From NCBI GenBank assembly GCA_903960915.1, contig CAJCCO010000070.1, forward strand, positions 1 through 64,000: a DNA stretch of 64,000 nt, in the 5' to 3' direction. Made by a program: the position numbers and the translations under genes. The stretch comes from an uncultured beta proteobacterium (GTDB lineage Bacteria; Pseudomonadota; Gammaproteobacteria; Burkholderiales; Burkholderiaceae_C). Shown one piece after another: positions 1 to 64,000 of this stretch. Within the stretch, counting starts at the first letter, position 1. Every line of letters starts with the position of its first letter. The notes beneath the pieces are model-generated. The model had not been told where the DNA came from, searched no databases, and worked only from the letters and a program-made list of their open reading frames with translations.

Positions 1-1389
1 CTCGGGGAAATGCTGGCGCGCGTAAACCGGCAAGCTGCGCGGCGGCACAAAGGTGGCGCTGGTCGGGTTCCAGGAGCCTTGCGGCATGTGCACGCCACCG
101 GCATCGGCCACCGGGCCGTGAAACACCCAGTCAGGCAGCGGCGCATTGCACAGGGCTTTGCCGGCATCAATGTCTTCCTTGACCATGTGGGCCACGGTCA
201 GCCAGCCGGCTTCTTGCCACAGTTCAAACGGGCCTTGCTTCATGCCAAAGCCCCAGCGCAGACACAGGTCGACGTCGCGCGCATTGTCGGCAATGGCCGC
301 CAGGTGCACGGCGGCGTAGTGAAAGCTGTTGCGCAGAATGGCCCACAAAAACCGGCCTTGCGCGCCTTCGCTGTTGCGCAGCAGTTGCAGCCGCTCGGCC
401 GCAGGTTTTTTAAGCATGCGGGCGTAGACCTCGTCGGCCTTCTGCCCGCCGGGCACGTAGTCCTTGCTGGCTGGGTCAAAACGCAGCACCTCGCGGCCTA
501 CTTTCTTGTAGAAACCCGCCTTGGTTTTTTGCCCTAAATTACCCATCTCCAGCAGCGTCTTGAGCACCTCGGGCGTGGCAAAGCTGCCGTAGAACGGGTC
601 TGTGTCCAGGCTCAGGGTGTCTTGCAGCGTCTTGATGACGTGGGCCATGGTGTCCAGGCCCACCACGTCGGCGGTGCGAAAGGTGCCCGAGCTGGCGCGA
701 CCCATCTTTTTACCGGTCAGGTCGTCCACCACATCAAAACTCAGGCCATGGTTTTGCACCTCTTTCATGGTGGCCAGCATGCCAGCAATGCCAACCCGGT
801 TGGCAATGAAGTTGGGCGAGTCTTTGGCGCGCACCACGCCCTTGCCCAGCGCGCTGGTGACAAAGGTTTCCAGGTCGTCCAGGATGTGGGCGTCAGTGGT
901 GGGCGTGTTGATCAACTCCACCAGCGTCATGTAGCGCGGTGGGTTGAAGAAATGAATGCCGCAAAAGCGCGGCTTGAGCGCCTCTGGCAAGGCCGCGCTG
1001 AGCGCCGTGATGGACAGGCCCGAGGTGTTGGAGGCCAGGATGGTGTGCGCCGCCACATGCGGGGCAATGCGCGTGTAGAGATCGAGCTTCCAGTCCATGC
1101 GCTCGGCAATGGCCTCAATCACCAGGTCACAGTCTTTGAGCAAGTGCAGGTGCTCTTCGTAGTTCGCGGCCTGGATCAGCTCGGCATCTTGCGCCACGCC
1201 CAGGGGCGCAGGCTTGAGCTTTTTCAGGCCCTCAATGGCGCGTGTGACGATGCCGTTTTTCGGCCCCTCTTTGGCCGGCAGGTCAAACAGGATGACCGGC
1301 ACCCTGACGTTGACGAGGTGGGCTGCAATTTGCGCCCCCATGACGCCGGCACCGAGCACGGCTACTTTTTTGACATTGAAACGAGACAT
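1..1389 (-). CDS. 3-hydroxyacyl-CoA dehydrogenase (FadB/FadN type), C-terminus cut by window edge
   Basis: NAD-dependent oxidation of 3-hydroxyacyl-CoA in beta-oxidation. The 463 codons seen begin MSRFNVKKVAVLGAGVMG; the dinucleotide-binding GAGVMG is at residues 13-18 and the catalytic-type HFFNPP begins with His146. A second 3HCDH C-terminal domain follows. In this family in Comamonadaceae the chain is usually about 800 residues with a terminal enoyl-CoA hydratase domain, so the missing part probably carries that domain (inference). The ATG at 1389 is preceded by a good Shine-Dalgarno sequence (GGGAGAACAAG). It is the third gene of a minus-strand run behind the acyl-CoA dehydrogenase at 1965-3761, as in fadE-fadB-fadA type operons. 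Confidence 0.93.
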   Translation of the reverse strand, partial: MSRFNVKKVAVLGAGVMGAQIAAHLVNVRVPVILFDLPAKEGPKNGIVTRAIEGLKKLKPAPLGVAQDAELIQAANYEEHLHLLKDCDLVIEAIAERMDWKLDLYTRIAPHVAAHTILASNTSGLSITALSAALPEALKPRFCGIHFFNPPRYMTLVELINTPTTDAHILDDLETFVTSALGKGVVRAKDSPNFIANRVGIAGMLATMKEVQNHGLSFDVVDDLTGKKMGRASSGTFRTADVVGLDTMAHVIKTLQDTLSLDTDPFYGSFATPEVLKTLLEMGNLGQKTKAGFYKKVGREVLRFDPASKDYVPGGQKADEVYARMLKKPAAERLQLLRNSEGAQGRFLWAILRNSFHYAAVHLAAIADNARDVDLCLRWGFGMKQGPFELWQEAGWLTVAHMVKEDIDAGKALCNAPLPDWVFHGPVADAGGVHMPQGSWNPTSATFVPPRSLPVYARQHFPE

Positions 1390-1449
1390 CTTGTTCTCCC
1401 AAACACCAGACCAAACGCCAGACTCATCGCCGGCACCCCGAGCTACGCG

Positions 1450-1896
1450 TTATTGCGGCACACGCACCCAGGTTTGGGTGCGGCCCAGCATGGGCGTGCC
1501 CACGTAGCCGCGCACTTCGAGCTTCTTGCCGCCATCAACCGGCGTCAACCGCAGGCTGTAGTTGGTGCCGTTTTCAGGGTCCAAAATTTTCCCGTCTTCC
1601 CACACATCTTTGCCGTCCACCTTGGTGCCGCCACGGATGATTTCCATGCCAATCTTGGGTTTGCCTTTGCGGTCATCGCTGCACTTGTCGCAATTTGGTT
1701 CGGTGCTGGGCTTGGGGTCCAGGGCTTTTTCAACCACGCCAGACAAGCCTCCAGCAGCATTCAAGGCAATGCGAATCACGGCTTTGGGTTTGCCGGTGGC
1801 GTCGTCAATGCTGTGCCAGGCACCCAGGGGGCTCATCTGGGCCTGGGCATGGAGAGCGGCGGCCAGCAGGGTGGCGGTGAGAAGCAATTTTTTCAT
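1450..1896 (-). CDS. DUF2147 family secreted protein
   Basis: This 148-residue protein has a clear Sec signal peptide (MKKLLLTATLLAAALHAQA, cleavage about residue 19-20), so it should be periplasmic. The mature part matches the DUF2147 pattern: an N-terminal GAWHSIDD stretch, a CDKC pair around residue 70, and a C-terminal LEVRGYVG segment. The biochemical function of DUF2147 is not known. It sits between an acyl-CoA dehydrogenase and a 3-hydroxyacyl-CoA dehydrogenase on the same strand, with gaps of about 60-70 bp on each side, so co-transcription with beta-oxidation genes is likely. Confidence 0.85.
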   Translation of the reverse strand: MKKLLLTATLLAAALHAQAQMSPLGAWHSIDDATGKPKAVIRIALNAAGGLSGVVEKALDPKPSTEPNCDKCSDDRKGKPKIGMEIIRGGTKVDGKDVWEDGKILDPENGTNYSLRLTPVDGGKKLEVRGYVGTPMLGRTQTWVRVPQ

Positions 1897-1964
1897 GGTC
1901 GTCTTTCTAATCTAAAGGTCAATGAAATGATCAATGAGGGGGGCAAATGGGAAGGAGATGGCGA

Positions 1965-3761
1965 TCAGGCCAGGGCCGCGTCCGTGTCCATCAGTACCTT
2001 GGAGCCAGTGCGGGCGGTGCGCATCAGGGTTGCGGTTTCGGGGAACAGCTTGGCGAAGTAAAAGCGGGCGGTTTGCAGCTTGCCCTGGTAGAAACTGTCG
2101 GTATTGCCGGCGGCAATTTCACGCAGCGCCACTTGCGCCATGCGCGCCCAGAAGTAGCCAAACACCAGGTGGCCGGCCACGCGCAAATAGTCCACGGCAG
2201 CGGCGCCCACCTCGTCGGGGTTTTGAATGCCCTTGAAGCCGATCTCGGTGGTGAACTTGGTCATCTGGTCGCCCAGCACCGCAATCGGGGTGATGAACTC
2301 AGACATCTTCTCGTTGACGCCCTCTTCTTCCACCAACTGGGCAATGAGCTTGCCAAACTTGCGCAGCGTGGCGCCGTTGTTGCCCAAAATTTTGCGGCCC
2401 AGCAGGTCCAGCGACTGGATGGTGTTGGTGCCTTCGTAAATCATGTTGATGCGGGAATCGCGCACGTACTGCTCCATGCCCCACTCTTTGACGTAGCCGT
2501 GGCCGCCAAACACCTGCAGGCAGCCCGAGGTGGCGCTCCAGCCGTTGTCGGTGATGAAGGCTTTGACGATGGGCGTGAGCATGGCCAGCAGCTCGGAGGC
2601 GTCTTTGCGCACTTTCTCTTCGGGGTGGTTCAGCTCTTTTTCCAGCAACATGGAGCAGTAGCTGGTGAGCGCGCGGCCGCCTTCGGCGTAGGCCTTGGCG
2701 GTGAGCAGCATCTTGCGCACATCGGGGTGCACGATGATGGGGTCGGCCGCCAAGTGCTTGGCCTTGGTGCCCGAGAGCGAGCGCATCTGAATACGGTCTT
2801 TGGCATAGGCCAGCGCGTTTTGGTAGGCCACCTCGGTCAGGCCCAGCGACTGGTTGCCCACGCCTAGGCGCGCCGCGTTCATCATGACAAACATGCACTG
2901 CATGCCCTTGTTGGGCTGCCCCACCAGGGTGCCCACGGCGCCGTCAAGCACCATCTGGCAGGTGGCGCTGGCCTTGATGCCCATCTTGTGCTCCAGGCCG
3001 CCGCAGTAAATGCCGTTGCGCTCGCCCACAGCGCCATCGGCCTGCACCAGAAACTTGGGCACGATGAACAGGCTCACGCCCTTGATGCCGGGAGGCGCAT
3101 CTGGCAGGCGCGCCAGCACCAGGTGAATGATGTTGTGCGACATGTCGTGCTCGCCGGCGCTGATAAAAATCTTGTTGCCGGTGATTTTGTAAGTGCCGTC
3201 TGCCTGCGGCTCGGCCTTGGTGCGCATCAGCCCCAGGTCGGTGCCGCAATGGGGTTCGGTCAGGCACATGGTGCCGGTCCACTCGCCGCTGGTCATCTTG
3301 TGCAGGTAGGTGTCTTTTTGTGCGTCGGTGCCGTGCGCGTGCAGGGCGGCGTAGGCGCCATGCGTCAGGCCGGGGTACATGGTCCAGGCCTGGTTGGCGC
3401 TGTTGAGCATTTCATAAAACATTTGGTTCACCACCAGCGGCAGGCCTTGGCCGCCATAGGCGGGGTCGCAACCCAGGGCCGCCCAGCCGCCCTCAATGTA
3501 TTTGGCATAAGCCGCTGCAAAGCCGGCCGGTGTGGTGACCTCGTGGGTGCTGTTGTCCAACTGGCAGCCCTGTGCATCGCCGCTGATGTTGATGGGAAAA
3601 ATCACCTCGCTGGCAAATTTGCCACCTTCTTCCAACACGGCGTTGATGGTGTCCACATCCATGTCGGCATGTGCGGGCATGGCTTTGAGCTCGTCGGTGA
3701 CTTTGAGCAGTTCATGCATGACAAATTGCATGTCGCGCAGGGGCGGGGTGTAGTTAGGCAT
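1965..3761 (-). CDS. Acyl-CoA dehydrogenase, long form with C-terminal extension
   Basis: Flavoprotein that introduces the trans-2 double bond into acyl-CoA. At 598 residues it belongs to the long acyl-CoA dehydrogenases (N-terminal, middle and catalytic domains plus an AcCoA-dh-C extension), not the 380-residue type. MCLTEPHCGTDLG marks the flavin/substrate loop and NMIYEGTNTIQSLDL carries the presumed catalytic glutamate. The ATG at 3761 follows AGGAGCCACC, a strong ribosome-binding site. It precedes the DUF2147 and hydroxyacyl-CoA dehydrogenase genes, and the TetR gene upstream is a candidate regulator. Chain-length preference cannot be read from sequence. Confidence 0.95.
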   Translation of the reverse strand: MPNYTPPLRDMQFVMHELLKVTDELKAMPAHADMDVDTINAVLEEGGKFASEVIFPINISGDAQGCQLDNSTHEVTTPAGFAAAYAKYIEGGWAALGCDPAYGGQGLPLVVNQMFYEMLNSANQAWTMYPGLTHGAYAALHAHGTDAQKDTYLHKMTSGEWTGTMCLTEPHCGTDLGLMRTKAEPQADGTYKITGNKIFISAGEHDMSHNIIHLVLARLPDAPPGIKGVSLFIVPKFLVQADGAVGERNGIYCGGLEHKMGIKASATCQMVLDGAVGTLVGQPNKGMQCMFVMMNAARLGVGNQSLGLTEVAYQNALAYAKDRIQMRSLSGTKAKHLAADPIIVHPDVRKMLLTAKAYAEGGRALTSYCSMLLEKELNHPEEKVRKDASELLAMLTPIVKAFITDNGWSATSGCLQVFGGHGYVKEWGMEQYVRDSRINMIYEGTNTIQSLDLLGRKILGNNGATLRKFGKLIAQLVEEEGVNEKMSEFITPIAVLGDQMTKFTTEIGFKGIQNPDEVGAAAVDYLRVAGHLVFGYFWARMAQVALREIAAGNTDSFYQGKLQTARFYFAKLFPETATLMRTARTGSKVLMDTDAALA

Positions 3762-3830
3762 GGTGGCTCCTTGATGAATAGGGGGAATGCAGAATAAGAA
3801 TAGAAATAGAGAGAGGAAGGCCGTTGAGGT

Positions 3831-4511
3831 TCAGGCAACGCAGCTAAGGTTGCCGTAGCGTTTCAAAATATTTTCAAAGCCCTTGTTGGCGCGCTCTACC
3901 GCGCCGGGCAATTGCAAAAAGCGGGCTTCGTAGTGCAGCGCCAGAATCAGGCCGTGAATCTCAAAGGCCATTTGGACCTCGTCCGCGTCGCCCAGCAAAT
4001 GCCCTTCTTGCTTGGCCAGCACCACGGCGCGGTACAAGGCCGCCAACCAGGTCTTGACCGAGCTGGCCAGCGCGTCGCGCACCGGGCCGGGCCGGTCGTC
4101 AAACTCGACGGCGCCGCTGATGAAGATGCAGCCGGACTGAATTTCTTGCGCCACCAGGTTCATCCAGTGGGTGAACAAGGCGCGCACCCGGGGCAAACCG
4201 CGTGGCTCGTTCATGGCGGGGGTGAACACCTCTTCAGAAAATCGGGCGTAGTACTCGCGAATGACCGAGATTTGCAGCTCTTCACGCGAGCCAAAGTGGG
4301 CAAACACGCCCGACTTGCTCATCTGCGTGACCTCGGCCACGGCCCCAATGCTCAGCCCCTCCAGCCCAATTTGCGCCGCCAACCCCAGCGCCGCATCCAC
4401 AATGGCCTGCTTGGTTTGCTGCCCCTTATGCAAGCCCCGCATCGAAGCCGCACCCGAGCGCACTTCAGGGCGGGCAGGCGTGGCAATGGCGAATTCAGGT
4501 TGTTCAGACAT
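3831..4511 (-). CDS. TetR/AcrR family transcriptional regulator
   Basis: A 226-residue repressor-type protein. The N-terminal TetR helix-turn-helix is visible at about residues 29-75 (KQAIVDAALGLA, then the recognition helix region SKSGVFAHFGSREEL). The C-terminal ligand domain ends in LKRYG, as in several acyl-CoA-responsive members. I prefer the ATG at 4511 (MSEQPEF); an in-frame TTG lies 12 bases upstream. A near-perfect 22-bp inverted repeat at 4541-4562 lies 30 bases upstream of the start, consistent with autorepression. The acyl-CoA dehydrogenase gene downstream is a likely second target. The ligand is unknown. Confidence 0.9.
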   Translation of the reverse strand: MSEQPEFAIATPARPEVRSGAASMRGLHKGQQTKQAIVDAALGLAAQIGLEGLSIGAVAEVTQMSKSGVFAHFGSREELQISVIREYYARFSEEVFTPAMNEPRGLPRVRALFTHWMNLVAQEIQSGCIFISGAVEFDDRPGPVRDALASSVKTWLAALYRAVVLAKQEGHLLGDADEVQMAFEIHGLILALHYEARFLQLPGAVERANKGFENILKRYGNLSCVA

Positions 4512-4540
4512 GGGCAAGCGCAAAAATTAAGGCACGGGTT

Positions 4541-4562
4541 AAATAGAACGACCGTGCTATTT
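4541..4562. promoter_or_regulatory. Putative TetR operator (22-bp inverted repeat)
   Basis: Arms AAATAGAACG and CGTGCTATTT flank a 2-bp centre (AC). One arm matches the reverse complement of the other at 9 of 10 positions. It lies directly upstream of the TetR gene starting at 4511, the usual place for an autoregulatory operator. Confidence 0.6.
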
Positions 4563-4585
4563 TGCACCATTTTTATTTTTGGGCC

Positions 4586-4632
4586 CGGGAATGCGGGATT
4601 CCCGTGCCTCAGCCTGACAACAGCCCGTCAGG
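4586..4632. other. Two adjacent inverted repeats 3' of the FAH gene
   Basis: CGGGAAT/ATTCCCG (4586-4604, 5-nt loop) is followed by CCTGAC/GTCAGG (4613-4632, 8-nt loop), the latter overlapping the stop codon of the gene ending at 4628. Read on the minus strand neither is followed by a T-tract, so they are not convincing rho-independent terminators for that gene. They may slow exonucleases. Confidence 0.4.
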
Positions 4633-5479
4633 ACTTTTTGAATGGCACGACCACTTGGCGTTGCTCGCCCAGGCCTTCTATGCCTAAGGTCATGACGTCG
4701 CCTTTTTTCAGGTAGACGGGGGGCTGCATGCCCATGCCTACGCCGGGTGGGGTGCCGGTGGCGATGATGTCGCCGGGCATCAGGGTCATGAACTGGCTGA
4801 CGTAGCTGACGATTTTGGCCACATTGAAGACCATGGTTTTGGTGGAGCCGGTTTGCATGCGCTGGCCGTTCACGTCCAGCCAGAGGGCCAGTTTTTGCGG
4901 GTTGGGCACTTCGTCGCGTGTTACCAGCCAGGGGCCAATGGGGCCGAAGGTGTCGCAGCCCTTGCCCTTGTCCCAGGTGCCGCCACGGTGCAACTGGTAC
5001 TCGCGCTCGCTCAGGTCGTTGACGGTGCAATAGCCCGCCACATGGTTGAGCGCGTCTTTTTGCGACACGTGGCAGGCGCGCGTGCCAATGACCACGCCCA
5101 GCTCTACCTCCCAGTCGGACTTGATCGAGCCTTTGGGCAGCATCACCGGGTCGCTGGGGCCAGACAGGCAACTGATGGCTTTCATGAACACGATGGGCTC
5201 GGCGGGCAAGGGCATCTTGGCTTCGGCGGCGTGGTCGGCGTAGTTCAGGCCGATGGCGATGAACTTGCTGACGCCGCTGAGCGGCATGCCCAGGCGCGGC
5301 TTGCCGCGCACCAGCGGCAGGCGCTCGGGGTTGAGCTTACGCAGCTTGGCCAGCACGGCGTCGCTGAGCTGGGCCGGACTTATGTCGGGCACCACCGCGC
5401 TCAGGTCGCGCAGCAGGCCTAGCGCATCAATAAGACCGGGTTTTTCTTTGCCGGGCTGGCCGTAACGGACGAGTTTCAT
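4628..5479 (-). CDS. Fumarylacetoacetate hydrolase (FAH) family protein
   Basis: This 283-residue protein has the FAH/ureidoglycolate lyase/2-hydroxyhepta-diene-dioate isomerase fold. The segment AIGLNYADHAAEAKMP opens the conserved core. Metal ligands are provided by the EVELGVVIG stretch and the later Asp in the TFGPIGPWLVT region, and MTLMPGDIIATGTPPGVG is the signature near the C-terminus. Members cleave or decarboxylate 2-oxo or 2,4-dioxo acids; the substrate cannot be assigned here. A TetR gene follows on the same strand, separated by the hairpins at 4586-4632, and slmA precedes it. Confidence 0.88.
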   Translation of the reverse strand: MKLVRYGQPGKEKPGLIDALGLLRDLSAVVPDISPAQLSDAVLAKLRKLNPERLPLVRGKPRLGMPLSGVSKFIAIGLNYADHAAEAKMPLPAEPIVFMKAISCLSGPSDPVMLPKGSIKSDWEVELGVVIGTRACHVSQKDALNHVAGYCTVNDLSEREYQLHRGGTWDKGKGCDTFGPIGPWLVTRDEVPNPQKLALWLDVNGQRMQTGSTKTMVFNVAKIVSYVSQFMTLMPGDIIATGTPPGVGMGMQPPVYLKKGDVMTLGIEGLGEQRQVVVPFKKS

Positions 5480-5500
5480 GGGCTGACTTTCTTAAAAAAT

Positions 5501-6166
5501 TTAGAGCAGGTGCGACAAACTGGCTTCAAGTTGCTCGGACGGCAAGCGGCGAAAGCCGGAGCGTACAAAGCGCTGCAAGCGCCCGGCGATGAAGGCGGTG
5601 AGGATGGAGGCCTTAAGTTGCGCGTCCACGCTGGGGGTGCTGGAGCCGCTTAGGCCGGCACTGGCGCGCAGGCTTTGCTTGAGGGCGGCTTCTACTTTGT
5701 CAAAAAACTGGTTCATGCGCTGTTGCAGGCGCTCGTGCTCAAACACCAGCGCGTCACCCACCATGACGCGGGCCATGCCGGGGTTTTTCTCGGCAAACTG
5801 CACCAGCAGCATCACCACGCGGGCCGCCTGGCGGGTGCCGGCGGTGGGGTCTTGGGCGTCGGCGGCGGTTTCGCGCTCGACGATCTGGTTGATGAGCGAG
5901 AACACCGACTGTTCGATGAAATCAATCAGCCCTTCAAACATTTGCGCCTTGCTGGCAAAGTGGCGGTACAAGGCCGCCTCGCTGACATCAAGGCGCGCGG
6001 CCAGGGCGGCGGTGGTGATGCGCTCGGCTCCAGGCTGCTCCAGCATGGCAGCCAGCGCCTGCAGCACCTGCACCCGGCGCTCACCCGGCTTGGGCCGTTT
6101 GCGTACGGGCGGGGCGGTCGAAGGTATCGAAGTAGCAGAGGAGGAAGAAGCTGCGGCGTCAGACAT
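5501..6166 (-). CDS. slmA: Nucleoid occlusion factor SlmA
   Basis: A TetR-fold DNA-binding protein that blocks FtsZ ring assembly over the nucleoid. The core GERRVQVLQALAAMLE, then ALAARLDVSEAALYRHFASK, matches the SlmA DNA-binding domain closely. The segment IDFIEQSVFSLINQI and the terminal FVRSGFRRLPSE are also SlmA-like. It is 221 residues long, with a Ser/Ala/Pro-rich N-terminal 25 residues absent from the enteric protein. The neighbour upstream in transcription is argB (gap 33 bp), a pairing common in betaproteobacteria. Confidence 0.9.
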   Translation of the reverse strand: MSDAAASSSSATSIPSTAPPVRKRPKPGERRVQVLQALAAMLEQPGAERITTAALAARLDVSEAALYRHFASKAQMFEGLIDFIEQSVFSLINQIVERETAADAQDPTAGTRQAARVVMLLVQFAEKNPGMARVMVGDALVFEHERLQQRMNQFFDKVEAALKQSLRASAGLSGSSTPSVDAQLKASILTAFIAGRLQRFVRSGFRRLPSEQLEASLSHLL

Positions 6167-6199
6167 GGAAAATTCTCCGGAGGTCAGTGCGTCAGCGCA

Positions 6200-7102
6200 T
6201 CAATGCGAGCGGATCATGGTGCCAAAGGCCTGATCGGTCAGAATTTCTAGCAGCAACACGTGCGGCACGCGCCCATCAATAATGTGCACCGAATTCACGC
6301 CGCTCTTGGCTGCATCCAGGGCGCCGCTGATCTTGGGCAGCATGCCGCCGCTCAAGGTGCCATCGGCAAACAAGCCGTCAATCTGGCGCGCGGTGAGCTC
6401 GGTGAGCAGCTCGCCGGCCTTGTTGAGCACGCCGCTGATGTTGGTGAGCATCATCAGTTTTTCGGCCTGGAGCACGGTGGCCAGTTTGGCGGCCACCACG
6501 TCGGCGTTGATGTTGTAGCTCTCGTTGTTCTCGCCAAAGCCAATGGGGCTGATGACTGGAATAAAGGCATCGTCCTGCAAGGCTTTGACCACGCTGGGGT
6601 CTACGCTCACAATGTCGCCCACCTGGCCCACGTCGTGCACCACGCTGGGGTCTTGGCTGTCCACCAGCTTGAGTTTTTGCGCGCGAATCATGCCGCCGTC
6701 ACGCCCGGTCAGGCCCACGGCCTTGCCACCGGCCTGGTTGATCAGGCCCACAATGTCTTGCTGCACCTCGCCGCCCAGCACCCACTCCACCACCTCCATG
6801 GTTTCGGCGTCGGTCACGCGCATGCCCTGCACAAACTCGCCCTTCTTACCCAGGCGCTTGAGCGCGGTTTCAATCTGCGGGCCACCGCCGTGCACCACCA
6901 CCGGGTTGATACCCACCAGCTTCAACAGCACCACATCTTCGGCAAAGGCTTTTTGCAGCGCGGGGTCGGTCATGGCGTTGCCGCCGTATTTGATGACCAT
7001 GGTTTTGCCATGGAACTTGCGAATGTAGGGCAGCGCCTGCGCCAGTATTTGGGCCTGGTCGCGGGGGTCCAGCGTGCGGGGTGGGGTTGCAGAATCGGTC
7101 AT
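6200..7102 (-). CDS. argB: Acetylglutamate kinase
   Basis: ATP-dependent phosphorylation of N-acetyl-L-glutamate, the second step of arginine biosynthesis. The 300-residue length is typical. Visible motifs are [10 protein letters not shown] (about residues 35-44, catalytic Lys in the glycine-rich loop), VVHGGGPQI (about 69-77), [12 protein letters not shown] and the C-terminal [14 protein letters not shown]. The ATG at 7102 is well placed. Part of a minus-strand pair with slmA. The polysaccharide locus starts 80 bp upstream, so argB marks its boundary. Confidence 0.97.
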
Positions 7103-7182
7103 GGGGCTTCACTTGCGGCTCACCGGAGCCAATAGGCAAATTGTGCCGCATGTTGGCGACCGCACTTTGCCCTACCCACCGG

Positions 7183-9135
7183 TTAAAGCGTAGCCGTCTG
7201 CCCAGCTTGATAACCCTGCACGTGCTGCGCCAAAAAGCTCTTGATGGACGCCACATTACCGTTGCGGGCGTCCGCCTCAAAAGACTGCAGTTGGGCCTGC
7301 AATTGCGGCCAGGGCACAAAGGGCTCGTGTGCTTTCATGATGCGCGGGTGCGCGGTGCGCTCGGGGTTGTCGCCAATGAGCAGCTCTTCGTAGAGCTTTT
7401 CACCGGGGCGCAAGCCGGCAATGGCAATTTCAATGTCGCCGCCAGGGTTCTGGCCGTCTCGCACCGTCATACCGCTCAACGTAACAATGCGCCGCGCCAG
7501 GTCCATGATCTTGACCGGCTCACCCATGTCCAGCACAAACACATCACCCCCCACCGCCATGGCGCCGGCCTGCAGCACCAGTTGCGCCGCCTCAGGGATG
7601 GTCATGAAGTAGCGCGTGACTTCTTCGTGCGTCACGGTGAGCGGGCCACCAGCGGCCAACTGCTTGCGAAACAGGGGCACCACGCTGCCGCTGGAGTCCA
7701 GCACATTGCCAAACCGCACCATGGTGAAGCACGTGGCCGAAGGCTCGCTGGCCAAGGCCTGCAACACCAGCTCGGCCACCCGCTTGCTGGCGCCCATCAC
7801 GTTGGTGGGGCGCACCGCTTTGTCGGTAGACACCAGCACAAAACGGCTAACCCCGTGGGCTTGCGCAGCGCGCGCCATGTTGAGCGTACCAAACACGTTG
7901 TTGGTAATGCCCTCGCCGGGGTTGTCTTCGACCATGGGCACATGCTTGTAGGCCGCGGCGTGGTAGACGGTATCGGGCCGGTAGCTGTCGCACAAGGCCA
8001 GTAGCCTTGGGTAGTTGGCCACGCTGCCCAACAAGGGCACCAGCTCAACGGTTAAGCCGCTGGTGGCGCACACGCCTTGCAGTTCTTGGTGAATGCTGTA
8101 AAGCCCAAACTCGTTGTGGTCGAGCAGCAGCAACTGGCGCGGGCGCTGCAACAAAATTTGCCGCGTCAGCTCGCCGCCAATGCTGCCACCGGCACCGGTT
8201 ACCAGCACCACCTTGCCCGCCAGGTCGCGCGCCAACAGGGCGGCATCGGGCGGCACCGGGTCGCGCCCTAGCAGGTCTTCAACATCGAGCTCACGAATAT
8301 CTTGCACCGTGACCCGGCCGCTGGCCAGGTCGGAGAGACCCGGCAGGGTGCGAATGTGCACCGGCAGCTTACGCAGCTCGTCCAGAATTTGTTTGCGCCG
8401 CTCGCGGCTGGCGCTGGGCAGGGCCAGCAAAATGTCGGTCACGCCTTGTTGGGCCACCAGGCTGGGCACATCGGCCGCCCTGAACACCGGCACGCCATTG
8501 ATGGTGCGCCCGGTTTTACTACTGTCGTCGTCCACAAAGCCCAAGAGCGCAAATTGGTTAGACAGCGCCAAAGCAGCCGCTGTTTGCACCCCCGCAGTAC
8601 CGGCACCAAAGATCAACAAGCGGGCATCGGTGCTGCGGCGCGCCCCTTCCAGGTCGGCCAGCCAGAAACGGGCCAGCGCCCGGCTGCCGCCCACCAAGAA
8701 TAAGAATATCAAAGGCTGAATAACCCCCAGGCTGCGCGGCACGCCCGTCCAGGCTTGCCCCACCAAAATAGCCGTCAACAATACGCTGTAGAGCAGCACC
8801 GCCTGGCCGGTGGCATACAAAGCGGCCTGCCCGGTGTACCGAAAAATAGCGCGGTACAAACCGAACTTTAGAAAGATGGGAATAGACAACAAGGGCGCCA
8901 AGCCATACATCCACCACTGCGCGCCGGTAGGCACGTGGGGCGCATCCAGACGCAGAGTAAATGCCAGCCAGGTAGCCGCCAGCGCCATGACCAAGTCAAG
9001 CACCACCACAATGGCACTTTTAACGGGCCGTGCCCAGGCAATAACTTGGCTTTGCATGACTACCTTTTGTGCTTTTTTGACCGACAGCAACGCATTTTTA
9101 AAAGACGCAATTATTACCGAATTGAAATTATCCAT
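7183..9135 (-). CDS. Membrane-anchored nucleotide-sugar 4,6-dehydratase (CapD/WbpM/FlaA1 family)
   Basis: Converts a UDP-HexNAc to the 4-keto-6-deoxy sugar, the entry to QuiNAc-, FucNAc- or bacillosamine-type residues. The N-terminal quarter has hydrophobic membrane segments. A first Rossmann-like CoA-binding domain (LLIFGAGTAGVQ) follows, then the SDR domain with VLVTGAGGSIGGE, YHAAAYKHVPMVEDNP and VSTDKAVRPTNVMGASKR. The classic Tyr of SDRs is replaced by Met in this STDK...MGASK arrangement, which is usual for WbpM/CapD. The ATG at 9135 gives 650 residues. An internal ATG at 9057 (MQSQVIAW) has the better ribosome-binding site (AAAAGGTAGTC) and may be the true start. Followed by argB. Confidence 0.92.
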   Translation of the reverse strand: MDNFNSVIIASFKNALLSVKKAQKVVMQSQVIAWARPVKSAIVVVLDLVMALAATWLAFTLRLDAPHVPTGAQWWMYGLAPLLSIPIFLKFGLYRAIFRYTGQAALYATGQAVLLYSVLLTAILVGQAWTGVPRSLGVIQPLIFLFLVGGSRALARFWLADLEGARRSTDARLLIFGAGTAGVQTAAALALSNQFALLGFVDDDSSKTGRTINGVPVFRAADVPSLVAQQGVTDILLALPSASRERRKQILDELRKLPVHIRTLPGLSDLASGRVTVQDIRELDVEDLLGRDPVPPDAALLARDLAGKVVLVTGAGGSIGGELTRQILLQRPRQLLLLDHNEFGLYSIHQELQGVCATSGLTVELVPLLGSVANYPRLLALCDSYRPDTVYHAAAYKHVPMVEDNPGEGITNNVFGTLNMARAAQAHGVSRFVLVSTDKAVRPTNVMGASKRVAELVLQALASEPSATCFTMVRFGNVLDSSGSVVPLFRKQLAAGGPLTVTHEEVTRYFMTIPEAAQLVLQAGAMAVGGDVFVLDMGEPVKIMDLARRIVTLSGMTVRDGQNPGGDIEIAIAGLRPGEKLYEELLIGDNPERTAHPRIMKAHEPFVPWPQLQAQLQSFEADARNGNVASIKSFLAQHVQGYQAGQTATL

Positions 9136-9299
9136 AGTCAAAAGCCTATGGAATTAGGTGAGCAACTTAGCGGACGAATAGAAAGTTCATTTTATAAACC
9201 ATCAGCTATGAAACCATAGCCGCCCCATAAAATGCCGTTCAGTGTGACACGCCATCCCGGCGCAACACCTTGGCAAAAGTCAGCCACAAAATGTGAAGG

Positions 9300-10526
9300 T
9301 CAAGTCCCAGGGCTGGCGCTAGCCTCGGCAAGTACCATACCTGCAACTTCGCAAGTCAAGTCAAGCTCTTTCTTTGTAAGAGTCGGATGCACCAAAAACA
9401 TGATCGAAGTTTCACCAAGCTCACGGGCAGACGGCATACGCTCTGTTGGACGCCAACCGGTGCCATCGAAAGCTTTCTCTAGGTAGACCTCAGAGCAAGA
9501 GCCTTGGTAGCAGGGTACGCCTTGGGCGCTGATAGCTTGCACAATCCGGTCGCGACTCCACCCCGTTGCGAGTTTCTCAGGCCGCACGTAGACGTAGCAC
9601 TTGTAGTGCGCATGCTCACAGCCGCTACGTGAAGCACAGGCGGCGTTACACGCGCCCGCGTTGCAACCGAACGCAGGCACTCGCGCTGCCGCATGTTGGC
9701 GACAAGCAGCCCAAATGAATTGCGCATTCTCCGTGCGCTTGGCAGTCCAGTCCTGCATACGGCGTAATTGAATACGTCCAATAGCCGCCTGCATCTCCAG
9801 CATGCGCCAGTTGGTGCCAAAACTTTCGTGCACCCAGCGAAACCCTGGAGGGTGCTCCCGTTCGTACACCGCTTCATAACTCTTGCCATGGTCTTTGTAT
9901 GACCACATAGCGCGCCAAAGGGCTTCGTCGTTAGTGGTAACCATGCCACCCTCACCGCCGGTGCTCATTATTTTGTCTTGGCAAAAACTCCAGGCGCCCG
10001 CGTGTCCGATCGATCCCACGCTGCGGCCTTTATACCGAGCGCCATGCGCTTGCGCACAATCTTCAATCACCTTAAAGCCATGTTGGTCTGCTTGCGCCAT
10101 GATCGGATCCATATCGCAGGGCCAACCGGCCAGGTGCACGCAGATCACAGCCTTGGTCCGGTGGGTGACCACTTTTGCAATGGTGGCTGCCGATATATTG
10201 CCGCTGTCCAACTCCACATCAGCAAACACGGGGACAGCTCCAGCATTGACCACGCAAGAAATACTTGCAATAAAGGTACGCGGCGTCACCACCACTTCAT
10301 CACCAGGTCCAATGCCCATTGCTTGCAACGCCACATCCAGCGCAAGCGTGCCATTGGCCAGCGCCACGGCATGCGCCGTGCCACACCAAGCGGCAAATTC
10401 TTTTTCAAAGTTGCGGGTCTCGGTGCCCGTCCAGTAGTTCACCTTGTTGGACATCACCACGCGGTGCACCGCATCGGCCTCTTCGGGGGTGAAACTGGGC
10501 CAGGGGGAAAAGGGAGTATTCAGCAT
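9300..10526 (-). CDS. PLP-dependent DegT/DnrJ/EryC1-type sugar aminotransferase
   Basis: Transfers an amino group to a keto-sugar nucleotide; next to the 4,6-dehydratase the expected product is a UDP-4-amino-4,6-dideoxy-GlcNAc/GalNAc (PglE-like role). The presumed PLP lysine is Lys185 in SFCQDKIMSTGGEGG. VIEDCAQAHGA (about 153-163) and NWRMLEMQAAIGRIQL are family motifs. Odd feature: between about residues 275 and 310 there is a cysteine-rich stretch (Cys275, 288, 293, 297, 303, 310) where I would expect a short link to the HAxYK motif. It is followed by an acetyltransferase and sugar transferase in the PglD/PglC arrangement (transcriptionally upstream). Confidence 0.9.
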   Translation of the reverse strand: MLNTPFSPWPSFTPEEADAVHRVVMSNKVNYWTGTETRNFEKEFAAWCGTAHAVALANGTLALDVALQAMGIGPGDEVVVTPRTFIASISCVVNAGAVPVFADVELDSGNISAATIAKVVTHRTKAVICVHLAGWPCDMDPIMAQADQHGFKVIEDCAQAHGARYKGRSVGSIGHAGAWSFCQDKIMSTGGEGGMVTTNDEALWRAMWSYKDHGKSYEAVYEREHPPGFRWVHESFGTNWRMLEMQAAIGRIQLRRMQDWTAKRTENAQFIWAACRQHAAARVPAFGCNAGACNAACASRSGCEHAHYKCYVYVRPEKLATGWSRDRIVQAISAQGVPCYQGSCSEVYLEKAFDGTGWRPTERMPSARELGETSIMFLVHPTLTKKELDLTCEVAGMVLAEASASPGT

Positions 10527-10535
10527 CTTGTCTCT

Positions 10536-11192
10536 TCAGTTTTTGATCAAAGGCCGCGCCGGATTACCCACCACCGTCACGCCCGGTGGCACGCTCTTGG
10601 TCACTACCGCGCCCATGCCCACCACCGCGCCACGGCCAATGACCAAAGGTGCGCCGGGCAGACCCTGTTTGATGACGGCACCCGTGCCAATGTAGGCATG
10701 GTCTTCAACGTGCACATTGCCGTTGCACATCACGCCCGGGGCAAAAGTCACAAAGTCGCCCACCACGCAATCGTGCTCGACATAGCTGTAAATGTTGGCG
10801 TGAAAATGTTGGCCAATGCGGATGTTGCTGGTCAGCGTGACAAAGGGGGACAAGATGGCACCCTCACCCAGCTGCACATCGTCGAGCTGCACTACATTGG
10901 CCGCACGCACCTCAAAAAAATGCACCCCATCCGCCGCGCAGCGCTGCACAAGCTGCTCACGAACGCGGCTGTTGGCAATGGCTACATTCATGTGGCGACT
11001 GCTTGCGGGCTCGCTCAGCCAATGCGCATAAGTCAATACCCGCTGCCCGTTCACCACTGGCGCTGGCGGGTGGTCGTCCACAAACACCAAGTCGGTGCGG
11101 CCCGCCGCCAAATCGTCTTGCAACTGCTGGCGCACCAAAGGCAACACGCCACGGCCACATCCACTGGCCCCAAAAATGGCAAAGCGTTTCAA
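10536..11192 (-). CDS. Sugar O/N-acetyltransferase, PglD/NeuD family
   Basis: A 218-residue left-handed beta-helix acetyltransferase with an N-terminal Rossmann-like domain (FAIFGASGCGRGV) and C-terminal hexapeptide repeats (IGQHFHANIYSYVEHD, FVTFAPGVMCNGNVHVED, IGTGAVIKQGLPG). PglD homologues acetylate the 4-amino group of UDP-4-amino-4,6-dideoxy-GlcNAc to give UDP-bacillosamine; that role is inferred from the adjacent aminotransferase and sugar transferase. Its start overlaps the stop of the sugar transferase by 4 bp, indicating translational coupling. An alternative is acetylation of another amino sugar of the repeat unit. Confidence 0.9.
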   Translation of the reverse strand: MKRFAIFGASGCGRGVLPLVRQQLQDDLAAGRTDLVFVDDHPPAPVVNGQRVLTYAHWLSEPASSRHMNVAIANSRVREQLVQRCAADGVHFFEVRAANVVQLDDVQLGEGAILSPFVTLTSNIRIGQHFHANIYSYVEHDCVVGDFVTFAPGVMCNGNVHVEDHAYIGTGAVIKQGLPGAPLVIGRGAVVGMGAVVTKSVPPGVTVVGNPARPLIKN

Positions 11193-11782
11193 GACTTATC
11201 CCCCTCAAATCTTGGCATCGTCGCCTCCCCCAGCGCACTGATACCATCACGCACCAGCACCTTGCGCACCGTCAGTAACAAAATGCGCACATCCAGCCAC
11301 AGGCTGCGGTTGTCCACATACCAAACGTCCAGCGCAAATTTTTCGGGCCAGCTGATCGCGTTGCGGCCATTAACCTGCGCCCAGCCCGTGATGCCCGGTC
11401 GCACCTCGTGGCGACGGGCCTGCTCAGGCGAATACAGCGGCAAATATTCCATCAACAGTGGGCGTGGTCCCACTAGGCTCATATCACCCTTCAGAACATT
11501 CCACAGCTCGGGTAATTCGTCTAGGCTGCTGGCGCGCAGAAAGCGACCAAAAGCGGTGAGTCGGACCGCATCCGGCAGCAGCTGGCCATCGGACCCACGC
11601 GCGTCCGTCATGGTGCGGAACTTGACCATCTTGAACGACTGCCCCTTGAGCCCCGGCCGTACCTGGCAAAACATCACCGGGCTGCCCAGTTTCCAACGAA
11701 CAAAACAGGCCAGCACCAACAGCGGCAAAGCCATGAGCAGCAAAGCCAGTGCCGCAACCAATAAGTCAAATGATCGTTTCAT
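11189..11782 (-). CDS. Initiating sugar-1-phosphate transferase (PglC/WcaJ C-domain type)
   Basis: Transfers a sugar-1-phosphate from UDP-sugar to undecaprenyl phosphate, starting the repeat unit at the cytoplasmic membrane. At 197 residues it is the small monotopic PglC-like form without the multi-pass N-terminus. One N-terminal hydrophobic segment (LLVAALALLLMALPLLVLACFV) is followed by VKFRTM, then ASSLDELPELWNVLKGDMSLVGPRPLL, the polyprenyl-phosphate sugar transferase signature with the DE dyad. With the neighbouring PglD/PglE-like genes the likely first sugar is a diacetamido-trideoxyhexose. Confidence 0.94.
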   Translation of the reverse strand: MKRSFDLLVAALALLLMALPLLVLACFVRWKLGSPVMFCQVRPGLKGQSFKMVKFRTMTDARGSDGQLLPDAVRLTAFGRFLRASSLDELPELWNVLKGDMSLVGPRPLLMEYLPLYSPEQARRHEVRPGITGWAQVNGRNAISWPEKFALDVWYVDNRSLWLDVRILLLTVRKVLVRDGISALGEATMPRFEGDKS

Positions 11783-11800
11783 GTTTCAAATCGACACGGC

Positions 11801-13033
11801 TCAAGTCGGTACAGTTCTACCGAGCATGATGTCAAGATAATCCGCAGCCAACTTTGGGTATCGCCTGTTTTCAAGCAACCAGATTTTTCCTCTCATCCCA
11901 ATCAAGCGCCGTTCTTGTTCAGTCATCTGGGCGTATCTATCAATTTCCTTCCAAAGTGTAGTCACATCGCCTGCAGGCACATAGCTCCCACAATTTGCCT
12001 CATTGATCATGGTCGGAAAGCCGGTGTACGAAGCTACTATCGGCTTGCCTGCCATCATGTAGTCAATCACCTTGTTCAAGGATTGGCCATAAAGCCAAAC
12101 CTTTGAAATGTGCACAGAAAAATACAGTAAGTCACACTTATACAAGACCGACTGCACTATGGGTTTGGCTACGCGTGGCGCAAAAGTTAAATTGACCAGG
12201 TGCCCATACTTGGTCCGATACGCCTCGCGCAGGTCACCATCGCCCACCACCAGGAAGTGAATATGCGGATTAGTTTGCATGGCGACGGCGCATTCGAGAA
12301 AAGTTTCAAGCGCATTGGTAATGCCGATAGACCCCACATGGGCCACGATGAATTTGTTTTTCGGAAAATTCAACTTTTCGTATTCAACAGGCAAGACCGC
12401 ATCCGCAGTAAGCATGCTTTCGTCCACTCCCATCGGAATGCAGTGAGTTGGTCGTGGGTAACCCAGCACATTACGCACATGCTCGCCTAGGTTAGGCATG
12501 GTTCCAACGATGGCATCAGCATGTTTGTAACCCAAACGCTCCACAACACCCAAACCCCATACAAAAGGGTTAGAGGTCTTGAACCCTCCCTCTTCGGTGA
12601 GGGTCAGTGGCCAAATATCACGAATTTCAAAAACCAAACGGCACTTGTACCGAAAACGCCACCAAAACCCATTAAAGATCGTCAGCAAGGAAAGGCTGGA
12701 CACCACCACCACATCTGGGTTGGGCAACTTACTTGTTGGTAACCACAGCAAGCACCACTCAAAATGCAGCCAGCTAAGTATGCGGCGCACCGACTTGGCC
12801 ACTGTGTATTTCATGGTGCGCACCCAGCAAAGCACAATGCCGTCCAACTCTTGAAACAAATAGTCAGACTCCAAAGACGGCGGCGCAGCCAACTGATTCG
12901 AGTCTGATGTGATGATTACCACCTTATGTCCCATCTTGGCCAGCTCCTTCATGAGCGAATAACCCCGGCCGCCCACTGTGCCGCTAGCAGGCGGCGCCAC
13001 GTACTTGGACACATACCAAATGCAAGTGCTCAT
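11801..13033 (-). CDS. Glycosyltransferase family 4 (WbuB-like)
   Basis: Retaining GT-B glycosyltransferase, 410 residues, adding a sugar to the lipid-linked repeat unit on the cytoplasmic face. N-terminal acceptor domain: WYVSKYVAPPASGTVGGRGYSL. C-terminal donor domain: FIVAHVGSIGITNALE, then YGQSLNKVIDYMMAGKPIVAS with the E/D-xx-AxGxP pattern. The start at 13033 (MSTCIWYVSK) lies 7 bp after the stop of the fused amidotransferase gene; a longer reading frame upstream would overlap that gene and lacks support. WbuB-like enzymes are associated with FucNAc-type residues in E. coli O-antigens, so an unusual N-acyl sugar is a reasonable donor guess. Confidence 0.9.
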   Translation of the reverse strand: MSTCIWYVSKYVAPPASGTVGGRGYSLMKELAKMGHKVVIITSDSNQLAAPPSLESDYLFQELDGIVLCWVRTMKYTVAKSVRRILSWLHFEWCLLWLPTSKLPNPDVVVVSSLSLLTIFNGFWWRFRYKCRLVFEIRDIWPLTLTEEGGFKTSNPFVWGLGVVERLGYKHADAIVGTMPNLGEHVRNVLGYPRPTHCIPMGVDESMLTADAVLPVEYEKLNFPKNKFIVAHVGSIGITNALETFLECAVAMQTNPHIHFLVVGDGDLREAYRTKYGHLVNLTFAPRVAKPIVQSVLYKCDLLYFSVHISKVWLYGQSLNKVIDYMMAGKPIVASYTGFPTMINEANCGSYVPAGDVTTLWKEIDRYAQMTEQERRLIGMRGKIWLLENRRYPKLAADYLDIMLGRTVPT

Positions 13034-13040
13034 GCGCTGT

Positions 13041-14864
13041 TCAACCCTTGATAAGCTTGGGAATGGCGTTGATAACTGGAATAACTTTGTCAAAGTCCAT
13101 GCCAATGGCATCCAAATACCACTTGATATTAGGGTAACGGGGGCGGTTTTCGTCCTCCACCAAGACCAGCGCTTCTGCGCGGGTCATGTCACCTTCGCGA
13201 ATTTGGTTGCTGCGGAACGTGTCGTGTTCTGTAAAGCCCGCTACCGTGTAATAGATGTAGTTGTAGATGGCAGCCGTGCCGTCGCCAATGCGCCATGTCG
13301 TGTTAGTGTCTGGGGATGTTTCCCAGTCGTACTGGTTGATCAAGGTGTCGTTGATGGTCTTTTCGTCCCAGCGCCAGTAATCAAAGATGTGGTGGTAGTC
13401 GGTCTTTTTATTAAAGCTGCGGTAATACTCCCCCGACAAGGTATCCCACAGTGAACTGTTGAAGTAGCCGGGGCTTTGGGACATCGCCCTCAGGCGAAGC
13501 CACTGGTAGCGCAGCTGCTTCATGGCACCACTGGAATAGACTTTTTCTTCTTCGAAGTCTGGTGGCACACCCAAAAAGCCAGCCTTGAAGTGCGTCACCT
13601 CCAGCGGATTGACACCCCACAGGTTGAGCGAAATACCCGTTTGCTGCCTCACCGTCTCTACATGACGGAAAAAGTGTTTGTCACCAGCCGTCAAAATGCT
13701 CACCATGCCCAGGTGCGGCGACTTCAGCCATGCCTGCAAATTCTTGGCGATATTACGCCGCTTGAGTGCAATGTCGTCGGCCACGATAATGTTTTCAACG
13801 CCCATCTCAGCACACATGCGGCTGATGTTGCGGCGGCCCAAGTCCGTCACCATGCCCCAGTCGTAGGTGTAGGTAATGGGCTTCATCTTCAGTTCCTTGG
13901 CAATCAGGTGCAGGCCGTAGCAGCTGTCGCGCCCACCGGAAAACGGCACAATGCAATCATCACCGTGAGTACGTCTGAATGGCTCTACCAGCTCAAAAAG
14001 CTGCTCCACAGGTTTAGGGCGGTTGCGCGGCTTGTAGGTGTGGCAGTAGTTGCACACACCCGCCTCGTCAAAGCGGATGTAAGTCATTGTCTCGGGCAAG
14101 ATACAACGTGTGCACCGCCGCAAGGTGTATCGCTTGTATTCCAGCATCGCCTCTTCGGCCTTATGCGTGCCAAGGCTGGGTATCAGGTTGGTGGTGCGCT
14201 CCGCATGCTCGTGAACGCTAGGCTCAGCAGCCAGGGGAGGTATGTCAAACACCAACCCTTTATTGCGTACCTGAGTGACAGTTTCACAATTTAGCAGCGT
14301 CAGCGGATAGCGCTCCGAAGCAAAGTAATGCGCACCCTCTTTGGTGCCGTGGTAAAGGCTGCCGTTGTTAGAAAACAAACATAGCTTACCGAGCTTGGGC
14401 AGAGCCAATGCACATGCCACCACCCCCTCACAAAGGCCGAGTACCCGCGAAGCAATGCCATCCACTGACCCACCTTGTTCGAGGTGATCAGCTGCAATGG
14501 CTGCAATGATTTCGGTGTCAATCTCTTGATGCCTATTTTTGCTAACTTGCGCCCACAAGGCGTCGTGGTTCACCACAATGCCGTTGTGAATCACGCAAAC
14601 TCCGTCCCGGTAAACCGGCTGGTTGTCGGCCAAGCCATTAGTAATCAAACGGCTGTGCCCCATCACTATGCCAGTGGTGGCAGTGCTGACATTTTTGAGC
14701 AAGGAGGTAATGGCACTGTTGGCGCGGTGAAGGCCATAGCCCTGGCTGTTGCTGATCAACAGGCCGCTGGAGTCCTTTCCGCGTTGCTCTGAGTGATGAG
14801 CCAACAGTCGAATCTCCTCGACTTTGATGGTTGTATTCGAAATAATCCCGAAAATCCCGCACAT
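13041..14864 (-). CDS. Fused class II glutaminase / N-acetyl-sugar amidotransferase
   Basis: A 607-residue protein that looks like a self-contained amidotransferase. Residues 1-210 are a class II (Ntn) glutamine amidotransferase: nucleophile Cys2 after Met1, GHSR with Arg72, IHNG with Asn94 and Asp116. Residues 245-600 are WbpG/PseA-like: zinc-type cysteine pairs C251/C254 and C271/C274, then a PP-loop ATP-pyrophosphatase motif SGGRDS at 309-314. Expected reaction: hydrolyse glutamine, adenylate an acetamido group of a nucleotide sugar and convert it to an acetamidino group. Standard WbpG enzymes rely on separate HisH/HisF, which this one should not need. Two bases separate it from the upstream wbpI-like gene; seven from the GT downstream. 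Substrate unknown. Confidence 0.87.
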   Translation of the reverse strand: MCGIFGIISNTTIKVEEIRLLAHHSEQRGKDSSGLLISNSQGYGLHRANSAITSLLKNVSTATTGIVMGHSRLITNGLADNQPVYRDGVCVIHNGIVVNHDALWAQVSKNRHQEIDTEIIAAIAADHLEQGGSVDGIASRVLGLCEGVVACALALPKLGKLCLFSNNGSLYHGTKEGAHYFASERYPLTLLNCETVTQVRNKGLVFDIPPLAAEPSVHEHAERTTNLIPSLGTHKAEEAMLEYKRYTLRRCTRCILPETMTYIRFDEAGVCNYCHTYKPRNRPKPVEQLFELVEPFRRTHGDDCIVPFSGGRDSCYGLHLIAKELKMKPITYTYDWGMVTDLGRRNISRMCAEMGVENIIVADDIALKRRNIAKNLQAWLKSPHLGMVSILTAGDKHFFRHVETVRQQTGISLNLWGVNPLEVTHFKAGFLGVPPDFEEEKVYSSGAMKQLRYQWLRLRAMSQSPGYFNSSLWDTLSGEYYRSFNKKTDYHHIFDYWRWDEKTINDTLINQYDWETSPDTNTTWRIGDGTAAIYNYIYYTVAGFTEHDTFRSNQIREGDMTRAEALVLVEDENRPRYPNIKWYLDAIGMDFDKVIPVINAIPKLIKG

Positions 14865-14866
14865 GT

Positions 14867-15949
14867 TTAATCCTTCAGAACATTCACAATTTTTTGCGCT
14901 GCATCTCCTTCGCCATAAGGCTGAATCGGCTGACCTGTACTGCCAAGTGCAGCCTCAATCGCGCTGACAACTGCTCCCGGTGAATTAGGTTTTGCCAGCC
15001 GGTTCCATCCTGCATTGACCAACTCCACCCACTCAGTTTCATCGCGCAGCGTGACGCAGGGCACTTGGTAAAAGAAAGCTTCTTTTTGCACACCACCGGA
15101 ATCTGTTGCGATAAGGGCTGCGTATTTTTCCAGCTGCACCATATCTACATAACCCACCGGGTCGATCAAATGGACGTATCGCGCCAGCGCATCAAGCCGG
15201 CTCGTCTGCTGCAGTACAGCTCGCGTGCGCGGGTGCAACGGCCAGACCACGGGCAGCGTTTGGGCTGTCGCCGTCAGAGCATCCACAATGGCGGCCAAGC
15301 GCTGTGGGTGGTCGGTATTTTCGGCACGGTGAATAGTGGCGAGCACATAGTTTTTTGGCTTGAGACCCAGCAGGGCTAGCAGGCCGCCATCGGCATGTAC
15401 ACGAGCACCGTGGTGCAGCGCCACGTCATACATCACATCGCCCACGGGAATGATTTGCGCCGCCGCAAATCCCTCACGCTTCAAGTGCTCGGCTGCCGTT
15501 GCAGTGGGCGTGAAGAGCCAGCGCGAAATGCGGTCGGTGAGGATGCGGTTGATCTCCTCCGGCATGGCCATGTTGAAGCTGCGCAAACCTGCCTCTACAT
15601 GGGCCACCGGAATATGAAGCTTGGCGGCAGCCAGCGCACCGGCTAGGGTGGAATTGGTGTCGCCATACACCAGCACGGCATCTGGCTTTTCGGCCAGCAG
15701 CACTTTTTCTACATGCTCCAGCATGCGCCCCGTCATGGCGCCATGACTGCCGCCGTGAACATCCAGAAAATGGTCAGGACGGTGCATGCCGAGTTCCTTG
15801 AAAAACACGTCGGACATGTTGGCGTCAAAGTGCTGGCCGGTGTGCACCAGCACTTCTTGCAATTGATTCGACTGGCGCATGGCGTGCGACACCACGCTGG
15901 CTTTGATGAACTGGGGGCGAGCGCCTAAAACGGTGACTATTTTTTTCAT
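14867..15949 (-). CDS. wbpI: UDP-GlcNAc(3NAc)A 2-epimerase, WbpI/WecB family
   Basis: Non-hydrolysing UDP-HexNAc 2-epimerase of 360 residues. Conserved stretches are VLGARPQFIKASVVS, HTGQHFDANMSDVFF, VYGDTNSTLAGALAA, AHVEAGLRSFNMAMPEE and the C-terminal DSGGVQKEAFF. The HGGSHGAMTGRML segment and overall wording resemble WbpI, which acts on UDP-2,3-diacetamido-glucuronate, more than housekeeping WecB. With wbpA/B/D/E present in the same locus, conversion of UDP-GlcNAc3NAcA to UDP-ManNAc3NAcA is the best assignment; plain UDP-ManNAc formation is the alternative. It overlaps the upstream GT4 gene by 4 bp. Confidence 0.9.
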   Translation of the reverse strand: MKKIVTVLGARPQFIKASVVSHAMRQSNQLQEVLVHTGQHFDANMSDVFFKELGMHRPDHFLDVHGGSHGAMTGRMLEHVEKVLLAEKPDAVLVYGDTNSTLAGALAAAKLHIPVAHVEAGLRSFNMAMPEEINRILTDRISRWLFTPTATAAEHLKREGFAAAQIIPVGDVMYDVALHHGARVHADGGLLALLGLKPKNYVLATIHRAENTDHPQRLAAIVDALTATAQTLPVVWPLHPRTRAVLQQTSRLDALARYVHLIDPVGYVDMVQLEKYAALIATDSGGVQKEAFFYQVPCVTLRDETEWVELVNAGWNRLAKPNSPGAVVSAIEAALGSTGQPIQPYGEGDAAQKIVNVLKD

Positions 15950-17061
15950 GATTTAACCCCTGCTAGCAATCGTTCATAAAAAGCCAGCAATTTTTTCTCT
16001 TCCACTTCCCAGTTGTAGCGCGCATCCACAGCACGGCGTCCGTTGGCCCCCATGCGTTGCACTTCTTGCGGGTTCAACACCAAATAATCAATGGCTTCTG
16101 CAATGGCTTGAGGATTCATGGGGTCGACCAACAAACCACAGTCATTGCCGCCGATGATGTTTCGCCAAAGCGGGAAGTCCGATGCAATGACGGGTATGCC
16201 AGCACTCATGTATTCGAACATCTTGTTTGGTTGCGCATCCACATGGTTTGGCAAGGGGTGAAAGGTTACTAATCCCGCCACGGAACGAGACAGCACATTC
16301 CTGACACCATCGCGGTTCACAAATCCATGGGCATCTACACGCTGCCATCCGGGCATGGCGCGAACGGACTGTTCTAGCGCTGCACTTTCAAATCCACCGC
16401 ATAGATTGAGCCGGGCATTGGATTTCACCAAGCCCATGGCCTGACAGACTTCATGAATGCCGCGGATTTGACCAATGCCGCCGACATAGCAGACCTCGGC
16501 CTGTTTGTTGTTCCAGGCTGCATCTGTTGCTAACTCACCCTGCATGGGGAAGTTGTTGATGTCCACCGTATTGGGGTTGATACCCAAAAACTTGTCGCGG
16601 ATGAAAGGCGTGGCCGCAATAACTCCATCCAAACGTCGACAGGCCCAATATTCAAAAATACCGAATACGTTGGCGAGCAACCACAGCGTGGATTTGTTCA
16701 AATAAGATTTACCCAGTATCTGCTTTGGCACGTCTTCATGTGAGTCAAACACCACCCGCTTGCCCATGCTCTTGAGCTTCAAACCTATCGGGATCAGCTC
16801 TGGGTCATGCAGGTGATAAAAATCCGCATCCAGCGTGAGCGCCCTTTGCAACACTCGCCCGGGGGCGCGCGACATCCGGTCAAGCCTCCCGCGCGAAGCG
16901 CCTGCGTCCAGTATTTGCAAGCCGCCACGTACTTCGTCCCCCTTGCCATCCGCCACCACGAGCGATACGGCATGCCCATGAGCCGCCAGGGAAGTGCACA
17001 TCTTGTGGAAGATGCGAATGTCAAAGCGGGGGTGCGCGGAAGTAAGGTGAACAATATTCAT
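15946..17061 (-). CDS. Glycosyltransferase family 4
   Basis: A 371-residue GT-B glycosyltransferase of the locus. N-terminal HPRFDIRIFHKMCTSLAAHG fits acceptor-side GT4 domains acting on lipid-linked sugars. The C-terminal domain has VCYVGGIGQIRGIHEVCQA and KMFEYMSAGIPVIASDFPLW, the EX7E-like donor-binding region. Together with the GT at 11801-13033 it makes two transferases besides the initiating enzyme, which would build a trisaccharide repeat unless others lie elsewhere. The start touches the stop of wbpG by one base and the end overlaps the wbpI-like gene by 4 bp. Confidence 0.9.
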   Translation of the reverse strand: MNIVHLTSAHPRFDIRIFHKMCTSLAAHGHAVSLVVADGKGDEVRGGLQILDAGASRGRLDRMSRAPGRVLQRALTLDADFYHLHDPELIPIGLKLKSMGKRVVFDSHEDVPKQILGKSYLNKSTLWLLANVFGIFEYWACRRLDGVIAATPFIRDKFLGINPNTVDINNFPMQGELATDAAWNNKQAEVCYVGGIGQIRGIHEVCQAMGLVKSNARLNLCGGFESAALEQSVRAMPGWQRVDAHGFVNRDGVRNVLSRSVAGLVTFHPLPNHVDAQPNKMFEYMSAGIPVIASDFPLWRNIIGGNDCGLLVDPMNPQAIAEAIDYLVLNPQEVQRMGANGRRAVDARYNWEVEEKKLLAFYERLLAGVKS

Positions 17062-18251
17062 CAGGAATAGACCTTTAATGTCCTGCCCGTCAGCCTTGCA
17101 AAGATGGCCTGCCCAATTTTGAGGGCGCGATGGTATTTATCCCAGTTTTCAAACTCAGAGTAGTGCCGCGTCGGCGCACGCATCAACTCGTCAAACGTCG
17201 CTCTTGTGATTCTGAGTTTTTTGCAAAGATAATCCATATCAAGCTCAAGCTCATTGGCGTCGTACAAAGGTTTCTTCATTTCTTCCAGCGCCTCCTCGCG
17301 TGACATTTGCCCAGAAGCGATCAGACTGGACAGATGCGGCCGGCGTTTGTCATATCCGAATTTCGCGGGAAGATAATAATTCTGGAAAAGCTTCGTGAAC
17401 TGGGATTCCCCGTGCTTGCGGCCATAGGAGCGCCAGCCAATGGATTTTTCCAGTTCTTCAATTGCTTTTGTCTTGTCATACGCCATGTAATTGAGCGGGC
17501 GCACCGTGCGCATCTTCTTCACAAACGGATACCAGAAGTAGTACTGAAAGAAGCTAATCGTCTTGTAATTGCGCAGCCGACGCTCCCCAAACTTGCGGTG
17601 GATCGCCTTGAGATTGATGGCATCCATCGCGCCTCCAAGCCATGCGCCGGGAAATACCCCCTCTGTTGCAAGATTACCGCCCGAGAGAATGTAACGAATA
17701 CCATTGCTGGTAGCAAAGTGGTACAGGCTCGCAAAGAAAATATGATCCTGCGGGACATCCTGATTTGCAATGCCGGCGCGCAGATACGCGAGGTGCAGAT
17801 CACGCATCTCCTCCCAATCAACCACATGGGTATGAAGATCGTAATTGCAGTGCTTGACGATGGTTTCGATATTCGCCACTGCGAGTTCGCTATTCCAACC
17901 GGCATCCACATGCACAACCAGAGGACGCAAGCCCCATTCGCGCACCTTCAGGGCAAGATAAGAACTATCCACGCCGCCGCTCAGACCCAGTATGCAATCG
18001 TATTCGCGGCCCCGTCCATCCGCCTTCATCTGCGCAACAATGGCCCCCCAGCGCCTCTGGCCCTCTTCGTTGGGGAACCAGTGCTGCCGGCTAATGGATT
18101 CGAATTCTTCGCAATGATTGCAGACACCTCGCTCATTGAAGATGATTTCAGGATCGGTCGTATCCATGATGCACTGGGTGCATATCTGGTGCTTTCGTGA
18201 CAATTCGTTCATTTTCTTGAAATTCAATTTGGGATTTTTACTAACATTCAC
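17061..18251 (-). CDS. wbpG: N-acetyl sugar amidotransferase WbpG
   Basis: Converts an acetamido group of a UDP-diamino-uronic acid to acetamidino, using ammonia delivered by HisH/HisF homologues. The PP-loop SGGVDS lies at residues 91-96 (GTG start at 18251), preceded by two Cys pairs (C24/C27, C44/C47) typical of the family. The GTG start overlaps the upstream wzy stop by one base; an ATG at 18212 (MNELSRKHQ) is an alternative start that still keeps all motifs. HisH- and HisF-like genes lie just upstream of wzy. Base composition is more AT-rich than in the flanking metabolic genes. Confidence 0.92.
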   Translation of the reverse strand: MNVSKNPKLNFKKMNELSRKHQICTQCIMDTTDPEIIFNERGVCNHCEEFESISRQHWFPNEEGQRRWGAIVAQMKADGRGREYDCILGLSGGVDSSYLALKVREWGLRPLVVHVDAGWNSELAVANIETIVKHCNYDLHTHVVDWEEMRDLHLAYLRAGIANQDVPQDHIFFASLYHFATSNGIRYILSGGNLATEGVFPGAWLGGAMDAINLKAIHRKFGERRLRNYKTISFFQYYFWYPFVKKMRTVRPLNYMAYDKTKAIEELEKSIGWRSYGRKHGESQFTKLFQNYYLPAKFGYDKRRPHLSSLIASGQMSREEALEEMKKPLYDANELELDMDYLCKKLRITRATFDELMRAPTRHYSEFENWDKYHRALKIGQAIFARLTGRTLKVYS

Positions 18252-19546
18252 TATTCAAAACTACCAGTCGCATTATGACGGTCAGACTCGTCACATATCA
18301 AAAAAACGATTAATAACAAACCAACACCGGATGATAATAATGCCGTAGTCGCATTTTGCTCAACAAGCAGAACTGCATAAATAAATCCAAGGTACATAAA
18401 TATTTCGTTTCTCATCGCCGCATATACAGAATCAATAAGGAAGAAAACCCCAGCCACGAGCAAGGTGGTCGCGGCAAACATCGGAACACCACCCGAAGCC
18501 AATTGATGTATAAAAGCATTAGTATTAGCATTCGCATCAGGATCATTGAAGTATTCACTTCCCACTAAATAAGTCACACCACCAGGGTAATCAATACCGC
18601 CCCAAAAATCCCAGCCTTGCAGTGGATCATTGAATAGATCGAAATAGGCCGATATCAGCAAGGGTGGCACGCTAAAAAGTCGACGTATAAGATAATCGGC
18701 TACGAAAGAATAATTCATCCACACATATTCTATAAAAAAACCCAGAAAAATAAACAAAACAATTACTTTTATCTTCGTTGATATTTTCGATAATTCATTT
18801 ACCCGCATAGCCCCCCCGAGCAACCACGCCACACCCGCCATCAAAAAATGAGCTTTAACACCAAGAAGATAGAAAAACATAACCGAGCACAGAGCCACCG
18901 TTCCAACTAAGTATCGCTTTCCCGTCAAACCAGAATAAAAAGCAATAAATGGCAGTAGACCATTTAAGACCACACTTAAAACATAAGCATCAAGAGCACC
19001 CGTCAGGAATACTTCACGCGCTTCTAGTCGCCTGTCGAGAACCACCATATCGAAGCCGGCCGCCGAAGGTGCATTAAGTGCCACATAAGCCGTTCCGAAA
19101 ATCGCAAAAATATTTAAAGCACCGACCAGCCTATCGGTGGATATCAGTCTCGGAAAAAATATCGGTAGCGCCCTATGTGTTGCAAACTTAATTACAATAA
19201 TAGGTATAATAAGTACGCCAATGTTAATCACCATTTTTCCAAATTCGACTGCCCCCATGATTGGATGAAGAACGCTATAAGGCACCAATACCAATAAACC
19301 ATAAAACAAAAAGAAAAAGTCTGACGGCTTTGTTATGGTCAACGGAATAAAGCCGCCCGCAAATAATACAAAAAATATTACGCAGGTCACGTATTCAAAA
19401 CTCAAGATGATCGGCTGATACCCTAGGTATTCATTGGTTTCCTGCAAAAATAATTGATAGGATGCAATGAGTCCGCATGTATATAACATGAGAAATATGG
19501 CCTGCGAAAACCACTTCGCCTTTACTGAAGAAACAAAGATACTCAT
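18251..19546 (-). CDS. wzy: O-antigen polymerase Wzy (predicted)
   Basis: A 431-residue, highly hydrophobic protein with about ten or more predicted membrane segments and a larger polar loop in the second half (about residues 300-350), the layout of Wzy polymerases that join lipid-linked repeat units in the periplasm. Sequence conservation in Wzy is low, so the call rests on topology and position among wzx, wbpG and GTs. The start ATG at 19546 overlaps the hisF-like stop by 4 bp (ATGA). It is the most AT-rich gene of the window, as usual for polymerases specific to one serotype. Confidence 0.8.
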   Translation of the reverse strand: MSIFVSSVKAKWFSQAIFLMLYTCGLIASYQLFLQETNEYLGYQPIILSFEYVTCVIFFVLFAGGFIPLTITKPSDFFFLFYGLLVLVPYSVLHPIMGAVEFGKMVINIGVLIIPIIVIKFATHRALPIFFPRLISTDRLVGALNIFAIFGTAYVALNAPSAAGFDMVVLDRRLEAREVFLTGALDAYVLSVVLNGLLPFIAFYSGLTGKRYLVGTVALCSVMFFYLLGVKAHFLMAGVAWLLGGAMRVNELSKISTKIKVIVLFIFLGFFIEYVWMNYSFVADYLIRRLFSVPPLLISAYFDLFNDPLQGWDFWGGIDYPGGVTYLVGSEYFNDPDANANTNAFIHQLASGGVPMFAATTLLVAGVFFLIDSVYAAMRNEIFMYLGFIYAVLLVEQNATTALLSSGVGLLLIVFLICDESDRHNATGSFE

Positions 19547-20295
19547 CGCTCCAGCCTGAGCCCCTGCGGATAGTTGATTAGGATCCCGCGGAGCTTCCCA
19601 TGAAATACAAACATGCTCCCCGCCGCTACGGCAGAGGCGCAACCTTCGTGAATCGCCTGTGCAAGATGCTCCACGGTGCCCGCCCCCCCGCACGCAACGA
19701 CCGGCACGTTGACCTTGCTGGTTACGCTGCGGATGAGCTCCAAATCGTAGCCGGCCATCATCCCGTCCCGGTCGACACTGTTGAGAAATATCTCGCCAGC
19801 CCCCGCGTCAACCAGATGCCGGATGTGCTCTTCAAGCCCTGTCTTGACTTCAACCGTCGCCGATTTCGAGACAACACGATAGCCGCCAAACAGCGTCTTC
19901 CTCACATCCACCGCACCAGTCACCGCCTGGCTCCCGAAAATATCAGCCGTCGCACGGATGACATCGGTTGATTCGGTGGCCGCCGTGTTGATGACCACCT
20001 TCTCAATGCCACAGCGGATCAGTTTTCGCGCCTGATCCAGGGTTTTGATGCCGCCGCCGTAGGCCACCGGCATGAAGCATTCACCGGCGATTTCGGCCAC
20101 CAGCTCATAGTCGGGCTCACGCCCATCCCGTGATGCGTCAATATCCAAAACGATCAGCTCGTCAACTTCCTTCTCGCTAAAGATGCGCACCGCATTGATC
20201 GGATCCCCCAAATAGATCGGGTCCTTGAACTTGCGGGTTTTGACGAGCCCATGGCCACGCAGCAGCAGGCAGGGAATGACGCGAACTCTTGCCAT
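19543..20295 (-). CDS. HisF-like ammonia-channel subunit for WbpG
   Basis: A 250-residue (beta/alpha)8 protein homologous to the cyclase subunit of imidazole glycerol phosphate synthase. The N-terminal IPCLLLRGHGLVKTRKF replaces the IPCLDV of true HisF, so the catalytic Asp11 position is Leu. Later motifs (VLDIDASRDGREPD, MPVAYGGGIKTLDQA, VPVVACGGAG) are kept. Loss of the cyclase Asp with retained scaffold fits the HisF2 type that passes ammonia from HisH to WbpG, not histidine biosynthesis. The ATG at 20295 overlaps the hisH stop by one base; a longer upstream reading frame would overlap hisH and is not supported. Confidence 0.9.
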   Translation of the reverse strand: MARVRVIPCLLLRGHGLVKTRKFKDPIYLGDPINAVRIFSEKEVDELIVLDIDASRDGREPDYELVAEIAGECFMPVAYGGGIKTLDQARKLIRCGIEKVVINTAATESTDVIRATADIFGSQAVTGAVDVRKTLFGGYRVVSKSATVEVKTGLEEHIRHLVDAGAGEIFLNSVDRDGMMAGYDLELIRSVTSKVNVPVVACGGAGTVEHLAQAIHEGCASAVAAGSMFVFHGKLRGILINYPQGLRLER

Positions 20296-20906
20296 CAGCT
20301 GTTCCTCGCAAACTGCCCCAGCAATTGCTTGCCATAGCGGTGGCTTTTTTCCGGATGGAACTGCACGCCAGCGATATTGCTCACGCACACCGCCGCCGCG
20401 AAATCCAGGCCGTAATGCGCCGTGAGCAGCACATCCTGCGGATTGGCGGCATGCATATAGTAACTGTGTACGAAATAAAAGCGGGCGTCGTCGTCCATGC
20501 CTTGCAGAAGAGGATGATCAGGCGCATTCCGTCTGACATGACACCAACCCATGTGGGGAATCCGCAAACCCGGCAGGGCAGGAAAGCGCTTGACCTGCAT
20601 GTCGATCCAGCCGAGCCCCGGATCACTGCCCTCTTCGCTACCGTTGCCCAGCATTTGCGCGCCAACACAAATACCCAGCAGCGGTGTTTTTTCATGCAGC
20701 ACCCGCTCTTCAAGCAGCGGGATCAAGCCGGTAGCGCGCAGCCCCTGCATACATGCGTCAAAGGCACCGTTGCCTGGCAGGACAATTTTTTCGGCCCGTC
20801 GAATTTTCTCAATGTCAGAGGTGATTTCGCACACCACCCCCAGCCGCTTGAACATATTGGCAACGGCCGCTAGGTTACCAATGGCGTAATCAATAACGGT
20901 AATCAT
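20295..20906 (-). CDS. HisH-like glutaminase subunit for WbpG
   Basis: Class I glutamine amidotransferase of 203 residues that hydrolyses glutamine and feeds ammonia to the HisF-like partner. Nucleophile Cys80 lies in LLGICVGAQMLG and the His-Glu pair in VQFHPEKSHRYG near the C-terminus. N-terminus MITVIDYAIGNLAAV is typical of HisH. The start at 20906 overlaps the wzx stop by 4 bp. Co-location with wbpG and the cyclase-dead HisF homologue argues for sugar amidination (HisH2 role), not the histidine pathway. Confidence 0.92.
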   Translation of the reverse strand: MITVIDYAIGNLAAVANMFKRLGVVCEITSDIEKIRRAEKIVLPGNGAFDACMQGLRATGLIPLLEERVLHEKTPLLGICVGAQMLGNGSEEGSDPGLGWIDMQVKRFPALPGLRIPHMGWCHVRRNAPDHPLLQGMDDDARFYFVHSYYMHAANPQDVLLTAHYGLDFAAAVCVSNIAGVQFHPEKSHRYGKQLLGQFARNS

Positions 20907-22147
20907 GCGGGCTTTCCCTTGCTGTAGCGGTAGGACAAAACCAGATACACAACATACAGGCAGGCATACCCGACTGCGTACGCCTTGATCGATACCTGAA
21001 AACTGCCCGGGTGCATGAATGCCGCCAGCGTCATGGCCAGCAGGGCGCATTGCCAAACCAGGTCAACCTGCTGCTTGCCCGCGATGTAAAAAACATAGCT
21101 CATTGGACTGGCGACAAAACGCATCGCAAACATCGGCATCAGCCATACTGCAATTGTTCCTGCAGCGCGCCATTGCTCTCCGAACGCCAACGTAAAAAGG
21201 TCTTCACTGAAAAAGCCGATCGCTACTGCAGCCCCCACCGAACCTAGCGCCAACACCTGCAGGGTCTGTAGGTATTCATTCCTGCACTCGCTGCGGTCGC
21301 GGAATGCAGCGGCAGCCTGACGCTTAAATACATCCAAAACGGCCACCCCCAATAGCGCAATTGGTGCACCCAGGGTCCGAAGTGCGAGTGCCAGCAGCCC
21401 GGCCACGTCGTTACCAAAGCGGCTGGCCACTAGAAGCAACGGAAGCTGGCTAGCTGCGGCATTCACCGAATCGGCCGGCAATGACAGCATCGGAAAACGG
21501 CAGTGCCGTCGCAGGAAATCGCGTCGCGCTCCAGACTCGGCCGGTGCACCGAGCGGCATCAAAGTTGCAGCCACCACCGCGCCGAGCAGAACACCGACGC
21601 AGTGCGCCAAACCCAAACTGGCCGCGCTGGGCTCCAGCATACCCGCCCCCAGTTGAATACCGGTAATTCCAGCAGCCTGACTGATTCGCATCCGAATCAG
21701 ATCGGCATAACGACCTTCGGCGGCCGCCCACGATTGCCAGACCTGAGAGGCGGCAATCAGCCACACCGTGGGCGCAAACGCCCATAGCAACGTCAAAGGG
21801 GTGGTTTGTAACCAAGCAGGGGCTAGCGCTGCCAGCAAGGCGGTGAGTACCAGGATGCATCCCGTGGCGACGGTAACGACCAGCAAAACAGCCTGGACGC
21901 CGATACGGCGGGATCCGCCGTCTGGTTCAACCGCAAGCGCGGCCTCGTACCTGCCGGTTACGACCACAGCCGCCAAATACACCACGCCCAGCCAAGCCGC
22001 GAACAATCCAAACTCGGCAGGTGCATACAACCGTGCAAGTAACAGGGAGCCCAATAGCGGGATGGCTTGCGCCATAGCTGTCCCCATAAGGACTGTGGTG
22101 ACCCTACGCCAATAGCCACCCCATCGCTCACCCAGATGAACGCTCAT
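20903..22147 (-). CDS. wzx: O-unit flippase Wzx (polysaccharide biosynthesis protein)
   Basis: A 414-residue integral membrane protein of the MOP/Wzx superfamily, predicted to flip the undecaprenyl-linked repeat unit to the periplasm. Conserved N-terminal features are AQAIPLLGSLLLARLYAPAEFGLFAAWLG and TGRYEAALAVE; about twelve hydrophobic segments follow and the C-terminus is basic (YRYSKGKPA). It overlaps hisH by 4 bp downstream and the acyltransferase by 4 bp upstream. Its presence with wzy and wzz defines a Wzx/Wzy-dependent pathway; no ABC-2 exporter was seen. Confidence 0.88.
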   Translation of the reverse strand: MSVHLGERWGGYWRRVTTVLMGTAMAQAIPLLGSLLLARLYAPAEFGLFAAWLGVVYLAAVVVTGRYEAALAVEPDGGSRRIGVQAVLLVVTVATGCILVLTALLAALAPAWLQTTPLTLLWAFAPTVWLIAASQVWQSWAAAEGRYADLIRMRISQAAGITGIQLGAGMLEPSAASLGLAHCVGVLLGAVVAATLMPLGAPAESGARRDFLRRHCRFPMLSLPADSVNAAASQLPLLLVASRFGNDVAGLLALALRTLGAPIALLGVAVLDVFKRQAAAAFRDRSECRNEYLQTLQVLALGSVGAAVAIGFFSEDLFTLAFGEQWRAAGTIAVWLMPMFAMRFVASPMSYVFYIAGKQQVDLVWQCALLAMTLAAFMHPGSFQVSIKAYAVGYACLYVVYLVLSYRYSKGKPA

Positions 22148-24168
22148 CTTGAAGTTCCGCCGGGTTTTGGAGCGAACAGCGCCTGCAAAATTATGGGCGC
22201 CAATTTCTTCGACCCGAGAACACTCAAATGGTTATCGTCAGCATAAAGAAGCTGTCCATCGCTGACGCCACTACACCTTGAAAAATCACAGAAAACTGGA
22301 CCTGGATCGACAACTCTAAAAAATTCGCTGTTCAGGTGTAAGTTTTCAACAAGTGCCCGGTAGGGGCGCATCCTGTCCTGATAGACCATGCGGTCTACCG
22401 AACAGCCTGTTTTATTATCAGTAACCGTGAGCGGGCGTATAACGCAGTTTTGAGCAGGAACCCCCAGTTCAGGCACCTGAAGCACATAGGCCACACGAAG
22501 TCCGTGCTGATTAAGGCGAGATACCGATGCCTTCAGCCCACGACCAAATACTTCGTAAGGAGAAAAACTGTCTGCTGCATCTATACCCTCCCTTGAAGAA
22601 ATGGGCGGATAGTTGTAGTTCGCTTCAGCAGGGCCAAAACCTGCACCGGTGAGGTACTGAGGTCCACGGGTTGCAAACACCACGGCAACAATCCGCTTAT
22701 CTCTTTCAATCACGTCAAATATTCGGTCGATACTATGCATGCACATAGTTTTCTCATGTGCGTTTCGACCTGTCACGGCACCACCTAACGGCGGGCAACC
22801 GGAATTGGCTAGCAAGAGCGTTCCGTAACCCCGCAAGGCAGCACTTTCGGACACCCCTGGAAATAGAACATGTGCATGCGAATCTCCGACAAGAGCAATC
22901 ATTCGAGCCATAGGGCTGTGCTGTCGACAATAAACTGGTGCAGCACCCGGCGGAAAAAGACGCTGGCAAGACTCGTCAGTCGCAGGCTCACGTTTCATTT
23001 GCGCTTCTGCTGCTTTCACATGGCCTACAGCTGGGCGATCCGGAAGACCATCGGACGCCACCACGCTAACCGATGCCAAGAGCAACACAACCATGACGCT
23101 GCCGATGCCTACCAATGCTGGACGAACTATGCGGGGATGACGCAGCGGTTGTTCGATGAATAGATAGGTCAGCGTAGCGAGCAGGACAGCGGCGCCAGCG
23201 CCAATCCACAGGAGTTCTTGTGCCGGCACACCGGATTGCATGATGCGAATGTACGACAGCAGAGGCCAGTGCCAGAGATAGAGCGGGTAACTGATCAATC
23301 CGATCCAGACGATTGGTTTGAGTGCCAGAAAGCGGCCTGCGACTGCGCTGCCACCGCTGGCAATCAACAGGACAACACCTAGCAGGGGAATGAGCGTAAG
23401 TGTGCTGGGGTGTGGTGCCCTGCCGTTAAACAAGAAAAGTGCCGAAAAAATGGCGGCCAAGCCCGCACACGAGATCAAGTGACGTATCCATGGTTGACCT
23501 ATTCTGGTCGGGAATGCGTTGATTCCGAATCGGTGGTGGTAATAGGCCAGCGCCGCGCCCAGTAAGAGTTCCCAGAATCGGGCAAGCGGATGGAAGTAGA
23601 GCGCATCAATTTTGCGATTGGCGAGATAAGTTGCGAAAGCGAAGGAGCCAACAATCAGTACTCCGATGACCAAGCCAATACGCCAGCGAACGCGCCCAAG
23701 CACAACGAGCAAGGCCGGCCAAACTAGATAGAACTGCTCCTCAACGGAAAGAGACCAGAGATGAAGCAGGGGTTTGGAGTCAGAAGCAACGTCGAAATAA
23801 CCTGCTTCACCCATAAGCTGGAAGTTGAGCAGGAAGACGATGGCCGATGCAGCATGCTTGCCAAGCCGATGATATTCGTCGGCAAAAAGCGCGAAAGCGC
23901 CAAATACAATGGTCGCCACCAGCACAACAGCGAGTGCGGGGAATAGACGCCGAGTCCGCCGCGCATAAAAATCAGCGAAGCTGAACGTGCCCGCCGTCTG
24001 CTCGCGAAACACGATGAGTGATATGAGGTAGCCCGAGATCACAAAAAAAATGTCCACACCAATAAAGCCCCCTGGCAGACTCTGAGGGCTGACGTGGTAG
24101 ATGACGACACTGAGCACAGCCAGCGCACGCAGGCCATCTATGTCGGATCGGTACTTGAGAGTGCTCAA
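22144..24168 (-). CDS. Acyltransferase 3 with C-terminal SGNH domain (OafA-like)
   Basis: A 674-residue two-domain protein that O-acylates a surface polysaccharide. Residues 1-370 are the acyltransferase-3 membrane domain, opening with YRSDIDGLRALAVLSVVIYH and containing SLSVEEQFYLVWP. Residues 390-674 form a periplasmic SGNH hydrolase-like domain with GDSH (about 428-431) and a DDNH block (about 644-647) supplying the Asp-His pair. Such AT3-SGNH fusions add O-acetyl groups to O-antigen or other glycans. It starts 19 bp downstream of wbpE and overlaps wzx by 4 bp. Confidence 0.93.
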   Translation of the reverse strand: MSTLKYRSDIDGLRALAVLSVVIYHVSPQSLPGGFIGVDIFFVISGYLISLIVFREQTAGTFSFADFYARRTRRLFPALAVVLVATIVFGAFALFADEYHRLGKHAASAIVFLLNFQLMGEAGYFDVASDSKPLLHLWSLSVEEQFYLVWPALLVVLGRVRWRIGLVIGVLIVGSFAFATYLANRKIDALYFHPLARFWELLLGAALAYYHHRFGINAFPTRIGQPWIRHLISCAGLAAIFSALFLFNGRAPHPSTLTLIPLLGVVLLIASGGSAVAGRFLALKPIVWIGLISYPLYLWHWPLLSYIRIMQSGVPAQELLWIGAGAAVLLATLTYLFIEQPLRHPRIVRPALVGIGSVMVVLLLASVSVVASDGLPDRPAVGHVKAAEAQMKREPATDESCQRLFPPGAAPVYCRQHSPMARMIALVGDSHAHVLFPGVSESAALRGYGTLLLANSGCPPLGGAVTGRNAHEKTMCMHSIDRIFDVIERDKRIVAVVFATRGPQYLTGAGFGPAEANYNYPPISSREGIDAADSFSPYEVFGRGLKASVSRLNQHGLRVAYVLQVPELGVPAQNCVIRPLTVTDNKTGCSVDRMVYQDRMRPYRALVENLHLNSEFFRVVDPGPVFCDFSRCSGVSDGQLLYADDNHLSVLGSKKLAPIILQALFAPKPGGTSR

Positions 24169-24187
24169 AAACGAAACCCTGCTTCGC

Positions 24188-25279
24188 TTAAGCAGCCTGA
24201 TACGTGCGCAGAATCTCTGCGATCAGCGTCTGATCTACCATGGCCAGTCCCGGACTCATCGGTAAGCTCACCACATGCCCCGCCACCTCATCGCCGACAG
24301 GCAACTCGGCACTGGCGCTAGCTACTGCCGGCTGTTTGTTCAACGGAATCGGGTAATGCACAGCGGTGGGTATACCAGCTTGCTTCAGCTTTTCCTGCAC
24401 GGCATCCCGCTCATTCACTCGAATGGTGTACTGCGCCCAGGCGCTAATGTTGTGGGCTTCGATATACGGAGTGGTTTGGATTCCCGCATCGTTAAGCAGT
24501 TTGGTGTATCGCCCAGCCACTTGCTGGCGCAGGACCATTTCTTCTTTAAAAATAACCAGCTTGGGCAGCAGGATGGCGGCTTGTAGAGTGTCCAGGCGGC
24601 TGTTGACACCTACACGGATATGGTGGTAACGGCGGTCTTGCCCATGACGTGCAATCTGTCGCATGACCTTTGCAAGTTCATCATCGTTCGTAAAAATGGC
24701 ACCTCCATCTCCATAGCAGCCAAGTGGCTTACTAGGAAAGAAACTGGCACAAGCGATGGTTGTGAGGTTGCAGCTCTTTTTTCCTTTGTAAGTGGCACCG
24801 AAGCTCTGCGCAGCGTCTTCGATCACCGGGATACGGTGTTTGGCTGCGATGGCATTAATCGCATCCATATCTGCGCACTGTCCGTAAAGACTCACCGGAA
24901 TAATGGCCTTGGTACGCGGTGTAATGGCTGCCTCTAGCAGCAGAGAGTCTAGGTTATAGGTGCGCGGGTCAATGTCTACATAAACTGGCTTTGCCCCTAA
25001 CAGGGCCACCGTCTCAGCAGTAGCGATATAGGTGAACCCTGGGGTTATAACCTCGTCACCTGGGCCAATGCCAAGAGCCATCTGTGCAATCTGCAAGGCG
25101 TCAGTGCCATTGGCGACTGTGATGCAGTACTTTGCGCCCGTGTAGGCTGCAAGTTTTTCTTCCAACTCTGCCACTTCAGGGCCAAGGATGTATTGGCCAT
25201 GGTCTAGGACTCGCTGTATCCCTGCATCGATATCTGCTTTAAGACGTAGGTACTGGCTTTTGAGGTCACAGAATTCCAT
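24188..25279 (-). CDS. wbpE: UDP-2-acetamido-3-oxo-glucuronate aminotransferase WbpE
   Basis: PLP-dependent DegT-family aminotransferase, 363 residues, making UDP-GlcNAc3NA from the 3-keto sugar. It opens with MEFCDLKSQYLRLKADID, a WbpE/WlbC-like start. The PLP lysine is in ASFFPSKPLGCYGDGG (about residue 185), and VIEDAAQSFGA and NSRLDTLQAAIL are family motifs. Assignment to the 3-amino pathway, not a 4-amino one, comes from the adjacent wbpD and wbpB. The gap to wbpD is 13 bp. Confidence 0.93.
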   Translation of the reverse strand: MEFCDLKSQYLRLKADIDAGIQRVLDHGQYILGPEVAELEEKLAAYTGAKYCITVANGTDALQIAQMALGIGPGDEVITPGFTYIATAETVALLGAKPVYVDIDPRTYNLDSLLLEAAITPRTKAIIPVSLYGQCADMDAINAIAAKHRIPVIEDAAQSFGATYKGKKSCNLTTIACASFFPSKPLGCYGDGGAIFTNDDELAKVMRQIARHGQDRRYHHIRVGVNSRLDTLQAAILLPKLVIFKEEMVLRQQVAGRYTKLLNDAGIQTTPYIEAHNISAWAQYTIRVNERDAVQEKLKQAGIPTAVHYPIPLNKQPAVASASAELPVGDEVAGHVVSLPMSPGLAMVDQTLIAEILRTYQAA

Positions 25280-25292
25280 GTTGTTCTCTTAT

Positions 25293-25871
25293 TTATGTGC
25301 GAATGCCACATTGGCCATCGCGTAGTTGGTAGGTCATGCCTGAATGTGGACATACAAACTCTGCATCTCCTGTTAACGGCAGCGACAACCGCTCTCCAAA
25401 TTGGCTCATCCAACCAACTTGTTTTGCAGGCACACCGACCATGAGCGCATAGGGTTTTACGTCTTTGTTAATAACGGCACCAGCGGCTACAAATGAATAC
25501 TCGCCTAGTGTGGTGCCACATACGATGGTTGCATTGGCACCGATGGTGACGCCGCGCTTAACTAAAGTGTTACGGTACTCATCCTTTCGACTTACTGCAG
25601 ACCGCGGGTTGTAGACGTTGGTGAAGACCATGCTTGGTCCACAGAAAACATCATCCTCAAGCGTGACGTTGTCGTAGATAGAGACATTATTTTGCACCTT
25701 GCAGTTATGACCAACAACAACGCGGTTGCCGACAAAAACATTTTGACCAAATGTGCAATCGCGACCAATTTTTGCGCCAGAGCTGATGTGAGTCCAATGC
25801 CAGATGCGACTACCTTCGCCAATTTGAGCACCGTCGTCAACTATTGCTGTGGAATGAATGGTGATACTCAT
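25293..25871 (-). CDS. wbpD: UDP-2-acetamido-3-amino-glucuronate N-acetyltransferase WbpD
   Basis: A 192-residue left-handed beta-helix acetyltransferase that acetylates the 3-amino group to give UDP-GlcNAc3NAcA. Hexapeptide repeats are clear ([43 protein letters not shown]) and [13 protein letters not shown] carries the conserved Asn of the WbpD/WlbB group. It lies between wbpE and wbpB with 10-13 bp gaps, in the usual wlb/wbp arrangement. Confidence 0.93.
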
Positions 25872-25881
25872 GGCTACACGC

Positions 25882-26940
25882 TTAGTAATCTAACGGGAGG
25901 GCCACACGCTTGCCATCGCGGGAGGAGAGATACATAGCAATCAATAGCTCCAGTGTTTTGAGGCCCTCGCGCCCATCGGTTTCTGGCTCTGCCTCTCCGC
26001 GCAAGGTGTTGATCACATTGTCATAGTAGAGCGGGTGGCCCAGTCCATATACGGATGTGGTTTGGTAGCTACTACTCCCAATATCAGCGTCTTCTGGCCG
26101 TATGTCGGCGAACTCCCAAGTCTGAATTTCATTAACCGCAACACCGCCGATACGGACAGTACCCTTCTCACCCAAAATGGTGATGCTACCTTCCATATTT
26201 TTTGGGTATGTGAGCATGGTCACGTTGACCGTTCCCATTGCCCCGCTTCGCCAACGCACAGCAGCAACGCCGCTGTCCTCGACCTCGATGTCTCGGGCCA
26301 GCGTGGCAGTGTAGGCCATGACGCTTTCGACTGGTCCAACCAACCAATCCAGCAGGTCGATATAGTGGCTTGCCTGGTTCATGAAGGCGCCGCCGTCGTA
26401 CTCCCAGGTACCGCGCCAACTGGCACTGTCGTAGTACTCCTGCGGTCGGGTCCAGAATACATTCATCGCAACAGAGTAAATTTTGCCAAACCTGTGCTGC
26501 TCTACTGCTTTTTTAAGCAGCTGGAGGGTAGCGTTTCGCCGATTTTGTTTTACAACAAAAAGACGAACGTTGGCATCATCGCAAGCTTTAACCATTCGCA
26601 CACCATCGTGCCAACGGGTGGCCATAGGCTTCTCGGTCATGACGTGTCGTCCGCTTGCTGCGACCTGAATCGCTTGTTCGGGATGCAAACCACTTGGCGT
26701 GGTCAGGATGACCAAGTCAGCAGTTGTTGTTTTGAGTAGTTCAGCAAGGCTACGATACCCTATTGCATTGGTGCGCCCGACAGCCTGGGACAGGGCTGCA
26801 ACATTGACATCGCAAATGTCTACCAACTCTACCCTTGAGGAATGGCTCTCAATAGCGGCAAAATGGTTGTTGGCGATTCGTCCGCAGCCAACCAAGGCGA
26901 GGCGAATTTTTCGGCCAGAGATGGGGAGGTAGTTGTACAT
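25882..26940 (-). CDS. wbpB: UDP-GlcNAcA 3-dehydrogenase WbpB/WlbA (Gfo/Idh/MocA family)
   Basis: NAD-dependent oxidation of UDP-N-acetylglucosaminuronate at C3, coupled in known systems to 2-oxoglutarate via the WbpE step. The 352-residue protein has the Rossmann motif [13 protein letters not shown] near residue 14-26, the [10 protein letters not shown] segment with the EKP signature, and [19 protein letters not shown] with the catalytic-type His. A 28-bp gap separates it from wbpA. Confidence 0.93.
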
Positions 26941-26968
26941 AGGTTATATATATTTTGTAATTTCGTGT

Positions 26969-28267
26969 CTACAAGCGGAAGACGCTAAAGCCAGCGCTGA
27001 CGGCCTCGTGCCGGTTGTAGAGTCCCTTTACATCCGCTAATACAGGGTGATCACCTTTGCAGAGCTCGCGCAAGTGAGTCGTGCTAAGGGTACGGTACTC
27101 GTTATGCCCAACGGCAACTACCAGCGAATCCACAGGGTGCGCGGCATCAATGGTGCCCATCTTGAGTCCGTACTCATGGGCAACCTCTTCAGCGTTGGCC
27201 CAGGCGTCTGCGACCATGACCTTGATGCCCCAAGACTCGAACTCTCGGACCATGTCAACGACCTTGCTATTACGAATATCGGGGCAATTTTCTTTGAAGG
27301 TAATTCCAAGCAAACCAACTGTGCTTCGGGCAACATCGATGCCGTTAAGCAGCATGCGTTTGATCACGTTGCGTGCAACATAGCGGGCCATGTTGTCATT
27401 GATACGTCTTCCGGCCAGAATGACCTGAGGGTGATAACCCACCATTTCAGCCTTATGTGTTAGGTAATAGGGGTCTACGCCAATGCAATGCCCACCGACC
27501 ATGCCAGGGCGAAATGGCAAGAAGTTCCATTTGCTACCCGCGGCCTCAAGGACCTCTGTAGTGTCAATATCAAGGCGCTCGAAAATAACAGACAACTCGT
27601 TGACCAGCGCGATGTTAAGGTCACGTTGAGTGTTCTCAATAACCTTGGCTGCCTCTGCCACTCGCAAGCTGGTCGCAGGGTAAGTGCCTGCTGTGATGAT
27701 GCTGGCATAAAGTGCCTCGACCGTTTTAGCTATCTCTGGCGTAGAACCACTGGTTATTTTCCTAATCTTTGTAAGCGTGTTGACTTTGTCACCTGGGTTG
27801 ATGCGTTCGGGGCTGTAGCCGCAAAAAAAGTCTTTATTGAAGGTTAAACCGGAGAACTTTTCCAACACCGGGACACAGACCTCCTCAGTACATCCGGGAT
27901 ATACAGTTGACTCGTAAATCACGATGGCGCCAGACTTCATTGCTCTGCCAACTGTCTCGCTGGCCTTGATCAATGGCGTCAGATCGGGCCGGTTTGCTTC
28001 GTCGATGGGCGTGGGGACGGTAACAATATAAATTCCACAATCGATCAGATCAACGTCATCGCAGCTGAACTTCAATAAACCAGCATATCCCAGTTCTTCA
28101 GTTGTTACCTCCAGTGTTTTGTCATGCCCAGACGTAAGCTCTGCAATGCGCGTGGCGTTGATATCAAATCCGATAACGGCACGCTGCTTTCCAAATTCGA
28201 CGGCTAGTGGCAATCCAACGTAGCCCAGACCCACGACTGCTAATGTATTTTTTTTATTTGTTGTCAT
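26969..28267 (-). CDS. wbpA: UDP-N-acetylhexosamine 6-dehydrogenase (WbpA/WbpO/TviB family)
   Basis: Two-step NAD-dependent oxidation of UDP-GlcNAc (or UDP-GalNAc) to the uronic acid, the entry to the wbpBDE pathway. Residues 13-18 show the GLGYVG nucleotide-binding loop, YESTVYPGCTEE and CGYSPERINPGD are family signatures, and the catalytic Cys lies in GGHCIGVDPYYLTH. At 432 residues the sequence resembles the TviB/WbpO branch, so oxidation of UDP-GalNAc cannot be excluded; linkage to wbpB/D/E favours the GlcNAc route. Upstream, 70 bp separate it from manC and may hold a promoter. Confidence 0.92.
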   Translation of the reverse strand: MTTNKKNTLAVVGLGYVGLPLAVEFGKQRAVIGFDINATRIAELTSGHDKTLEVTTEELGYAGLLKFSCDDVDLIDCGIYIVTVPTPIDEANRPDLTPLIKASETVGRAMKSGAIVIYESTVYPGCTEEVCVPVLEKFSGLTFNKDFFCGYSPERINPGDKVNTLTKIRKITSGSTPEIAKTVEALYASIITAGTYPATSLRVAEAAKVIENTQRDLNIALVNELSVIFERLDIDTTEVLEAAGSKWNFLPFRPGMVGGHCIGVDPYYLTHKAEMVGYHPQVILAGRRINDNMARYVARNVIKRMLLNGIDVARSTVGLLGITFKENCPDIRNSKVVDMVREFESWGIKVMVADAWANAEEVAHEYGLKMGTIDAAHPVDSLVVAVGHNEYRTLSTTHLRELCKGDHPVLADVKGLYNRHEAVSAGFSVFRL

Positions 28268-28337
28268 AGTATTATTTTCAATGTATCAATTCAGTGGTGA
28301 TGTGATGACCAGTATGTAAACCAATTTTCCACAGGCT

Positions 28338-29747
28338 TTACCCACGTCCATAAGTATCTTCAAACCGCACAATATCGTCCTCACCCAAGTAACTACCAGT
28401 CTGAACCTCGATCAACTCCAGGTCAGTCTTGCCGGGGTTTTCCAGTCGGTGGGTAACGCCCAGGGGGATGTAGGTGCTTTGGTTTTCTGTCAGCAGCAGT
28501 TGCTCTTCGCCTTTGGTTACCAGGGCGGTGCCTTTGACCACAATCCAGTGCTCGGCGCGGTGGTGGTGCATTTGCAGGCTGAGTTTGGCGCCGGGGCGCA
28601 CGGTGATGCGTTTGACCTGGTGACGCTCGCCTACGTCCACACTGTCGTAGGCGCCCCAGGGGCGGGCTACTTTGCGGTGCTGCACGGACTGCACAATGTT
28701 GTCGGCGTCCAGGCGAGCCACCACTTGCTTGACCTGCTCCACATGGCTGCTGGCGGCTACCAGCAGGGCGTCGGGGGTGTCGATGATGAGCAGGTCTTGC
28801 GTGCCCAAGGCCACAACGGGGCGGTGCGGGGCGTGCACAAAGGTGTTGTTGGACAGCAGCGCCAGGCCCTGGCCGTGGATGCGGTTGCCTTGGGCATCGG
28901 CGGGGGTGTGGTCTGCCACGGCGTTCCAGCTGCCGACATCGCTCCAGGCACTGGCAAATGGCAGCATGGCCACGTTGGCGTGGTGCTCCATGACGGCGTA
29001 GTCGATGCTGTCCGAGCGGCAGGCTTCAAACGCTTGTGCTTGCGGCCGCACAAAGCTGCCGTCTTGCGTGGCCGAGGCCATGGCTTGCTCACAAGCCTTC
29101 AAAATATCGGGTGCGTGTTGCCCCAAGGCGGTCAACAGCGTTTGGGCCGAGCACAAGAAGATGCCAGCATTCCACAGCGCACTGCCCGACAGCAGCAAAG
29201 CCTCGGCCTTGGCTTGGGCGGGCTTTTCTGTAAAGCCTTCTACCGCAAAGGCGCCATCAGGCCGAGCGCTGCCTTGGCGGATGTAGCCGTAAGCGGTGCT
29301 GGGAAAGGTGGGCGAAATGCCAAAGGTGACGATGGCGCCCGCCTGCGCAGCGGTGAGGCCTTGCTGCACCACTTGGGCAAAAGCGGCGGCATCAGGAATG
29401 TGGTGGTCTGAGGGGCAAAACAGCAGCAGGTCGTCTGATTTTGAAGCTGAGGCTGCCGACAACGCTGCAAGCGCCATGGCTGCCGCAGTGTTGCGGGCGG
29501 CGGGCTCCAGCAGAACCCTGCCCTGAACCTTGGCAGCTTGCAGCGCCTCGGCCACTAGAAATCGGTGCTCATCAGAGGCCACGCAAATGACCTGCTTGCT
29601 CAGCAGCGCAACCCGCTCCAGGGTGAGCTGCAGCAGGCTCTTGTTGCCAATAAGCGGCACAAACTGCTTGGGAAAGCTCTTGCGGCTTAACGGCCAAAGC
29701 CGCGTGCCGGAGCCGCCGCAGAGAATGACGGGGGTGATAGTACTCAT
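28338..29747 (-). CDS. manC: Mannose-1-phosphate guanylyltransferase / mannose-6-phosphate isomerase
   Basis: Bifunctional type II enzyme, 469 residues. The N-terminal nucleotidyltransferase has ILCGGSGTRLWPLSRKSFPKQF and FTEKPAQAKA. The C-terminal cupin (phosphomannose isomerase type II) has RPWGAYDSVD, LSLQMHHHRAEHWIVVKGTA and a terminal YLGEDDIVRFEDTYGR. Product: GDP-mannose. No phosphomannomutase, GDP-mannose dehydratase or GDP-fucose gene lies in the window, so how GDP-mannose is used here is open. It overlaps the MarR-type regulator by 4 bp. Confidence 0.96.
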   Translation of the reverse strand: MSTITPVILCGGSGTRLWPLSRKSFPKQFVPLIGNKSLLQLTLERVALLSKQVICVASDEHRFLVAEALQAAKVQGRVLLEPAARNTAAAMALAALSAASASKSDDLLLFCPSDHHIPDAAAFAQVVQQGLTAAQAGAIVTFGISPTFPSTAYGYIRQGSARPDGAFAVEGFTEKPAQAKAEALLLSGSALWNAGIFLCSAQTLLTALGQHAPDILKACEQAMASATQDGSFVRPQAQAFEACRSDSIDYAVMEHHANVAMLPFASAWSDVGSWNAVADHTPADAQGNRIHGQGLALLSNNTFVHAPHRPVVALGTQDLLIIDTPDALLVAASSHVEQVKQVVARLDADNIVQSVQHRKVARPWGAYDSVDVGERHQVKRITVRPGAKLSLQMHHHRAEHWIVVKGTALVTKGEEQLLLTENQSTYIPLGVTHRLENPGKTDLELIEVQTGSYLGEDDIVRFEDTYGRG

Positions 29748-30175
29748 GGGGCTGCGGTTGGTGCGGGGGTATGAATAGATAAAGCGGCTGGGTGAGGCGC
29801 TTGCATGGATAACTGATTTGATCCCTGTGCTGGCTTAGCTTCCCGTACTGCCTCTTGTTGCAAGCGGTCAATTTCAGACTTAAGGGCTTCGTAATCGTCC
29901 ATCTTGCGCTTCAAGAACCGTGCCGCCAGAACCGACTTCTCGGCAATTCCGGCAGGGGTTAAGAGGTAGGCATAGGCCAATTTGCGCTGGCTGTTGTGAA
30001 AGCGTTCGGCAGTCACCCAGCCCCTTTGCACCAAGGCCTTTAGGCAGTAGTTGGTTTTGCCCAAGCTCATGCCCAATTCAAGCGCTAGTGCGCGTTGGTT
30101 GAGTTGAGGGGCAGCCTCTAGCAGGCGTAATGCCCGGAGGTAGGTTTCTTGCTCCAAGACGGGTGTTTCTGACAT
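29744..30175 (-). CDS. EPS-associated MarR family transcriptional regulator
   Basis: A 143-residue winged-helix protein with the sequence style of the EPS-associated MarR group that sits in exopolysaccharide loci of betaproteobacteria: QNQRAL-type helix 2 (LNQRALALELGMSLGKTNYCLKALVQRGWV) and a basic wing, then a coiled-coil C-terminus (YEALKSEIDRLQQEA). The last 25 residues are Ala/Pro/Ser-rich and unlikely to be structured. Coupled to manC by a 4-bp overlap. Palindromic elements at 30227-30252 directly upstream could be its operator. Confidence 0.87.
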   Translation of the reverse strand: MSETPVLEQETYLRALRLLEAAPQLNQRALALELGMSLGKTNYCLKALVQRGWVTAERFHNSQRKLAYAYLLTPAGIAEKSVLAARFLKRKMDDYEALKSEIDRLQQEAVREAKPAQGSNQLSMQAPHPAALSIHTPAPTAAP

Positions 30176-30226
30176 TTCTGGGCAACAAGAGGGTTTTAGG
30201 GTGTGTAAATTAGAGGCTCATCATTC

Positions 30227-30252
30227 GTTCACTTCATGAACACATGTTAACA
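30227..30252. promoter_or_regulatory. Candidate operator region upstream of the EPS MarR gene
   Basis: Two symmetrical elements in a 115-bp gap: GTTCA-N5-TGAAC at 30227-30241 and the 8-bp palindrome TGTTAACA at 30245-30252. They lie 50-75 bases upstream of the regulator start at 30175, where an operator or promoter is expected. Binding is inference. Confidence 0.4.
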
Positions 30253-30291
30253 CCCGCTTTTTTAGCCTTAGAGGGCAACTTCAATGCCTAT

Positions 30292-31155
30292 TCAGTTGGA
30301 AAAGCCAAGCGCTTTTTTGAACCGCGACTGCTTGTCGGCCGCCAACGGATCTTGAGATGCACCCATCCAGGCTTTCCGCGCAAACACCCACAACAGCAGC
30401 GCAAAGCCTGTGCCCAGGCTGGCCAGTATCGCCATCAGGCCCTTTTTGGGGGCAACAGCGTCGATCGGCAGGGTGGGCGGTTGCACCACCACATCCCGCG
30501 TCAGGCCTTGCAGGGCTCTGGGGATGCTCAACACCTCGGCCAGGTAGCGGGCTTGTAACTCGCCTACCGCAATGAGACTGACGCCCGCCTCGCCCCGGGT
30601 TAAGGGTTTGGCCAAGTTGGCTGTGCCTTCGGCTGTTAAACGGGCCAGCAAGCCACGCACTGCAGCCAGTGAAGTTTGGGCGTAACTCAGACGTTTTTCC
30701 AGATCGGCCCGGTCTTGCGGCATGGGCAAGGTGGTTTTAAGCCAGGCATCAATGACCGCGTTGGACAGGTTTTGCGCTTCCTGTGGGGACTTGGCAGTAG
30801 CTTTCAGGCGCACCAGGCCGTCTTTACCCACTGTTGCTTTGATATGACGGGCCAACTCAATGCGAGCCGCTTCCGGGCTACGCCCCTGGGTGAGGTTCAA
30901 GCTACGGATCACCGGATCGAGCACCAGGGGCGAGGTCATCATGGTGACGGCCTGCGCAGCGGTGGGAATAGAAGTCACCACCGTTGACTGTGGAACAGAA
31001 AGTATGGCTTCGCTGGTGAAGCTTTTGTCCATAGCAAAACCTACACCTAACGCGACCAAGCCAGCAAGCACGGGTCCCATCACCAGTAGCTTGATGTTTT
31101 CGGCCACAACAATTAGCAAATCTATCAGGCCTACCGGTTCTTTCTCAATATTCAT
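30292..31155 (-). CDS. wzz: O-antigen/EPS chain-length determinant (Wzz family)
   Basis: Polysaccharide co-polymerase, 287 residues from the ATG at 31155 (MNIEKEPVGLIDLL), the start supported by AAGAG upstream; the reading frame extends 13 codons further. Two membrane segments flank a periplasmic domain: about residues 21-40 (IKLLVMGPVLAGLVALGVGF) and about 240-260 (GLMAILASLGTGFALLLWVF). A Pro-rich motif (VVVQPPTLPIDAVAPKKG) precedes TM2, the Wzz hallmark. It controls modal chain length by acting on Wzy. Confidence 0.9.
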   Translation of the reverse strand: MNIEKEPVGLIDLLIVVAENIKLLVMGPVLAGLVALGVGFAMDKSFTSEAILSVPQSTVVTSIPTAAQAVTMMTSPLVLDPVIRSLNLTQGRSPEAARIELARHIKATVGKDGLVRLKATAKSPQEAQNLSNAVIDAWLKTTLPMPQDRADLEKRLSYAQTSLAAVRGLLARLTAEGTANLAKPLTRGEAGVSLIAVGELQARYLAEVLSIPRALQGLTRDVVVQPPTLPIDAVAPKKGLMAILASLGTGFALLLWVFARKAWMGASQDPLAADKQSRFKKALGFSN

Positions 31156-31226
31156 TTTTTTACTCTTATTAATTTTGCAATTATAAAGTTGCACTTTTTT
31201 TCTTCCCTTACACGCTAAGCCTGAAC

Positions 31227-31254
31227 CCTAGCGCTCTTCTACTCAGACGCTAGG
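31227..31254. other. Inverted repeat between wzz and rfbC
   Basis: CCTAGCG and CGCTAGG with a 14-nt loop. It lies in the gap between rfbC and wzz. On the minus (gene) strand it is not followed by a T-tract; on the plus strand it is followed by CTTTTA, which reads away from any gene. A possible RNA structure, not a convincing terminator. Confidence 0.35.
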
Positions 31255-31268
31255 CTTTTAAAACTTGG

Positions 31269-31823
31269 CTAAAGCTGACTAAACACAGCCGCATCCTGCC
31301 AAGCCAAGCCTTGCTGGTCTTTGGCTGAGACCAGCGGCGTGGCGCCGGACAGCGGCCAATCAACGGCCACGGTGGGGTCGTTCCAGGCGATGCAGCGCTC
31401 AAAGGCGGGGGCGTAGTAATCGGTGGTTTTATACAAAAAATCGGCCGAATCGCTCAGGGTTAAAAAGCCATGGGCAAAGCCAGCGGGCACCCACATCTGA
31501 CGGTGGTTGTGCTCGGTCAGTTCCACGCCCACCCACTGTCCAAAGGTGGCCGAAGATGGCCGCAGGTCTACCGCCACATCAAACACCGCCCCGCGCACCA
31601 CGCGCACCAGTTTGCCCTGGGGCTGCTCAATTTGGTAATGCAGGCCACGCAACACGCCTTTGGCCGAGCGTGAATGGTTGTCTTGCACAAACTGCACGTT
31701 CAGGCCGGTGGCGGCTTGAAACGCTTGCTGGTTGAAACTCTCAAAAAAGAACCCGCGCGCGTCGCCAAAGACACGGGGCTCGATGATCAGGACGTCTGGA
31801 ATGGCAGTGGGGATGATGTTCAT
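31269..31823 (-). CDS. rfbC: dTDP-4-dehydrorhamnose 3,5-epimerase
   Basis: Third step of dTDP-L-rhamnose synthesis. The 184-residue cupin has VRVVRGAVFDVAVDLR, VQDNHSRSAKGVLRGLHYQ (with the catalytic His) and MWVPAGFAHGFLTLSDSADFLYKTT. Transcribed after rfbA with a 24-bp gap. Confidence 0.97.
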   Translation of the reverse strand: MNIIPTAIPDVLIIEPRVFGDARGFFFESFNQQAFQAATGLNVQFVQDNHSRSAKGVLRGLHYQIEQPQGKLVRVVRGAVFDVAVDLRPSSATFGQWVGVELTEHNHRQMWVPAGFAHGFLTLSDSADFLYKTTDYYAPAFERCIAWNDPTVAVDWPLSGATPLVSAKDQQGLAWQDAAVFSQL

Positions 31824-31847
31824 GGCACAGCGTTGAAAGAGATTGTG

Positions 31848-32729
31848 TTAACGGGCTTCTTTCAGCAGGCGCTGCAAATACTGGCCGTAGCCATTTTTGG
31901 CCAGCGGCTGGGCTAGTGTTTGCAGTTGGGCATCGTTGATGAAGCCCTTGCGCCAGGCGATTTCTTCTACGCAGGCCACCTTGAGGCCCTGACGCCGCTC
32001 GATGGTGGCGATGAACTGGCTGGCTTCTAGCAGGCTGTCAAAGGTGCCGGTGTCAAGCCAGGCGTAGCCGCGCTGCATGATTTGCACATTGAGCGAGCCT
32101 TGTTCCAGATAGGTCTGGTTGACGGTGGTAATTTCCAGCTCGCCGCGGGCGCTGGGTTGGATGGACTTGGCGATGTCGACCACCTGGTTGTCGTAAAAAT
32201 ACAGGCCGGTGACGGCGTAGTTGCTTTGCGGGTGCAGGGGTTTTTCTTCAATGCTGCGGGCCTTGCCCTGCGCATCAAACGCCACCACGCCGTAGCGCTC
32301 GGGGTCGGTCACATGGTAGGCAAACACGGTGGCGCCCGATGCTTGGCTGTCAGCGCCTTGCAGCAGAGGCACAAAGTCGTGGCCGTAAAAAATGTTGTCG
32401 CCCAACACCAGGGCGCTGCTGGCGCCGTTAAGAAACTTCTCGCCAATCAGAAAAGCCTGCGCCAGGCCGTCTGGGCTGGGCTGCACGGCGTATTGCAGGT
32501 TAATGCCCCACTGCGAGCCGTCACCCAGCAACTGCTGAAAGCGCGGCGTGTCTTGGGGCGTGCTGATCACCAAAATGTCACGCATACCGCCCAGCATCAA
32601 GGTGCTCAAGGGGTAGTAAATCATGGGCTTGTCGTACACGGGCAGCAGTTGCTTGCTCATAGCCAACGTCGCCGGATGCAGCCGCGTACCCGAGCCGCCT
32701 GCGAGGATGATGCCTTTACGTTGTGTCAT
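31848..32729 (-). CDS. rfbA: Glucose-1-phosphate thymidylyltransferase
   Basis: Forms dTDP-glucose from dTTP and glucose-1-phosphate. The 293-residue protein starts with [15 protein letters not shown] and contains [33 protein letters not shown] and YFYDNQVVD, all RmlA signatures. The upstream neighbour rfbD is separated by 327 bp filled with tandem intergenic repeats, unusual inside an rfb operon. Confidence 0.97.
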
Positions 32730-32768
32730 TTTTTTCGTCCTTTGAAATTATGAAGAACCGTCAAGCGT

Positions 32769-33020
32769 CGTCACTGCGAGCGAAGCGTGGAAGTCCATCT
32801 GGCATAGCCAACAACCTGGATTGCCGCGGCCTAGGGCCTCGCAATGACAGTCTTCCGTCACTGCGAGCGAAGCGTGGCAGTCCATGCGGGATAGCCAACA
32901 GTCTGGATTGCCGCGGCCTACGGCCTCGCAATGACAGTCTTCCGTCACTGCGAGCGAAGCGTGGCAGTCCATGCGGGACAGCCAACAGCCTGGATTGCCG
33001 CGCTTTGCTCGCAATGACGG
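32769..33020. repeat. Three tandem 87-bp intergenic repeat units between rfbD and rfbA
   Basis: Units begin at 32769, 32856 and 32943 with CGTCACTGCGAGCGAAGCG, giving an exact 87-bp period; the third unit is shortened and ends at 33020. Each unit is an imperfect palindrome: the left end (TCACTGCGAGCG) pairs with the right end (CTCGCAATGACAG), so each can fold into a long hairpin. The repeats occupy nearly all of the 327-bp gap 32730-33056. Reading frames through it encode only the repeat and are taken as spurious. Confidence 0.9.
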
Positions 33021-33056
33021 AGTTGGTGGGTTGGCACAGGTGTGAAGCCGCATACC

Positions 33057-33950
33057 TTAAGCCAACACCTCAGCCAGCATGCGGTTCACGCCTTGTTGCC
33101 AAGGCGGTAGGGTCAGGCCGAAGGTGGATTGCAGGTGTTGGGTGGCCAGCCTTGAATTGAGGGGGCGATGGGCCGGCGTCGGGAAGGCGCTGGTGGGCAC
33201 GGGGGCCAGCTCGGTGGCTTTGATGGGCAAGGTAGGCTTTTCCAGCCGGGCTTGCGCCAACACGTGCTGGGCGTAGGCGTGCCAGGTGGTTTCACCGGCT
33301 GCTGCCAGGTGGTACAGCCCGGCGTCTTGCGGGTGGGCCAGCACCTGGCGGATGGCGTGGGCGGTGACGTCGGCCAGCAGGTCGGCACCGGTGGGGGCGC
33401 CAAACTGGTCGTTGATCACGGTTAAGCGCTCACGCTCCTGGGCCAGGCGCAGCATGGTTTTGGCAAAGTTGCCGCCGCGTGCCCCATAGACCCAGCTGGT
33501 TCTAAAAATCAAGTGGCGCGCACCTGCCGCCTGAATGCGCAGCTCCCCTGCCAGTTTGGTGTGGCCATACACGCTCAAGGGCGCGGGCGTGTCGGTCTCT
33601 TGCCATGAGCGCTCGCCGCTGCCGTCAAACACATAGTCGGTGCTGTAGTGCACCAACAGCGCGCCGATTTGGGCCGCCTCTTCGGCCAAAACACCAGGCG
33701 CCAGCGCGTTCAAGGTGTCGGCCAGTTCAGCCTCGCTCTCGGCCCGGTCGACGGCGGTATGGGCGGCCGCGTTGACGATCACGTCAGGCCGAATGGCGCG
33801 CACCGTGTCAGCCAAACCGGCCAGATTGCTCAGGTCACCGCACTGGCCCACACTGTGACGGTCCAGGGCAATAAGCTCGCCCAAGGGCGCCAGGCTGCGC
33901 TGCAGCTCCCAGCCCACTTGGCCGTTTTTACCGAGGAGAAGTATTTTCAT
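33057..33950 (-). CDS. rfbD: dTDP-4-dehydrorhamnose reductase
   Basis: NADPH-dependent reduction that completes dTDP-L-rhamnose. The 297 residues show ILLLGKNGQVGWELQR at the N-terminus, VNAAAHTAVDRAE, STDYVFDGSGERSW and YGHTKLAGE with the SDR Tyr-x3-Lys. Gap to rfbB is 24 bp. Confidence 0.96.
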   Translation of the reverse strand: MKILLLGKNGQVGWELQRSLAPLGELIALDRHSVGQCGDLSNLAGLADTVRAIRPDVIVNAAAHTAVDRAESEAELADTLNALAPGVLAEEAAQIGALLVHYSTDYVFDGSGERSWQETDTPAPLSVYGHTKLAGELRIQAAGARHLIFRTSWVYGARGGNFAKTMLRLAQERERLTVINDQFGAPTGADLLADVTAHAIRQVLAHPQDAGLYHLAAAGETTWHAYAQHVLAQARLEKPTLPIKATELAPVPTSAFPTPAHRPLNSRLATQHLQSTFGLTLPPWQQGVNRMLAEVLA

Positions 33951-33974
33951 GGGTTAATTGGAATCTGACCCCGA

Positions 33975-35033
33975 TTAAAGTTGGTAATTCTTTTGCACCC
34001 ACTCGCGGTAAGCGCCGCTTTGCACGTGGGCGACCCAGTCGGGGTGGGCCAGGTACCACTGCACGGTTTTGCGGATGCCGGTGTCGAAGGTCTCAGAGGG
34101 CTTCCAGCCCAGCTCACGCTCTATCTTGCTGGCGTCAATGGCGTAGCGGCGGTCGTGGCCGGGGCGGTCTTGCACGTAGGAGATCTGGGTTTGGTAGCTG
34201 CTGCCGTCGGGCTTGGGGCGCAGCTCGTCCAGCAGGGCGCACACTGTGTGCACGATCTCGATGTTGGGCTTTTCGTTCCAGCCACCCACGTTGTAAATCT
34301 CGCCCACCCGGCCCGCCTCCAGCACCCGGCGGATGGCGCTGCAATGGTCTTTGACGTAGAGCCAGTCGCGAACCTGCAAGCCGTCGCCGTAAACGGGCAG
34401 CGGTTTGCCCGCCAGCGCGTTGACGATCATCAGCGGGATGAGTTTTTCTGGAAAGTGGAACGGCCCATAGTTGTTGCTGCAGTTTGTGGTGAGCACCGGC
34501 AGGCCGTAGGTGTGGTGCCAGGCGCGCACCAGGTGGTCGCTGGCAGCTTTGCTGGCCGAATACGGGCTGTTGGGCTCCAGCTTGTTGGTCTCGACAAACG
34601 CCGGGTCGGTTTTGGACAGGCTGCCGTAGACCTCGTCGGTCGACACATGCAAAAACCGGAAAGCGGCTTGGGGTTCCTGGGCCAGGCTTTGCCAATAGTG
34701 GCGCACCGCCTGCAGCAGGCGCATGGTGCCCACCACGTTGGTCTGAATGAAGTCTTCGGGGCCCTGGATTGAGCGGTCGACATGGCTTTCTGCCGCAAAG
34801 TTGAGCACCGCTCGGGGCTGGTACTGCGCCAGCAAGCCCGCCACCAGCTCGGCGTCGCCAATGTCGCCCTGCACAAACACATGGCGTGGGTCGTTGGCCA
34901 AAGCCGCCAGGTTTTCTAGATTGCCCGCGTAGGTGAGCTTGTCCAGGTTGAGTACAGGCTCTTGCGACTGGGCCAGCCAGTCGAGCACGAAATTGGCGCC
35001 AATAAAGCCCGCGCCGCCAGTGACCAGAATCAT
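33975..35033 (-). CDS. rfbB: dTDP-glucose 4,6-dehydratase
   Basis: Second step of the dTDP-rhamnose pathway. A 352-residue extended [21 protein letters not shown] at the N-terminus, [36 protein letters not shown] (catalytic Tyr-x3-Lys) and [18 protein letters not shown]. The ATG at 35033 follows AAGGAAAATCCGC. First gene of the minus-strand polysaccharide run as seen here, with 162 bp upstream that include one repeat arm. Confidence 0.97.
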
Positions 35034-35127
35034 GCGGATTTTCCTTGTGTTGGGATGTGTTGCATGCGTGTAGTTTAACTTTTGAGAAGCGCCTGTTGTG
35101 ACGTTCTGTCGAGGTTGCTTAACGCTC

Positions 35128-35166
35128 CGTCATTGCGAGCGAAGCGTGGCAATCCAGGCTGTTGGC
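35128..35166. repeat. Single arm of the CATTGCGAGCGAAGCG repeat family
   Basis: CGTCATTGCGAGCGAAGCG followed by TGGCAATCCAGGCTGTTGG repeats the left arm of the 87-bp units at 32769-33020 without the matching right arm. It lies in the 162-bp gap between rfbB and the reductase gene ending at 35196. A solo or decayed copy. Confidence 0.8.
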
Positions 35167-35195
35167 GTTCCTCGCGCTACACCCCGCCAAAAACC

Positions 35196-37202
35196 TCAAA
35201 AGTGAAAGCCACGCAGCATCTGTTGCATGGCCAGGGCTTCGGGGGTGAGGGGTGGGGTGAGCGATGGGGCTGGGGGTTCGCCGGGTTTTTGGCCTTGCGC
35301 GGCGCTGGACTCGGGGAACATTCTGAAGCTGGTATTCATGATGATTTGTGCCACGCGCGGCAGCACGGCGTGCAGCACTTCGCCGGCCTGGCCCAGGCGG
35401 GTGGCTATACGCACCGGTTTAAAGATGCAGGCCTGGGCCACCAAGTCGGCGGCTTCTTCGGGCGAGAGCGTGGGCACGTTGTTGTAGAGCTGGGTGGGCG
35501 CAATCATGGGGGTGCGCACCAGCGGCATGCTGATGGTGGTGAAGGTCACGCCGCGGTCTGCCAGCTCGCTGGCGGCGCAGCGGCTCCAGGCGTCCAGCGC
35601 GGCTTTGGAGGCCACGTAGGCGCTAAAGCGCGGCGCGTTGGTCAGCACGCCAATGGAGCTGATGTTCACCACATGGCCGCTTTTGCGCGCCACCATGGCG
35701 GGCAACAGGCCGGTGGTCACGCGCAGGCAGCCAAAGTAGTTCAGCGCCATGGTGCGTTCGTAATCGTGAAAGCGCTCAAAGCTCGATTCAATGGCGCGCC
35801 GAATGGAGCGCCCAGCGTTGTTGACCAGCACATCCACCGCGCCATGGTCTTGCAGCACCTGCGCCAGAAAACGCTGGCAGTCGGCGGCGTCGGCCAGGTC
35901 TACCGGATACGCTGCAAATTGGTAACCGCGTGCGCGCGCTTGCTGGCAGGCGCTCTCCAGCCGCTCGGGGTCGCGGGCGCAAATCAGCGTGGTGGCGCCG
36001 GCCTGCGCCATCTTGTGCGCCGTGGCCAGCCCAATGCCTGACGAGCCGCCCGTCACCAGCACCACCTTGCCCGCCACCGCGCCTTTCAAGCTGCGGTCAA
36101 TGTGCAACTCGGGGTCCAGGTGGCGCTCCCAGTAGTCCCACAAACGCCAGGCGTAGTCGTGCAAATCAGGGCAGGCCACGCCGGTGCCTTGCAGCGCGGC
36201 CAGGGTCTGGCGGCAGTCAAAGCGCGTGGGGTAGTTCACAAAAGTGAAGATGCTGTCGGGCAGGCCCAGGTCTTTCATGATGGCGCGTCGCATGCGGCGC
36301 ACCGGGGCCAGCGCCAGCAGGGCCTTGCTCAGGGTGGGCGGAATAAATCCAAAAAGCGCGGCGTTGACAAAGAGGTTCATGGGGGGCGCGTGCGCGGCGC
36401 GCCCCAAAATAGACAGCAACTCGCCCACGCGGTAGCCCTTGGGGTCGACGAGGTGAAAGCACTGGCCCGAGGCCCGGCGTTGGTGGCTGATGACGTCTAG
36501 CGCATGCACCACAAAGTCCACCGGCACGAGGTTGATGCGCCCGCCCTCCAGCCCAATGGCCGGCAACCACGGCGGCAGCCATTGGCGCAGGCGCTGAATC
36601 AGCTTGAAAAAATAATACGGCCCGTCCACCTTGTCGATCTCACCGGTCTGGCTGTCGCCCACCACCAGCGCGGGGCGGTACACGGTCCACGGCACCTGGC
36701 AGGTCTGGCGCACCAGTTGTTCGCCCGCGTGCTTGGTTCTGAAATACGGGTGTTCGGTGTGCTGCGCCTCGTCAAACATGTCTTCACGAAACACGCCCTC
36801 GTACAAGCCCGCTGCCGCAATAGACGACACGTGGTGAAAGTGCCGCGCCTGCCACTGCTGGGCCACGGCCAGGGCGTGGCGCGTACCGTCAACATTGGCG
36901 GCCACCTGGCTGTCTTCATCGGCCTCCAGGTTGTAGACGGCGGCCAGGTGGTAAAAATGCGCAATGCGGCCCTTGAGTTGCGCCAGCACCTCGGCGCTCA
37001 GGCCCAGGTTTTCTTGCGTGAGATCGCCCTGCACCAGCACCGCGCGCGCCGCCCCCACGCCCCAGTATGCGCGCAAGGCGTCCACGCGCTCGGGCTGTTG
37101 GCCACGCATCAAAAAATACACCACAGCCCCTTTGCGTTGCAGCAATTGCTTCACCAGGCGCTTGCCAATAAAGCCGCTGGCACCGGTTACAAAATAAAGC
37201 AT
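35196..37202 (-). CDS. Two-domain SDR, probable fatty acyl-CoA reductase
   Basis: A 668-residue fusion. Residues 1-370 are an extended SDR of the NAD-binding-4/male-sterility (FAR) type: VTGASGFIGKRLV at the start and YFRTK as the Tyr-x3-Lys pair. Residues 375-600 are a classical Acr1-like SDR: VLVTGGSSGIGLATA, VVNISSIGV and YVASKAALDAW. This architecture and length match two-domain bacterial fatty acyl-CoA reductases such as those of Marinobacter, which make fatty alcohols. Nearby WS/DGAT, phasin and acyl-CoA-binding genes support a wax or storage-lipid role. The last 50 residues are Pro-rich. Alternative: a reductase of another long-chain carbonyl. Confidence 0.8.
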   Translation of the reverse strand: MLYFVTGASGFIGKRLVKQLLQRKGAVVYFLMRGQQPERVDALRAYWGVGAARAVLVQGDLTQENLGLSAEVLAQLKGRIAHFYHLAAVYNLEADEDSQVAANVDGTRHALAVAQQWQARHFHHVSSIAAAGLYEGVFREDMFDEAQHTEHPYFRTKHAGEQLVRQTCQVPWTVYRPALVVGDSQTGEIDKVDGPYYFFKLIQRLRQWLPPWLPAIGLEGGRINLVPVDFVVHALDVISHQRRASGQCFHLVDPKGYRVGELLSILGRAAHAPPMNLFVNAALFGFIPPTLSKALLALAPVRRMRRAIMKDLGLPDSIFTFVNYPTRFDCRQTLAALQGTGVACPDLHDYAWRLWDYWERHLDPELHIDRSLKGAVAGKVVLVTGGSSGIGLATAHKMAQAGATTLICARDPERLESACQQARARGYQFAAYPVDLADAADCQRFLAQVLQDHGAVDVLVNNAGRSIRRAIESSFERFHDYERTMALNYFGCLRVTTGLLPAMVARKSGHVVNISSIGVLTNAPRFSAYVASKAALDAWSRCAASELADRGVTFTTISMPLVRTPMIAPTQLYNNVPTLSPEEAADLVAQACIFKPVRIATRLGQAGEVLHAVLPRVAQIIMNTSFRMFPESSAAQGQKPGEPPAPSLTPPLTPEALAMQQMLRGFHF

Positions 37203-37258
37203 GCCATGCTCTCCATGGAAAAAGGTTTAGAAGGCCAGGCCTAAACAAAAGACCATTC

Positions 37259-37274
37259 ACTGACTAAAGTCAGT
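37259..37274. promoter_or_regulatory. 16-bp palindrome in the divergent reductase/phasin promoter region
   Basis: ACTGACT-AA-AGTCAGT, perfect 7-bp arms, between the divergent genes starting at 37202 (minus) and 37347 (plus). Shape and location suit a TetR-type operator; the TetR gene at 39275-39937 is a candidate binder (inference). Confidence 0.5.
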
Positions 37275-37346
37275 TTTGTGCACGGTTTTGTCTTTGACAA
37301 TGGCGTTTGACAGTGTGCAGCCGACTCAACATTTCTGGAGAAACTC

Positions 37347-37949
37347 ATGGTCAAGAAATTGCAGAAAATCAAAGCCCCGAAAAAAACTATTCCACCACTG
37401 GCTGAGTCAGTGAAAGACTCGGCCCAGCAAATTTGGCAAGCCGGTTTGGGGGCCTTCAACCGCGCCCAGGCCGAGGGCTCCAAAGCCTTTGAATCGCTGG
37501 TGAAAGAAGGTGTCACGCTGCAGCGTAAGACGCAATCGGCGGCAGAAGAAAAAGTATCCGAGGCCTCGCACAAGATGAGCGCCATAGCCTCCGACATCAG
37601 CGCCAAAGCCACCGGCCAGTGGGACAAACTGGAAGGCATTTTTGAAGACCGCGTGGCCAAGGCGCTCAACAAATTGGGCGTACCCTCGGCCAAAGAGGTT
37701 GAGGCACTCATGGCGCGCATTGAGGCACTGAACAAGAGCGTGCAAAGGCTCTCCGAAAAAGCGGCATCAGGCAAGGTCGGGGCTAAAACCACATCTAAAA
37801 CTGCAGCTAAAACTGCAACAAAGAAAGCGGCCGCCGTGAAAAAGCCTGCCAGCCGGGCTGCGGCTCAGCCTTCAGTCCAGCCTCCGGCCAAACGCACACC
37901 TGCCCGTAAAACTGCCCGTCCACCTGTCCGTACAGCACCATCGCTCTAA
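37347..37949 (+). CDS. Phasin family protein with H1-like basic tail (PhaF/PhaI type)
   Basis: Coats PHA or neutral-lipid granules. Residues 20-135 match the phasin domain (QQIWQAGLGAFNRAQAEGSKAFESLVKEG, helical and amphipathic). Residues 140-200 are a Lys/Ala/Pro/Thr-rich tail (AAKTATKKAAAVKKPASRA), the histone-H1-like DNA-binding part of PhaF that helps partition granules. GGAG lies 9 bases ahead of the ATG. Followed by a patatin-like lipase on the same strand. Confidence 0.9.
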   Translation: MVKKLQKIKAPKKTIPPLAESVKDSAQQIWQAGLGAFNRAQAEGSKAFESLVKEGVTLQRKTQSAAEEKVSEASHKMSAIASDISAKATGQWDKLEGIFEDRVAKALNKLGVPSAKEVEALMARIEALNKSVQRLSEKAASGKVGAKTTSKTAAKTATKKAAAVKKPASRAAAQPSVQPPAKRTPARKTARPPVRTAPSL

Positions 37950-38030
37950 CCAGGTGATGGCCACCAGCCGTATGCCAGCTTGCTGCATCGCAACACGCTG
38001 CAAGCGCTGTGCGCCCTACACTTTGCGCTT

Positions 38031-39281
38031 ATGAAACGTTCTGCGTCTCAAGCCCCCAGAATTGGATTGGCCTTGTCTGGCGGCGGCCCCATGGGAGCCA
38101 TCTACGAGGTGGGTGCTTTGTGCGCCTTGCAAGAAAGCCTCAACGGCGTGGACTTCACCCGGCTGCAGCACTATGTCGGGGTATCAGCTGGCGGCTTTCT
38201 GGCGGCCGGACTGGCCAATGGCATCACCCCGCGCGAGTTGTGTGCCTCATTCATAGAAAACGACAGCGGCCCCTCCGAAACCTTTGACCCCTCCTGGCTC
38301 ACCGAGCCCGCCTACGGCGAATTTTTGCGCCGCGCCATCATGTGGCCCGGGCTGTTGCTCGGCGCCCTGCAGCACCTGCTGGTAGGACGCAAGTCGCTCA
38401 CGCATGCGCTTGAAAGTTTGGGGCCGGGCCTGCCCTCGGGTGTTTTCTCCAACGACCAGGTGCATACGCAACTGGCACGCCTGTTCTCGCGCGAGGGCCG
38501 TACCAACGACTTTCGGCAACTCAGCACCCAGCTCACCCTGGTGGCCACCAACCTGGACAGCGGCGAGACCGCGCCATTTGGCCGCCCCGGCTGGGACCAC
38601 GTGCCTATCTCCAAAGCGGTGCAGGCCAGCTCGGCTTTGCCGGGTTTGTTTCCGCCGGTTGAGATTGACGACGCCTACTACGTGGACGGCGCCTTGAAGA
38701 AAACCATGCATGCCTCGGTCGCGCTGGACCAGGGCATCGACCTGATGCTGTGCCTGAATCCGCTGGTGCCGTTTGACGCCAGCGCCAGCAACCACTCGCC
38801 CCATGCCTCGCGCATTCCGCACATCATTGACGGAGGTTTGCCCGCAGTGCTGAGCCAGACCTTTCGCTCCATGATTCATTCGCGCATGGTGCTGGGCATC
38901 AAGCAGTATGAGCGGCTCTACCCCAAGGCCGACATCATCCTGATTGAGCCCGACCAGCGCGACCCCGAGCTGTACCTGGCCAACACCTTCAGCTACGCGC
39001 AGCGCCGCCATTTGGCCGAGCATGCCTACCAACAAACCCGCCACTTGCTGCGCTCGCGCACGGCCGGGCTGTCAACCAAGCTTTGGCGGCACGGCATTTC
39101 GCTGCACCACGAGGCGCTGGACGACCCCAAACGCCACCTGTGCCCCCCGCCCGTAGCGCCTTCGCGCCTGGGCCGCGCCCTGGCCCAGTTAGAGGAAGTG
39201 ATGGAAGATTTGAGCCACACCTTGTCGTCTCTGGCGCATCAGCACCAGCACCAGCAGCGCCCTGAAAGGTCCACATGGTAA
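38031..39281 (+). CDS. Patatin-like phospholipase family protein
   Basis: A 416-residue serine lipase/acyl hydrolase. The oxyanion motif ALSGGGPMG is near residue 17, the nucleophile elbow GVSAG near residue 60, and the Asp of the catalytic dyad in YVDGALKK near 221. I choose the ATG at 38031 (MKRSASQ) over an upstream TTG. It overlaps the following TetR gene by 7 bp, so the two are co-expressed. In bacteria these enzymes act on lipid or PHA granules or membranes; substrate not identifiable. Confidence 0.9.
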   Translation: MKRSASQAPRIGLALSGGGPMGAIYEVGALCALQESLNGVDFTRLQHYVGVSAGGFLAAGLANGITPRELCASFIENDSGPSETFDPSWLTEPAYGEFLRRAIMWPGLLLGALQHLLVGRKSLTHALESLGPGLPSGVFSNDQVHTQLARLFSREGRTNDFRQLSTQLTLVATNLDSGETAPFGRPGWDHVPISKAVQASSALPGLFPPVEIDDAYYVDGALKKTMHASVALDQGIDLMLCLNPLVPFDASASNHSPHASRIPHIIDGGLPAVLSQTFRSMIHSRMVLGIKQYERLYPKADIILIEPDQRDPELYLANTFSYAQRRHLAEHAYQQTRHLLRSRTAGLSTKLWRHGISLHHEALDDPKRHLCPPPVAPSRLGRALAQLEEVMEDLSHTLSSLAHQHQHQQRPERSTW

Positions 39282-39937
39282 AAAAAGCGCCCCGGCGCAC
39301 CGCCGAGCGAATTCTGGAAGTCACGCTAGAGCTGTTCAACCGATTTGGCGAACCCAACGTCTCCACCACCTTGATCTCGGCCGAGTTGGGCATCAGCCCG
39401 GGCAACCTGTATTACCACTACCCGGCCAAGGACGAGTTGATCAACTCGCTGTTTGACCGCTATGAAAAAGCCCTGGACGACCTGCTGGCGGCCAGTGACG
39501 GCGTGCGCGATGTGGAGGACGCCTGGTTCTTCATGCACACCTTGTTTGAACTGATCTGGCAGTACCGTTTTTTGTACCGCGACCTGAACGACCTGCTGAG
39601 TAAGAACCGGCGGCTGGAGACACATTTTCAGACCGTCCTGCAGCACAAGTCGCACGCCGTCAAACGCATGCTCGACGGCATGAGCCGCGTCGGCTCCGTG
39701 CACATTGACGAGCGCGAGGCCGAGGCAACGGCTACCAGCATGGTGGTGGTGCTGACCTACTGGCTCAGCTTTGAATACGTGCGCGACCCTCGCCGTGCCC
39801 TGGAGGCCGAGAACGCGCAGATGGCCTTGATGCGCGGCGCGCAGCACGTGCTCAATCTGCTGGTACCCTATCTGGAACCGGAACAACGCACGCACCTGCG
39901 CGAACTGGTGCAAACTTATAACAACACCGACAGCTAA
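39275..39937 (+). CDS. TetR/AcrR family transcriptional regulator
   Basis: A 220-residue regulator. HTH at about residues 10-55 (TAERILEVTLELFNRFGEPNVSTTLISAELGISPGNLYYHYPAKDELI); the C-terminal domain resembles the TetR group with the YRDLNDLLSKNRRLETHF signature. Embedded between a lipase and a TPR protein, downstream of a phasin, so it likely controls storage-lipid genes. Candidate operator at 37259-37274. Confidence 0.92.
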   Translation: MVKKAPRRTAERILEVTLELFNRFGEPNVSTTLISAELGISPGNLYYHYPAKDELINSLFDRYEKALDDLLAASDGVRDVEDAWFFMHTLFELIWQYRFLYRDLNDLLSKNRRLETHFQTVLQHKSHAVKRMLDGMSRVGSVHIDEREAEATATSMVVVLTYWLSFEYVRDPRRALEAENAQMALMRGAQHVLNLLVPYLEPEQRTHLRELVQTYNNTDS

Positions 39938-39961
39938 ACCGTCGGGTACAAGGAGACAGCC

Positions 39962-40735
39962 ATGACCGAATGGGCCGCTTTTCCCTTTGCCGGTGAATAC
40001 GCTTTTGATGCCCAGAGCGTTAAAGCACATTGGGCGCGGCTGCACGCCGGCGATGCCGAGCCCCTGCCAGACCACCCCGACCTGCTGCAGGCCTGGGCCT
40101 TGTTTCACAACGGTGAGTTCAAAAAAGCCGCCGACCTCGGGCTGGCCTTGGGCGGCGCCGGTTTGAATGTGGCCAACAAGGCAGCCTGCGTTTACGCCAC
40201 CTACCTGGAGAAAAAAGAGAAGGAGCGCCTGAACCTTTACCTCGAAGTGGTGCAGCGCGCCCAAGCCCAGATTGAGGCCGACCCGCACAACGTCAACGCC
40301 CACTACTGGCACGCCTACGCGCTGAACCGCTACAGCCAGGGCATCAGCGTGGCCAAGGCGCTGGCGCAGGGCCTGGGCAACAAGGTCAAGGAATCATTGG
40401 AACAAGCCATACAGTTGGAGCCCCGCCACGCCGATGCCCATTTGGCACTGGGCGCGTTTCACGCCGAGGTGATTGACAAGGTAGGCAGTCTGATTGCCGG
40501 TATGACTTTTGGCGCCAAAAAAGACACCGGCTTGCAACTGCTGCAACAAGCCCTGCTGCTCAATCTGGGCTCGGTGCTGGGCCTGGTGGACTACGCCAAC
40601 GCCATGGTCATGCTGGAAGGCGAAAAGATGCTGGCCGAGGCCAACCGCCTGTACCTGCAGGCGGCCAGCGCGCAAGCGATTGACGCCCTGGAGCGCCTCG
40701 ACGTGGAGCTGGCCAAGGAAGAGCTGGCGTCTTGA
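39962..40735 (+). CDS. TPR-repeat protein of unknown function
   Basis: A 257-residue soluble protein without a signal peptide. Helical repeats of TPR type are visible at about 105-175 (AQIEADPHNVNAHYWHAYALNRYSQG, then LEPRHADAHLALGAFHAEV), and helical pairs continue to the C-terminus. Function unknown. Twenty-four bp after the TetR gene, with AAGGAG before the ATG, so it is probably in the same operon. Its stop codon begins a hairpin at 40733-40750. Confidence 0.85.
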   Translation: MTEWAAFPFAGEYAFDAQSVKAHWARLHAGDAEPLPDHPDLLQAWALFHNGEFKKAADLGLALGGAGLNVANKAACVYATYLEKKEKERLNLYLEVVQRAQAQIEADPHNVNAHYWHAYALNRYSQGISVAKALAQGLGNKVKESLEQAIQLEPRHADAHLALGAFHAEVIDKVGSLIAGMTFGAKKDTGLQLLQQALLLNLGSVLGLVDYANAMVMLEGEKMLAEANRLYLQAASAQAIDALERLDVELAKEELAS

Positions 40736-40750
40736 AGCGCACGCGCTTCA
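40733..40750. other. Hairpin between convergent TPR and WS/DGAT genes
   Basis: TGAAGCGC-AC-GCGCTTCA, perfect 8-bp arms, starting at the TPR stop codon in the 40-bp gap between convergent genes. There is no T-tract on either strand, so a canonical rho-independent terminator is not claimed. Confidence 0.45.
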
Positions 40751-40775
40751 GCCCTAGCCGCTAGCCCCCAGCCGC

Positions 40776-42269
40776 TCACGCCAAATTTTCCCAGGGCAGC
40801 ATCAGCGCCACCCAAGAGAGCTTGGCAAACTCGGGCTCAAAGCGGTCTACGATGTCTCTGGGTTGCGGGCACAAGGCGGTGTCGGCAATCAGGCCAAACT
40901 GCACGTGGCCCCCGTAGCTGAAGATAGAAATACCCACCCCCACCGAACCCGCCTGCGGTACCCAAAACAGGTCTTGCTCGACCGTGGCGCCGCAAAAGCG
41001 CAGCTTGCTGCGAGGGCCCATCACGTTGCTGACCACTGCCGTGGTTTTGCTGGAAAACAGGTTAATCAGCAGGTCTTGACCCGGCTGTGTCACCGCGCCA
41101 CCGAGCCCGAGCAAGCCCATGGACAGCAGGGGTTGCAGGCCCCCTTTCATATCGGCCATGCGCCTGCGCACCTCGTACACCCGCTCCACGGGGTGGTCTA
41201 AACCCAAGGGCAGCAGCACCGGCGCCAGGCCAAACTTATTGCCCAACTGGTCCAGGTCTTGAACACTGCGTAAATTCACCGGCACCATGGCGCGTATTTC
41301 CTGCCCTGCCACGTTGTCGCCTAGGTCGCGCAAATAAGCGCCAAGAGCGCCGGTAACGCAGCTCAACAGCACGTCGTTGACCGAGCAGTGCAAACCGTGC
41401 GCCACGGCTTGCACCTCGCGCAGCGGCAGCGGCGCGCACCAGGCCACGCGCTTGTGGCCGGCCAGCGGTCCTTTGAGGCGCGTGGGCGAGTCGTTGACCA
41501 TGAAGGCCAGCGCAGCCGCATCGCGCACCCCCTGCGCGGCTTGGCGCACCAGCGCTGCACCACCGTCCAGGCCTTGTTGCACGCCATGCAGTGCGTTAAC
41601 CGCCAGGTCACCCGCCGTCTCCAACGCACCCACCGCAGCACGGGTAATGGACTGCAGTGCGGCTTGGGGCGTGGGCACCGTTTGGGGGCGCCGCGCGCTG
41701 CGCCCTGCAGCCAACGCGAGGCCGTCATCAGTGAGCGCATGCGTGACCGCCATCAGCGCCATGCCATCGGCCACGCAGTGGTGAATGCGCACCAGCAGCG
41801 CCGATCCACGCTGCGCCTGACCGGCGTGACCAGGCCCTGTTGGCCCCAGCTGCTCCACCCAATGGAACTGCCACAAGGGGTGGTTCATGTCCAGGGGTTG
41901 CATGGCCAGTTCACCCAAGCGGTCTTGCAAGGCCTGTTGCACGTCTTGCCCCGGCGCGAGGTTCAGGGTTTCAGGCACCACGTGGCGGGTGATGTCAAAG
42001 TTGGGGTCCAGCGTCCAGGTGTAGCCGGTGGCGGCGCGGCGCACGCGCTGCATGAAGCGCGGGTACAGCCGCATGCAGGCCGTGACACGCCGGCACACGT
42101 CTGCGTAGTGCACCCGGGGCTGCACCACCCAGACGCCCACAATCAGCATCAAATTGGAGGCGCTGTCCATGCGCAACCAGGCGGTGTCCACCCAACCCAT
42201 GGGTTCGTCGGGCGGCATCACATCCAACAAATCATCGTCGCGCAGGGCGTTTGACACGCGGGTCTCCAT
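40776..42269 (-). CDS. Wax ester synthase/diacylglycerol acyltransferase (WS/DGAT)
   Basis: Esterifies acyl-CoA with fatty alcohols or diacylglycerol to make wax esters or triacylglycerol. The 497-residue chain has the catalytic HHCVADG at residues 163-169, the PLDMNHPLWQFHWVEQL block, CSVNDVLLSCVTGALGAYL and VSNVMGPRSKLRF, all WS/DGAT signatures. It is divergent from an acyl-CoA-binding protein gene and lies 3.6 kb from the fatty acyl-CoA reductase-like gene that could supply the alcohol. Confidence 0.95.
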   Translation of the reverse strand: METRVSNALRDDDLLDVMPPDEPMGWVDTAWLRMDSASNLMLIVGVWVVQPRVHYADVCRRVTACMRLYPRFMQRVRRAATGYTWTLDPNFDITRHVVPETLNLAPGQDVQQALQDRLGELAMQPLDMNHPLWQFHWVEQLGPTGPGHAGQAQRGSALLVRIHHCVADGMALMAVTHALTDDGLALAAGRSARRPQTVPTPQAALQSITRAAVGALETAGDLAVNALHGVQQGLDGGAALVRQAAQGVRDAAALAFMVNDSPTRLKGPLAGHKRVAWCAPLPLREVQAVAHGLHCSVNDVLLSCVTGALGAYLRDLGDNVAGQEIRAMVPVNLRSVQDLDQLGNKFGLAPVLLPLGLDHPVERVYEVRRRMADMKGGLQPLLSMGLLGLGGAVTQPGQDLLINLFSSKTTAVVSNVMGPRSKLRFCGATVEQDLFWVPQAGSVGVGISIFSYGGHVQFGLIADTALCPQPRDIVDRFEPEFAKLSWVALMLPWENLA

Positions 42270-42437
42270 GGCATCTCCCGGGAGTGGTGGTTCAGGCAGC
42301 AGATGGCTTGCAGTGCCAACTTTTTTGGGGTCGGCTTATTTTGTGATGCCATGGGCCACGGGCACCGTGACCCAGCGCTTAAGATAGCCAGCAAATTACC
42401 AAGAACTGTGGCTTATTGCCCTTATCCAGAGAAAACC

Positions 42438-42692
42438 ATGTCAGACCTGAAATCTCAATTCGAAGCCGCCGTGGCCGCGTCCAAAAACCTCAGCGAGCGG
42501 CCTGACAACGTCACGCTCCTGAAAATTTACGCGCTGTACAAACAAGGCAGCACAGGCAACAACCCAGACCCCCGCCCCGGCTTCAGCGACATCGTCGGCC
42601 GCGCCAAATGGGACGCCTGGAACACCCTCAAAGACACCGCCCCTGAGGCCGCCATGCAGCAGTACATCGACCTGATTGAGTCGCTGAGCTGA
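42438..42692 (+). CDS. Acyl-CoA-binding protein
   Basis: An 84-residue ACBP that binds long-chain acyl-CoA in the cytosol. Four-helix pattern with the diagnostic LLKIYALYKQGSTGNN and KWDAWNTLKD. The start at 42438 (MSDLKSQFEAAV) gives the usual ACBP length; the reading frame is open further upstream but carries no homology there. Divergent from the WS/DGAT gene, whose substrate it could carry. Confidence 0.95.
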   Translation: MSDLKSQFEAAVAASKNLSERPDNVTLLKIYALYKQGSTGNNPDPRPGFSDIVGRAKWDAWNTLKDTAPEAAMQQYIDLIESLS

Positions 42693-42746
42693 CTTGCTGT
42701 TGTGGGGTTTTTGGCTAAGGCTACTCGAGCCTTTCTGCACCAACCG

Positions 42747-42820
42747 CCTGGATTGCCACGGCCTGAAGGCCTCGCAATGACAAGACTTTGTCATCGCGAG
42801 CGAAGCGTGGCGATCCATGT
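42747..42820. repeat. Two arms of the CATTGCGAGCGAAGCG repeat family, inverted order
   Basis: A right arm (CTGGATTGCCACGGCC...GGCCTCGCAATGACA) is followed by a left arm (TCATCGCGAGCGAAGCG TGGCGATCCATG). This equals the junction between two units of the array at 32769-33020 (right arm of one, left arm of the next). It fills the 154-bp gap between the convergent acyl-CoA-binding protein and PHA-system genes, and could fold on either strand. Confidence 0.8.
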
Positions 42821-42846
42821 CCGCCTAACAACTGGACACCCAAGTC

Positions 42847-43143
42847 TCACGCCCCCGGCGTCAGCAGTTCATCCAGGTTTTTGACAATTTCGCGCTCAAT
42901 CTTGTCCTTGAACGCGCCCAGCAAAAATCCGAGTTGCGCATTCAACTCAAAACAGTCGGCGTCTACGCGCAAGTTGCCTTTGACACCGGCCCGGGCGAAC
43001 TGCAACACGTCGGCGGTCTCGCTGTGCTCGAACGCGCAGTCCATGCCAAATTCGTCGCGCGCCTGATCGGCCCATTGCAGGGCGATGGCGCGGGCCTCGG
43101 GCAAGCTCAGGGTGTGCCGGCGCAAGATATGAATGTCAGCCAC
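42847..43143 (-). CDS. Polyhydroxyalkanoic acid system family protein
   Basis: A 98-residue protein of the small PHA-granule-associated family (PHA_gran_rgn). It begins MADIHILRRHTLSLPEARAIA and contains FEHSETADVLQFARAGVKGNL and LGAFKDKIEREI, typical of the family. Function is not established; genes of this type sit near PHA genes. The start is a GTG at 43143 overlapping the end of the aminopeptidase gene by 8 bp. Confidence 0.88.
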   Translation of the reverse strand: MADIHILRRHTLSLPEARAIALQWADQARDEFGMDCAFEHSETADVLQFARAGVKGNLRVDADCFELNAQLGFLLGAFKDKIEREIVKNLDELLTPGA

Positions 43144-44266
43144 GGACAGCTCCCTTTTTTGCGTGGTTCAAAGTGTTCAAAGTACCAAGCGCATTCAACG
43201 CATTTAACAGTTGACGGCGCTCATGCGGGGGCTTCTGGGCCAGCGCTTGTACGGCTTGGTAAAACCGGGGCCAGTCCTGGCCCTCGCGGGCAAACAGGGC
43301 TTCAAAGCCTGGCACCCATTCGTCGTACGCGGCTTGTGCGCCAAAGGCCGCGTTATTGGCTTGCGCCACCCAGTCGTCATAGCCACTATTGCCACCCCAT
43401 TGGGCTTTGAGGCGCTGGTAATCGCTGCGAAAGTCTTGCATCGCCAAGGCCTTCAAAGCCAGTAGGTCGGGTTTGGCTGCAGACGCGCTGGGTTGCTGCT
43501 GGTAGATGGCGGCCAGCCGGGTGCGCGTGGCCAAACACAAGGCCCGAAACTGCTGGCGCCGGTGCTCGCGCCCCTCAAAGGCCAGTTGGGCTTCGGGCGA
43601 TGCCTGTGTGCCAAGCCAGCGCCGTGCCCCCAGTTGCTCCACCGCCGTGGCAAAGGATTCGTTGAACATGGTGTCGTCAGGCACGTACAGCTGCTGGTGC
43701 GCCAGTTCATGAAATATCAGCCCAGCCAACTCGCCCTCGGGGTAGTTGATGAAGGTGTTGAGCAGGGGGTCGCCACCCGCCCAGTTCAGCCAGCCCAGGG
43801 TGGAGTACGCCGGCACGCCGTACACACGAACCTCCAGCCCCTGCGCTTGTAGCACTTGCGCCTGCGCGCGGGCCTGCGCCTCGTCAAAGTAGCCCCGGTA
43901 GCCAATGCAGCCGGTCACCACAAAGCACCAGGTTTTGAGTGTCAGCGACAACGGCGGTGCCGCCACCACATTCCAAACCACGGCGCGGCGGTTCAGGTCG
44001 GCATAGCGCTGGTAGCTGGGGTTGTCGGGCAAGGCCAATTCGGTCACGGCAAACTGACGCATGCGCTGGGTCAGTTGCAAACGATTTTTCAAAGCCGGTG
44101 AAGCGCTGTCGTCAGCCAGCCACTGCGCCACGGGTCGCGCGGCCTGCATCAACGCCAAATGTCCACCCGCCGCTTGCAGGACATAACTGGCATCGTCGCG
44201 CAGCGAGGCGCAAGCCGTCAAAAGCAGCGAAAGCGCCAGCGCCAAGAAAGAAGGGAAAAGTCGCAT
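43136..44266 (-). CDS. Predicted aminopeptidase, lipoprotein
   Basis: A 376-residue member of the COG4324-type predicted aminopeptidases. The N-terminus MRLFPSFLALALSLLLTACAS is a lipoprotein signal with an LTAC lipobox, so membrane anchoring is expected. The zinc motif HELAHQQLY is followed by NESFATAVEQLG, which supplies the third ligand. I start at 44266 to keep the lipobox near the N-terminus; a TTG-initiated form 23 codons longer would bury it. Overlaps the downstream PHA-system gene by 8 bp. Confidence 0.9.
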   Translation of the reverse strand: MRLFPSFLALALSLLLTACASLRDDASYVLQAAGGHLALMQAARPVAQWLADDSASPALKNRLQLTQRMRQFAVTELALPDNPSYQRYADLNRRAVVWNVVAAPPLSLTLKTWCFVVTGCIGYRGYFDEAQARAQAQVLQAQGLEVRVYGVPAYSTLGWLNWAGGDPLLNTFINYPEGELAGLIFHELAHQQLYVPDDTMFNESFATAVEQLGARRWLGTQASPEAQLAFEGREHRRQQFRALCLATRTRLAAIYQQQPSASAAKPDLLALKALAMQDFRSDYQRLKAQWGGNSGYDDWVAQANNAAFGAQAAYDEWVPGFEALFAREGQDWPRFYQAVQALAQKPPHERRQLLNALNALGTLNTLNHAKKGAVRG

Positions 44267-44370
44267 GGGCTGCAGTTTAAGACCAGCCAGCGGCGGCCCT
44301 CTTTGCGACGCGTCACCTCGGGGCCACTTCGACAAGCACTCGCAAACTCAAACCCCCGTCACGGCGGCCC

Positions 44371-44763
44371 TCAGTCGGGCAGCATGGCGGTGACTTCGAT
44401 TTCTACTTTGGCGCGTGCCTCCATCAGGCCGGCGACCTGGACGCAGCTCATGGCGGGGAAGTTACGGCCCATGATGTCTCGGTAGACGGGGCCCAGTTCT
44501 TTCAGGCGGGCGTTGTACTCGTGGCGGTCCAAGATGTACCAGGTCATGCGCACCATGTGCTCGGGGCCGGCACCGGCTTCGTGCAGCACGGCCACGATGT
44601 TGCGCAGGGTTTGTGCGGTCTGGGCGATGAAGTCGTCGGTCTCAAACTGTTGCTGCGCGTTCCAGCCGATCTGGCCGCCCACAAAGATGGACGTGCCACG
44701 GGCGGCGATGCCGTTGGCATAGCCTTTGGCGGGTGCCCAGCCGGGCGGTTGCAGTGTTTTCAT
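44371..44763 (-). CDS. RidA family protein (enamine/imine deaminase type)
   Basis: A 130-residue YjgF/YER057c/UK114 protein. The substrate Arg-type motif is in HMVRMTWYILDRHEY and the C-terminus shows MSCVQVAGLMEARAKVEIEVTAM. Homologues hydrolyse reactive enamines and imines; several act in degradation pathways. Last gene of the CoA-dependent aromatic cluster; hydrolysis of an amino/imino intermediate formed from 2-aminobenzoyl-CoA would fit (inference). Confidence 0.88.
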   Translation of the reverse strand: MKTLQPPGWAPAKGYANGIAARGTSIFVGGQIGWNAQQQFETDDFIAQTAQTLRNIVAVLHEAGAGPEHMVRMTWYILDRHEYNARLKELGPVYRDIMGRNFPAMSCVQVAGLMEARAKVEIEVTAMLPD

Positions 44764-44785
44764 AGCTTGTTATCCGGATGAGCAA

Positions 44786-46429
44786 TTAGTTTTTGAGGCG
44801 AAAGCGTTGCAGCTTGCCGGTCTCGGTGCGCGGCAGTTTGTCGAGAAATTCGACCACGCGCGGGTATTTGTAGGGCGCAATGCTGGCTTTGACAAAGTCT
44901 TGCAGGGTCTTGACCATGGCGGCGTCGCCCGCAAAGCCGGGCTTGAGTACGCAGAAGGCTTTGACGATCATGCCGCGCTCCACATCGCTTTGGCCAATGA
45001 CGCCGCACTCGGCCACCGCCGGGTGTTTGAGCAGCGCGTCTTCAACCTCGGGCGCACCCACGTTGTAGCCGGCGGTGATGATCATGTCGTCCGCGCGCGA
45101 CTGGTAAAAATAGTAGCCGTCAGCGTCTTGCGTGAAGGCGTCGCCAGGGTAGTTCCAGCCGTCCTTGACGTAATTTTTTTGGCGTTCGTCGCCCATGTAG
45201 CGGCAGCCGGTGGGGCCTTTGACCGCCAGGCGCCCAACGGTGCCACGCGGCACTTCCACGCCGGCCTCGTCAACCACCTTGGCCTGGTAGCCGGGCACCA
45301 CCGTGCCAATGGCGCCGCGGCGCACCTGTGACGGGCTGGCAGAAATGAAGATATGGAACATTTCGGTGGCCCCAATGCCGTCCACCATCTCCAGCCCGGT
45401 GGCGCTTTTCCAGAGCTGGCGGGTCGCGTCCGGCAGGCCTTCGCCCGCGCTCACGCACAGGCGCAATTTAGCCGCGTGGCCGCGCTTGGCGGTTTCTTCT
45501 TCCATGAAGGGGGCCATCTGGCGGTAAAAGGTGGGCGCGGTGTAGCAAATGGTGGCGCCGGTGTCGTGAATAAGCTGCGCCATGGCCTGCGGCGTGTAGC
45601 CGATGTCGGGAAAGTAAATGCAGGCGCCGGCCCACATCGGAAAAATCAGCAGGCCACCCAGGCCAAAGGTGAAGGCCAGGGGGGGCGAGCCCATCACCAG
45701 GTCGTCGGGCGTGGCTTGCAGCATATGGCGCGGCCAGGTCTCGCAGGCGGCCAGCACGTCCAGGTGGGTGTGTACCGCGGCCTTGGGCTTGCCGGTGGTG
45801 CCGGAGGTGAACGCCATCAGGGCGATGTCGCTGCTGGCGGTGGGGCAGGCTGCAAAGTGGCCGTCTTTTTGCGCCGCACGGGCCTCCAGCGAGCCCGGCT
45901 CATTTGACTCGTTAGGCTGGTTGAAAGGCACCAGGGTGTGCAGCACGGGGTGCTGTTGCTGCGCCAGCACCAGTTCGTCAAGCAGTTTGGCATCGCACAG
46001 GGCAACGCTGGGTTGCGCAGTGGCAATGATCTCGCCCAGCTCTTTGGCGCGCAACAGCGGCATGGTGGCCACGGCTACCAGCCCGGCCTTGACCACGGCC
46101 AACCAGGCCAGCGCCATGCCAATCGAATTACCGCCTCGCAGCAGCACGCGGTTGCCGGGCACCAGGTGCAGGTCTTCGATCAGCACCTGCGCCATGCGGT
46201 CTACCTGCACCTTCACCTCGGCATAGCTCAGCGTGCGCTGGGGCGAGCGCAGCAGGGGCCGCTTGGCCCAGCTTTTGTCGGCCGCTTTGTCCAGCAGTTC
46301 TTCCACCAGATTAAGCTGCGGGCGCGCGTGCAGGGCGCGCAACTCGGGCAGGTCAAAAAGCAGCTCGGGCCACTGTCCGGCGGACGGCAGGCGGTCGTGT
46401 ACGAAGCGGTCGGTTTGGGCAGAGTTCAT
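44786..46429 (-). CDS. Aryl-CoA ligase, 2-aminobenzoate/benzoate type
   Basis: ATP-dependent CoA activation of an aromatic acid. The 547-residue acyl-AMP synthetase has MAFTSGTTGKPKAAVHTH (P-loop type A3 motif), DGIGATEMFHIF, then GWNYPGDAFTQD, YNVGAPEVEDALLKHPAVAE and the C-terminal PRTETGKLQRF with the catalytic Lys. Sequence style is that of benzoate- and 2-aminobenzoate-CoA ligases. The adjacent monooxygenase/reductase makes 2-aminobenzoate (anthranilate) the favoured substrate, salicylate the alternative. A 4-bp overlap couples it to the acyl-CoA dehydrogenase gene. Confidence 0.9.
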   Translation of the reverse strand: MNSAQTDRFVHDRLPSAGQWPELLFDLPELRALHARPQLNLVEELLDKAADKSWAKRPLLRSPQRTLSYAEVKVQVDRMAQVLIEDLHLVPGNRVLLRGGNSIGMALAWLAVVKAGLVAVATMPLLRAKELGEIIATAQPSVALCDAKLLDELVLAQQQHPVLHTLVPFNQPNESNEPGSLEARAAQKDGHFAACPTASSDIALMAFTSGTTGKPKAAVHTHLDVLAACETWPRHMLQATPDDLVMGSPPLAFTFGLGGLLIFPMWAGACIYFPDIGYTPQAMAQLIHDTGATICYTAPTFYRQMAPFMEEETAKRGHAAKLRLCVSAGEGLPDATRQLWKSATGLEMVDGIGATEMFHIFISASPSQVRRGAIGTVVPGYQAKVVDEAGVEVPRGTVGRLAVKGPTGCRYMGDERQKNYVKDGWNYPGDAFTQDADGYYFYQSRADDMIITAGYNVGAPEVEDALLKHPAVAECGVIGQSDVERGMIVKAFCVLKPGFAGDAAMVKTLQDFVKASIAPYKYPRVVEFLDKLPRTETGKLQRFRLKN

Positions 46430-47622
46430 GATTTAAGGACTGATTTGCCAATGATGAGTTGTTGCACTTCGGTAGCCCCTTCGTAGATGCGCAGTGAGCG
46501 GATGTCGCGGTACAGGCTTTCTACTTTGGTGCCCACCTTGACGCCCATGCCACCGTGCATTTGCAGCGCCATATCAATCACGCGTTGGGCGTTTTCGGTG
46601 GCGGTCATTTTGGCCATGGCGGCGGCGGCCGAATAGGCCTGCGCCTGGGCGGGGGTGTCGGTGCCCACGCAGTCACGCATCCAGGCGGCGCGGTAGGTCA
46701 GCAGGGCGGCAGCGTCTATCATTGCGGCCATCTCGCCGAGCTTGGCCTGGGTGAGCTGAAAGTCGGCCAGGCGCTGACCAAACATGGGGCGGGCTTTGGC
46801 ATAGTGCACGGCTTCGGCCAGGGCGCGGCGCGCCATGCCTAAGGCAGCGGCGGCGACCGAGGCGCGAAAGATGTCCAGCGTGCGCATGGCCAGCTTGAAG
46901 GCGCCGTTGAGCTCCCCAAGTTGGGCGCTGGCCGGCAGGCGGCAGTTGTCAAAACGCAAGGTGGCCAGGGGGTGCGGCGCCATGACGGCGATGTGCTCCG
47001 AGGCGTCGAGCCCAGGGGTGCTGGCGTCCACCACATAGGCGGTGATGCCGCGGGTGCCGGCCTCTGGGTCGGTCTTGGCAAAGACGCAGTAAAAGTCGGC
47101 AATGCCGCCGTTGCTGATCCAGGTTTTGCAGCCATTCAAGGCCACGCCGTCGGGCGTGGGCGTGGCGCTGGTGGTCATGGCGCCGGCATCAGAGCCGGCG
47201 TCTGGCTCGCTCAGGGCAAAGGCGGCAATTTTGTCGCCACGGGCCACCGCTGGCAGGTAGGCGGCCTGTTGCGCGGGCGAGCCCGCCAGCGTGATGGCAC
47301 CGCTGCCCAGGCCTTGCATGGCAAAGGCAAAGTCAGCCAGCGGCGAATGAAAGGCCAGCGTTTCGCGCAGGATCACCAGCGCGCGCGAGTCCATGGCGTC
47401 CAGCGCACCGCCAAAGGCGGCGGGCACGCAGTAGCGCAGCCAGCCGGCATCGCCCAAGTGGCGTACCCAGGCTTGGCAGGCCGCGCGGTCATCGCGCTCG
47501 TCCACGTCTTGCTGCGGCACCCAGGCCACCAAGCGCTGCGCCAGGTCCTGGTGCGCGGCGTTGAAAAAGGGCAGGCTTAAATGCTGGGTGGGCGCTGCGC
47601 TGGGGAGCTTGCTGGCGGCCAT
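46426..47622 (-). CDS. Acyl-CoA dehydrogenase
   Basis: A 398-residue flavin-dependent dehydrogenase of the standard length. [15 protein letters not shown] marks the substrate/FAD loop, [20 protein letters not shown] the beta-domain, and [17 protein letters not shown] the catalytic Glu region. The start at 47622 ([11 protein letters not shown]) lies 1 bp after the enoyl-CoA hydratase stop. In the 2-aminobenzoyl-CoA pathway such genes take part in beta-oxidation of the dearomatised ring product. Confidence 0.93.
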
Positions 47623-47623
47623 G

Positions 47624-48478
47624 TCAGTTGCCTCCGAACACGGGTTTTTGCTTGGCAGAGAAAGCCTCATAGGCCCGGCGGAAGTCTTGGGTTTGCATGC
47701 AAATGGCCTGGGCTTGCGCTTCGGCCTCCACCGCCTGCTCGATGGTCATGGCCCATTCCTGTTGCAGCATGGTCTTGGTCATGCCGTGGGCAAAGGTGGG
47801 ACCGGCGGCCAGCTCTGCCGCCATGGCCTGCGCTTTGGGCAACAGTTCAGCGCTGTCGTACAGGGCGTTGTAAAAGCCCCAGTTCAGCCCCTCGGCGGCG
47901 CTCATGGCGCGCCCGGTGAACAGCAGCTCCGACGCGCGGCCCTGGCCAATCACACGGGGTAGCAAGGCGCAGGCGCCCATGTCAGCACCGGCCAGGCCCA
48001 CGCGGGTGAACAAGAACGCCGTTTTGGTGGCGGCGGTGCCATAGCGCAGGTCGCAGGCCAGCGCCATCATGGCGCCGGCACCGGCGCAAATGCCGTCAAT
48101 GGCGCCAATGACGGGCTGCGGGCAGTTGCGCATGGTCTTCACCAGGTCGCCGGTCATGCGGGTGAACTCCAGCATCTCGGGCATGGTCATGGTGGTGAGC
48201 GGGCCAATGATCTCGTGCACATCGCCCCCCGAGCAAAAATTGCCACCGGCACCGGTGACCACCACGGCCTTCACGTCGGTCGATTGTTTGAGGGCATGGA
48301 ACAGGTCGCGCAACTCGGCGTAAGAGTCAAAGGTCAGCGGGTTCTTGCGCTCGGGCCGGTTCAGGGTGAGCGTGCCCACGCCTTGGGCAAAGCCCCAGCT
48401 GAAGTGCTGGGCCGCGTAATTGGCCGTGGGCTTGAACTGGGCATGCATGGGGTTGCTGGCGGCGATGTAATGTTTCAT
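47624..48478 (-). CDS. Enoyl-CoA hydratase/isomerase family protein
   Basis: A 284-residue crotonase-fold protein. The oxyanion-hole segments are [18 protein letters not shown] and [20 protein letters not shown]; the ring is completed by [21 protein letters not shown]. Hydration or C-C bond hydrolysis of a CoA thioester in the aromatic pathway is expected. Placed between the MarR gene (91 bp upstream) and the acyl-CoA dehydrogenase. Confidence 0.92.
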
Positions 48479-48569
48479 GGGGTGACTTGATGGGGTAAAC
48501 GAATTGGGGCTACAAATTGGGTTGCGAATTGAGGCAGCGAATTGGCGTAATAAATTGCGCTTGCCGTGC

Positions 48570-49073
48570 TTACGCAGTCACCACGGGGGGCGTGGTATCC
48601 ATCGCGGTTTTGGTGTGTTCTTTGACACGCCCGAGCAGCTGGTGCAGGGCGTCAATCTCGGCCTCGTCCAGGCCGGCAAAGGCGCTTTCTATCCAGGCCA
48701 TGTGCTGGGTCGCCATCTCTGAGAATTGCTGGCGTCCGCGCGGTGTGAGCAAGACGCGGAAGGCGCGCCGGTCGCCCTCCACGGCCTCGCGCTGCACCAG
48801 GCCTTCACGCACCAACTGGTCGGTGATGCCGGTGACGTTGCCACCGGTCACCATCATGCGACGCGACAGCTCATTCATCTTCAGGCCTTCGGGCGCACGC
48901 TCGAGCTGCGCCATCAGGTCAAAGCGCGGCAAGGTGGTGTCAAACTGCTCACGCAAACCGCTGCGCACACGGGTTTCAATCAGTTGCGTGCAGGTGAGCA
49001 TGCGCAACCAAAGCCGCAGCGCTTGCGGGTGGTCGGCAGCAGCGCTGTCCTGCAGGCGGGCTTCTTTGTCCAT
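48570..49073 (-). CDS. MarR family transcriptional regulator of the aromatic cluster
   Basis: A 167-residue winged-helix regulator (start ATG at 49073). [44 protein letters not shown] is the DNA-binding core with the basic wing [15 protein letters not shown] following. One base separates it from the monooxygenase/reductase stop. A CoA-thioester-responsive repressor of the operon promoter at 51474-51501 is the natural hypothesis, as for related MarR proteins of aryl-CoA pathways. Confidence 0.92.
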
Positions 49074-49074
49074 G

Positions 49075-51465
49075 CTAGAGACCTTCTTCCTGGGCCGCTG
49101 AATGCAGAGCGGTTTTCTTGACCGGCGCACTTGCCGCCATTTGCTGCTGCTTGGCCAGTTCGCGGTAAAGCTGATCGCGGCCGCTTTCGTATTGACGCGG
49201 CCAGACGACGGCGCGGCTTTGCAGTTTGGCGGCTTCGTGCAGGGTCCAGGCGGGGTCGGCCAGGTGGGGACGGGCAATGGCGCAGAGGTCGGCTCGGCCC
49301 GCGGCAATGATGCTGTTGGCGTGGTCGGCCTCGGAGATGGCGCCCACGGCGATGGTCTGTATGCCGGCCTCGTTGCGAATGCGGTCTGAAAACGGCGTTT
49401 GGTACATGCGGCCATACACCGGTTGCGCCGCGCGGGTGGTTTGGCCCGAGGACACGTCGATCAGGTCGCAGCCTGCGGCCTTGAACAATCGCGCCATGGC
49501 CACGGCGTCGTCGGCGGTATTGCCGCCGGGCGCCCAGTCGTGAGCGGAAATACGCACGCTCATGGGCAGGTGGGCGGGCCAGACCGCGCGCATGGCGGCA
49601 AACACCTCCAGCGGGTAGCGGCAGCGGTTTTCCAGGCTGCCACCGTAGTCGTCGGTGCGCAGGTTGGTCAAAGGCGTGATGAAGCTCGACAACAAATACC
49701 CGTGCGCGGCGTGCAGTTCCAGCCAGTCAAAGCCGGCCTCGCTGGCGCGTTGCGTGGCCTGCACAAACTGCTGTTTCAGGATATTCATGTCGGCACGGTT
49801 CATGGCGTGCGGCGTCTGGTTTTGCGCGCCATAAGCCACGGCACTGGCGCCTAAGAGAGACCAGTTGCCGCTGGGCAGTGGCTCGTCGGTGCCTTCCCAG
49901 CCCACTTGGGTGGAGCCTTTGGGGCCGCTGTGGCCCAGTTGCAAACCGATCTTGGCACTGCTTTGGCCGTGCACAAAGTCCACCACGCGTTTGAAGGCTT
50001 GGGTTTGCGCATCGCTCCATAAGCCCGGACAGCCCGGGGTGATGCGGCCCTCGGGGCTCGGGCTGGTCATCTCCACCATGACCAAGGCGGCGCCACCCAG
50101 CGCGCGCGCGCCCAGGTGCACCAAATGAAAGTCTTGCAACAGGCCGTCCACCGCGCTGTAGGTGGCCATGGGCGAGACGACGATGCGGTTCTTGAGCGTG
50201 ACGCCGCGCACCGTGAAAGGCAGCAGCATGGGGGCAATGGCTTTGGGCTTGCTGGCGGGGGCGACTGTCTGACCCAGCCAGGTTTCGTAGCCCCCGAGCC
50301 AGGCCGCGTCACGCAGGCGCAGATTTTCGTGGCTGATGCGCTGCGAGCGCGTCAGCAACGAATAGGCAAATTGCTCCACCGGCATGTGGGTGTAGCGCGC
50401 CACGTTTTCAAACCACTCGGTGGAGTTGCGCGCGGCGTTTTGAATCTTGAGCACCTCCACGCTGCGGCGCGCCTCGTAACGCTGCAACACCAACTGCATG
50501 TCGTCGCTGCTGGGTTGCGTCACCGGGTCGGCGGCGAATTCGCGCGCCAGGTCAATCGCGTCTTCCACCGCCAGTTTGGTGCCGCTGCCAATGGAGAAGT
50601 GCGCGGTGTGGGCCGAGTCGCCCATCAGCACCACGGGCACGTTGCGGCCTTCAATATCGAGCTGGTGAACCCAGGTGGCGCACATCACACGCGGGAAACG
50701 TATCCACTGTGCCGAGCCGCGCAAGTGCTTGGCGTTGGTCATGAGCGAGTGGCCGTCCAGGTACTTGGCAAACAGGCGCTCACAGAAAGCAATGCCCTCT
50801 TCCTGGCTCATGTCCTGCAGGCCATGCGCCTGCCAGACGTCTTCGGGCACTTCGACGATGAAGGTGGAGGTCTTGTCGTCAAACTTGTAGGCATGGGCCT
50901 GAAACCAGCCGTGCTCGGTTTGCTCAAAGGCGAAAGTGAAGGCGTCAAACGTCTTGTGGGTGCCCAGCCAGACAAAGCGGCACAACCGGGTGTCAATGTC
51001 GGGTTTGAAGACGTCGGCGTAGCGCGTACGGATGCGGCTGTTCAAGCCATCGCTGGCAATGACCAGGTCGGCCTGGTACTGGGCGGCCATGGCCTGGTCG
51101 TCGTCCGCGTCCACCTCAAACACCAGTTCTACCCCCAGCGCCAGGCAGCGGTCTTGCAAGATGTTGAGCAAGTGCTTGCGCCCAATGCCGCAAAAGCCGT
51201 GGCCGCCTGAGCGCACGCTGGCGCCTTTGAAGAACACCTCGATATCGTCCCAGTGGTTGAGCGCATCGCCAATCAACTGGCCACTGACGATGTCGGCCTC
51301 GCGCAGGTTGTCCAGCGTCTGGTCTGACAACACCACGCCCCAGCCAAAGGTGTCAAACGGCTTGTTGCGCTCCACCACGGTGATGTGGTGTGCCGGGTTT
51401 TGCAGCTTCATCAGCAGCGCGAAATAGAGTCCAGCGGGGCCACCGCCTAAGCAAAGTATATTCAT
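49075..51465 (-). CDS. Fused FAD monooxygenase / OYE-type reductase (2-aminobenzoyl-CoA monooxygenase/reductase or salicylyl-CoA 5-hydroxylase)
   Basis: A 796-residue bifunctional flavoenzyme. Residues 1-375 are a PheA/UbiH-type FAD monooxygenase starting [16 protein letters not shown], with [25 protein letters not shown] near 280. Residues 395-770 are an old-yellow-enzyme domain: [35 protein letters not shown] and [15 protein letters not shown]. This fusion is the hallmark of 2-aminobenzoyl-CoA monooxygenase/reductase of Azoarcus evansii and of salicylyl-CoA 5-hydroxylases. The start is placed at 51465 because GxGxxG must be near the N-terminus; no Shine-Dalgarno is visible (see promoter entry). 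Confidence 0.93.
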
Positions 51466-51473
51466 GGGGAAAT

Positions 51474-51501
51474 AGTTTAGATATAAACAAAACTTTGTCA
51501 A
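51474..51501 (-). promoter_or_regulatory. Promoter of the aromatic operon with overlapping operator
   Basis: Minus-strand -35 TTGACA (51496-51501), 16-bp spacer, -10 TAAACT (51474-51479). An inverted repeat GTTTA-GATA-TAAAC at 51475-51488 overlaps the -10 box and spacer, where a MarR repressor would block RNA polymerase. The ATG at 51465 lies only about 9 bases after the -10, implying a leaderless or near-leaderless mRNA. Confidence 0.55.
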
Positions 51502-51545
51502 CGAGGGCAATCCAGTACCCGTTAGGCGCTGCTAAGCTCCCGGGC

Positions 51546-52796
51546 ATGACTTCTGCGCCCTCTTCTTCCACTGCTTCCTCGGCTTCAACGGCTTCTCATC
51601 CACCCAAATTGCTGGACCAAAAGCCTTTTCTGCGCTTCTGGATGGCGAGGTTGTTTGGCGTGCTGGCCAACCAGATGCTGATGGTGGCGGTGGCCTGGCA
51701 TATGTACGAGTTGACGTCCAGCGCCTGGGACCTGGGGCTGGTGGGGTTGTTTCAGTTTGTGCCCGCCCTGGTGATGGCCTTGCCCGCGGGCCACCTGGCC
51801 GACCGCTGGCACCGTGGGCGCATCTTTGCCGCCTGCATCCTGGCGCAAGCGGTGGTGGGGGTGCTGCTGGTGGCGTCAACCCACGCGGGACTGACCACGC
51901 GCGAGCTGATTTTGGGCCTGTCGGTGGTGCTGGGCATGACGCGGGCGTTTCAAATGCCCGCGCAACAGGCACTCACGCCCCTGCTGGTGCCGCAAGCCCT
52001 GTTGCAGCGTGCCATATCGCTCAGCTCGGTGGGCATACAAATCGCCATCATTGGCGGGCCTGCCCTGGGCGGGCTGCTGTACACCACCGGCGCCACCACG
52101 GTGTACGCCACCTGCGTGGCCTTCTCACTGCTGTCTGCCGCGCTGACCTTGACCGTGCGCTACCGGCATGTGCCCGCGCAGGGGGCGGCCACGCTGGCTT
52201 CGGTGCTGGCCGGCGTGTCTTACGTCTGGAAAAGCAAAGTCTTGCTGGGTGCCATGTCGCTGGATTTGTTTGCCGTTTTACTGGGCGGCGCCACCGCCCT
52301 GCTGCCGATTTACGCCCGCGACATTCTTCATACCGGGCCGCAAGGTCTGGGCCTGCTGCGCGCGGCCCCGGCCGTGGGCGCGCTGCTGATGACGCTCCTG
52401 CTGGTGCGCTTTCCCTTGCAGCGCCACGTGGGCTACAAGCTGCTGGGCGCGGTGGCGGTTTTTGGCTTGGCCACCCTGGTGTTTGGCTTGTCCAGCCACT
52501 TTGGTTTGTCTATGCTGGCGCTGGCTGTGACCGGTGCGGCCGACAGCATCAGCGTGGTGACGCGCTTGACGCTGATGCAACTCGAAACGCCCGATGAAAT
52601 GCGCGGCCGGGTGTCGGCGGTGAATTCGATTTTTATTGGCGCCTCCAACCAGCTCGGCGAGTTTGAATCGGGCGCCACCGCCGCCCTGCTCGGCCCGGTC
52701 GGCTCCGTGGTGCTGGGCGGCCTGGGCACGGTGCTGATTGCGGCCAGCTGGCTGCGCCTGTTCCCGGCGCTGGCCCGGCGTGACCGCCTGAGTTGA
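51546..52796 (+). CDS. MFS transporter (EntS/MFS_3 type)
   Basis: A 416-residue major-facilitator exporter with twelve predicted membrane segments. FWMARLFGVLANQMLMVAVAWHMYELT opens TM1 and PAGHLADRWHRGRI is the loop 2-3 signature. The start at 51546 (MTSAPSSS) follows the divergent aromatic promoter; a Ser/Ala-rich N-terminal 25 residues precede TM1. Substrate unknown; sharing an intergenic region with the aromatic operon suggests, but does not show, a link. Confidence 0.9.
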   Translation: MTSAPSSSTASSASTASHPPKLLDQKPFLRFWMARLFGVLANQMLMVAVAWHMYELTSSAWDLGLVGLFQFVPALVMALPAGHLADRWHRGRIFAACILAQAVVGVLLVASTHAGLTTRELILGLSVVLGMTRAFQMPAQQALTPLLVPQALLQRAISLSSVGIQIAIIGGPALGGLLYTTGATTVYATCVAFSLLSAALTLTVRYRHVPAQGAATLASVLAGVSYVWKSKVLLGAMSLDLFAVLLGGATALLPIYARDILHTGPQGLGLLRAAPAVGALLMTLLLVRFPLQRHVGYKLLGAVAVFGLATLVFGLSSHFGLSMLALAVTGAADSISVVTRLTLMQLETPDEMRGRVSAVNSIFIGASNQLGEFESGATAALLGPVGSVVLGGLGTVLIAASWLRLFPALARRDRLS

Positions 52797-52870
52797 ACGC
52801 GTTTGAGACGACGCAAGCTGCATGCCACAGTAGCCTGCAGGGCTGCTGCGACATGGCGCAAAATGGCTGA

Positions 52871-53731
52871 ATGAAACCACCTGCAAGATTGCAATCCCTG
52901 ATAGAAGAAGGCCTGGTAGACACCGTGGTGCGCCAGCTCATGAGCGGCAAAGAAGCCATGGTCTTTGTGGTGCGCTGCGGAACCGAGACGCGCTGCGCCA
53001 AGGTCTACAAGGAAGCCAGCCAGCGCAGTTTTCGCCAGGCCGTGGACTACACCGAAAACCGCAAGGTCAAAAACTCACGCCAGGCCCGCGCCATGGCCAA
53101 GGGCAGTAAATTTGGCCGTGAAGCCCAAGAGGCCGCCTGGCAAAGCGCCGAGGTCGACGCGCTGTACCGCCTGGCCGATGCCGGCGTGCGCGTGCCCAAG
53201 CCCTACAACTTTTTTGAAGGCGTGCTGCTGATGGAGTTGGTGACCGACGCCAACGGCGATGCCGCACCACGGTTGAACGATGTGCGCTTCAGCGCCGAGG
53301 AGGCCCACGCCCACCACGCCACCTTGCTGGTGGAGGTGGTGCGCATGCTGTGCGCGGGCGTGGTGCATGGCGACTTGTCCGAGTTCAACATCTTGCTGGG
53401 GCATGACCAGGGCGTGGACGGCCCGGTGATCATTGACCTGCCGCAAGCCATTGACGCCGCCGGCAACAACCACGCACAACGCATGCTGTTGCGCGACGTC
53501 GCCAATTTACGCGGCTTCTTTGGCCAGTTTGCACCCGACCTGCTGACCACCAATTTTGGCCCCGAGATCTGGGACCTGTACCAGCGCGGCGTACTGCAGG
53601 TGGACAGTGTGCTGACCGGCCAGTTTGAGCGCCAGACCGGCGCCGTCGATGTGGGTGGCCTGATGCGCGAGATTGACGACGCCGTGGCCGAAGACGCCGC
53701 GCGCCGCTTGCGCATGCAGACCGCCGCTTAG
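52871..53731 (+). CDS. RIO-type serine protein kinase
   Basis: A 286-residue bacterial RIO1-like kinase (PA4780 type). VVRQLMSGKEAMVFVV forms the ATP-binding region, the catalytic loop is HGDLSEFNIL (about residues 167-176), and the metal-binding site is IIDLPQAID in place of DFG, as in RIO kinases. Cellular target unknown. The following DUF1840 gene begins 29 bp later. Confidence 0.92.
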   Translation: MKPPARLQSLIEEGLVDTVVRQLMSGKEAMVFVVRCGTETRCAKVYKEASQRSFRQAVDYTENRKVKNSRQARAMAKGSKFGREAQEAAWQSAEVDALYRLADAGVRVPKPYNFFEGVLLMELVTDANGDAAPRLNDVRFSAEEAHAHHATLLVEVVRMLCAGVVHGDLSEFNILLGHDQGVDGPVIIDLPQAIDAAGNNHAQRMLLRDVANLRGFFGQFAPDLLTTNFGPEIWDLYQRGVLQVDSVLTGQFERQTGAVDVGGLMREIDDAVAEDAARRLRMQTAA

Positions 53732-53760
53732 CGCAAATTGCCCCCATCCAGGAGAACCCG

Positions 53761-54096
53761 ATGCTCTATAAATTCAAATCCAAAGCCACCGGTGACCTGA
53801 TCATGCTGGAGCCCAATGGGCGACGTGTGCTGGAGATCATCGGCAAGGCCGTGGCAAGCAACCAGGCGCCGCAAGGCATTGTCTTGCCCGAAGAAATGCC
53901 CGCGGCCCAAGCGGCGCTTGCAGCGGCCATCGTCCATGAAGAAGCCGCCCGTGCCAAAGCGGTGGCCGATGCGCTGGCGCGCCATGAAGCGGCGCCCCGC
54001 TTTGAAGCCGTGTCCCTGCGCCAACGGGCGCAACCTTTTCTGGACATGCTGCGCCGCTGCGAGAAAGAAAAACACCCCATCGTGTGGGGTGTTTAA
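53761..54096 (+). CDS. DUF1840 domain-containing protein
   Basis: A 111-residue protein starting MLYKFKSKATGDLIMLEPNGRRVLEIIGK, the diagnostic start of DUF1840, ending FLDMLRRCEKEKHPIVWGV. Function unknown, widespread in betaproteobacteria. Its final nine codons coincide with the terminator-like hairpin at 54071-54093. Probably co-transcribed with the RIO kinase. Confidence 0.9.
   Translation: MLYKFKSKATGDLIMLEPNGRRVLEIIGKAVASNQAPQGIVLPEEMPAAQAALAAAIVHEEAARAKAVADALARHEAAPRFEAVSLRQRAQPFLDMLRRCEKEKHPIVWGV
54071..54093 (-). terminator. Rho-independent-type terminator inside the DUF1840 3' end
   Basis: AACACCCCA-TCGTG-TGGGGTGTT, 9-bp perfect arms. On the minus strand it is followed by TTTCTTTC, so it should terminate the operon ending with the Bug-type gene at 54136. 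On the plus strand only GTTTAACTTG follows. It lies within the last codons of the DUF1840 gene. Confidence 0.7.
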
Positions 54097-54135
54097 CTTG
54101 AGCGGCCAACCTGCTGCCGCTTGTTATTTTCCTGC

Positions 54136-55119
54136 TTAGTCGGCAAATTTTCCGGAGGCTTCAATCGCTGGCTTGAGCTTGGCGATTTCACCGGTGACAA
54201 AGGCTTTATGGCCTTCTGGTGAAACACGGTTGTCGTTCACCACCACGGCGCCCAGGCCTTCTTGGCGCTTGACAAACTCGGGGTCTTTCAAAGCCACTTT
54301 CAACGCATCGTTGAGCTGCTTCAGAATAGCCGGTGGCGTGCCCTTGGGGGCGTACAAACCGTGCCAGATGGTCAGGTTAAAGCCCTTCAATCCCATTTCA
54401 TTGAGCGACGGGTAATCTTTAAGCAGTTTGTGACCCGACATGCGGTCTTTGGTGGTGACGGCAAAAGCCTTCACGCGGCCGGCTTCAATCTGCTGGGTGG
54501 TGTTGGTGGTCTGGTCACACATCACGTCAACCTGGCCGCCAATCAGGGCGGTCATGGCAGGGGCCGTACCGCTGAAGGGGATGGTGGTCATGGCATCTTT
54601 GGCGTTGACCGCGCTTTGCCACATCAGGCCGCACAGGTGCGAGGCTGAACCCAGACCGGCGTGCGCAATGTTGAGCTTGCCACTGTTGGCGCGAATGTAG
54701 TTCTCAAAATCGCGGTAGGTGTTGGCGGGCAACTGAGGCTTGCCAATGAGCGTCATGGGCACGTCATTGATCATGCCCAGGTACTCAAAGTCTTCCAGCG
54801 GCTTGTATTGCAGCTTGCGGTACAAACCGGCCGTGGCGGCCATGCCAATGTGCCAGACCAGCAAGGTGTGGCCGTCCGGGTTGGCTTTGGCCACCTTGGT
54901 GGCGCCAATGGTGCCACCGGCGCCGTTGACGTTTTCAACCACAAAGTTGCTGCCAGGCATGGCTTTGCGCATGGACTCGGCCAAGTCACGGGCGACCCGG
55001 TCGGTGGGTCCACCGGCTGCAAACGGCACCACAAAATTGACGGATTTGCTGCCCGGGTAAGTTTGCGCTTGTGCCAACAGGGCGGTGGCGGCAAGGGCCA
55101 AAACCAATAAACGTTTCAT
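54136..55119 (-). CDS. Bug/TctC-type tripartite tricarboxylate transporter substrate-binding protein
   Basis: A 327-residue periplasmic binding protein. Signal peptide about residues 1-18 (MKRLLVLALAATALLAQA), then YPGSKSVNFVVPFAAGGPTDRVARDLAE, the Bug family start, and GGQVDVMCDQTTNT. Members bind carboxylates or aromatic acids. No TctA/TctB membrane subunits are nearby, as is usual for these expanded families. Last gene of the minus-strand liv-type block, 181 bp after the ligase gene; that gap has no gene, only a short GGGGC/GCCCC repeat (55216-55233). Confidence 0.92.
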   Translation of the reverse strand: MKRLLVLALAATALLAQAQTYPGSKSVNFVVPFAAGGPTDRVARDLAESMRKAMPGSNFVVENVNGAGGTIGATKVAKANPDGHTLLVWHIGMAATAGLYRKLQYKPLEDFEYLGMINDVPMTLIGKPQLPANTYRDFENYIRANSGKLNIAHAGLGSASHLCGLMWQSAVNAKDAMTTIPFSGTAPAMTALIGGQVDVMCDQTTNTTQQIEAGRVKAFAVTTKDRMSGHKLLKDYPSLNEMGLKGFNLTIWHGLYAPKGTPPAILKQLNDALKVALKDPEFVKRQEGLGAVVVNDNRVSPEGHKAFVTGEIAKLKPAIEASGKFAD

Positions 55120-55300
55120 TTGAAAGTCTCCAATAGAACAAGGCTGTGAGCGTATTACCCACTTTGATAAAACGCAATGCGGAAACTACTTAGACCAGGG
55201 GTCAATGGGGTCAGTGGGGCCATCAATTGCCCCTCGTTTGATCATCCTTTGATGCCGGTCAGGTTTTCTGGGCCTGTCGTCCTGGTGGTGCCCCGCCGAA

Positions 55301-56563
55301 TTACTTGTAGCTGCGCGCGTCTTCAATCACCTTGCCGTCATTGGGCAGGCTGCCCGGGGACAGCAACTCCACCGCGCCACGCAGCTTGGTCACCTCCCGA
55401 ATGGCCTCGCCAATTTTGCTTGCCAGCGCGTCGGGGCCGCTGCAGGTGGTCTCCACCTGCAAGGTCATGGTGTCATTGGCCATCTCGCCGGTAACCACCA
55501 GGCGCGCACGCGCCACTTCGGGAAAGCGCTTGACGATGTCCGCCACCTGCCCTGGGTGCACAAACATGCCGCGAATCTTGGTGGTTTGGTCGGCGCGCCC
55601 CATCCAGCCCTTGATTCGGGTGTTGGTGCGCCCGCTCGGGCAAGGCCCGGCCAGCACGGCCGACAAGTCGCCCGTGCCAAAGCGAATCAGCGGGTAGGCG
55701 GGGTTCAGGCTGGTCACCACCACCTCGCCCACTTCGCCCTCGGCCACCGGGTCACCGGTGCCTGGGCGCACAATTTCCACGATCACGCCTTCGTCGAGCA
55801 CCAGACCCGCGCGCGCCTCGGTTTCATACGCAATCAGGCCCAGATCAGCCGTGGCATAGCACTGGTAACCAGCAATGCCGTGGGCCGTGAACCAGTCACG
55901 CAGCGACGGCGGATAGGCCTCGCCACCAAACATGGCCTTCTTGACGCTGGGCAAGGTCAAACCCAGTTCTTCGGCTTTTTCAACAATGATTTTCAGGAAG
56001 CTGGGCGTGCCAATGTAGCCAGCGGGTTGCAGCTCGCGCATGGCCTGCACCTGTTGCTCGGTCTGGCCGGTACCACCCGGAAAGACGGTGCACCCCATGG
56101 CATGGGCGCCGGTTTCCATCATCGAGCCGGCGGGTACAAAGTGGTAGCTGAACGAGTTGTGAATCAGCTCGCCAGGACGAAAGCCGGCAGCAAAAATAGC
56201 GCGCGCCATGCGCCAGTAATCTTTGGCCGTGCCTTCGGGTTCATAAATGGGCCCGGGGCTGGCAAACACGCGCGGCATGGCTGCGCCGAAGCCAATGCTG
56301 CTAAAGCCCCCGAACACATTGCCGCCGGCTGCGCGCGCTGCCTGCTGGCGCGCCTGTAACTCGGACTTGCGGATCACCGGCAACTTGGCCAGCGCCGCGC
56401 GGCTGGTGACCTCGGCTGGGTTCACATCGGCCAGCAAGGCGGCAAACGCCGCTGACGATTGCTTGGCATGCGCCACTTGCAGCGGCAAAGCCGCCAGCAA
56501 TGCAGCTTCGCGTTCAACCGGTGCACGCGTTTCCAACGCATCAAAAAAATTTGTCAATTCCAA
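55301..56563 (-). CDS. Phenylacetate-CoA ligase (PaaK) family protein
   Basis: Acyl-AMP synthetase of 420 residues related to PaaK. Visible motifs include FSSIGFGAAMPRVFASPGPIYEP (N-terminal nucleotide loop), YIGTPSFLKIIVEKAEELG, MFGGEAYPPSLRDWFTAHG, GEVVVTSLNPAYPLIRFGTGDLS and KIRGMFVHPGQVADIVKRFP. It activates an aryl or acyl acid with CoA. Located behind livF, which suggests that the transported acid is activated on entry. The substrate cannot be fixed: phenylacetate-type acids are likely, but no paaA-E genes are present here. Confidence 0.88.
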   Translation of the reverse strand: MELTNFFDALETRAPVEREAALLAALPLQVAHAKQSSAAFAALLADVNPAEVTSRAALAKLPVIRKSELQARQQAARAAGGNVFGGFSSIGFGAAMPRVFASPGPIYEPEGTAKDYWRMARAIFAAGFRPGELIHNSFSYHFVPAGSMMETGAHAMGCTVFPGGTGQTEQQVQAMRELQPAGYIGTPSFLKIIVEKAEELGLTLPSVKKAMFGGEAYPPSLRDWFTAHGIAGYQCYATADLGLIAYETEARAGLVLDEGVIVEIVRPGTGDPVAEGEVGEVVVTSLNPAYPLIRFGTGDLSAVLAGPCPSGRTNTRIKGWMGRADQTTKIRGMFVHPGQVADIVKRFPEVARARLVVTGEMANDTMTLQVETTCSGPDALASKIGEAIREVTKLRGAVELLSPGSLPNDGKVIEDARSYK

Positions 56564-56634
56564 TTACTCCTCAATTCAATCAACCCAAGTGGCGGGCGTC
56601 GCGACACACCGTGCGCGCAGCCTGGGGGTGTACG

Positions 56635-57444
56635 TCAAGCCAGCCAGCGCTTGCGGCGTTTGTAACTCTTCACGTCCTTGAAACTCTTGCGCTCACCGCC
56701 ACCCATGCCCAGGTAGAACTCCTTGACGTCTTCGTTGTTGGCCAGGTCGCTGGCGACGCCGTCCATCACCACGCGGCCCGACTCCATGATGTAGCCGTAG
56801 TCGGCATATTTCAGGGCCATGTTGGTGTTTTGCTCGGCCAGCAAGAAGGTGACTTTTTCCTTTTGGTTCAGGTCTTTGACGATTTCAAACACCTCCTCCA
56901 CAATTTGCGGCGCCAGCCCCATAGACGGCTCGTCCAGCAACACCATGCTGGGACTGGCCATCAGCGCGCGGCCAATGGCGCACATTTGCTGCTCACCGCC
57001 AGAGGTGTAAGCGGCTTGCGAGGTGCGGCGGGTTTTCAGGCGCGGAAAATAGTTGTAGACCTTTTCCAGATTGGCCGCCACCTCAGCTTTGCTCTTGCGC
57101 GTGAAGCCCCCGGTCAACAGGTTTTCTTCAATCGTGAGGTGGGCAAAGCAATGGCGCCCCTCCATGACCTGCACCACGCCCCGATTGACCAAGTCGGCAG
57201 GCGAAAGGTTTTCGATGCGTTCGCCACGCAGCTCGATAGAGCCCTTGGTGACTTCGCCCCGCTCGCCCTTGAGCAAGTTAGAGACCGCGCGCAGCGTGGT
57301 GGTTTTGCCGGCGCCGTTGCCGCCCAGAATGGCCACAATCTTGCCCTCAGGCACCTGGAGCGAAACGCCCTTGAGCACCAGGATGACGTGGTTGTAAATG
57401 ACTTCAATGCCATTGACGTTGAGAACGATGTTGTTGGAGCTCAT
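56635..57444 (-). CDS. livF: ABC transporter ATP-binding protein, LivF type
   Basis: ATPase of a branched-chain-amino-acid-type (HAAT) transporter, 269 residues from the ATG at 57444, which has GAAGGA upstream. Walker A GGNGAGKTT, signature TSGGEQQMCAIGRAL, Walker B MVLLDEPSMGLAP. The C-terminus carries a basic extension (SFKDVKSYKRRKRWLA) beyond the usual end. The 95-bp gap to the binding-protein gene contains two hairpins. Confidence 0.93.
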   Translation of the reverse strand: MSSNNIVLNVNGIEVIYNHVILVLKGVSLQVPEGKIVAILGGNGAGKTTTLRAVSNLLKGERGEVTKGSIELRGERIENLSPADLVNRGVVQVMEGRHCFAHLTIEENLLTGGFTRKSKAEVAANLEKVYNYFPRLKTRRTSQAAYTSGGEQQMCAIGRALMASPSMVLLDEPSMGLAPQIVEEVFEIVKDLNQKEKVTFLLAEQNTNMALKYADYGYIMESGRVVMDGVASDLANNEDVKEFYLGMGGGERKSFKDVKSYKRRKRWLA

Positions 57445-57467
57445 AAATATATTTCCTTCACCAATCG

Positions 57468-57533
57468 GCAGCCCTGCGCGCAAGGCTGCGGGTTGGCTTG
57501 TCATGCCTGGGCCTTAGCGCCCGGCATGACAAG
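57468..57533. other. Two intercistronic hairpins between the binding-protein and livF genes
   Basis: GCAGCC/GGCTGC at 57468-57489 (10-nt loop) and a long hairpin at 57497-57533: arms CTTGTCATGCC and GGCATGACAAG (11 bp), continued by GGGC/GCCC after one bulged base, 6-nt loop. No T-tract follows on the minus strand. Such structures often protect the upstream mRNA segment so the binding protein is made in excess over downstream genes. Confidence 0.65.
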
Positions 57534-57539
57534 AAGCCA

Positions 57540-58979
57540 TTAAGACTGGCAGTCCGCCACTGTGCGGGCTTCCATCTTCTTCTCGGCGGCGTACTTGGCC
57601 GCAGTCGACTTCACCAGGGGCTTGAGAATTTGCTCATCCGCCTGCAGCCAGTCGGAGGTGAAGTTCCACTGCTTGCCGTCCCAGGTGTGCACACGCGCCC
57701 AGTTGGAACCCATGTGGTCTACGCAGCTGGTGCTGATGGGGCGCATCACGCCGGCAAAGCCGAGGGCGTCAAGCTTCTTCTGGTCCAGCGCCAGATTCTC
57801 ATAGCCCCAACGGGCCTGCTCGCTGCTCACCCATTTGCCTTTGCCAAAGCGCTCTTGTGCACGGGCCACACCTTCAACCGCCAGCATGGCGCTCATGGCA
57901 CCGCGCATGTACAGCACTTGACCCACTTCTTCTTTAGGTCCAGTACCTTGGCCTTTGGAATGCACCATGGCCATGATGTCTTTCACCACTTTGGAGTTGG
58001 GCTCAGCACCGTGCTGCATGGTCACCGCGTTGTAACCCTTGGCACCCTCACCCACGTCTTTGACGTCGGGCTCAGCACCAGACCACCACACGCCGTACAT
58101 CTTTTCACGTGGGTAACCCGTGGCTTGCGCCTCTTTCAGCGAGGTGGAATTCATCACACCCCAACCCCACAGCATGACGTAATCAGGCTTGGACTGGCGC
58201 ACTTGCAGCCAGGTGGATTTTTGATCCACACCAGGCGCGGTCACCGGCAGCAACTGGAGGTTGAAGCCATGAATGGCGGCGCGCTCTTGCAACAAGGGAA
58301 TAGGCTCTTTGCCATAAGGCGAGTCGTGGTAAACCAAAGCAATTTTCTTGCCCTTGAGTTTGTCCAGGCCACCTTCTTTTTTGCCAATGGTTTGCACCAG
58401 GGCGTCAGCAGCCAGCCAATAGGTGCCAGCCAAGGGGAAGTTCCACTTGAACACCATGCCGTCCTGGCTTTCGCTGCGGCCATAGCCTGCAGTGATCAGA
58501 GGAATCTTGTCGCCAGGGGCTTTTTCAGTCAGGGCAAACGTGATACCGGTAGACAGCGGCTGGAACACGGTGGCGCCACCGTTCTTGCCTTTGAGGCGCT
58601 CGTAGCATTCGACGCCGCGCGAGGTGTCGTAACCGGTTTCGCACTCTTCATAAATGATCTTCACGCCGTTGATGCCACCCTTGGCATTGACCAGCTTGAG
58701 GTAGTCGGAATAACCGTTTGCCCATGGCACGCCGTTAGGCGCATAAGGACCGGTGCGGTAAGGCAGACCGGGGAAAAACTGCTCTTTACCACCCGCTGTT
58801 TTAGCGGCAGGAGCGGCTTTGGCAGCAGGGGCTGCAGCAGGTGCAGCTTTGGCGGCTGCGGCAGGTGCGGCTTTAGCAGCCGAGGCGCCTTTGGCCGGCG
58901 CTGCGGCGGTTTGGGCAAAAGCCCCGGATGTACCCAAGGTGACCATCAGGCCGGCCAGGGCAACGTATCGAATCTTCAT
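57540..58979 (-). CDS. ABC transporter substrate-binding protein (HAAT/LivK type) with Ala-rich linker
   Basis: A 479-residue periplasmic type I binding protein. Signal peptide about residues 1-22 (ending SGAFA), then an Ala/Lys/Pro low-complexity stretch of about 40 residues (24-65), then the ligand-binding fold with YSDYLKLVNAKGGINGVK, ECYERLKGKNGG, YGRSESQDGMVFKWNFPLA and a C-terminal DCQS. The fold resembles binding proteins of aromatic or aliphatic acids more than amino acids, consistent with the two CoA ligases in the operon. The linker is unusual for a soluble binding protein. Confidence 0.9.
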   Translation of the reverse strand: MKIRYVALAGLMVTLGTSGAFAQTAAAPAKGASAAKAAPAAAAKAAPAAAPAAKAAPAAKTAGGKEQFFPGLPYRTGPYAPNGVPWANGYSDYLKLVNAKGGINGVKIIYEECETGYDTSRGVECYERLKGKNGGATVFQPLSTGITFALTEKAPGDKIPLITAGYGRSESQDGMVFKWNFPLAGTYWLAADALVQTIGKKEGGLDKLKGKKIALVYHDSPYGKEPIPLLQERAAIHGFNLQLLPVTAPGVDQKSTWLQVRQSKPDYVMLWGWGVMNSTSLKEAQATGYPREKMYGVWWSGAEPDVKDVGEGAKGYNAVTMQHGAEPNSKVVKDIMAMVHSKGQGTGPKEEVGQVLYMRGAMSAMLAVEGVARAQERFGKGKWVSSEQARWGYENLALDQKKLDALGFAGVMRPISTSCVDHMGSNWARVHTWDGKQWNFTSDWLQADEQILKPLVKSTAAKYAAEKKMEARTVADCQS

Positions 58980-59030
58980 ATGTGTCTCCTACTTGTAATG
59001 CACGCATGTGCTGGGTTGCCGAAAAAAAAC

Positions 59031-60107
59031 TCAGTGAGGGAAAGGCCAGAGGCGCAGCTTTTGCTTGGCCACCGACCACAATTTGGCCAAACCATGGGGC
59101 TCCACGATCAGGAACCAGACAATCAAGGCGCCAAAAATAATCAGCTCGGCGTGCGATATGCCCGATGTGGAAATTTCAATGCCGAACAAGGCGCCGAGCA
59201 AGGGCAGGAACTGGTTCAAGGCGATGGGCAAAATCACGATAAAGGCGGCGCCAAAGAAGCTGCCCATGATGGACCCCATGCCACCGATGATGACCATGAA
59301 CAACAAGCGAAACGAAATCTCTACCGAGAACGCCGCTGGCTCCCAAGCCCCCAGGTAGACAAAGCCCCACAAGGCGCCCGCCACACCAATGATGAAAGAG
59401 CTGACGGCAAACGCGGTGAGCTTGGCGTACATGGGGCGAATGCCAATCACGGCGGCAGCCACGTCCATGTCACGAATCGCCATCCACTCACGGCCTATGG
59501 CACTGCGCACCAGGTTCTTGGCCAGAAATCCCAGCACCACCAAAATGGACAGGCACAACAGGTATTTCTCAATCGGGGTCTCCAAGGGGAAACCCATGAA
59601 CTGCAAGCCCGACACCGACACCGAACCTGACGCCGAGTCGTTGGTTAACCACTTGATGCGCAAGAACATCCAGTCACTGAAAAACTGCGCCGCCAGCGTG
59701 GCCACGGCCAGGTACAGGCCCTTGACGCGCAGACTGGGCAAGCCAAACAGAATGCCGAACGCGGCAGAGCAGACGCCTCCCAGCACCAGCGCCAGCAGCA
59801 AGGGAATACCGGGCACCCGCACAAAGAAGTTGAAGGCCGCATACGCGCCCACCGCCATAAAGGCCCCGGAGCCCAGCGAAATTTGCCCGCAATAACCCAC
59901 CAAAATATTCACCCCCAGCGCGGCCAAGGACATGATCAGGAAGGGGATAAAGATGGCGCGAAACATGTAGTCGCTGCCCAGCAGGGGCACCACCAAAAAC
60001 GCGGCGGCAATGAGCAACCAGATGGCCCAACGGTCTTGCGCAATCGGGAAAATCTGCTGGTCAGCGCGGTAGCTGGTTTTGAATTGGCCGTTTTCTCTGT
60101 AAAACAT
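59031..60107 (-). CDS. livM: ABC transporter permease, LivM type
   Basis: A 358-residue inner-membrane permease with about ten hydrophobic segments. GYCGQISLGSGAFMAVGAYAAF is the LivM signature after TM3, and IGGMGSIMGSFFGAAFIVILP the conserved cytoplasmic EAA-like region. Fifty-one bp before the binding-protein gene and 31 bp after livH. Confidence 0.94.
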   Translation of the reverse strand: MFYRENGQFKTSYRADQQIFPIAQDRWAIWLLIAAAFLVVPLLGSDYMFRAIFIPFLIMSLAALGVNILVGYCGQISLGSGAFMAVGAYAAFNFFVRVPGIPLLLALVLGGVCSAAFGILFGLPSLRVKGLYLAVATLAAQFFSDWMFLRIKWLTNDSASGSVSVSGLQFMGFPLETPIEKYLLCLSILVVLGFLAKNLVRSAIGREWMAIRDMDVAAAVIGIRPMYAKLTAFAVSSFIIGVAGALWGFVYLGAWEPAAFSVEISFRLLFMVIIGGMGSIMGSFFGAAFIVILPIALNQFLPLLGALFGIEISTSGISHAELIIFGALIVWFLIVEPHGLAKLWSVAKQKLRLWPFPH

Positions 60108-60138
60108 GAATTACTTTCTCGTCAGTTCAAGGGGCCGC

Positions 60139-61068
60139 TCAGACGCGATCAATGATCTTCTCGCCAAACAATCCTTGCGGGCGCACCAGCAAGAACAGCA
60201 AGGCCAACACATAGGCAAACCAGATCTCGATACCGCCGCCCACATACGGGCCTAAAAACACTTCAGACAGTTTCTCGCCCACACCAATAATCAGACCGCC
60301 GATGATGGCGCCGGGCACCGAGGTCAGGCCACCCAAAATCACCACCGGCAAGGCGCGCAGTGCCACCGTGGTCAAGGAGAATTGCACGCCGAGCTTGCTG
60401 CCCCAGATCATGCCGGCCACCAGCGCCACCACACCGGCCACGCACCACACAATGACCCAGATGCGGTTAAGTGGAATACCAATACTTTGGGCCGCCTGGT
60501 GGTCGTCAGCCACCGCACGCAAGGCCCGACCGGTAGAAGTTTTTTGGAAGAACACGCTCAGCAAGGTCACCAGCACGGCGGCAATGAGGGCGGCGTACAG
60601 GTCTTCCTTGTTGATCAGAATGCCGCCTTCAAAGTATTGTTCAAAGGCCATGATGGGCTCTTTGGGCATGCCAATGTCAATCTTGTAAATGTCGCTGCCG
60701 AAGAGGGTTTGCCCCACGCCGTCCAAAAAGTAGCTGATACCCAGGGTGGCCATCAAGAGTGTGGTGCCCTCCTGGTTCACCAGGTGCCGCAAGGCCAACC
60801 GCTCAATCAGCCAAGCCACCACAAACATGATGACGCCGGCCACCACAAAGGCCGCCAGGTTGGCCAGCACCGGATTGGTCATGCCGGTCCACTCGGGTAT
60901 CCATTGCGAGAACCGGGCCATGGCCAGCGCCGCAAACAGCACCATGGCGCCCTGCGCAAAGTTGAACACGCCCGAGGCTTTGTAAATCAGCACAAAGCCC
61001 AGCGCCACCAGCGAATACAACATGCCAGCCATCAGGCCGCCAAGCAGTGTTTCAAGAAAAAATGCCAT
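60139..61068 (-). CDS. livH: ABC transporter permease, LivH type
   Basis: A 309-residue permease partner of LivM. It opens FLETLLGGLMAGMLYSLVALGFVLIYKASGVFNFAQGAMV, the LivH hallmark, and contains VVILGGLTSVPGAIIGGLIIGVGE. Eight or so membrane segments. Twelve bp after livG. Confidence 0.95.
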   Translation of the reverse strand: MAFFLETLLGGLMAGMLYSLVALGFVLIYKASGVFNFAQGAMVLFAALAMARFSQWIPEWTGMTNPVLANLAAFVVAGVIMFVVAWLIERLALRHLVNQEGTTLLMATLGISYFLDGVGQTLFGSDIYKIDIGMPKEPIMAFEQYFEGGILINKEDLYAALIAAVLVTLLSVFFQKTSTGRALRAVADDHQAAQSIGIPLNRIWVIVWCVAGVVALVAGMIWGSKLGVQFSLTTVALRALPVVILGGLTSVPGAIIGGLIIGVGEKLSEVFLGPYVGGGIEIWFAYVLALLFLLVRPQGLFGEKIIDRV

Positions 61069-61080
61069 GTCTATGTCTCC

Positions 61081-61863
61081 TCAATGACTGGTGCCGAGAT
61101 AGGCACTGATCACTTCTTCGTTGTTGCGCACTTCGTCGGGGGTGCCGTCGCCAATTTTTTTGCCGTAGTCCAGCACCACCACACGGTCGGAGATGTCCAT
61201 CACCACGCCCATGTCGTGCTCAATCAACACCACCGTGGTGCCGTACTCTTCATTGACGTCGAGCACAAAGCGGCACATGTCCTGTTTTTCTTCCACGTTC
61301 ATGCCGGCCATGGGTTCGTCCAGCAGCAGCACCTGAGGCTCCATGGCCAGGGCGCGGCCCAGGTCCACACGTTTTTGCAGGCCGTAAGGCAACTGGCCCA
61401 CCGGGGTTTTGCGGTAAGCCTGAATTTCCAGGAAGTCGATGATGTGCTCGACAAACTCGCGGTGCTGCTCTTCCTCGCGCTGGGCCGGTCCCACGCGCAG
61501 CGCCTGCATCAACAGGTTGCTTTTGATACGCAGGTTGCGCCCGGTCATGATGTTGTCAATCACACTCATGCCCTTGAACAAGGCCAGGTTCTGGAAGGTG
61601 CGGCCAATGCCCATCACCGCCACCTGGTGGCTGTCCATGTGGCTGAAGGTCTGGCCCCGGAAGGTGATGGAGCCCTGCTGCGGCGTGTAGACGCCGTTGA
61701 TGCAGTTGAGCATAGAACTCTTGCCAGCCCCATTGGGGCCGATGATGGCGCGCACCTCGTGCTCGCGCACATTGAAGGAGATGTCGGTGAGCGCCTTGAC
61801 GCCACCAAAACTCAGGGAAATGTTGCTGACGTCCAGAATGACGTCGCCGATCTGTTTGCTCAT
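61081..61863 (-). CDS. livG: ABC transporter ATP-binding protein, LivG type
   Basis: A 260-residue ATPase of the HAAT transporter. Walker A IGPNGAGKSSMLNCING, signature LPYGLQKRVDLGRAL, Walker B VLLLDEPMAGM and switch HDMGVV. The ATG overlaps the stop of the acyl-CoA synthetase gene by 4 bp, binding transporter and ligase into one operon. Confidence 0.95.
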   Translation of the reverse strand: MSKQIGDVILDVSNISLSFGGVKALTDISFNVREHEVRAIIGPNGAGKSSMLNCINGVYTPQQGSITFRGQTFSHMDSHQVAVMGIGRTFQNLALFKGMSVIDNIMTGRNLRIKSNLLMQALRVGPAQREEEQHREFVEHIIDFLEIQAYRKTPVGQLPYGLQKRVDLGRALAMEPQVLLLDEPMAGMNVEEKQDMCRFVLDVNEEYGTTVVLIEHDMGVVMDISDRVVVLDYGKKIGDGTPDEVRNNEEVISAYLGTSH

Positions 61864-63806
61864 GCTGCGGCCTTTACTGGCGCGAAGATTTTCGCGTCGT
61901 CGATTCGGAGGGTGGCACTGACGCTGCCGGTACGGCCGTCTTCAAACTTGACGACGGTCTCAATGAACTGGCTGGTGCGGCCTTCGTACAGCGCGTCCAC
62001 CAGGGGCATGTATTTTTCAGCAATGAACCCACGGCGAACCTTGTTGGTGCGGGTGAGTTCACCGTCGTCGGCATCGAGCTCTTTGTGCAGCACCAAGAAG
62101 CGGCTGACCTGGGAGCCCGCCAGCAACTCATCGGCGCTCAGGTCGGCGTTGACCTTTTCCACGCATTCTTTGATGAGCTGGTAGACCTCGGGCTTTTGCG
62201 CCAGGTCGGTGTAGCCGGCATACGGCAGGTTGCGCCGCTCGGCCCAGTTGCCGACCGCGTCAAAGTCGATGTTGATCATGACGCAGACTTTCTCGCGGCC
62301 ATCGCCATACGCCACCACCTCTTTGATGTGGGGGAAGAACTTAAGCTTGTTCTCCACGTACTTGGGCGCGAACATGGCGCCATCGAACAGGCCACCCTTG
62401 ATGCGGCCCACGTCTTTCACGCGGTCGATGATTTTCAAGTGGCCGTGCGCGTCAATAAAGCCGGCGTCGCTGGTGTGGTACCAGCCGTCAGGGGTGAGCA
62501 CTTCGGCCGTGGCAGCCGGGTTTTTGAAATACTCTTTGAGCAAGCCAGGCGACTTGACCAGAATTTCGCCATCCGCCGCCACCTTGATTTCAACGCCGGC
62601 GCAGGGCACGCCCACGGTGTCGGCACGGGCTTCGTGGTCGGGTTGCAGGCAAACAAACACGGCGGTCTCGGTAGAACCGTAGAGCTGCTTGAGGTTGATG
62701 CCAATGGAGCGGTAAAAGCTGAACAGGTCAGGGCCAATGGCCTCACCGGCGGTGTAAGCCACGCGCACCCGGCTCATGCCCAGGTTGTTGCGCAAGGGGC
62801 CGTAGACCATCAGGTTGCCCAGCGCGTAGACCACGCGGTCTAGCAGCGCGATTGACTCACCGGCCATGCGGGCGGGGCCAACCCGCTGCGCCACCGACAT
62901 GAAGTAATGGAACATGCGCCGCTTGAGGGCGCCGGCATCTTCCATGCGAATCATCACGCTGGTCAGCAGGCCTTCAAACACGCGCGGCGGGGCAAAGTAG
63001 TAGGTCGGGCCCACCTCTTTCAAGTCGATGGTGACGGTGGCGGCCGACTCGGGGCAGTTCACCACGTAGCCGCAGGCCAACCACTGCGCATAGGAAAAAA
63101 TGTTTTGCCCAATCCAGGCGGGTGGCAAATAGGCCAGCACTTCTTCTTTGTAGGTCAGGTGGTCAAACTCGGCACCGGCGCGGGCGCGGTCGAGCAAGGA
63201 GTTGTGCGTGTGCACCACGCCTTTGGGGTTGCCGGTGGTGCCGGAGGTGAAAAACATGGCGCCCACATCGTCGGGCTGGATCTGGCTGACCTGGGCCTCC
63301 AGGAAGCCCGGGTGTTGCGTGACAAACACCTGGCCTGCGGCCAGCAGTTCATCGATGGCAGCCAAACCGGGCTCGTCGTAGCTGCGCAGGCCACGCGGAT
63401 CGTCAAAGTAAATGTGGGCCAACTGCGGGCACTGCTCGCGAATTTCCAGCAGCTTGTCGACCTGCTCCTGGTCTTCGGCAAAGGCAAAGCACACGTCGGC
63501 GTTGTTGATGGGGAACACGCACTCCAGAGCGGCTGCGTCTTGGTAAAGCGGAATGGGCACAGCACCCAAAGACTGCACCGCCAGCATGGTGGCGTACAGA
63601 CGCGGCCGATTGGCACCCAGCACCACCATGTGGTCACCCTTGCGCAAACCGGCCTGGTGCAAACCGCCTGCCAGTTGCTCTACCAGCGTAGCGAGATCGG
63701 CCCAAGATAGGGCCTGCCAAATACCGTACTCTTTTTCCCGCATGGCAGGATCGAGCGGCCGCTGGGCGGCATGGTTTAACAGCAGTCGAGGAAAAGTGGT
63801 CTGCAT
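61860..63806 (-). CDS. AMP-dependent long-chain acyl-CoA synthetase (FadD15-like)
   Basis: A 648-residue acyl-AMP synthetase starting at the ATG 63806 (MQTTFPRLLLNH, AAGG upstream); the reading frame is open further but without homology. MFFTSGTTGNPKGVVHTHNS is the P-loop motif, LKQLYGSTETAVFV the A5 motif, GWYHTSDAGFID the Asp motif and GRIKGGLFDGAMFAPKYVENKL the hinge region. It activates a fatty or aryl-aliphatic acid. First gene of the liv-type operon. Similar synthetases of this branch occur next to liv genes in many betaproteobacteria. Confidence 0.92.
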   Translation of the reverse strand: MQTTFPRLLLNHAAQRPLDPAMREKEYGIWQALSWADLATLVEQLAGGLHQAGLRKGDHMVVLGANRPRLYATMLAVQSLGAVPIPLYQDAAALECVFPINNADVCFAFAEDQEQVDKLLEIREQCPQLAHIYFDDPRGLRSYDEPGLAAIDELLAAGQVFVTQHPGFLEAQVSQIQPDDVGAMFFTSGTTGNPKGVVHTHNSLLDRARAGAEFDHLTYKEEVLAYLPPAWIGQNIFSYAQWLACGYVVNCPESAATVTIDLKEVGPTYYFAPPRVFEGLLTSVMIRMEDAGALKRRMFHYFMSVAQRVGPARMAGESIALLDRVVYALGNLMVYGPLRNNLGMSRVRVAYTAGEAIGPDLFSFYRSIGINLKQLYGSTETAVFVCLQPDHEARADTVGVPCAGVEIKVAADGEILVKSPGLLKEYFKNPAATAEVLTPDGWYHTSDAGFIDAHGHLKIIDRVKDVGRIKGGLFDGAMFAPKYVENKLKFFPHIKEVVAYGDGREKVCVMINIDFDAVGNWAERRNLPYAGYTDLAQKPEVYQLIKECVEKVNADLSADELLAGSQVSRFLVLHKELDADDGELTRTNKVRRGFIAEKYMPLVDALYEGRTSQFIETVVKFEDGRTGSVSATLRIDDAKIFAPVKAAA

Positions 63807-63874
63807 CCCGGCACCTTGTCTTCTAATGGGAGCGGTGCGGCGCTTATCGCCCGCCAACCGCTGGAATAGCCCAA

Positions 63875-63918
63875 ATAATAGGCATTCGTTTGACGTTAAG
63901 TTGTCGTTTGAACGACAA
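63875..63918 (-). promoter_or_regulatory. Putative promoter and palindrome upstream of the acyl-CoA synthetase/liv operon
   Basis: TTGTCGTT-TG-AACGACAA (63901-63918, perfect 8-bp arms), overlapped by TTTGAA-N6-TTCAAA (63907-63924). On the minus strand a TATTAT -10-like box lies at 63875-63880, placing the palindrome just upstream of or over the -35. Region 63807-64000 shows no gene. Confidence 0.45.
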
Positions 63919-64000
63919 TTCAAATCTATCTGAGTAGGTGTTTTCCCTTCACTTTCTACCAACTTACAGCGAAGCGACCTATGCGCAGCGACAACACAGC

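What the first reader, a model, noticed from the sequence alone, without database searches (positions are those of the whole stretch)
13041..14864. Single-chain sugar amidotransferase: class II glutaminase fused to a WbpG-like PP-loop enzyme
Seen: Cys2, GHSR, IHNG and Asp116 of an Ntn glutaminase in the first 210 residues, then two Cys pairs and SGGRDS of a WbpG/PseA-type domain, all in one frame. Known WbpG enzymes use separate HisH/HisF for ammonia. The order mirrors asparagine synthetase B (glutaminase then PP-loop) but the second half is an N-acetyl-sugar amidotransferase. Inference: an independent design for making acetamidino sugars.
Basis: partly seen in the sequence, partly recalled or inferred. 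Interest (0 to 1): 0.75.

Follow-up and report, generated by a model that had tools for sequence, protein, structure and literature searches.

The report
Single-chain glutamine-powered sugar amidotransferase
A gene in a bacterial surface-sugar cluster encodes one protein that joins a glutamine-splitting domain to a sugar-modifying domain, apparently doing alone what usually takes three proteins; relatives occur in many kinds of bacteria and in a rare E. coli O-antigen cluster, but its product has not been measured.

Summary
In detail: one intact 607-codon frame joins a class II glutaminase (residues 1-~210) to a WbpG/WbuX-like PP-loop domain with a tetracysteine site (245-607). Catalytic residues of both halves are invariant in 63 aligned sequences, and a confident model (pLDDT 88.9, pTM 0.89) matches solved structures in both halves. 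One genome scan gave 269 relatives; of the 80 kept, 79 match from residue 1 through the PP-loop. Every member tested scores below NCBIfam's WbuX cut-off.

It sits in a UDP-ManNAc3NAcA (wbpA/B/D/E/I) O-antigen-type cluster that also holds a separate WbpG with its own HisH/HisF. Among 50 fusion-bearing genomes, acetamidino-type HisF (over cut-off) occurs in 17 of 18 with a standalone WbpG-type enzyme and in 0 of 32 without, so the fusion apparently needs no HisH/HisF. An E. coli galF-gnd cluster, resembling published descriptions of Escherichia albertii O1, has it as the only annotated amidotransferase.

Best reading: a self-sufficient, glutamine-dependent amidotransferase forming an acetamidino group on a 2,3-diacetamido-2,3-dideoxyuronic acid nucleotide sugar. 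The product is untested; a uronamide is the main rival. New variant of a known kind.

The parts
13041..14864 (-). Fusion gene F: class II glutaminase + N-acetyl-sugar-amidotransferase-like PP-loop domain, 607 aa
14235..14864 (-). Residues 1-210: Ntn class II glutaminase domain
13041..14132 (-). Residues 245-607: tetracysteine + PP-loop (SGGRDS) domain
11801..13111 (-). Glycosyltransferase family 4, coupled partner of F
   Evidence: Pfam Glyco_trans_1_4; its cluster is the next gene downstream in 48 of 78 loci; in 396 phylum genomes, homologues of 50% identity or more only in the 3 that have F
14867..15949 (-). WbpI-like UDP-GlcNAc3NAcA 2-epimerase
   Evidence: PDB 8sxv UDP-2,3-diacetamido-2,3-dideoxy-glucuronic acid 2-epimerase 1.1e-130, against 3.4e-87 for UDP-GlcNAc 2-epimerase 4neq
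15946..17061 (-). Glycosyltransferase family 4
   Evidence: Pfam Glycos_transf_1 4e-20; 54% to a GT of the E. coli cluster
17061..18251 (-). Standalone WbpG/WbuX N-acetyl sugar amidotransferase
   Evidence: TIGR03573 323.4 bits, cut-off 203.2
18251..19693 (-). Protein without family match; Wzy-like by position (inference)
   Evidence: No Pfam or NCBIfam match at E 0.01
19543..20388 (-). HisF2/AglZ acetamidino-modification subunit (mechanical frame; match starts at residue 34)
   Evidence: NF038364 354.5 bits, cut-off 310
20295..21056 (-). HisH glutaminase subunit (mechanical frame; match starts at residue 52)
   Evidence: TIGR01855 216.1 bits, cut-off 105.4
20903..22147 (-). O-unit flippase (Wzx-type)
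   Evidence: Polysacc_synt_3 3.5e-15
22144..24168 (-). Acyltransferase-SGNH protein (O-acylation inferred)
   Evidence: PF01757 and PF19040
24188..25279 (-). WbpE, 3-aminotransferase
   Evidence: PDB 3nyu 'Aminotransferase WbpE' 5.6e-181
25293..25871 (-). WbpD-like 3-N-acetyltransferase
   Evidence: PDB 3mqg 'Lipopolysaccharides biosynthesis acetyltransferase' 2.7e-90
25882..26940 (-). WbpB-like 3-dehydrogenase
   Evidence: PDB 3q2i 'dehydrogenase' 4.1e-179; that this entry is of the pathway is recalled
26969..28267 (-). WbpA-like UDP-GlcNAc 6-dehydrogenase
   Evidence: NF011729 TviB 574.4 bits, cut-off 592 (just below); TIGR03026 381.9 bits, cut-off 189.8
7183..11782 (-). PglF/E/D/C-type genes, probably for the first sugar (inference): dehydratase 7183-9141, aminotransferase 9300-10526, acetyltransferase 10536-11192, glycosylphosphotransferase 11189-11782
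   Evidence: only the acetyltransferase passes a curated cut-off (TIGR03570, 173.5 against 160.8)

Best explanation
F is a self-sufficient glutamine-dependent amidotransferase for a nucleotide-activated 2,3-diacetamido-2,3-dideoxyuronic acid. Cys2 of the N-terminal domain hydrolyses glutamine (inferred from invariant residues and fold); ammonia passes inside the same chain to the C-terminal domain (inferred; no tunnel was examined); there the PP-loop uses ATP to activate the N-acetyl carbonyl of the sugar and ammonia replaces its oxygen, leaving an acetamidino group (inferred from homology to WbpG/NASAT). The adjacent glycosyltransferase (11801-13111) probably transfers the product. The glutaminase domain takes the place of the HisH + HisF pair that WbpG uses. 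In this window both systems are present, so F most likely modifies a different residue, or a different position, than WbpG. Shown: domains, conservation, pathway context, co-occurrence independent of HisF2, pairing with the glycosyltransferase. Not shown: any activity, the tunnel, the exact substrate or the product.
For: Both domains by profile and fold; model pLDDT 88.9, pTM 0.89. Catalytic residues of both halves invariant in 63 rows. Pathway: WbpE and WbpI match solved enzymes named for this pathway, WbpD and WbpB match solved sugar enzymes. A WbpD homologue (E<=1e-20) is in 47 of 50 F genomes, on F's contig in 43, median distance 9.8 kb; at E<=1e-55 in 41 of 50, against 42 of 398 phylum genomes, own included. 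HisF2 over cut-off in 17 of 50 F genomes, all 17 among the 18 with a standalone NASAT; each of the other 32 has at most one HisF-type match at E<=1e-50, under cut-off. Glycosyltransferase pairing. E. coli galF-gnd cluster with F, 69% identical, and no wbpG, hisH, hisF or asnB annotated inside it. It carries a 5' ISAs1 transposase with CTCTG repeats and a central one, much as described for the E. albertii O1 cluster (PMC5622975, passages). [quoted passage not shown] P. aeruginosa O5 carries an acetimidoyl group on one of two ManNAc3N units (PMC10609480 table passage).
Against: No activity is known. WbuX curated cut-off not met (134.3 against 203.2; 118.9-154.9 for F in 50 genomes). A WbpG-HisH-HisF set coexists in the same cluster here, so F is not simply its replacement in this window. 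In L053 HisH and HisF2 lie directly upstream of F, the standalone NASAT being about 19 kb away on the same contig, so a link between F and HisH/HisF is not excluded everywhere. WbpI at E<=1e-90 occurs in only 6 of 50 F genomes, so the substrate may be gluco- rather than manno-configured in most; glucuronamides of this sugar class are documented (PMC3210612, PMC7468200, passages). One of the 3 F genomes in the phylum sample (G634) has no WbpD at E<=1e-55, and none was seen in the 20-kb stretch around its F. The E. albertii O1 structure itself was not seen.
Confidence: 0.6

Rival explanations
1. F is a uronamide synthase: it amidates the C6 carboxylate of the 2,3-diacetamido-uronic acid, doing what AsnB-type WbpS does, with a WbpG-derived PP-loop domain.
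For: AsnB-like domain order; uronamides of this sugar class are known (P. gingivalis linking sugar by WbpS, PMC7468200 passages; Vibrio vulnificus YJ016 GlcNAc3NAcylAN, PMC3210612 passage). WbpG coexists with F in 18 of 85 loci, which suggests a different reaction. WbpI usually not found.
Against: The PP-loop half aligns to WbpG over its whole length (E 6.6e-24) and not to the AsnB synthase domain; the tetracysteine site of the NASAT family is kept; AsnB-type genes also coexist with F in at least 20 of 85 loci (19 by clustering, plus L015).
Confidence: 0.22
2. F acts on another sugar of the cluster, for example the PglF/E/D-derived first sugar, or on the N-acetyl at C2, the uronic-acid pathway being only a fellow traveller.
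For: PglC/F-type genes are common neighbours (glycosylphosphotransferase in 46 and PglF in 34 of 85 loci).
Against: The E. coli cluster has none of these genes between galF and gnd, only the Wbp pathway; WbpD is on F's contig in 43 of 50 genomes.
Confidence: 0.12
3. F and the neighbouring WbpG-HisH-HisF make the same product, F being a redundant or condition-specific alternative (for example when ammonia is scarce).
For: Both sit in one operon-like run in the window and share a homologous domain.
Against: Both systems are kept side by side in 18 of 85 loci, in different phyla; lasting redundancy would be unusual (inference).
Confidence: 0.06

Closest known systems
WbpG / WbuX (NCBIfam TIGR03573), N-acetyl sugar amidotransferase, with LpNASAT 8WEX as solved structure
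   Different: The described members are standalone; F carries its own class II glutaminase, scores below the curated cut-off, and occurs in 32 of 50 genomes without HisF2 over cut-off or a standalone NASAT
Asparagine synthetase B and WbpS-type uronamide synthases
   Same: Class II glutaminase followed by a PP-loop domain in one chain
   Different: Profile comparison with 11 AsnB-type proteins aligns only residues 1-192; the PP-loop half is of WbpG type
GlmS / PurF class II glutaminases
   Different: Their synthase halves are of other folds (recalled)
HisH-HisF2 (AglZ/WbuZ) ammonia supply for acetamidino sugars
   Same: Glutamine-derived ammonia for an N-acetyl sugar amidotransferase (recalled, and the NF038364 family name)
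   Different: Class I glutaminase and TIM barrel as separate proteins; not needed by F as judged by co-occurrence

Membership tests
TIGR03573 WbuX N-acetyl sugar amidotransferase | Curated score cut-off of 203.2 bits | tested here: not met
   134.3 bits; 118.9-154.9 bits for F in 50 genomes; 145.4 bits for the E. coli F
NASAT (N-acetyl sugar amidotransferase) superfamily as described in PMC10607449 | PP-loop SGGxDS | tested here: met
   63 of 63 rows
NASAT superfamily | Tetracysteine CxxC...CxxC motif | tested here: met
   C251, C254 in 63 of 63; C271, C274 in 62 of 63
NASAT superfamily | Fold of 8WEX | tested here: met
NASAT superfamily | Conversion of N-acetyl to acetamidino | not testable with these tools
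   Needs enzymology or NMR
WbpG-HisH-HisF system | Dependence on a separate HisH/HisF pair | tested here: not met
   Co-occurrence only: 33 of 50 F genomes have no HisF2 over cut-off, 32 of these also no standalone NASAT; L053, with HisH-HisF2 beside F, is an exception in position
Class II glutamine amidotransferase (PF13522/PF13537) | Pfam gathering score | tested here: met
   45.5 against 27, and 30.8 against 25 bits
Class II glutamine amidotransferase | N-terminal Cys nucleophile and binding residues | tested here: met
   Cys2, R72, N94, G95, D116 in 63 of 63; their roles are recalled
Class II glutamine amidotransferase | Glutaminase activity | not testable with these tools
   Needs an assay
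Asparagine synthetase B / WbpS | Asn-synthase PP-loop domain after the glutaminase | tested here: not met
   hhalign with 11 AsnB-type rows covers residues 1-192 only; no such Pfam hit at E 0.01

The most novel reading that the evidence does not exclude
F is a single-chain amidine synthase of AsnB-like architecture that arose by fusing a GlmS/PurF-type glutaminase to a WbpG-type domain and spread across bacterial phyla (and into phages) as a stand-alone alternative to the three-protein WbpG-HisH-HisF system; a homologue on a viral contig without the glutaminase suggests that the two halves can also part.
Probability: 0.5. Interest if true: 0.72.

Novelty: new variant of a known kind. Interest (0 to 1): 0.6.

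Why it matters
Acetamidino sugars are charge-altering marks on bacterial surface glycans (recalled), and the known route uses three proteins. A one-protein enzyme would be a simple biochemical tool, would allow study of ammonia channelling into amidine formation, and would let O-antigen chemistry be predicted from genomes where this gene is now labelled 'hypothetical protein', 'glucosamine 6-phosphate synthetase' or '7-cyano-7-deazaguanine synthase'. The small E. coli cluster makes the question directly testable.

Tried and rejected
Frameshift or two separate genes: rejected; one frame in the window, and in the 50 genomes no stop inside the match. Two of the 80 loci (L088, L093) have frames that end early inside the match (503 and 453 aa). 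AsnB orthology: rejected. 'F replaces hisH/hisF in this genome': rejected, both are present. F-WbpI coupling as a general rule: rejected at E<=1e-90, 6 of 50, 4 of these on F's contig; a more diverged epimerase could be missed. F-less clusters with a related glycosyltransferase as a swap test: the two found (31-32% identity) showed no wbpG match in the 20 and 40 kb read, so uninformative. WbpG and AsnB-type genes within F loci: both 2, WbpG only 16, AsnB only 17, neither 50 of 85 (one of the 50, L015, does hold AsnB-type genes); no test made, flanks are cut, not used. In one search I had counted a second gene cluster as AsnB; a check of one member found no family for it, so that figure of 23 is withdrawn. 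A description of this fusion in print: not seen in the titles and abstract starts listed (40 of 103; 5 of 5; 1 of 1; 3 of 3; 10 of 10; 20 of 34; 9 of 9; 25 of 36); most subscription papers are not in the library. The E. albertii O1 structure paper is not held. My gene caller lost F in 6 of 85 loci to longer overlapping frames. Left out of the 63-row alignment: 19 of the 80 genome loci: L041 and L043 cut by contig ends, L088 and L093 broken, several close Chryseobacterium duplicates, the rest without a particular reason.

Full report
OBSERVATION. The reading frame at 13041..14864 on the minus strand encodes 607 residues without a stop. Pfam places a class II glutaminase domain in the first half (GATase_6 E 9.7e-12, above its gathering score). 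NCBIfam places WbuX, N-acetyl sugar amidotransferase, over 250-571 (E 6.4e-39) but at 134.3 bits, under the curated 203.2. In the PDB the best sequence matches are 8wex (N-acetyl sugar amidotransferase) for the second half and GlmS glutaminase for the first.

A REAL FAMILY. One scan of genome contigs with an alignment of six relatives gave 281 pattern stretches, of which 269 encode a relative; the best 80 were kept (L018-L097). Of these 80, 79 match from residue 1 into the PP-loop half and one (L041, 153-606) begins at its contig's edge; L043 ends at residue 591. They are 63-90% identical over the best segment. Two (L088, L093) have frames that end early inside the match. The family is rare within a group: 1 of 300 genomes of the window's order (own) and 3 of 398 of its phylum (own included), all three in frames of 614 codons or more. 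In 63 aligned sequences (window, 61 of the 80 genome loci, one viral contig) Cys2, Arg28, Arg72, Asn94, Gly95, Asp116, Cys251, Cys254 and the whole PP-loop are invariant; Cys271 and Cys274 are kept in 62. A tree of these 63 rows carries titles of 11 phyla and needs 13 changes of label, where 10 is the least; Pseudomonadota alone need 9. This fits one family that has moved between phyla, though wrongly binned metagenome contigs can also give it.

THE CLUSTER. Reading along the minus strand, the window holds wbpA-like (26969-28267), wbpB-like, wbpD-like, wbpE, an acyltransferase-SGNH protein, a flippase, hisH, hisF2, an unassigned (Wzy-like by position) gene, wbpG, a glycosyltransferase, a wbpI-like gene, F, a glycosyltransferase, and PglC/D/E/F-type genes. 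The pathway names were tested: the wbpE gene matches 'Aminotransferase WbpE' at 5.6e-181 and the wbpI-like gene matches UDP-2,3-diacetamido-2,3-dideoxy-glucuronic acid 2-epimerase at 1.1e-130, far better than UDP-GlcNAc 2-epimerase; the wbpD- and wbpB-like genes match solved enzymes (that these are of the same pathway is recalled). The route to UDP-ManNAc3NAcA is as described in PMC10622841 (abstract and passages). That the gene order resembles the P. aeruginosa O5 locus is recalled. Thus two amidotransferase systems, WbpG-HisH-HisF and F, lie in one cluster. The own genome (98.8% complete) has just these two WbuX-type matches.

WHAT F TRAVELS WITH. I chose 50 of the 80 loci, mainly those on longer contigs, for whole-genome searches. 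A WbpD homologue (E<=1e-20) is in 47 of 50; it is on the same contig as F in 43, median distance 9.8 kb, 40 within 25 kb. At E<=1e-55 it is in 41 of 50, against 42 of 398 genomes of the window's phylum, own included. The two sets are not matched by lineage, the 50 were not drawn at random, and one search scored at most 8 first-look candidates per genome where one search scored all, so the background may be somewhat low; the odds ratio of 40 should be read with that in mind. Against: in the phylum sample one of the three F genomes (G634) has no WbpD at E<=1e-55, and a 20-kb stretch around its F showed a WbpE match but no WbpD match. The glycosyltransferase after F is of one cluster in 48 of 78 loci with a called next gene; in 396 phylum genomes a homologue of 50% identity or more occurs only in the three genomes that have F, with two weaker ones (31-32%) elsewhere.

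INDEPENDENCE FROM HISH/HISF. In the same 50 genomes a standalone WbuX-type enzyme over cut-off is in 18, and acetamidino-type HisF2 over cut-off in 17. All 17 lie among the 18 (the exception is G348). None of the 32 genomes with F alone has HisF2 over cut-off; 31 of them have a single HisF-type match at E<=1e-50, under cut-off, and one (G351) has none, as expected if only the histidine enzyme is there. HisF2 therefore follows the standalone enzyme and not F. Two cautions: the cut-off can miss some (in G311 an under-cut-off HisF lies beside a second standalone enzyme), and in L053 HisH and HisF2 lie directly upstream of F, the standalone enzyme being about 19 kb away. F itself scores 118.9-154.9 bits with the WbuX model and standalone enzymes over the cut-off 217.8 or more.

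MECHANISM AND DOUBT. The best reading is glutamine hydrolysis at Cys2, ammonia passing within the chain, ATP-driven activation of an N-acetyl group at the PP-loop (the AMP route is proposed for NASAT in PMC10607449, parts 1 and 2 of 4 read), and formation of an acetamidino group. Every chemical step is inferred. The chief rival is uronamide formation on the same sugar. It gains from the coexistence of F with WbpG in 18 of 85 loci, from the scarcity of WbpI (6 of 50 at E<=1e-90), and from known glucuronamides of this sugar class (PMC7468200, PMC3210612, passages). It loses because the PP-loop half and its tetracysteine site are of NASAT kind and because AsnB-type genes also coexist with F (at least 20 of 85 loci).

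PHAGES. F also lies on two IMG/VR contigs (L004; L005, also fetched as L098 and L106), 56% identical; on L004 it shares the contig with a terminase large subunit (PHROG 3.1e-26). A third IMG/VR contig (L006, also L099 and L105) has the PP-loop half alone (370 aa, 69% identical), with no GATase_6 match in its 119,536 bases; the record may be a fragment, and PHROGs gave no match for this protein.

VERDICT. It is a new variant of a known kind, passes no curated full-length model in the libraries tested, and is directly testable.

Noticed in passing
L004:7035-8861; L005:8001-9827: The fusion enzyme is encoded on IMG/VR contigs; L004 also has a terminase large subunit and, judged by eye, glycosyltransferase- and sulfotransferase-like genes: a possible phage-borne surface-sugar modifier.
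   Followed up: partly
L006:7992-9104: Standalone PP-loop half, 69% identical to the window's, on a 119.5-kb IMG/VR contig without a GATase_6 match: how it gets ammonia is unknown.
   Followed up: partly
L107:5359-22840 (E. coli NZ_CP148493.1): An E. coli O-antigen cluster that resembles the published description of E. albertii O1, in 2 of 5,426 complete E. coli genomes, both from chicken.
   Followed up: partly
L053:8457-10001: HisH and HisF2 lie directly upstream of the fusion gene, although a standalone NASAT lies about 19 kb away on the same contig.
   Followed up: partly
window 22144-24168: Acyltransferase-SGNH protein inside the cluster, suggesting O-acylation of the glycan.
   Followed up: no
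window 28338-29747; 33057-33950: ManC-type nucleotidyltransferase/isomerase and RmlD-type reductase genes upstream of the Wbp genes, with a weak Wzz-type match at 30292-31194.
   Followed up: no
window 40776-46429: Wax ester synthase/DGAT-type protein and an AMP-binding enzyme outside the sugar cluster.
   Followed up: no
L046 and L047: Identical F proteins in contigs labelled Brevundimonas (Caulobacteraceae) and Bryobacterales (Acidobacteriota): very recent transfer or a misbinned contig.
   Followed up: no
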